Of a stretch of DNA of 21,121 nucleotides, positions 1 through 21,121 are shown in pieces. The position numbers and the translations under genes are program-made. Position 1 is the first letter of the stretch; each line of letters opens with the position of its first letter. Source of the DNA: a virus; the IMG/VR virus record IMGVR_UViG_3300009505_000084, positions 1-21,121 of that record. The stretch is one strand, 5' to 3'. The notes beneath the pieces were generated by a model. It was not told the DNA's origin and did no database searches. It was given only the letters and a program-made list of their open reading frames with translations.

Positions 1-1
1 A

Positions 2-154
2 GTGCTGATAACTGTGGGCAACTTTACTGACACAGTGGTAGCTAGAAACGGCAGCAACATAATGTCAAGCGGCACAGACATGACGTTGGACAAAGCATAT
101 CTTTCAATTCAATTTATTTTTGCGGACGCGAGTCGCGGGTGGGTTATGACATGA
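2..154 (+). CDS. C-terminal end of a phage tail/structural protein (5' partial)
   Basis: The frame beginning at base 2 is open from the window edge to the TGA at 152-154, giving 50 residues that end in ...QFIFADASRGWVMT. An aromatic/beta-rich ending of the type 'YxSIxFxFxDAxRGW' is common at the C-termini of phage tail-fibre and baseplate-type proteins, so I infer a tail protein whose body lies upstream of the window. The stop overlaps the ATG of the next gene as ATGA (151-154), which supports both this reading frame and the start chosen for its neighbour. Too little remains to name a family; the alternative is any trimeric structural protein with a beta-strand tip. Confidence 0.6.
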   Translation: MLITVGNFTDTVVARNGSNIMSSGTDMTLDKAYLSIQFIFADASRGWVMT

Positions 155-1968
155 GCAACTTTAGTGATTTTATCAGTTCAGGCGGTGGCGGTGGTGCCAA
201 TACATACACCCCTTCAACAGCAACGGCAGGCATTGACGTGGTTGCAGGCAGCTCCTATGCGTTAAGTAGCTCCAGTCAGCTACTGCCTAGTTCATCAGTT
301 TTAGCAGAGGAAACAGATGCAGTAGTAGGCGATTTTGTTACGAGTTCAGAATCACAATATGGCTATAGACCAGACGCGTTATCAGGAGATAGATACCTGC
401 CTGATGGAAGTAACCTTATTTGGTATGGCCGTCAAAGCTACGATTTAAGAATTACGCTTTCAAAGGACGGCATGACAAGATTTGCACCGCAGTATGCAAC
501 AGTAATTGCATCTACTTTTTCATCAAGCCTAGAAATCTATCAAAAAAATATAGGGCAAACAGCAAACGATTATCTCGTTGCATACCGACTGCACTATTAC
601 TCCACTTCAGGCGGCCCGTGGAAAAGCCAAGCTGGAATATTAAAGATTAATAAAACTACTGGCGTAATTACCCATAATACTCTCGGTGGTAATATGTACG
701 CTACACCGAAATCAACAGGGTATAACTGGGTATTTGCTGCTGCGCCTGAAAGGAATGGAAATCAACACAACTGTCGAGGCGGCACCGTCTACGTTGATAC
801 TTATTTTGTATCACAGTCGGGTCTGGTGGTAGCTGCACAGCCTTTGGACAGCACAGGCTCTCCAGCAGGCTCCAGTTATTACGCCCAGCAGAGCGGAATC
901 AATAATGGGCATTCAGGGCTGGTTGGTAATCTTATAAAGATAGATGATGCAAACGGCATTTTTCTGCATTTTTACCCGTTGAATAGTGACAATCTACGAG
1001 TAGCCAAAGTAACAGTAGCTGCTACGGGTGCAGTTACTACGTCAGTCTTAGTAACTTACAGTCAGTATAGCGGCATTAGTTCTGATTATAAGCGCGATAA
1101 AGCACAGGTTTATGGTGGAGGTACTGGTAGTAACAATTTATTCATAACTTTCAGTTCATCTACTAGCAACTTTACTCACATGCTGGGAACCTATGACCTG
1201 TCAGATGATTCTATTACTTGGGGGACAAACTACTGGGGTACAAGTTACGGGACTGGTATAACCTATAGCCGCTTTAATAGCGACTGGCGAGTGTATAAAA
1301 ATCAAAGAACCTATGACGCTGATAACAAACGTTTTTATATGGGCGGTGAATTTAACTCTGGCAACGGTTTTGTACTTAACCCAGCAACAAACACACTTAC
1401 AGCAGCAGAGTTAAACAGCAAACTCCCCTCAGTTAGCAGTTTACAAGATTTTCAAATGTACTATAACGGTGGGGTTATCTCCTTTGGTGATAGGCTTTAT
1501 GGCCCCTACACCAACTCTGCTCACTATGCCTTTAGTTTTGACTCGTCTGTTCTGCTAACGCAAGACCCTGTTGCTGTCGTTTTGGCTTCAGGTTCCGCAG
1601 GCTCAACGGTAAATATAGCACTTAAAGACGGCATTACATCATCGTCTACTCTGCCCTCTACGCACTACCTGTCAAAAAGCGATTTGTATTTTCCCTATGC
1701 GGTCGAAGGAGTTTCTGCGACTTCTGTCATAAAGAGCATACAGCGTGGAATAACAGCCTTTGGCAGCCCAGCACAACAGACAGTATCAATCTCGTCTGTC
1801 GATGTTAATAAATCAATGGTACTTGTTAATGGTTGGGGCTACATAGGTGCAAGTAGTACGGGCGGCTATGGAACAACATTCCTCACCAACAGCACAACAC
1901 TTACATTTAACACAAACACTTCTAGTGGCACCAAAACATTTAGCTGGCAGGTAATTGAGTATGTATAA
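151..1968 (+). CDS. Probable tail fibre / receptor-binding structural protein
   Basis: The predicted protein has 605 residues. An in-frame GTG at 139 exists, but the ATG at 151 forms an ATGA overlap with the upstream stop and has a G-rich tract (about 137-143) at Shine-Dalgarno distance, so I prefer 151. The N-terminus is Gly/Ser-rich (run of five Gly near residue 15). The rest is Ser/Thr/Tyr/Gly-rich with many short alternating hydrophobic stretches, as expected for a beta-structured exposed virion protein. There is no signal peptide or membrane segment. The C-terminus ends in a Thr/Asn-rich strand pattern closing with SWQVIEYV, similar to endings seen in phage adhesins. It sits between another tail protein and a tail-assembly-chaperone-like gene, which supports a host-recognition role. 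I recognise no named family; the function is inferred from composition and position. Confidence 0.6.
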   Translation: MSNFSDFISSGGGGGANTYTPSTATAGIDVVAGSSYALSSSSQLLPSSSVLAEETDAVVGDFVTSSESQYGYRPDALSGDRYLPDGSNLIWYGRQSYDLRITLSKDGMTRFAPQYATVIASTFSSSLEIYQKNIGQTANDYLVAYRLHYYSTSGGPWKSQAGILKINKTTGVITHNTLGGNMYATPKSTGYNWVFAAAPERNGNQHNCRGGTVYVDTYFVSQSGLVVAAQPLDSTGSPAGSSYYAQQSGINNGHSGLVGNLIKIDDANGIFLHFYPLNSDNLRVAKVTVAATGAVTTSVLVTYSQYSGISSDYKRDKAQVYGGGTGSNNLFITFSSSTSNFTHMLGTYDLSDDSITWGTNYWGTSYGTGITYSRFNSDWRVYKNQRTYDADNKRFYMGGEFNSGNGFVLNPATNTLTAAELNSKLPSVSSLQDFQMYYNGGVISFGDRLYGPYTNSAHYAFSFDSSVLLTQDPVAVVLASGSAGSTVNIALKDGITSSSTLPSTHYLSKSDLYFPYAVEGVSATSVIKSIQRGITAFGSPAQQTVSISSVDVNKSMVLVNGWGYIGASSTGGYGTTFLTNSTTLTFNTNTSSGTKTFSWQVIEYV

Positions 1969-2170
1969 CTATATCGTGGTAGAAGACACTGTCTGGGTTG
2001 ATGAAAACTTTAACACGGAAAGGCACCCTACAATCGTTGAGGTAAAAGAGCTGTCTGGTGCTGTTGACGCCGACAATCACCACGCCTTTAAGGGTGGGGA
2101 GATGGGCAAAATCTTTATTGATGGCGCCATGTATAACGACCCATCTGAGATACCGGAGGAAGAAGAATGA
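1961..2170 (+). CDS. Small acidic phage protein of unknown function
   Basis: This gene encodes 69 residues. An in-frame TTG at 1955 would add two residues, but the ATG at 1961 is preferred: it overlaps the upstream stop by eight bases and has a GGCAGG-like purine tract just upstream. The protein begins MYNYIVVEDTVWVDENF and ends in a strongly acidic tail (PEEEE), with no membrane segment. Its TGA overlaps the start of the next gene as ATGA at 2167-2170. The tight packing between a fibre-type gene and a tail-chaperone-like gene suggests a tail accessory role, for example in fibre assembly. I do not recognise the family. Confidence 0.6.
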   Translation: MYNYIVVEDTVWVDENFNTERHPTIVEVKELSGAVDADNHHAFKGGEMGKIFIDGAMYNDPSEIPEEEE

Positions 2171-2373
2171 GCTGGTCATTAGCAACCAATCAAGACACAG
2201 ATAGCGCAGGACTGGCCCGTGCGTGGCGCGATGAACAGCTTGTTGATACTGACTGGGTAGTCCCTTTGTCAGACCACCCGCAACACGCTGCCTACATGAC
2301 GTATCGTGCTGCATTACGCGACTGGCCCAGCACAGCAGACTTCCCAGACACTAAGCCAAATTTAGGCAGCTAA
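2167..2373 (+). CDS. Tail assembly chaperone-like protein (Phage_tail_APC type)
   Basis: The 68-residue protein contains the pattern WRDEQLVDTDWVV...L(S)D...YMTYRAALRDWP...FP. This resembles the short phage tail assembly chaperone domain (Pfam PF16778 type: R-D-x-L-L-x-x-T-D-W ... YRxALRDxP ... FP), which usually occurs next to or fused to tail fibre proteins and is thought to help their folding or attachment. The Trp-Arg-Asp near residue 20, the Thr-Asp-Trp near 28 and the YRxALRDWP segment near 46-54 are the key matches. The start lies in an ATGA overlap with the previous gene. The assignment is by eye, without a profile search. Confidence 0.65.
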   Translation: MSWSLATNQDTDSAGLARAWRDEQLVDTDWVVPLSDHPQHAAYMTYRAALRDWPSTADFPDTKPNLGS

Positions 2374-2374
2374 T

Positions 2375-2824
2375 ATGATTGCAGAAATCAGTCTGGTCGT
2401 TGGTGCGCTTAAAAGCATTAACGACGCTATAAAAACTGTGAAGGAGTCAGGCAGTCACATCAGTGACATTTCTGGAATTTTTACAAGTGTGACTGAGACG
2501 CAAGTGGCCGTTGATAATATTGAAGCTGCTGTTGAAGAAGATGGTGGGGTTTTGACGCAGGAGCAAGCTTTAGAGATTGCCTGGGCTAAAAAAGAACTGG
2601 CAGATATTCAAAAAGAGTTAAAGAAACAAACGCCACGCGATGTTTGGAGAACAATGCTGGCGGTACAGCATAAAAGTGTAATGGACAACAAGCAGCGTCT
2701 TGAGAAAGATCGTCTTGATAAATTGCGTAAACAATCAAAAAACGAGGACATTCTTAAAAATGTCATTGGCTACTCACTTTTACTAGTCGTGTTGTACGCG
2801 GCTTACTTTTTTTATGGTAAATAA
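2375..2824 (+). CDS. Coiled-coil protein with C-terminal membrane anchor (possible lysis accessory)
   Basis: The 149-residue protein starts at an ATG one base after the preceding TAA. Residues 10-125 are mostly charged and helical, with heptad-like Leu/Ile/Val spacing around 40-120. Residues 130-147 form a single hydrophobic segment (IGYSLLLVVLYAAYFFY) followed by GK. That topology means a cytoplasmic coiled coil with a C-terminal tail anchor, or the reverse. The next gene overlaps it by 11 bases and has the mirrored arrangement, an N-terminal membrane segment followed by a coiled coil; both lie upstream of an endolysin and a holin. A lysis-control or membrane-associated role is plausible from position only. 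No named family is recognised. Confidence 0.6.
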   Translation: MIAEISLVVGALKSINDAIKTVKESGSHISDISGIFTSVTETQVAVDNIEAAVEEDGGVLTQEQALEIAWAKKELADIQKELKKQTPRDVWRTMLAVQHKSVMDNKQRLEKDRLDKLRKQSKNEDILKNVIGYSLLLVVLYAAYFFYGK

Positions 2825-3131
2825 CATGCAACAAACGATTGCTATACCGACTTGGTCAGTGCCTGTGATAGCCGCAGCATTGTCATTTTTAATGGGGTAC
2901 GCGGCAATGGTTGAACGCGCTGCCGCGCAAGAGGCCAACAGTGATCGGATTGAGCAAATTGTTAAAGAGGTGGCTGACAAAACTGCTGAAATTGGCGTTG
3001 ACAGTAGGTTGAACCAGCAGGCCATTGTCGAAATAAGCAACGGCCTCAAGCGCATGGAAGAAACTGCCAGAGCAAGCGATGCTCGGTTGGCAGAATTGGT
3101 GCAGTTGATGATTACCGAAAGCCGCAAGTAG
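2814..3131 (+). CDS. Small membrane-anchored coiled-coil protein; i-spanin-like topology
   Basis: The protein has 105 residues from the ATG at 2814, or 101 from the ATG at 2826; neither start has a clear ribosome binding site, and the overlap with the previous gene suggests coupled translation. Residues of about 13-33 (WSVPVIAAALSFLMGYAAMV) form one membrane segment. After it comes an Ala/Glu/Arg-rich helix with heptad character up to the C-terminus. This N-terminal anchor plus coiled coil resembles inner-membrane spanins (Rz type) in layout and size, and the gene is in a lysis neighbourhood. However, no lipobox-containing outer partner is visible nested in or after it, so the spanin label is only a topological analogy. 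Confidence 0.55.
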   Translation: MVNNMQQTIAIPTWSVPVIAAALSFLMGYAAMVERAAAQEANSDRIEQIVKEVADKTAEIGVDSRLNQQAIVEISNGLKRMEETARASDARLAELVQLMITESRK

Positions 3132-3139
3132 CGGATTTT

Positions 3140-3167
3140 AGGTTGCTCACTCAACCTTTGGTACAAT
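3140..3167 (+). promoter_or_regulatory. Hairpin plus extended -10 promoter candidate before the nuclease/endolysin genes
   Basis: Bases 3140-3157 form a perfect 6-bp inverted repeat (AGGTTG / CAACCT) with a 6-nt loop. It is followed by TGGTACAAT at 3159-3167, a TGn extended -10 match with TACAAT for TATAAT. No good -35 is present. This 49-bp gap is one of the few non-coding gaps in the + strand gene run, so a promoter feeding the nuclease, endolysin and holin genes is reasonable. The hairpin lacks a T tract, so it is not a classical terminator. Confidence 0.35.
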
Positions 3168-3180
3168 TAACAACATCAAG

Positions 3181-3588
3181 ATGATAAAAGAAAATTACCA
3201 TCGACTGCAAACAGGCCAAGCTGGAGAATATCTAGCCGCGTCAGTGCTACAACGTCATTTCAAGACGATAGCTTTTCCCGATTTACCCGCGCCATACGAC
3301 CTTGTAGCAGAAAGCTACAGCGGTGATTTTCTGCGGTGCCAGGTGAAAACTGCTGACGCTGTGAGTGTGATTAATGGCTATAGATATTGGCAATACAACA
3401 CAGCAAAAGGAACATTGTGCTACACCGATGATGAGATAGATTTCTTTGCACTGGTTTGCCTTCCGCGAAGATTGGTTTGTTTTCAAGCGTTTGAGAATAC
3501 AACCGCGATGTCAAGACTCCGCGAAGATGATTTTACAGAGCGAACTGAGATGGAAACGCTTAACGAAGTTTTAGGTGAACACCTATGA
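3181..3588 (+). CDS. PD-(D/E)XK nuclease-like protein
   Basis: The 135-residue protein shows the layout of small PD-(D/E)XK endonucleases related to the intron-associated group (PF11645-like). It has GE at residues 15-16 in the first helix, PYD at 38-40 with the metal-binding Asp, then QVKTA at 54-58 supplying the (E/Q)-x-K pair. A hydrophobic strand after DEID (about 84-92, IDFFALVCL) also fits the family. It would be expected to cut or bind DNA in the cytoplasm. Finding it immediately before, and overlapping by ATGA with, an endolysin gene is unusual. It could be a free-standing homing-type endonuclease, a resolvase, or a host-DNA nuclease expressed late. The catalytic triad appears intact, so I think it is active, but the substrate is unknown. 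Confidence 0.6.
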   Translation: MIKENYHRLQTGQAGEYLAASVLQRHFKTIAFPDLPAPYDLVAESYSGDFLRCQVKTADAVSVINGYRYWQYNTAKGTLCYTDDEIDFFALVCLPRRLVCFQAFENTTAMSRLREDDFTERTEMETLNEVLGEHL

Positions 3589-3935
3589 ATGACTACAAAT
3601 ATTTCAAAATATCTGACTTTGACTGCCAAGAAACGGGGGTCAACTTTATGGAAGATGAATTTATTAAAAAACTAGATCATTTGCGCGAAGCCTGCGGGTG
3701 GCCGTTTGTTGTCACATCAGGATTTCGAGACACGTCACACTCTGCTGAAATTAACAAGGCGAATGGTGGCGGCTACCATACAAAAGGAGTGGCCGCAGAT
3801 ATAGCCGTATCAAACGGTAAGCAGAAGCATGACATTGTCAAACACGCCACTGCGATGGGTTTTTCGGTCGGAATCGCTAAGACGTTTGTACATGTTGACA
3901 CCCGCATGGACACCTCAGTCATCTGGACATATTAA
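3585..3935 (+). CDS. Endolysin, M15-family peptidase
   Basis: The 116-residue protein matches the small peptidase M15 (Peptidase_M15_3) fold used by many phages to cut peptidoglycan stem peptides. The opening FKISDFDCQETG is the typical DF(D/A)C..TG motif. It is followed by VVTSGFRD near residue 43, then YHTKGVAADI with zinc ligands His65 and Asp72, and FVHVDTR with the third ligand His103. The length is normal for a single-domain phage endopeptidase, and there is no signal peptide, so release would depend on the holin encoded next. The start overlaps the nuclease stop (ATGA). Its AGGT Shine-Dalgarno lies in a short AGGT/ACCT stem ending at the ATG, so translation may be coupled to the upstream gene. 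Confidence 0.85.
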   Translation: MNDYKYFKISDFDCQETGVNFMEDEFIKKLDHLREACGWPFVVTSGFRDTSHSAEINKANGGGYHTKGVAADIAVSNGKQKHDIVKHATAMGFSVGIAKTFVHVDTRMDTSVIWTY

Positions 3936-4316
3936 GTGAATATTTTAACGGGAATTTTTGGATCAGTCGCAGAGGTGGGAAAAACCTACTTGGCGAATAA
4001 AGCCGCAGTCAAAGCGGCCAAGCACGAAGCAACAATGTCCACTATCCAAAACAATGCAGACTGGGAATCGAAGATGGCTGATGCGTCAGCGTCTAGCTGG
4101 AAAGATGAGTTTTTTACAATTATTTTATCGGCTCCCATATTTTTCATAGGTTATTCAATTGCGGTTGATGATCCAACAATTGTGGTGAGAGTCAAAGACG
4201 GCTTAAACGCACTAAGCGAATTACCGGAATGGTATCAATACTTATTATTTATTGCAGTGTCAGCGTCTTTCGGTATTCGCGGAGCCGACAAGCTGATGAA
4301 TTTGAGGAAGAAGTAA
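3936..4316 (+). CDS. Probable holin (GTA/marine-phage 3TM-like family)
   Basis: The 126-residue protein starts at GTG directly after the endolysin TAA. The N-terminal half is amphipathic and Ala/Lys-rich. The motif SWKDE at residues 54-58 precedes a membrane segment (about 59-77), and EWYQY near 98-102 precedes a second one (about 99-115) ending SASFGIRGADK. The SWKDE...(P)xWYQY...SFGIR pattern recalls holins of the DUF3154/PF11351 type found in gene-transfer agents and marine phages. It would form lesions in the inner membrane that release the M15 endolysin encoded just upstream. Two clear membrane helices are visible; the first helix of the 3TM name may be the weak N-terminal stretch. The C-terminus is basic (NLRKK), as in many holins. 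Confidence 0.7.
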   Translation: MNILTGIFGSVAEVGKTYLANKAAVKAAKHEATMSTIQNNADWESKMADASASSWKDEFFTIILSAPIFFIGYSIAVDDPTIVVRVKDGLNALSELPEWYQYLLFIAVSASFGIRGADKLMNLRKK

Positions 4317-4317
4317 A

Positions 4318-5658
4318 ATGGCGCTAGAAACGACAACTTATATCGATGGATTGGTAGCAACTAACCCAACGTCCAGTGACAATGTTGGGGATGGTGATAA
4401 TCACATTCGACTTACAAAAGGTGCAATAAAGCAAACTTTTCCGGCCATCGCAGGTGCGGTCACGGCAACGCACACGCAGATAAACACTGGTATCGCACTG
4501 GCTAATACCGCAACAAATTTGAATACAGCTAATGCGGTTGTGAAAAGAGATGCGAGCGGTAATTTTGTTGCGTCTCAGATCACAGCGACCAGCATCACGA
4601 CTGGCAATATCACGATCACAGGCACCGTGACAGGCAGCCTCTCTGGAAATGCATCGACTGCGTCTACTGCCAATTTGGCAGTTACAGCAAATAAGTGGAC
4701 AACCGCTAGGTCAGTTACTCTTGGCGGCGATTTGACAGGTCATGTCACCATAGACGGTAGTTCTGATGTAGGACTAAGCGCCTACGTTGTTAATGACAGT
4801 CATAATCACACCATATCGACAATTGACGGACTGAGCGCCGAACTTACAAGAATTGAGGGTACTGTGTCTGGCGCGGCAGTGACATCCGCAGGGAAGTGGA
4901 CAACACCTCGCACACTATCCTTGGCAGGAGACATAACTGGGGCTGTCACGATTGATGGCAGTTCCAATGCAACGCTAAACGCAACTGTGTCTGACAACTC
5001 CCACTCGCACACAATTGCTAATGTCGCGGGATTGCAAGGTGCGCTCAATGCAAAGCTGGAGTCAACCTCAAACGCGGCAACTGCAACAACGCTCCAAACT
5101 GCACGTTCTATTTCTCTGGCAGGCGACGTTACAGGAAGCGCGTCTTTTGACGGCGGCTCCAATATAAGCATTAACGCTCAAGTTGTTAATGACTCCCACC
5201 TTCATACGCTTTCCACAATTGCAGGGTTGGATACTGCACTCGCAGCAAAGCTAGACAGTACCGCGTACACAGCTTCCGATGTACTTAACAAAATAAAAAC
5301 TGTTGACGGTGCAGGCTCTGGTCTTGACGCTGACCTTCTTGATGGTCTTTCTTCTGCAAGTTATGTGCAGACAACATCTTCATCGCTTACCGCTAACGGA
5401 TACGTTGCTCTGAACAACGGACTTCAACTGCAATGGGGGAGTGTCAGTATCGCTGGTAACGCGGTAAATGCTGCTGTCACATTTCCTACAGGATTCGGCA
5501 ACGCCTGTTTGCAAGTGGTCATATCGATGAAGGACACGGGCGTATCTACACAAGACAATTACTCACTTGGAACGTCAGCCTTCAGCACAACAGGTTTCAC
5601 AATTACTAATGGTGTTGGTGATGCAAGAACATTTACCTACTTTGCAATTGGTTATTAA
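4318..5658 (+). CDS. Tail fibre protein with tandem repeats and gp53-like C-terminal domain
   Basis: The 446-residue protein has a strong ribosome binding site (GAGGAAGAAG before ATG 4318). The N-terminus (ETTTYIDGLVATNPTSSDN...HIRLTKGAIKQTFP) is typical of phage fibres that attach to a tail through this region, followed by AVTATHTQINTG. From residue 126 come three repeats, spaced 65-67 residues, of the form (W)TTxRxxxLxGDxTGxxxxDGxSxxxxxAxVxxxSHxHTxxxxxGL. The C-terminus (LQWGSVSIAGN...VTFPTGFGNACLQVVIS...TTGFTI...FAIGY) matches the exposed tip domain seen in many fibres (gp53-like type), where receptor binding is expected. It follows the lysis cassette and precedes other tail genes. Confidence 0.85.
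   Translation: MALETTTYIDGLVATNPTSSDNVGDGDNHIRLTKGAIKQTFPAIAGAVTATHTQINTGIALANTATNLNTANAVVKRDASGNFVASQITATSITTGNITITGTVTGSLSGNASTASTANLAVTANKWTTARSVTLGGDLTGHVTIDGSSDVGLSAYVVNDSHNHTISTIDGLSAELTRIEGTVSGAAVTSAGKWTTPRTLSLAGDITGAVTIDGSSNATLNATVSDNSHSHTIANVAGLQGALNAKLESTSNAATATTLQTARSISLAGDVTGSASFDGGSNISINAQVVNDSHLHTLSTIAGLDTALAAKLDSTAYTASDVLNKIKTVDGAGSGLDADLLDGLSSASYVQTTSSSLTANGYVALNNGLQLQWGSVSIAGNAVNAAVTFPTGFGNACLQVVISMKDTGVSTQDNYSLGTSAFSTTGFTITNGVGDARTFTYFAIGY
4693..5277 (+). repeat. Three diverged ~200-bp repeats in the tail fibre gene
   Basis: Repeat units begin at about 4693, 4894 and 5089. Each encodes a TTxR...GDxTG...DGxS...SHxHT...GL module of roughly 47-65 residues. They are recognisable as protein but diverged at the DNA level, consistent with old duplication forming the shaft of a trimeric fibre. 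Confidence 0.75.
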
Positions 5659-5661
5659 TTA

Positions 5662-7218
5662 ATGGCATTTGTCCCGCTTCGGAAAATTGGCAGTGGCGGT
5701 ATCGTCACTGACCAAGACCCATACGATTTGGAATTGACACAGTTTCCAGACGGCAACAACGTGCAATTCCATGAAGGACGCATTGGTAAATCCTTGGGCC
5801 ACAGCATTTCAAACGCACTGGCGTTTGACCCGACGCATGTCCAAGGTTGGCGATACGCCGGTAACAACACAGTAATTATTGGATCGCTAAATAAGCTGTA
5901 CCGATATAACGGATCAGCCGTTGCTAACGTAACAAAGACAAGTGATGCGACTAACTATTCCAACTCGCCACGGTGGCAGTCAGAGCAGCTAGGCTTGGCG
6001 ATGATGCTTAATAACGGTAGCCAGACACCGCAGTACATGCTGCCTACGGGCGCACGATTCGCTGACTTACCTAACTGGCCGTCAACGGTTACAAGTAACT
6101 GCATAAAGCCCTATCGAAGTTTTCTAATAATGGCTGGCTATGAGACGGCTTCAACGAAGCATCCGTACACGGTGCGTTGGTCGGATGAATACAATCCGAC
6201 ATCCGTACCGGGCGATTACGACATCACATCAACGACTAATCTCGCTGGTGAGAATGTTCTCTCCGGCAACAACGGTGAGTTGATAGATCAAATGACGCTC
6301 AACAACTCGCAGATTATTTACGCTGAGTCGGGTGTTTTTGCGATGGACTTCATCGGCGCACCTTTTGTATTTAGTTTCCGTGAAGTGTTTGGGGATGACG
6401 GCATTATCAACAGAGGGGCTGTGGCTGCTTTTTTCAACAAGCACCTTGTTGTCGGCAACAATGATATCTATGTTCACGATGGCAATAGCAAAGAATCAAT
6501 TGTTGATAAGAGAGTGCGTAGAACATTTTTCAACGCCGTCCAAGACACCCGTTCAGTGTTCTGTCATACCGTGGAAGATAAATCAGAAGTGTGGATATGC
6601 TACGCCGATGAAGATGCTGACAATGTTTTAAGTGCAAACAGGGCGCTGGTTTACAATTGGGCGCAGAATGCCTTTACATTTATCGATTTGCCAAATGTTC
6701 GCGCACTGACATCCAGCGATGTGCTAGACACATCTGGCGGCTGGGATGTTAACAACCTCACTTGGGCAAACAGCAACGAGTATTGGTCAACGTCTAGCCT
6801 CAACACGACAAACAAAGGTATCGGGGTTTATGCCGCTGGTGCTGAAAACAGCAAGCTGTACTTAATGAACAGCACTCACGGTGCGGCTGGTCAGCCTCTT
6901 AATGCATATCTGGAAGCTACTAAAATAGACTTAGATACTGTGCTTGGAAAAGCGAATAACGCCATCAAGCAGATGGTTGGAATACTTCCCCAGATCGAAG
7001 GACAAGGTGAAGTGTCGATTTCTATCGGTGTTAGCGATTCACCGCAAGGCGGCATACGGTGGAAACCACCAGTGATTTACAACATCGAGTCAGATCACAA
7101 AATTGACGTTAGAACGTCTGGACGTTATTTCGCGCTCAGAATTGAAAGTAATCACGTTGAAGATTTTTGGCGACTCACGGGGTTAGATATCGATGTGTCT
7201 GAGGTAGCTGGTCGATGA
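5662..7218 (+). CDS. Tail-associated structural protein (connector/stabilisation-like)
   Basis: The protein has 518 residues from ATG 5662, three bases after the tail fibre stop. The opening FVPLRKIGSGGIVTDQDPYDLELTQFPDGNNVQF followed by EGRIGKSLG resembles the start of virion proteins in short-tailed phages that seal the portal or form the tail nozzle (comparable in layout to the P22 gp10 stabilisation family). Repeated short strands such as VIIGSLNKLYRYN, RSFLIMAGYE and HLVVGNNDIYVHDG suggest a beta-propeller-like body. A conserved-looking RWSDEYNPTSVPGDYD segment lies near residue 175. No signal or membrane segment is seen. The stop overlaps the next start as ATGA. The family name is uncertain; a tail structural role is well supported by its neighbours. 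Confidence 0.6.
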   Translation: MAFVPLRKIGSGGIVTDQDPYDLELTQFPDGNNVQFHEGRIGKSLGHSISNALAFDPTHVQGWRYAGNNTVIIGSLNKLYRYNGSAVANVTKTSDATNYSNSPRWQSEQLGLAMMLNNGSQTPQYMLPTGARFADLPNWPSTVTSNCIKPYRSFLIMAGYETASTKHPYTVRWSDEYNPTSVPGDYDITSTTNLAGENVLSGNNGELIDQMTLNNSQIIYAESGVFAMDFIGAPFVFSFREVFGDDGIINRGAVAAFFNKHLVVGNNDIYVHDGNSKESIVDKRVRRTFFNAVQDTRSVFCHTVEDKSEVWICYADEDADNVLSANRALVYNWAQNAFTFIDLPNVRALTSSDVLDTSGGWDVNNLTWANSNEYWSTSSLNTTNKGIGVYAAGAENSKLYLMNSTHGAAGQPLNAYLEATKIDLDTVLGKANNAIKQMVGILPQIEGQGEVSISIGVSDSPQGGIRWKPPVIYNIESDHKIDVRTSGRYFALRIESNHVEDFWRLTGLDIDVSEVAGR

Positions 7219-7463
7219 GTTATCAGCTAAGTCCAACATCGGCAAGCACAGTCACTGACCTTCGGGGATGGATCAGTAACGAATTAATCAGAGTTGGTTT
7301 ATCAATCTCGACTCAGTCGCAAACAACAACAATCCCCGTAATCAATGCAGAACCTTCAAAGCCTCAAATCGGTCAGGTTGTTTTTGCTGACGGTACAAAT
7401 TGGAACCCCAGCGGAGGTCGTGGTCTTTATTACTACGATAGCGGTTGGACAAAAATAGCATAG
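7215..7463 (+). CDS. Small tail-associated protein
   Basis: The 82-residue protein starts in an ATGA overlap with the preceding gene. Its C-terminal half, PSKPQIGQVVFADGTNWNPSGGRGLYYYDSGWTKIA, contains the P..GxxxxADGTxWNPxxGxGxYxYxxGxW pattern often found at the ends of phage tail or fibre proteins as a small beta module. Here it stands alone after a short helical N-terminus (LRGWISNELIRVGLS). The coupling suggests it is made in step with the 518-residue protein and may bind it. No enzymatic motif is present. Confidence 0.6.
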   Translation: MSYQLSPTSASTVTDLRGWISNELIRVGLSISTQSQTTTIPVINAEPSKPQIGQVVFADGTNWNPSGGRGLYYYDSGWTKIA

Positions 7464-7472
7464 GATAAAATC

Positions 7473-9047
7473 ATGGGTTTATCATTCGGCAGATCATCAA
7501 GTCGCAACTCTTCTAACAGCAACGCCAGCACTTTTGTTGATCCGAATCAGCAACCGTTTCGCCAGGATTTGATGCGCCAAGCGCAGACTTTGAACGCGCA
7601 GGGTATGCCTGTGGAAAACGTGGCGGGCCTCAACGAAACACAACTAAACGCAATGGGTATGGCTAACCAAGGCGGGCAAATGCAGGCTGGTGCGGGTGCA
7701 AATGTCATGGGTCTTGGTGCCGCACAGACGGCAGGCACGGGCGCTGCTATGAACTACGCAAGCGGTGCTATGGGCGGTGGCGCTGGCGCAGGTATTAACA
7801 CGGCGATCGGCGCAGGTAACTCATACGCTAATGGCGTTATGGGCTTAAACGCGGCGCAGGGCGGCGGTGTGAATCACAACATGGCCTCCAACATGGCGGG
7901 TAATGCCAGCCAGATGGGTGCCGCCAACAACAGCGGCATAAACATGGGCAACGCGCAGGCCATCGGTGGTCTGGCGCAAAACTCAACAGCCGCATCTGCT
8001 AACGGGTTTAACGCTAACACCGCTACTCAGGCAGGCGGCTTGGCGACTGGTGCAGGTATCGCCCAGAACCAGGGCATCAACACTAACAACCTCAACAGCT
8101 TTATGAACAACAGTGTGTTGAACGGTCAGATCGATGCGGCCAGCAGAGATATCACTCGCAATCTCAACGAGAACCAGCTAACAGGCATTGCGTCTCAAGC
8201 GGCTGGCACAGGCAACAGCGGGTCAAGTCGCGCTGGTGTTGCGGCAGGTATCGCGATGCGCGGTGCGGCTGATCGGGTTGGCGACATATCGGCCAACATG
8301 CGTGGACAGGCTTACAACACCGGCTTAAACATTGAAGCTGGTCGCGCTAACCAAAACGCGCAACTTCAGCAAGGTGGTAATCAATTTAACGCAAATGCTC
8401 AGAACGCAATGACAAGTCAAGGTCTGGGTATCGCCGGTAATCAATCGAGTCAGAACGCTGGTTTTCAGCAGCAGACAAATCTTGCAAATCAGAACGCTGG
8501 CAACGCAATGATGAACACTGGTCTGAACATCGCCGCAGATGCGGCATCTCAGAACGCTGGTTTTGATCAGCAGGCCAATAGCGCGAATATGAACGCTCAG
8601 AACCAATTAATGGGTCAAGGCTACCAGATTGGCGCAAGCCAACTGCAAAACAATCTCAACCGATCACAGCAAGCTGGCATGGGCAATCAAAATGCATTTA
8701 ACTCAGCGCGACAGTTTGGCGCAGGCATGGGCCAGAACGCTTTCAACAGCAACATGCAGAACCAGCAGTTCGGTGCAAACATGGCTCAGAACATTGGTCA
8801 GCAGGGCGTTAACAACATGCAGACAGGCCAGAACATGATGAACACAGGCATTGGCATGTCGCAGGGCGCAGGCGATGCTCAGAGAGCGTATGAGCAACAG
8901 CTTTACGCACAGCAATTCCAGCAGGGTATGTCACCATACAACAGCTTGAACTTCTATAACGATATAGTTGGTTCGCCAAATAATCTCAGCAACGCAACTT
9001 CATCCAGCACTGGTAGACAAAGCAGTTCGAGTTTCGGATTCGGATAA
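7473..9047 (+). CDS. Asn/Gln/Ala/Gly-rich repetitive virion protein, candidate ejection protein
   Basis: The 524-residue protein has an AGGAT ribosome binding site. The N-terminus (residues 1-60) is Ser/Asn-rich and then reads VDPNQQPFRQDLMRQAQTLNAQG. From about residue 60 onward the composition is extreme: Ala, Gly, Asn, Gln and Met dominate and charged residues are scarce. Residues 294-392 are three tandem 33-residue units (each starting QNA), with a fourth diverged unit before them. The C-terminus returns to ordinary composition (QRAYEQQLYAQQFQQGMSPYNSLNFYNDIVG). Low-charge helical repeat proteins of this kind, placed before other internal-virion-type genes, are typical of proteins packaged in the capsid and ejected with DNA. 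No domain name can be assigned from sequence alone. Confidence 0.6.
   Translation: MGLSFGRSSSRNSSNSNASTFVDPNQQPFRQDLMRQAQTLNAQGMPVENVAGLNETQLNAMGMANQGGQMQAGAGANVMGLGAAQTAGTGAAMNYASGAMGGGAGAGINTAIGAGNSYANGVMGLNAAQGGGVNHNMASNMAGNASQMGAANNSGINMGNAQAIGGLAQNSTAASANGFNANTATQAGGLATGAGIAQNQGINTNNLNSFMNNSVLNGQIDAASRDITRNLNENQLTGIASQAAGTGNSGSSRAGVAAGIAMRGAADRVGDISANMRGQAYNTGLNIEAGRANQNAQLQQGGNQFNANAQNAMTSQGLGIAGNQSSQNAGFQQQTNLANQNAGNAMMNTGLNIAADAASQNAGFDQQANSANMNAQNQLMGQGYQIGASQLQNNLNRSQQAGMGNQNAFNSARQFGAGMGQNAFNSNMQNQQFGANMAQNIGQQGVNNMQTGQNMMNTGIGMSQGAGDAQRAYEQQLYAQQFQQGMSPYNSLNFYNDIVGSPNNLSNATSSSTGRQSSSSFGFG
8253..8648 (+). repeat. Tandem 99-bp repeats coding 33-residue units
   Basis: Three in-register units run 8352-8450, 8451-8549 and 8550-8648, each beginning with codons for Q-N-A and carrying G-x-x-I at positions 24-27. 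An upstream unit, 8253-8351, is diverged but keeps the TGLNI segment in register. Thirty-three is three times eleven, the spacing of hendecad helices, although no clear hydrophobic stripe is evident. Confidence 0.75.
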
Positions 9048-9059
9048 GGAATAGATAAA

Positions 9060-10259
9060 ATGGCAAGATATTTTGACACGCTCCGCGACCCCACAGAAGC
9101 GGAAGCGAGAGAAAACGAACTATATCGCGCGGATAACGCTCGTCTTGCGTCTATTAACGAAGCGTCAGACATCCGTAATCTGCCTGTGCGAAAGGCCAGT
9201 AGTCCCGTCGAAGAGCAGGCACTTCTACGCGCTGGTTTTCAAAACAACGGAATTCCAGGTGAGTTTGTGTCTCCAGTTCGCAACCTCACCACTGAAATGC
9301 AGCAATACGAGTTGGCAAAGCGTGAAGCTCGTCAAGCGGTGTACGACGAGCAAGGCAACTCAACCATGTTTAAGATTGGCGACACGTTGGCTGACACGGG
9401 CCGATTTTTCATGTCGCCACTCTTCTGGTTGTCCGGGGAAGATAGCAGCAAGTACGACCCGTCAGAAATTAGGAAAAGCGGATATCGCGCACAGCTTGAA
9501 GCTTCAGTCGGGTACACAAACGCATTGTATGAAAAGTCAATTGCACACGCACAACAGCGCGACGCAATCCGTGAAGCTAACACTCGCAACGATATGACTA
9601 TGCGAAAGCAAACACGCGACCTAAATTCTCCAGTAAGCCCGCTAGGGAAGTTGGTGTTCGACTACGCTAGGTTGAATAATCGTATGGAAGACTTTAACTC
9701 CGGAAACGCTCTCAGAATGCAGCAGCTTACGCAAGAAGCAAGAGTTAACGCGGGGCAAGGTAAGTTTGTTGGGCGCGGCAATAGGTTTATGGAAAAACAA
9801 ACATACGACGATCTAACAGTAGTTGGAAATAGATTCACAGATGTCAGCGAAGACATTGGCGCTGCGTACATGAACTACCGACAACTGATAAAAGCGTTAG
9901 ACGCGCAGACAGGTATCGGTGATATTTCTGCTGTGTTTAATTACATGAAAACACTCGATCCAGATTCTGTCGTTCGTGAGGGTGAGTTTGCGTTAGCCAA
10001 AGACGCGGCGGGTTTGTTTCAGCGTCTATCAAACATTGCAGAAGAAGCCAAGACAGGTAAAGGGCTTACCTCTAAAGCAAGAGCGGAGATGCGTAACCTG
10101 GCGACAGACCTTATTGAGTCCTATGAAGATAAGTACGAGTCGGTTCGTGATAAAGAGGAAGCGCGTATCAGATACTTGTCAGACAATGACGAAGATGTAA
10201 CAAACTTCTTGGGTGATTTTAAACAGTTATATCCCAACGCAACAATCGAACCTATTTAA
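9060..10259 (+). CDS. Probable internal virion protein
   Basis: The 399-residue, mostly helical and charged protein has an AAGGA ribosome binding site about eight bases before ATG 9060. It has no signal peptide and no strong membrane segment; a short hydrophobic stretch (GRFFMSPLFWLSG) occurs near residue 115. The most recognisable part is DISAVFNYMKTLDPDSVVREGEF at about 288-310. The K-x-LDPxSVVREGEF motif recurs in phage structural proteins, often in long ones thought to enter the cell with DNA. The C-terminus ends in a linker-like acidic region and QLYPNATIEPI. Its place between the repetitive protein and the 715-residue protein suggests an ejected complex of several partners. The role is inferred. 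Confidence 0.55.
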   Translation: MARYFDTLRDPTEAEARENELYRADNARLASINEASDIRNLPVRKASSPVEEQALLRAGFQNNGIPGEFVSPVRNLTTEMQQYELAKREARQAVYDEQGNSTMFKIGDTLADTGRFFMSPLFWLSGEDSSKYDPSEIRKSGYRAQLEASVGYTNALYEKSIAHAQQRDAIREANTRNDMTMRKQTRDLNSPVSPLGKLVFDYARLNNRMEDFNSGNALRMQQLTQEARVNAGQGKFVGRGNRFMEKQTYDDLTVVGNRFTDVSEDIGAAYMNYRQLIKALDAQTGIGDISAVFNYMKTLDPDSVVREGEFALAKDAAGLFQRLSNIAEEAKTGKGLTSKARAEMRNLATDLIESYEDKYESVRDKEEARIRYLSDNDEDVTNFLGDFKQLYPNATIEPI

Positions 10260-10270
10260 AGGTGTGTTAA

Positions 10271-12418
10271 ATGGCTCAAGCAAAAATTAACGGTCAGATA
10301 GTAGACGTACCTGACAATTTCTTTGAAATGTCTGAACGAGATCAGCAAAAGTTTGCCAACCGAACAGCGGCCAGGCAAACATCTGGCAACCCCAGCCAGA
10401 TGATGCAGGACATCACCGCATACGGTAAATACTTAGAGCGCCAAGACATACAAGACGCTGTGGCTGACAACAATAGTCTCCAAGACTTTGCGTTATCTGC
10501 CGGGGTTGGCGTGAATAAATTCGGCATGGGCGTTGCTGACCTGCTTGGTTTTGGCCCCGGAGAACAGACAGCAAGGCAGCTTGAGACTGTTGATAGCGTG
10601 TTGGCAGAGAATTCGCCAGTAGCAAACTTTACAGGGCGCATGGCGGGAGGTGTGTTAGCCGCAGTCCCTACCACAGCAGCAGCAACCTACGCAGCCCCAC
10701 AGACTTTGGGTCTGTTAGGTCGCGGTGCGATTTCTGGCATTGCCGGGGCTGTTGAGGGCGCGGCTGAGATTCCGTTTTCCGATGAGTCGCGTATTGGTAA
10801 CAGTGCTATGGCAGGGGTTGGTGGTGTAATCAGCGATCCTGCTATGACCGTTCTTCAGCAAGCTATCAAGAGAATTCCCTTCGGTGCGCTAGTTGATCGC
10901 GTGGCTGGATTGAGTGACACAATTAAAGATAAAGCTTCCGCTGCGATGCGTGAAATGGGGTATGACTACAGCAGCCTGAAACAATCTACTAGGCAAATAC
11001 TTGAGAGCATAGGTCGTTCTGAAGATGTTGACGTTGCTATCCAAAAAGCAGTTGAAAACGAGCAGGGTTTCAACCTTACAGCGGGTGAGGCAAGCGGTGA
11101 TTTCGGTCAGATATCCGCAGAGCAATCGGCTGTCCGTCAGTCGCAAGAAGCTGGCAACATGATGCGTGACTTTAAAAATCAACAGAATGAAGACATCACC
11201 GTAAGAAGTGGTCAGTTAGCCGAAGAGATGGGAGGTACTCCTGGTCTGAATAACGAAGGTGTAGGATCGTCTTTGAAAGAGGCACTCGACCAAGCCAAGC
11301 AAGATGACAAAGATGGTTATGTTGCAATGTACGACAGAGCAAAACAGCTTGCTGTTGAAAACGATGTTGATATACCCCTAAATCAATCTGTCATAGCCCA
11401 ATCTTTCTATGACATCTCAGGCGACCATTTAGGTACGCACCAGGGTTTGTTAGAAGACATTGGTAGAAAGCTGGCGCAGTACGATATCCTTGATCCCGCA
11501 AGGTTTGAAGGTGATGTCCCAAGAAGGGGTTTGGCTGGTGACTTTAATTCTTTAAGTGTGGCCAATGTTGAAGACTTTATTAAATTCTTAAACACGAAAT
11601 ATTCGCCTACTGATAGCACAGGCAACATGATATTAGCACAACTAAAACAAGCGGTTAGCACTAACGCTGATGAAGTTTTGGCCAGCGCAGTTGATGGTAA
11701 ATCTGGACGCGAGTTTTTGAAACAAGCCAGACAAGCTAGAAGCGCATTCAAAGAATATCAATCTATGTGGCAATCTAAAGATGTTCTTGAAAGTATTACG
11801 GGTGTAAAAGTTGGCACGGACACGCCAATCAAAAACCCAAGCGACATTGTAAAATTGGTAACAAGGTCGCCAGAAAACGCAAGAACTGTTATACAAACAC
11901 TAATGGCAAACGGCAACGAGCAAGCGGTGGCAGATTTACGGACTTACATACTAAAAGATATTTTTGATCAAGCTGTGAACCCGAACGTCATTAAAGGTGA
12001 GTTAGGTTCTTTTCAAGGCACTAAACTTAACACATTAATTAAAAATAAATTAGATGTTTTGCAAGCCGTCTTTACACCAGAGCAGTTTGCTAACCTCAAA
12101 GGTTTTCAGGATGCAGTTAAAAAAGCAACAATACATCCAGAAGGCTCCGTAAATTATTCAAACACTGCTACAAAAATATTAGACGCTGTATTCAATATTA
12201 TGTCAGGGCTACAGTACACAATGGGTGCGGGTTTTAAAGAACTTGGCGATCAACGTGTGGTTAAGAATGCCATTAAAACTAATGGTAGAGCCACTGTTGA
12301 TCACATACTGAAACTAGATAAAAACCACATAAAACTTAATGCGCTACTGCGTCAAGGGTTAGAACAATACAGCTTTGAAGATCAAGCCGCATTGTCAGAT
12401 TCGGAGTACATGGATTAA
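10271..12418 (+). CDS. Large internal virion / DNA-ejection-type protein with glycine-rich hydrophobic segment
   Basis: The 715-residue protein starts at ATG 10271 after a GGTGTG tract. The N-terminus MAQAKINGQIVDVPDNFFEMSERDQQKFAN is a short beta/helix module common at the front of phage internal proteins. Residues of about 122-167 (GRMAGGVLAAVPTTAAATYAAPQ...GAISGIAGAVEGAAE) are Gly/Ala-rich and hydrophobic with G-x-x-x-G spacing, and could insert in a membrane during genome delivery. The remainder is a long helical, charged region with no catalytic motif that I recognise. The stop and the next start overlap as TAATG. It is probably packaged in the capsid and ejected with the DNA; this is an inference from architecture and neighbours. 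Confidence 0.55.
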   Translation: MAQAKINGQIVDVPDNFFEMSERDQQKFANRTAARQTSGNPSQMMQDITAYGKYLERQDIQDAVADNNSLQDFALSAGVGVNKFGMGVADLLGFGPGEQTARQLETVDSVLAENSPVANFTGRMAGGVLAAVPTTAAATYAAPQTLGLLGRGAISGIAGAVEGAAEIPFSDESRIGNSAMAGVGGVISDPAMTVLQQAIKRIPFGALVDRVAGLSDTIKDKASAAMREMGYDYSSLKQSTRQILESIGRSEDVDVAIQKAVENEQGFNLTAGEASGDFGQISAEQSAVRQSQEAGNMMRDFKNQQNEDITVRSGQLAEEMGGTPGLNNEGVGSSLKEALDQAKQDDKDGYVAMYDRAKQLAVENDVDIPLNQSVIAQSFYDISGDHLGTHQGLLEDIGRKLAQYDILDPARFEGDVPRRGLAGDFNSLSVANVEDFIKFLNTKYSPTDSTGNMILAQLKQAVSTNADEVLASAVDGKSGREFLKQARQARSAFKEYQSMWQSKDVLESITGVKVGTDTPIKNPSDIVKLVTRSPENARTVIQTLMANGNEQAVADLRTYILKDIFDQAVNPNVIKGELGSFQGTKLNTLIKNKLDVLQAVFTPEQFANLKGFQDAVKKATIHPEGSVNYSNTATKILDAVFNIMSGLQYTMGAGFKELGDQRVVKNAIKTNGRATVDHILKLDKNHIKLNALLRQGLEQYSFEDQAALSDSEYMD

Positions 12419-12942
12419 TGAATTTATTATCACTTATATCAGGGGCGACTGAATCGATAGCGGCCAAAACAGCGGGGCTAAACTCTGCGATGGATTCCTT
12501 GTATGCAGATAGCCCTCTTGGCAAAATTGAAGAAGCTTTCCAAGGTGTTGAAGATAAAATGCTTGGCTCTGCAACGCATCGAGCCTTTGCGGGTGGCGAC
12601 TTCGGCTCTGGCGCTTCAGGAGCGTCTGACTACACCGACATAAGTATGGGTGGCGCGATAGATAACTCTGGCTATGTGGACGCGACATCGGGCCTTCAAG
12701 GTGTAATGTCTCAAGCTGGAATTATGAACCCCGCAAGCTCACAGCTTCAAGGTGGTCTGCCAGTAATGCCCTCTGCGCCTCCAAGCCTTCAAGCTGGCAA
12801 TGCCGCCCCACCCCCTGGCTATCTCAAAGAGTATGAAGATAACCTGGCATCTGTCCCAGACGCGCCACCTGTCCCTGCGATTGAGCCTGTGCTGATCGAC
12901 GAGGACGAAGACCTAATTCAAGCTGGCGCATTAGCGGAGTAA
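12418..12942 (+). CDS. Gly/Ala/Pro-rich phage protein of unknown function
   Basis: The 174-residue protein starts in a TAATG overlap with the 715-residue protein. The N-terminus (residues 1-55) could form a helix; residues 55-130 are rich in Gly, Ala, Ser and Pro and probably disordered. The C-terminal 40 residues contain proline clusters (PDAPPVPAIEPVLI) followed by a very acidic DEDEDL stretch. No motif or membrane segment is seen. The context suggests a virion-associated linker or scaffold for the two large flanking proteins. I cannot name a family. Confidence 0.55.
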   Translation: MNLLSLISGATESIAAKTAGLNSAMDSLYADSPLGKIEEAFQGVEDKMLGSATHRAFAGGDFGSGASGASDYTDISMGGAIDNSGYVDATSGLQGVMSQAGIMNPASSQLQGGLPVMPSAPPSLQAGNAAPPPGYLKEYEDNLASVPDAPPVPAIEPVLIDEDEDLIQAGALAE

Positions 12943-12945
12943 TAG

Positions 12946-15834
12946 ATGTCTGTATTTATGTCGGTAGGAAAGAAACTTGCGGAAGGCGCACAGACTCGCA
13001 TGGCGAGGGCGCAGGATAGAGCTTCTTATGAAAAATCACAATTACCATCTAAAAAGTTAAAAAGTTTAAAATCTGACGATCCTATTAAAGTGTTACGCAA
13101 AGAGATAAAAAAGAAGCGCGACCAGCGGCAGTCGAACCAGCGTCAAAGACAACTTCCTATTGAGTTTCGGTTAAAGCAATTTAAAGATAAAAAAGAAAAA
13201 GACAAATTTACGCAGAACGTGTTGGGGCATCCAAATTCTAAGTTTTGGGGCGCTCAGGACATTTCTTTAATAAAACAAGAATTAGATTTCGGTAAAGATT
13301 ATTCGAATCACAATTTTAGAATAAAGAAAGCTAATTTAAAAGCTACTGTTGCGGCGTTAAAAAAGCAGGGTTTTAAGATTGATCATACAAGCAAGCATAA
13401 CAATTTAGTGTCTAGTTATTATATGAATAAGGATGGTGTTAGATACCGAATATCTGACCACGATCTTCCAGAGACACCAGAAAGAATAAACAACAGGGAG
13501 CAAGGGCTTGGCGGGAACTGGGATCAGGAAATAATAATAGACGCAAACACATCTATCGACTCTGTTATTTCCGAAGTATCTGACTATAACGCTCAGTTCA
13601 AAGACCCCACAAGCAAAAACATATTAGCTGGTTCTGCCGCAACTGCTGTAGGCGCAGGAACAGTCCTGGCTCCCCAAGACGCAGAAGCTGGTTTCTTTAG
13701 CCAAGCTGTTAAAGCTGCCGGAAATCTCCAACGCAAAACTGGTAACGCCGCAGGCTTTAAGAACGACCTCACAGGCAAAGGGCAGGTCAAGCCTGACGAG
13801 TTAAAGGCTATGGGCTTTGACGAACACTTTGGTGATCGCAAAGACATTACCAAGGAAGAGGTTCAGCAGTTCATTAATGATAACCAGGTACAGATTAAAG
13901 AGACACGGTTGGGTATATTGCAGGAATATGCTGTTAGACCTGATCCTGACGAGGGTTTTATTGTTTATAACTCAACAAACGGCAACCATATTTCCTCACA
14001 CGCTACGCAAGAGCTTGCCGCCGATAAAGCACTAGATTTAAATGTGAATAGTGACAACTCTAAATTTGTAGATTACACCCTAGAAGGTGGTGACAATTAC
14101 CGTGAGTTGCTGATGTCTTTGCCTAGAAAGGCGCATCCAGACCAAGGTAAACTGGATGAACTTTTGAGGTCACAAGACAGTGAGGATTATCTTTCAGATT
14201 TGCTGCAATCGAGCAGAATAGCCAGGGATGAGTGGGTTGCGTTAGATCAAAAACACAGCGCCCTTGTCTGGTCAGACGCTGCTGGGGGCGACGGCCTTAC
14301 TGGGGCTAAACTTGAGGAAGCAAACCAGCTATACAAAAAAGTACAAGCTGCAAAGGTCAAATGGAAACAGATTGATATAAGCTTGGCTAAAAGAAGAGGG
14401 GATTTGAGAGAGCAGATTGTCGATCTCCAGCATGAGATTAAACAAGAGAAGCGTGGACAAGAATTTGTAAACGCTGGTCACTTCGACGAGCCTAACATCC
14501 TTGCACACCTACGCATGAAAGACCGTGTAGATGCTGACGGCAACAAGACCCTGTTGATTGAAGAAGCGCAGTCCGATTGGCATCAGAAAGGTGCGGATGT
14601 TGGGTACAAGTCGAAAGATGGAAGTGTGAGCAAACCTCTTCAAGATGAAATGGATCGAATTGAGCAAGAGATGGGCAGGATTTACGAGGCTTCAAGGACT
14701 TCCGACGATCCAGATGTGTGGATGCCTTTAAATGAGCAGTTTGATAATTTAAACAGTGAATTAGCCAGATTAAAATATAAGGCCGGTGGAGGTGTCCCAG
14801 ACGCGCCGTTTAAGACCGATGACAAATCGTCTTGGTACAACCTAGCGATGAAGCGCGGTCTACTTGAGGCAATAGAGGGTGACTACGATAAGTTGGCATT
14901 CACCACTGGCCGTCAGCAGGCAGAACGCTATGACCTCAGTAAGCAGATTAATGAGGTTCGCTTAGGAGGTAATGAGCGAGACGGATTTACGGTATCTGCA
15001 TTCAACAAGAATGATAGCCCAGTGATTATGGAGTCAATCGACTCGCTCGATGAACTACCTAACCTGATTGGTAAAGATGCCGCTAAGTCATTAGTGGATC
15101 AACCGCTGACGGACTCAACCTCTGGGAAGGTTAAGATTCTAGCCGGTCAAGACCTCAGTGTTGGCGGTGAGGGTATGAAGCAGTTCTATGACCGCACACT
15201 ACCTAACACTCTTAACAAGCTGGTGAAGCAGGATGGCGTTAAGGTTGGTCAGAGTGGGTTGTTAAAAGATGATAATTTAGATATCCACCAAGTGATAGAT
15301 GATACCGATGAAAGAATAGATTGGCTTGATGTTAAAAGTCAGGTAGAAAACTACGGTAATCAAAACCCTGCTGTTCTTGAAAAGTACGATGCGTTTGTGT
15401 CTAAGTACAAGCCCAAAACAATTAACACAGACACAGTTCACTCAATCAACATTACCCCTGAGATGCGTGACCGTGTTAAGAAGGGTCTGCCGTTGTTCGC
15501 TCAAGGTGGTGCGGTTGTTGGTGCTGGCGCGTTGTTCTCCCCAGAGAATGCACAGGCCAGCGTTGCCAGGCCACAACAAGACGGCATATTGAAAGATACA
15601 GCCGACGTGGCACTAGAAACCATGTCGGGAATTAACCGTGCCGTAGTAGATGGAATAAACTTTTTAACATCTGATCAGATAAATGCGGTCTTGAACTTAT
15701 CGGGAAGCGATAGGAGAATACCTAACCTGTACGATTTACCCTATCTAGGCGGTGCAACAAGGGGTAATTACATGGATAAAGGTTTGCCAAGGGAGATTGT
15801 TCGGACAGGAAGCGAGTTTTTATCCCCACTGTAA
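12946..15834 (+). CDS. Polyvalent-type large phage protein (multi-domain, probably ejected)
   Basis: The 962-residue modular protein starts at ATG 12946. Residues 1-70 are very basic. A small domain around 100-220 contains the motif YRISDHDLPETPER (167-180). A glycine-rich hydrophobic stretch ends in PQDAEAG (226-250). The next module, KGQVKPDELKAMGF onward (278-320), is typical of polyvalent phage proteins. Then come EEAQSDWHQKG (540-550), TTGRQQAERYDL (653-664), GGEGMKQFYD (740-749) and VHSINITPEM (831-840), a set of blocks that recur together in phage and prophage proteins of the polyvalent class. A second glycine-rich stretch ends in PENAQA (about 852-875). Such proteins are thought to travel with the DNA and act against host systems, but no specific activity is shown here. 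It is the last gene before attP, a typical cargo position. Confidence 0.65.
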   Translation: MSVFMSVGKKLAEGAQTRMARAQDRASYEKSQLPSKKLKSLKSDDPIKVLRKEIKKKRDQRQSNQRQRQLPIEFRLKQFKDKKEKDKFTQNVLGHPNSKFWGAQDISLIKQELDFGKDYSNHNFRIKKANLKATVAALKKQGFKIDHTSKHNNLVSSYYMNKDGVRYRISDHDLPETPERINNREQGLGGNWDQEIIIDANTSIDSVISEVSDYNAQFKDPTSKNILAGSAATAVGAGTVLAPQDAEAGFFSQAVKAAGNLQRKTGNAAGFKNDLTGKGQVKPDELKAMGFDEHFGDRKDITKEEVQQFINDNQVQIKETRLGILQEYAVRPDPDEGFIVYNSTNGNHISSHATQELAADKALDLNVNSDNSKFVDYTLEGGDNYRELLMSLPRKAHPDQGKLDELLRSQDSEDYLSDLLQSSRIARDEWVALDQKHSALVWSDAAGGDGLTGAKLEEANQLYKKVQAAKVKWKQIDISLAKRRGDLREQIVDLQHEIKQEKRGQEFVNAGHFDEPNILAHLRMKDRVDADGNKTLLIEEAQSDWHQKGADVGYKSKDGSVSKPLQDEMDRIEQEMGRIYEASRTSDDPDVWMPLNEQFDNLNSELARLKYKAGGGVPDAPFKTDDKSSWYNLAMKRGLLEAIEGDYDKLAFTTGRQQAERYDLSKQINEVRLGGNERDGFTVSAFNKNDSPVIMESIDSLDELPNLIGKDAAKSLVDQPLTDSTSGKVKILAGQDLSVGGEGMKQFYDRTLPNTLNKLVKQDGVKVGQSGLLKDDNLDIHQVIDDTDERIDWLDVKSQVENYGNQNPAVLEKYDAFVSKYKPKTINTDTVHSINITPEMRDRVKKGLPLFAQGGAVVGAGALFSPENAQASVARPQQDGILKDTADVALETMSGINRAVVDGINFLTSDQINAVLNLSGSDRRIPNLYDLPYLGGATRGNYMDKGLPREIVRTGSEFLSPL

Positions 15835-15854
15835 ATTTGCTCCAAATTTGCTCC
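15833..15854 (+). repeat. Left integrase arm-type sites (two tandem 11-mers)
   Basis: AAATTTGCTCC occurs twice in tandem, at 15833-15843 and 15844-15854. The first copy overlaps the TAA stop of the 962-residue gene. The 19-base string GCTCCAAATTTGCTCCAAA (15839-15857) recurs exactly at 16043-16061 on the other side of the core, as expected for integrase arm sites. Confidence 0.7.
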
Positions 15855-15863
15855 AAAAACTCG

Positions 15864-15876
15864 TAAGTCATTGATT
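15864..15876 (-). promoter_or_regulatory. IHF binding site (left of core)
   Basis: The minus strand reads AATCAATGACTTA, a perfect match to the IHF consensus WATCAANNNNTTR. It lies between the left arm and the core. The longer string TAAGTYATTGATTTAT is repeated at 15985-16000 with one difference. Confidence 0.65.
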
Positions 15877-15894
15877 TATTTAGGTGCTGGTACT

Positions 15895-15918
15895 GTCGAG
15901 CATGGGCGCCACACAGAA
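15895..15918 (-). other. attP core identical in coding sense to the 5' end of dusA
   Basis: Read on the minus strand, these 24 bases encode F-C-V-A-P-M-L-D. This is the conserved (R)F(S/C)VAPM(L/M)D motif near the N-terminus of tRNA-dihydrouridine synthase A, which continues WTD in DusA. In the phage the match ends after the Asp codon and a stop follows four codons later. dusA is an established target of a family of phage integrases that insert near its 5' end, so this is the expected crossover segment. Confidence 0.75.
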
Positions 15919-15949
15919 TTTTCTGTTAATTATCAAGCACTTAGCCTTT
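15919..15949 (-). promoter_or_regulatory. Phage-borne replacement start for host dusA (RBS and TTG)
   Basis: On the minus strand an AAGG Shine-Dalgarno (about 15946-15949) is followed eight bases later by TTG (15936-15934). From there the codons read I-I-N-R-K in frame with the F-C-V-A-P-M-L-D core. After integration the host dusA body would be joined to this phage-supplied start, keeping the gene translatable. No ATG is available further upstream in the frame before a stop at 15999-15997. Confidence 0.5.
15931..15943 (+). promoter_or_regulatory. IHF binding site (right of core, + orientation)
   Basis: TATCAAGCACTTA is a perfect match to WATCAANNNNTTR and lies 13 bases beyond the core. Confidence 0.65.
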
Positions 15950-15984
15950 TTATAGTTAATTTTAGCACATCTTTGATAATCGTA

Positions 15985-15997
15985 TAAGTTATTGATT
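15985..15997 (-). promoter_or_regulatory. IHF binding site (second right-hand site)
   Basis: The minus strand reads AATCAATAACTTA, again a perfect consensus. The surrounding bases also contain an 8-bp inverted repeat, AAGTTATT at 15986-15993 and AATAACTT at 16008-16015, which might be an excisionase site. Confidence 0.65.
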
Positions 15998-16037
15998 TAT
16001 AACGATTAATAACTTTATGTCTTTTTGCTTTGTTTTC

Positions 16038-16061
16038 AAACTGCTCCAAATTTGCTCCAAA
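16038..16061 (+). repeat. Right integrase arm-type sites
   Basis: AAATTTGCTCC is present at 16048-16058, preceded by a near copy AAACTGCTCC at 16038-16047, in the same orientation as the left pair. The exact 19-base match to the left arm spans 16043-16061. The start-to-start distance between the two arms is 204 bases. Confidence 0.7.
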
Positions 16062-16089
16062 TTTTAATTCAAAATATTCGCTGTCTACC

Positions 16090-16117
16090 TTGCGTTTACT
16101 GGGTTTGCCCATATAAT
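16090..16117 (+). promoter_or_regulatory. Integrase promoter candidate
   Basis: TTGCGT (16090-16095), a 16-base spacer and a perfect TATAAT (16112-16117) precede the integrase start by about 32 bases. The -35 is only half matched, so the perfect -10 carries the call. It lies just outside the right arm repeat, so integrase binding to the arm could influence it. Confidence 0.45.
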
Positions 16118-16149
16118 TCTCGTAATAATTTAAAAAAAAGGTGGCCCAA

Positions 16150-17184
16150 ATGGCGACAATTACCAAAAGAATTGGCAAAAATGGCGTAAGTTACAGGGCT
16201 TCTGTCCGAATTTCTGGGCAAAAACCAATCACTAAATCATTCAGCAAAGCGGCTTCTGCAAAATCCTGGGCAGCAAAAACTGAAGACCAGCTTTCAAACA
16301 ACCAGTATCGTGAAGACGGGCAACGGTTCAAAAATATCATCGATAGGTACGTTGTTGAAGTTGGACGCATTATGCCTTTTGGCAAGACCAAAGCAAGTGT
16401 GCTGAATATTTTACGAGAAAACTTAGGTCATTTAGCACTAAAAGATATGACGGCCACAAGGCTCATTGAGTACGCTGTACATAGATCGGCAACTTGCTGC
16501 CCCAGCACTGTCAAAATGGATATGCAGTATATTGGCGTTGTGTTGTCAACGGCTGAGAGCATGTGGGATGCTAAGCCAAAATTTGACGAGTATAAAAAAA
16601 GCATGGCGACATGCCATCGGCTAAAAATCATTGCAAGTTCAGAAGAGCGAGAAAGACGCTGCTCTGACGTGGAACTGGCAAAAGTGCTTTCAGCCGTCCA
16701 GTCAGAATTACCAGTTGCTGATTGGTGTCATTTTGCTGTTTGCACAGCAATGCGCGTTGCTGAGATTGGTCGTTTGCGCTGGTCTGATCTAAGCGAAGAC
16801 GGAAAGTCGATAATTATTCGGGAGCGCAAGCATCCTCGTCGAAAGAAAGATGAGGTTGTGCCGTTAGTACCAGAGGCGCGAAAGATTATTGCGAGACAGC
16901 CGAAAATGCTGTCTAAGTCAGAATTCATATTTCCACACAAGTCAAAATCAATAACGACAGCTTTCAGAAAGGCAAGAGAGCGTGCTGGCGTTGAGGATTT
17001 GCGGTTTCACGATTTGCGGCATGAAGCTATATCGAGGCTGTTTGAATTAGGGTTTGACAGTATGGTGGTGGCGACTTTCAGCGGTCACAAAGATATCAAT
17101 ATGCTGCGCCGTTACACGCACATAAACGCTAACAAAGTTTTAACGATTCTGGAAAACTTAGCAAAAGATAAACATGTAGCATAA
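16150..17184 (+). CDS. int: Tyrosine-family site-specific integrase (dusA-associated type)
   Basis: The protein has 344 residues. The ATG at 16150 is preferred over the GTG at 16141 because AAGGTGG sits at correct distance before it and would itself overlap the GTG. The N-terminal 45 residues resemble the arm-binding region of phage integrases (MATITKRIGKNGVSYRASVRI...KSF). A core-binding helical domain follows (about 60-160). The catalytic domain keeps all main residues: Arg202 in AMRVAEIGRLRW, HDLRH at 287-291 giving His287 and Arg290, His313 in FSGHKD, and the nucleophile Tyr322 in RRYTH. It joins phage attP to a host site, and the adjoining core points to dusA. A terminator follows directly. 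The partner for excision is probably the small HTH protein on the opposite strand. Confidence 0.92.
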   Translation: MATITKRIGKNGVSYRASVRISGQKPITKSFSKAASAKSWAAKTEDQLSNNQYREDGQRFKNIIDRYVVEVGRIMPFGKTKASVLNILRENLGHLALKDMTATRLIEYAVHRSATCCPSTVKMDMQYIGVVLSTAESMWDAKPKFDEYKKSMATCHRLKIIASSEERERRCSDVELAKVLSAVQSELPVADWCHFAVCTAMRVAEIGRLRWSDLSEDGKSIIIRERKHPRRKKDEVVPLVPEARKIIARQPKMLSKSEFIFPHKSKSITTAFRKARERAGVEDLRFHDLRHEAISRLFELGFDSMVVATFSGHKDINMLRRYTHINANKVLTILENLAKDKHVA

Positions 17185-17195
17185 TTTCTGAAGGC

Positions 17196-17224
17196 AAAAA
17201 AAGGGGGCGCAAGCCCCTTTTTTT
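17196..17224. terminator. Bidirectional rho-independent terminator
   Basis: Seven A residues (17196-17202), a G-rich stem GGGGC (17204-17208), a GCAA loop, GCCCC (17213-17217) and seven T residues (17218-17224) form a stable hairpin with U tracts in both directions. It separates the integrase from the convergent DUF3310 gene and would stop both transcripts. Confidence 0.9.
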
Positions 17225-17237
17225 ATAGTGTTTTGTT

Positions 17238-17552
17238 TTAAGATTTGCAAAAGGGTATGTCGTGTTCTTCGACATCAATAATAAGACGTTCGAGGTAAAA
17301 CTTAGCTTTTTGCAAATCTTGCAGTCTGCCAGCTTTGTCGGAGTGCTTATATCTCCATCGGTGTAAATACTTCTTAATTGATCCTTCAAGATAAAATCCA
17401 AAGCCTTCATCGAGGCTATCCTCTATATAATCAATTGCTTCAATAGTCCCTACATTATAATGTGCAGGGTGGGTGACCATCCGGTCTAACCCTGTCGGGT
17501 TTTCAGGATCGATAGCATTGACTTCTTGTTTATCTTGTATTTCTGTTTTCAT
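17238..17552 (-). CDS. DUF3310 family protein
   Basis: The 104-residue protein has AAGGAG at good distance before its ATG (17552-17550). Family motifs are clear: HPAHYN at 28-33, TIEAIDYIED at 36-45, GSIKKYLHRWRYK at 57-69 and DLQKAKFYLERLI at 79-91. This matches DUF3310 (PF11753), a small domain widespread in phage early regions and sometimes annotated as nucleotide-kinase related, though its biochemical role is not firmly known. An extra N-terminal stretch of about 25 residues precedes the domain. It is the last gene of the minus-strand operon and has its own promoter candidate 37-64 bases upstream. Confidence 0.85.
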   Translation of the reverse strand: MKTEIQDKQEVNAIDPENPTGLDRMVTHPAHYNVGTIEAIDYIEDSLDEGFGFYLEGSIKKYLHRWRYKHSDKAGRLQDLQKAKFYLERLIIDVEEHDIPFCKS

Positions 17553-17588
17553 CCCAATCTCCTTTTCCTTTGAGTTAATCTATTCTTT

Positions 17589-17616
17589 ATCGTATACACT
17601 TCATACTTTGTCTCAA
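17589..17616 (-). promoter_or_regulatory. Promoter candidate for the DUF3310 gene
   Basis: On the minus strand TTGAGA (17616-17611), a 16-base spacer and TACGAT (17594-17589) lie 37-64 bases before the ATG. The -35 and -10 are each imperfect (four of six). A separate TTGACG lies further upstream but has no well-spaced -10. Confidence 0.4.
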
Positions 17617-17661
17617 ATTGGGGTTTCCGTCAACTTGGGATCGTAATATATTGCTAAAAAA

Positions 17662-17696
17662 CAACTTATTAGTTGATCACTCACTATATAGTTGAT
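17662..17696. repeat. Cluster of CAACT/AGTTG half-sites between the HTH gene and DUF3310
   Basis: CAACT-TATT-AGTTG at 17662-17675 is a perfect 5-bp inverted repeat. TAGTTGAT occurs at 17670-17677 and again at 17689-17696, start-to-start 19 bases. The region 17553-17713 is otherwise non-coding. The arrangement suggests binding sites for the HTH proteins encoded alongside. Confidence 0.4.
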
Positions 17697-17713
17697 TTTA
17701 AGGGCGGCAAAAA

Positions 17714-17917
17714 TCACTGCATTCCAATAGCCTGCAATCCCTTTGTCCGTTGCTTGTCAAAATAGGCTTGCACAACGTGCTTGTCGGCCACTCGAAATTT
17801 ACCAAGCTTATAAGTTGGAACGGGAAATCTATCATGGTGAACTGCGTTGTGCAGACCTTTTAACGACATGCCAAAAAGGTCTGAAAGCTGTTGCATTGTT
17901 AAGTACGGTTTATCCAT
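17714..17917 (-). CDS. Small HTH protein, AlpA/excisionase-like
   Basis: The protein has 67 residues from ATG 17917-17915; a GTG four codons earlier (17929) overlaps the previous stop and is an alternative. The sequence PYLTMQQLSDLFGMSLKGLHNAVHHDRFPVPTYKLGKFRVADKHVVQAYFDKQ follows the MerR/AlpA-type winged-helix layout. The helix-turn-helix is at the LSDLFGMS turn, followed by a wing (FPVPTYKLGKFRVADK) and a final helix. Proteins of this size serve as excisionases or transcription factors in temperate phages. Its place beside the regulator and near the integrase favours an excisionase or control role. Which one cannot be told from sequence. Confidence 0.7.
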   Translation of the reverse strand: MDKPYLTMQQLSDLFGMSLKGLHNAVHHDRFPVPTYKLGKFRVADKHVVQAYFDKQRTKGLQAIGMQ

Positions 17918-17925
17918 TTTTATTC

Positions 17926-18537
17926 TCACATTACTGTTAATTGAAATTTATCAAACATATATATGTCATCATTCTTTTTCGTGAGCGTGATCTTGATATC
18001 TGTTGTGTCAGCATCCGTCATGTCCACGAAGTCAAAGCCCCAGTTCTTTGGCTTTGAACTATCAATTGCGGCAACCAATCGACAACCACGCGCAACGACC
18101 GCAGGCTCCAATTCAACCGTTCGTTCCGTCGACAAAACGCCGCTTGTGACCATAAACTTTGTCACGACACCATTATACGTTGCCGTGATGTGCGACATGT
18201 CGCCAACGTCAGTTGTGAATGCAACTGACCACCCGCTGCTAATTAAATAGCTGGTAAATGCGTATATCCCAGCGTCCTGAATCTTTGCAACTTGCCTAAA
18301 CGAATTAGTTTCAGCTTCATCAATTCCAAGTGCCAGCCAGACGTGTTCCACGTCCAAAAGCGCAGCTAACTTTTTCATCGTCGCAGCCCGTGGCTTCGAT
18401 TCGCCAGAAAACCATTTGCGAGTCGCCTCCTGCGACACATTTAATTGCCTGGAAATAAAACTTTGACGGCCACCGCCGTAAGGCGGCACAATCGTATTTG
18501 CATTGCAAGCTCGCACTAGTCTGTCTTTAAAATCCAT
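17926..18537 (-). CDS. XRE-type HTH regulator with unusual C-terminal domain (candidate phage repressor)
   Basis: The 203-residue protein has a very G-rich ribosome binding site (six G, 18547-18542) before ATG 18537. Residues 24-70 (RQSFISRQLNVSQEATRKWFSGESKPRAATMKKLAALLDV) form a Cro/CI-type helix-turn-helix with the usual W-x-x-G-x-x-x-P turn. The C-terminal half has no Ser-Lys pair or Ala-Gly cleavage site of a LexA/S24 peptidase, so RecA-driven self-cleavage is unlikely. Instead residues 90-133 align without gaps to the PD-(D/E)XK protein at 3181 (residues 15-58), but the catalytic positions are lost. It has its own strong promoter with a palindrome over the -10, suggesting autoregulation. 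The lysogeny-repressor role is inferred. Confidence 0.75.
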   Translation of the reverse strand: MDFKDRLVRACNANTIVPPYGGGRQSFISRQLNVSQEATRKWFSGESKPRAATMKKLAALLDVEHVWLALGIDEAETNSFRQVAKIQDAGIYAFTSYLISSGWSVAFTTDVGDMSHITATYNGVVTKFMVTSGVLSTERTVELEPAVVARGCRLVAAIDSSKPKNWGFDFVDMTDADTTDIKITLTKKNDDIYMFDKFQLTVM

Positions 18538-18564
18538 AAATACCCCCCTTTTTCATTTGTAAGG

Positions 18565-18601
18565 AATCTTAGATTATGGTGCCTTAGATAAATACTGTCA
18601 A
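18565..18601 (-). promoter_or_regulatory. Strong promoter and candidate operator for the HTH regulator
   Basis: On the minus strand TTGACA (18601-18596), a 17-base spacer and CATAAT (18578-18573) make a near-consensus sigma-70-type promoter. AATCT-T-AGATT at 18565-18575 is a perfect palindrome overlapping the -10, and its half CTTAGAT (18568-18574) recurs in the spacer at 18583-18589, 15 bases away. This fits a self-repressed regulator gene. The helicase gene ends 15 bases upstream of the -35. Confidence 0.65.
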
Positions 18602-18615
18602 CTAAAGGTTGTAAC

Positions 18616-19959
18616 TTATTTTATCGCCTCAACCACGGACAACAGCGTATCTTGAGTATCTTTTTTTGCTGACAGCGCATCCAGCACGGCACTGTCTGCG
18701 GTGTCTTTTGTCAAGATATGAAATATCCGAACAGGCTTGGACTGACCTTGCCTGTGAAGTCTTGCGTTGAACTGCTGGTACAACTCCAGTGACCAGGTCA
18801 GGCCAAACCATACAATCATGTTACCGCCTTTTTGAAGATTCAGGCCATGTCCTGCTGACGCGGGGTGAGCAAACAAGATAGGTATCTCGCCAGCATTCCA
18901 TCGGTCAATCACTGTTTGGTCTTTGCCGATAACCTCCGCGTTAGGAAACAGTAACTTGAGTTCAGCCAAGTCTGATTTGAAGTTGTAGGCGACAAGAACA
19001 GGCTCGTTCGTGCTGTCGATAATCTCTTCCAAAGCGTCAAACTTCTCGCAATGACATCGCACATACTCACCATCCTCGTCATAAACATTGCCGTTGGCTA
19101 TCTGCATCAGCTTTCCAATTTGCACAGCGGCGTTTACGGCAAGTATCTCACCACCATGATATGCGATTAAAAAATCTGACTTCATTTCCTCATAAACTTT
19201 TCTGGCCTTGATTGGCAACTCAACCTCAACCGTCACATCGATACGGTCTGGGAGTGTTAAATAATCTTCTGCATTCATCACCAGCGCGATGTCTGCCACT
19301 TGACGATGTATAGCATCAGCGCGGTCAGGTTTGACGGCCCACTGATTCCACTGTGGATTACCCACGGCGGTGCAGTATTTGTTGAGAAACTTACCCCTGG
19401 TGTTCTCCAAACGCTTTCCTTTGTCGAGCAGATAGAACTGCGGCCACAACTCAAGCAGAGAGTTTGGAGCAGGAGTGCCAGTTAGCAAAACCATACGGCT
19501 AACCTTACCCAAGATTTTCCGCAGTGACTTCCATCGCTTAGATGTGTGAGACTTAAAGCTGCTGCTCTCGTCAATCACAACGCAGTCGTATGGCCACGAC
19601 TGGCCCAAATGCTCGACGAGCCACGGTATGTTTTCACGATTAATAATGTGGATGTCGGTGTCTTCATCGATTGCCGCTTTACGCTTTTTCGGCGTTAAAC
19701 CGCTTAAAATCGTGTAATTTAACGCGCTCGTATGCTTCCAGTTGTGTATCTCGGTAGGCCAAGTGTGATTTGACACGCGCAGGGGCGCGATAATTAATGT
19801 CTTTTTGATCACTTTTTGATCAATTAGGTCAGTTAAGGCTGTGAGCGTGGATACTGTTTTGCCCAATCCCATGTCGATCCAGAGCGCGGCCTTGGGGTTA
19901 TCTTTTATGAATTCCACGGCTCTGCGCTGGTAAGGGTGTAGGTTTTCTCGGTTCAACAT
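18616..19959 (-). CDS. SNF2-type DEAD/DEAH-box helicase (phage replication module)
   Basis: The 447-residue protein carries a complete superfamily 2 motor. The Q-like LHPYQRRAVEF comes at 7-17, Walker A DMGLGKT at 29-35, TLIIAPLRV at 54-62 (motif Ia) and the Walker B-like VVIDESSSFK at 127-136, a DES variant of DEAH. Next are LLTGTPAPN at 158-166 (motif III), FAHPASAGHGLNLQ at 363-376 (motif V) and YQQFNARLHRQGQ at 394-406 (motif VI). This compact SNF2-like form is common in phages, usually beside a VRR-NUC nuclease, as here. It should translocate on or remodel DNA during replication or recombination in an ATP-dependent manner. The ATG (19959) overlaps the end of the nuclease gene by seven bases, implying one transcript. 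Confidence 0.9.
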   Translation of the reverse strand: MLNRENLHPYQRRAVEFIKDNPKAALWIDMGLGKTVSTLTALTDLIDQKVIKKTLIIAPLRVSNHTWPTEIHNWKHTSALNYTILSGLTPKKRKAAIDEDTDIHIINRENIPWLVEHLGQSWPYDCVVIDESSSFKSHTSKRWKSLRKILGKVSRMVLLTGTPAPNSLLELWPQFYLLDKGKRLENTRGKFLNKYCTAVGNPQWNQWAVKPDRADAIHRQVADIALVMNAEDYLTLPDRIDVTVEVELPIKARKVYEEMKSDFLIAYHGGEILAVNAAVQIGKLMQIANGNVYDEDGEYVRCHCEKFDALEEIIDSTNEPVLVAYNFKSDLAELKLLFPNAEVIGKDQTVIDRWNAGEIPILFAHPASAGHGLNLQKGGNMIVWFGLTWSLELYQQFNARLHRQGQSKPVRIFHILTKDTADSAVLDALSAKKDTQDTLLSVVEAIK

Positions 19960-20231
19960 AACAGTGCTTTGCCTTTTTCAATATCGTCGATGACGTGTAC
20001 CGTCCAGCCTACCGCTAACAGCCTTCTATGAATTGCCTGCTGGTATGGCGTTGCCTTTTTACCAGGTGCTTTAAACTCGATAATAACCAGTGAGCCTTTC
20101 CGAAAATACATTCGATCTGGAACTCCTCGCTGGCTAGGGCTGACCCACTTGAAACTCAGCCAGCCCTGCGACTTGGCGTAGTCTGTGACTTTCTTCTCGA
20201 CCACCGACTCACGCAAAAGTGGAATCCTCAA
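19953..20231 (-). CDS. VRR-NUC domain nuclease
   Basis: The 92-residue stand-alone VRR-NUC protein contains a leading E in VVEKKV (Glu12), the RGVPDRM motif (35-41, Asp39), and IEFKAPGKK (51-59) giving Glu52 and Lys54, followed by Gln64 in the downstream helix. These are the catalytic residues of this PD-(D/E)XK branch, which includes Holliday-junction or structure-specific nucleases. The first in-frame start is TTG at 20231, overlapping the methyltransferase end by 23 bases; a TTG at 20216 or a GTG at 20204 are possible. It overlaps the helicase start, and the pair probably acts together in replication or recombination. Confidence 0.85.
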   Translation of the reverse strand: MRIPLLRESVVEKKVTDYAKSQGWLSFKWVSPSQRGVPDRMYFRKGSLVIIEFKAPGKKATPYQQAIHRRLLAVGWTVHVIDDIEKGKALLC

Positions 20232-21121
20232 TTGTATGGTGTAATGTTACCCATGCTTTTGCGGCTGTTTGTGGGACTACTCCGTTTCCCAAGAGCCTAA
20301 GTCTGTCCACCCTGTCGGCACACCCATCAACCACTCGACCCAATCTGGGTTCAGGTGGCCAGCGCATACCGATCTGCCACCCGCCTTGTTCACTATCACA
20401 GTTGTCAGTGATTCCTGAGTTCCCTTCTTGGTTGGGTCGCTCCGATCCTGGTATCCCAGTCTCGCTTCGTGGGCTGATGGAGTCGGCCAATTCGTTGGCT
20501 CCTGATAAACCGCCGCCACATTGAGATTCTGCATATGGTTGTCCCTTTGTAGATGCTCCCTGCCTGTCACGCTGCGGTAATCCCTCGCGGCCGGTGTCGG
20601 CAAAGATGTCTCTGCCATCTTTACCTGCATGGTCAGATTCGCTGGCCGGGTTTTCCCTACATTCTTTGGATGCCCTGACGCCCTCATTCGGTTTTGATAG
20701 TTTTCGTAACTCTCGTCCACCTCCATGACCCGTGGGGTTAGCCACATTTTTACCGCTATTGCTAGGTTGTCGGGAACCTTTTTGTTTTTTGATTTCGGGT
20801 CTGTCTTCCTCTCCATCCGCGCTTTCCACGTTTCGTAAGTTTGTTCCGGCATCATCGCTTGAGGTGTCGGCCATGATGTAGACTCGTTTTCTTTGGTGTG
20901 GTGCGCCAACTTCACGCGCTGAGAATATTCCCCACGCTGAACGATAACCATCTTCTTCCAAGTCGCTGATGACGCTGGAGAGTCCAAGCGAGATGTGACC
21001 TTCGACATTTTCAAAGAAGCACTGAACAGGTCTAATTGTTTCAACGTGCTTTCTGATGTACGGCCAGAGGTGTCTTGGGTCATCTCCTCCTTTGCGCTTT
21101 CCTGCTACTGAGAAAGGTTGG
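20209..21121 (-). CDS. C5 cytosine DNA methyltransferase (5' end beyond window)
   Basis: The frame is open from the window edge to TGA at 20211-20209, 303 residues visible. It begins at QPFSVAGKRKGGDDPRHLWP, that is, inside the PCQ-x-FS catalytic motif IV; the last base is consistent with a Cys codon, and the motif's proline and SAM-binding motif I lie outside. CFFENVEGH at 34-42 is motif VI, and GAPHQRKRVYIMAD is motif VIII. RLRLLGNGVVPQ near the C-terminus is motif X. Between VIII and X, the target-recognition region is polar, low-complexity and repetitive (ADT, ANP, FADT, LADS turns). It would methylate cytosine in a specific DNA site, probably protecting phage DNA. A second ORF is nested in the +1 frame. 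Confidence 0.9.
   Translation of the reverse strand, partial: QPFSVAGKRKGGDDPRHLWPYIRKHVETIRPVQCFFENVEGHISLGLSSVISDLEEDGYRSAWGIFSAREVGAPHQRKRVYIMADTSSDDAGTNLRNVESADGEEDRPEIKKQKGSRQPSNSGKNVANPTGHGGGRELRKLSKPNEGVRASKECRENPASESDHAGKDGRDIFADTGREGLPQRDRQGASTKGQPYAESQCGGGLSGANELADSISPRSETGIPGSERPNQEGNSGITDNCDSEQGGWQIGMRWPPEPRLGRVVDGCADRVDRLRLLGNGVVPQTAAKAWVTLHHTIEDSTFA
20277..21083 (-). CDS. Overlapping +1-frame ORF inside the methyltransferase gene (candidate overprinted gene)
   Basis: The 268-codon ORF is read on the same strand as the methyltransferase, one base downstream in frame. AAGGAGG lies only two bases before the ATG (21083), closer than usual. The protein has repeated motifs WPTP (71-74), WLTP (114-117), LPTP (161-164) and WPTP (199-202), and ends with LNPDWVEWLMGVPTGWTDL. 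Residues 71-113 and 114-156 align without gaps with 17 of 43 identical. From general knowledge, (L/W)PTP...VEWLMG(L/F)P segments occur as real protein in some phage and actinobacterial C5 methyltransferases, so this frame resembles a known sequence type. It may be an expressed overlapping gene, a frameshift extension, or a fossil of one. Translation is unproven. Confidence 0.4.
   Translation of the reverse strand: MTQDTSGRTSESTLKQLDLFSASLKMSKVTSRLDSPASSATWKKMVIVQRGEYSQRVKLAHHTKENESTSWPTPQAMMPEQTYETWKARMERKTDPKSKNKKVPDNLAIAVKMWLTPRVMEVDESYENYQNRMRASGHPKNVGKTRPANLTMQVKMAETSLPTPAARDYRSVTGREHLQRDNHMQNLNVAAVYQEPTNWPTPSAHEARLGYQDRSDPTKKGTQESLTTVIVNKAGGRSVCAGHLNPDWVEWLMGVPTGWTDLGSWETE
20616..20873 (-). 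repeat. Two adjacent 129-nt repeats in the dual-frame region
   Basis: The units are 20873-20745 and 20744-20616 on the minus strand. In the +1 frame both encode (W)xTPxxMxxx..YE....RM.....PK...K..P.NL...VKM. In the methyltransferase frame the same bases show only scattered matches. Several conserved +1-frame codons differ only at their third position. Confidence 0.7.

Follow-up and report, generated by a model that had tools for sequence, protein, structure and literature searches.

A nested +1 frame under coding selection in a viral C5-cytosine DNA methyltransferase gene and the proposal of an enzyme made of two overlapping proteins

Why does a viral methyltransferase gene contain a second long reading frame inside the first, and is this frame used? 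The DNA analysed here (the window, a 21-kb virus record of 21,121 nucleotides) ends within a minus-strand gene for a C5-cytosine DNA methyltransferase (alpha, frame 0), the 5' end of which is cut off; what remains encodes motifs IV (in part) to VIII, then a spacer and then motif X. Nested in it, in frame +1 (each beta codon begins one base past an alpha codon start), lies beta, a frame of 268 codons from the ATG at 21083 that encodes W/LPTP cassettes followed by motif IX (Table 1). In ordinary C5-methyltransferases motifs I-VIII and X form the large domain, and the small domain, located between motifs VIII and X, contains the target-recognition domain (TRD) and motif IX and makes the specific DNA contacts. 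The match of alpha to PF00145 was above the curated cut-off and identified a catalytic domain with motifs IV-VIII; motif I lies beyond the window edge, but was found in complete relatives (e.g. in alpha of locus L036). As the beta frame is free of stops from 21104 down to 20277, close to the window end at 21121, the true 5' ends of both alpha and beta may fall outside the window.

Table 1. Features of the nested methyltransferase locus (window positions)
Feature	Position	Strand	Evidence or remark
Alpha ORF, C5-cytosine DNA methyltransferase	20209..21120	-	PF00145 E 1.4e-17, residues 1-106; phrog_363 E 8.9e-37
Beta, nested +1-frame ORF (proposed specificity subunit)	20277..21083	-	phrog_1008 E 2.4e-17, residues 2-262; purifying selection
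Shine-Dalgarno-like AAAGGAGGAG, directly 5' of nested ATG	21084..21093	-	sequence; short spacing
Alpha motif VIII (VGAPHQRKRVYIMA)	20869..20910	-	sequence
Alpha spacer, dual-coded with beta cassettes	20355..20868	-	80% DEKRNQSGPHT, 14% hydrophobic
Beta cassette 1 (WPTPQAMM...AVKM), 43 aa	20745..20873	-	sequence
Beta cassette 2 (WLTPRVME...QVKM), 43 aa	20616..20744	-	17/43 identical to cassette 1
Beta cassette 3 (LPTPAARD...)	20490..20603	-	same cassette in L006
Beta cassette 4 (WPTPSAHEARLGYQDRSDPTKKGTQ...)	20355..20489	-	same type in L001, L004, L008, L016
Beta motif IX (LNPDWVEWLMGVPTGWTDL)	20298..20354	-	beta dN/dS 0.08, alpha 0.26 there
Alpha motif X (RVDRLRLLGNGVVPQTAAKAW)	20251..20313	-	alpha dN/dS 0.17, beta 0.80; phrog_1008 positions 294-318

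On its 3' side, alpha is overlapped by the gene of a 92-aa endonuclease-like protein (19953-20231; phrog_93, E 1.6e-21), which is followed by that of a SNF2-type helicase (18616-19959; PF00176; phrog_62, E 1e-156). The left part of the window (139-15834) holds large ORFs (609, 518, 524, 399, 715 and 962 aa) that mostly lack a Pfam match, the exceptions being a gp53-like tail fibre end (4318-5658) and a PD-(D/E)XK endonuclease (3181-3588).

Between the positions of motifs VIII and IX, beta encodes four W/LPTP cassettes, each 38-45 aa long. A first-pass annotation had pointed to two adjacent 129-nt repeats in the nested ORF, and these proved to be cassettes 1 and 2. Its count of 17/43 identical residues between the repeats in the nested frame, against 6/43 in the methyltransferase frame, was reproduced, and none of 20,000 shuffles reached 17. 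We likewise recovered the nine identical residues (T, P, R, P, K, P, N, L and K) whose codons vary at the third nested position only, and at nested codon positions 1 and 2 none of the 17 differs. Also present were all four PTP-type motifs and the VEWLMG ending that it had listed, the latter as LNPDWVEWLMG. The same cassette types recur among relatives in differing combinations, and that of cassette 4 was also found in other contexts (L049 and L054). In many annotated methyltransferases the cassettes are visible as 'ADT/ANP' repeats, the alpha-frame shadow of the beta W/LPTP motifs (20209-20961 in the window, and in relatives), and the 'GRVxDG' upstream of motif X is likewise the alpha-frame shadow of beta WVEWLMG; in the window the bases of beta motif IX read LGRVVDG..RVD in alpha.

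No family was found for beta in Pfam or NCBIfam. It matches the PHROG family phrog_1008 ('DNA methyltransferase') over profile positions 61-281, and the end of alpha aligns to a later part of this profile, at 294-318. Since both match in order, beta and the end of alpha are, judged by these profile alignments, consecutive pieces of one known protein that is here split over two frames. A single-frame form of the same arrangement occurs in mycobacteriophage Filuzino, in which gp68 is one ORF with motifs I-VIII, PTP cassettes and motifs IX and X; its C-terminal half matches phrog_1008 (E 3e-82), and the protein also matches the alpha families phrog_363 and phrog_116. The in-frame homologues of the WPTP/VEWLMG sequence that had been mentioned in the first-pass annotation thus exist, as phrog_1008 is matched by the nested protein and by the single-frame Filuzino methyltransferase. 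Motifs IX and X and the recognition position are found together on one polypeptide only in such single-frame relatives (in one of them, L122, PF00145 covers residues 1-347); the window divides them, motif X being encoded by alpha and motif IX and the cassettes by beta. Other phages have tandem pairs, each annotated as two methylases (Wile gp75/74, Vash gp32/33, Upyo gp54/53 and Samy gp49/50), and in Gordonia phage SchottB and Rhodococcus phage ReT1v-1 the cassettes alone are nested, with motifs IX and X in alpha.

Two further variants were observed. In a mycobacteriophage-type group (L095 and L100-L158) the cassettes are split between two frames of one gene, some being located in beta ahead of stops and others in alpha, in-frame with motifs IX and X. 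Another phage methyltransferase type (L325, L324 and L084, with the N-terminus ..YYNEIDP..) also has a nested frame, with a diverged motif IX (e.g. LNPxHSRWLMG).

The beta query retrieved 80 virus loci, nearly all of which align in both frames to the window proteins with the same +1 offset. Loci were sorted according to which frame encodes motifs IX and X, except for 27 that were incomplete or had motifs unreadable by the patterns used. Both frames were open in all 75 loci in which beta holds motif IX and alpha motif X, the type to which the window belongs, and the stops in the +1 frame of homologues that would have spoken against a nested gene were therefore absent. Where motifs IX and X are both in beta, alpha was riddled with stops 3' of motif VIII in 17/17 loci (4-37 stops in those listed). 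With both motifs in alpha, beta contained stops in 33 loci, both frames were open in one, and there was one exception. This classification indicates, at the level of reading frames, that alpha is held open across the cassettes only where it must reach motif X. The 'exchange of frames' suggested earlier was also borne out, in that motifs IX and X and some of the cassettes occupy different frames in different phages.

A beta query can only find beta, and this retrieval bias was tested with a query consisting of alpha motifs I-VIII only. In 66 of the 73 evaluable loci motif X was in alpha and motif IX in an open beta, and three more were dual-open. Among phages chosen by alpha similarity, the nested frame of EBPR podovirus 2, RcPutin and ctgrD200 is open and shows W/LPTP-like motifs across the spacer, and Estave1 has its cassettes in alpha and stops in beta. 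Using one genome per bacterial and archaeal species, we found 76 of the 80 bacterial-genome loci with WVEWLMG to be nested likewise, in phyla that include Bacteroidota, Proteobacteria, Bacillota, Actinomycetota, Planctomycetes and Acidobacteria, and an exact-motif scan gave at least 350 relatives, which is a lower bound. RefSeq annotates alpha alone in E. coli PT62, though beta is open. In a single locus of the 80 (L167, Paenibacillus macquariensis) WVEWLMG is in the frame of the methyltransferase core. In L322 (E. coli PCP07014) the annotated alpha has an internal stop and the nested frame has another nearby, and the pair looks as if it decayed together.

Selection on the two frames was assessed in several ways. 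In 52 distinct relatives (6,747 spacer codons) stop codons were counted against synonymous shuffles that keep one of the two proteins. If only beta were preserved, 278 +/- 14 alpha stops would be expected in the spacers, and if only alpha were preserved, 87-137 beta stops; none was observed in either frame, and the third frame of the same spacers contained 377. For pairwise counts 31 disjoint pairs were used to reduce pseudo-replication. Spacer differences at alpha positions 1/2/3 numbered 190/60/45 (of about 1,098 each), so that alpha position 1, which is beta position 3, takes most substitutions; between the window and its relatives they were 396/141/86. This pattern was reversed in the motif X zone (22/14/104), and flanking single-frame control ORFs showed the ordinary one (rates of.086/.050/.321 at positions 1/2/3). 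Overlap-aware counts gave dN/dS values of about 0.27 for beta and 1.51 for alpha in the cassette zone; those for the motif IX and X zones are listed in Table 1. These ratios are estimates, as the disjoint pairs are still mutually related and only alignable cassettes could be counted. The codon-position and dN/dS results place selection on beta in the cassettes, on alpha in the core and motif X, and on both in the motif IX zone, as far as substitution patterns can tell. The criterion for same-strand overlapping (overprinted) genes, coding selection on both frames, is met, and the substitution bias towards the nested frame and the protein-level constraint or dual coding that the first-pass annotation had inferred were both recovered in the spacer. 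It had also held that the spacer merely tolerates the nested frame; mere tolerance does not describe the spacer, however, since alpha is kept free of stops there and can thereby reach motif X.

Could the nested frame be a by-product of the codon bias and composition of the methyltransferase gene? The flanks of beta over the motif VIII and X zones are indeed constrained mostly by alpha (beta dN/dS about 0.8), but the complete lack of beta stops, the reversed codon-position pattern in the spacer and the natural controls provided by the frame of motif X leave this explanation next to no credibility. As the source of the nested frame, chance or codon bias was ruled out by the shuffles and dN/dS.

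We propose that the locus encodes a phage C5-cytosine DNA methyltransferase as two overlapping proteins, a reading to which we assign a probability of roughly 0.84; its expression and activity are inferred, in the absence of protein, ribosome-profiling or methylation data. Alpha would be the catalytic large domain, consisting of motifs I-VIII, a hydrophilic linker without conserved sequence and motif X, and beta an array of cassettes of about 38-45 aa followed by motif IX, which is what ordinary C5-methyltransferases would have as target-recognition domain between motifs VIII and X. Because the split coincides with the boundary between the large and the small domain of these enzymes, alpha and beta are proposed as separate subunits, each of which would have its own translation from a shared mRNA before they join to form a single enzyme. 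Individual cassettes, or pairs of them, may be swappable target-recognition modules, making the enzyme perhaps multispecific, and its purpose may be to shield phage DNA against host restriction. That the cassettes are recognition modules is an inference from their position and from the single-frame relatives, and is supported neither by a solved structure nor by a known specificity. The AF2 model of the single-frame L122 (pLDDT 73.8) aligns over its entire length with M.HhaI (Z 21.8, 252 residues, 3.4 A), with low confidence in the cassette part; that of beta alone (L036, from a 39-row alignment; pLDDT 53) could not be interpreted. The beta alignment, run as a profile against the PDB, gave no match up to E 10, which is no proof of a new fold.

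Alternatively, beta may be a real protein with another task, for instance an inhibitor or an anti-restriction factor, alpha being complete with its recognition domain in the spacer. Such an arrangement is conceivable, as the predicted TRD of M.EcoHK31I has been placed in the large subunit (PMC3404938). The alpha spacer, however, shows no amino-acid constraint, consists for 80% of polar or small residues and lacks motif IX, and the same cassettes and motif IX occur in-frame between motifs VIII and X of single-ORF methyltransferases, which makes it improbable that alpha suffices by itself.

If alpha and beta are two subunits, beta translation could be independent of alpha, because Shine-Dalgarno-like sites and overlapping starts are present, although ribosome-profiling data are lacking and the start region is cut off in the window. 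In 37/65 loci a Shine-Dalgarno-like site lies 5' of the beta frame's first ATG (controls, 13-21%), and in 43/65 (e.g. L012, L018 and L037) this ATG overlaps an alpha GTG start as ATGTG; the MSWL-type (L074, L082 and L096) has its two starts at a distance of 4 nt (ATGAATG or GTGAATG). A single ribosome-binding site may thus serve both frames. The nested ATG of the window is not universal (M at that position in 32/51 relatives), and the relatives suggest, by their sequences, that beta would start near alpha's own start. The same region bears on another possibility, programmed ribosomal frameshifting after motif VIII, which would yield a single alpha-beta fusion in place of two subunits. Beta lacks stops upstream over most of the length of alpha, and just one +1 shift would suffice in tandem relatives with motifs IX and X in beta. 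In the window type motif X is back in alpha, however, and a +1 followed by a -1 (or +2) shift would be required; this return of motif X is the reason for which we rank frameshifting low, as unlikely if slightly less so than a self-sufficient alpha. The independent beta starts, with their Shine-Dalgarno-like sites and overlapping ATGTG or ATGAATG starts, and the separate starts that annotators assign to tandem pairs also speak against it.

Extended beyond this locus, the proposal of two overlapping subunits would mean that a large share of the C5-methyltransferases of phages and prophages are multispecific enzymes that depend on two subunits, with an unannotated +1-nested gene for the specificity subunit, that cassettes are shuffled as dual-coding modules, and that frame shifts of motifs IX and X interconvert nested, tandem and single-chain forms; we consider this somewhat probable, with clearly less confidence than the reading of the locus itself. 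If true, many genes whose annotation names a single 'DNA cytosine methyltransferase' give rise to two proteins, and it is the unannotated one that determines the DNA sequence to be methylated. The second subunit would then be lost from copies that are codon-optimised or recoded, which would appear inactive, and such false inactivity could lead specificity databases and phage engineering astray. As an example of overlapping genes the arrangement is exceptionally clean and widespread, and it brings its own controls, since the same protein parts occur in nested, tandem and single-frame form and frame openness follows the frame of motif X.

The nested ORF itself has been annotated before. In Paenibacillus phage Diva the same ORF is listed inside the methyltransferase gene as gp50 ('g49 internal gene'), and in Bloom as gp57, as hypothetical or as a second 'DNA cytosine methyltransferase', and the protein belongs to phrog_1008. 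In the open-access papers searched we found no account of this nested arrangement in phages, of its dual coding or of its presence throughout the family.

Consecutive recognition modules are known in a different setting. Trautner et al., whose 1996 study is cited in PMC12707154, are said to have described multispecific C5-methyltransferases of the Bacillus phages SPR, phi3T and SPbeta; these reportedly have several consecutive recognition modules of ~40 aa between motifs VIII and IX, where the window type has its cassettes as putative modules, but consist of one polypeptide in one frame. As for nesting, Lee, Kam and Shaw reportedly found in 1995 that the gene of the M.EcoHK31I small subunit also lies inside the large-subunit gene, in another frame; if so, the principle is already known from one enzyme.

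Functional split C5-methyltransferases have been described for M.AquI, M.EcoHK31I and M.SssI fragments, and the specific DNA contacts of these enzymes have been assigned to the small domain (PMC3404938). M.EcoHK31I, a two-polypeptide enzyme (YGGCCR), has motifs I-VIII and X on the large polypeptide and motif IX on the small one (PMC3404938), similar to alpha and beta. It differs in that its predicted TRD is on the large chain, whereas in the window the alpha spacer is unconstrained and the constrained cassettes are in beta, and in that it belongs to a restriction-modification pair, whereas the window type is found in phage and prophage genes. M.AquI and BsuMI-type enzymes, with motifs I-VIII and the C-terminal part on two chains, are like the tandem relatives (Wile gp75/74, L049, L054 and L074). 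In M.AquI, however, the small subunit carries both motif IX and motif X, as does beta in 17 tandem-type relatives; in the window alpha has motif X, and the one frame lies completely within the other. Relative to these systems, the novelty appears to lie in the complete nesting, in a TRD array read from the nested frame, in the rule set by the frame of motif X, and in the breadth of the arrangement.
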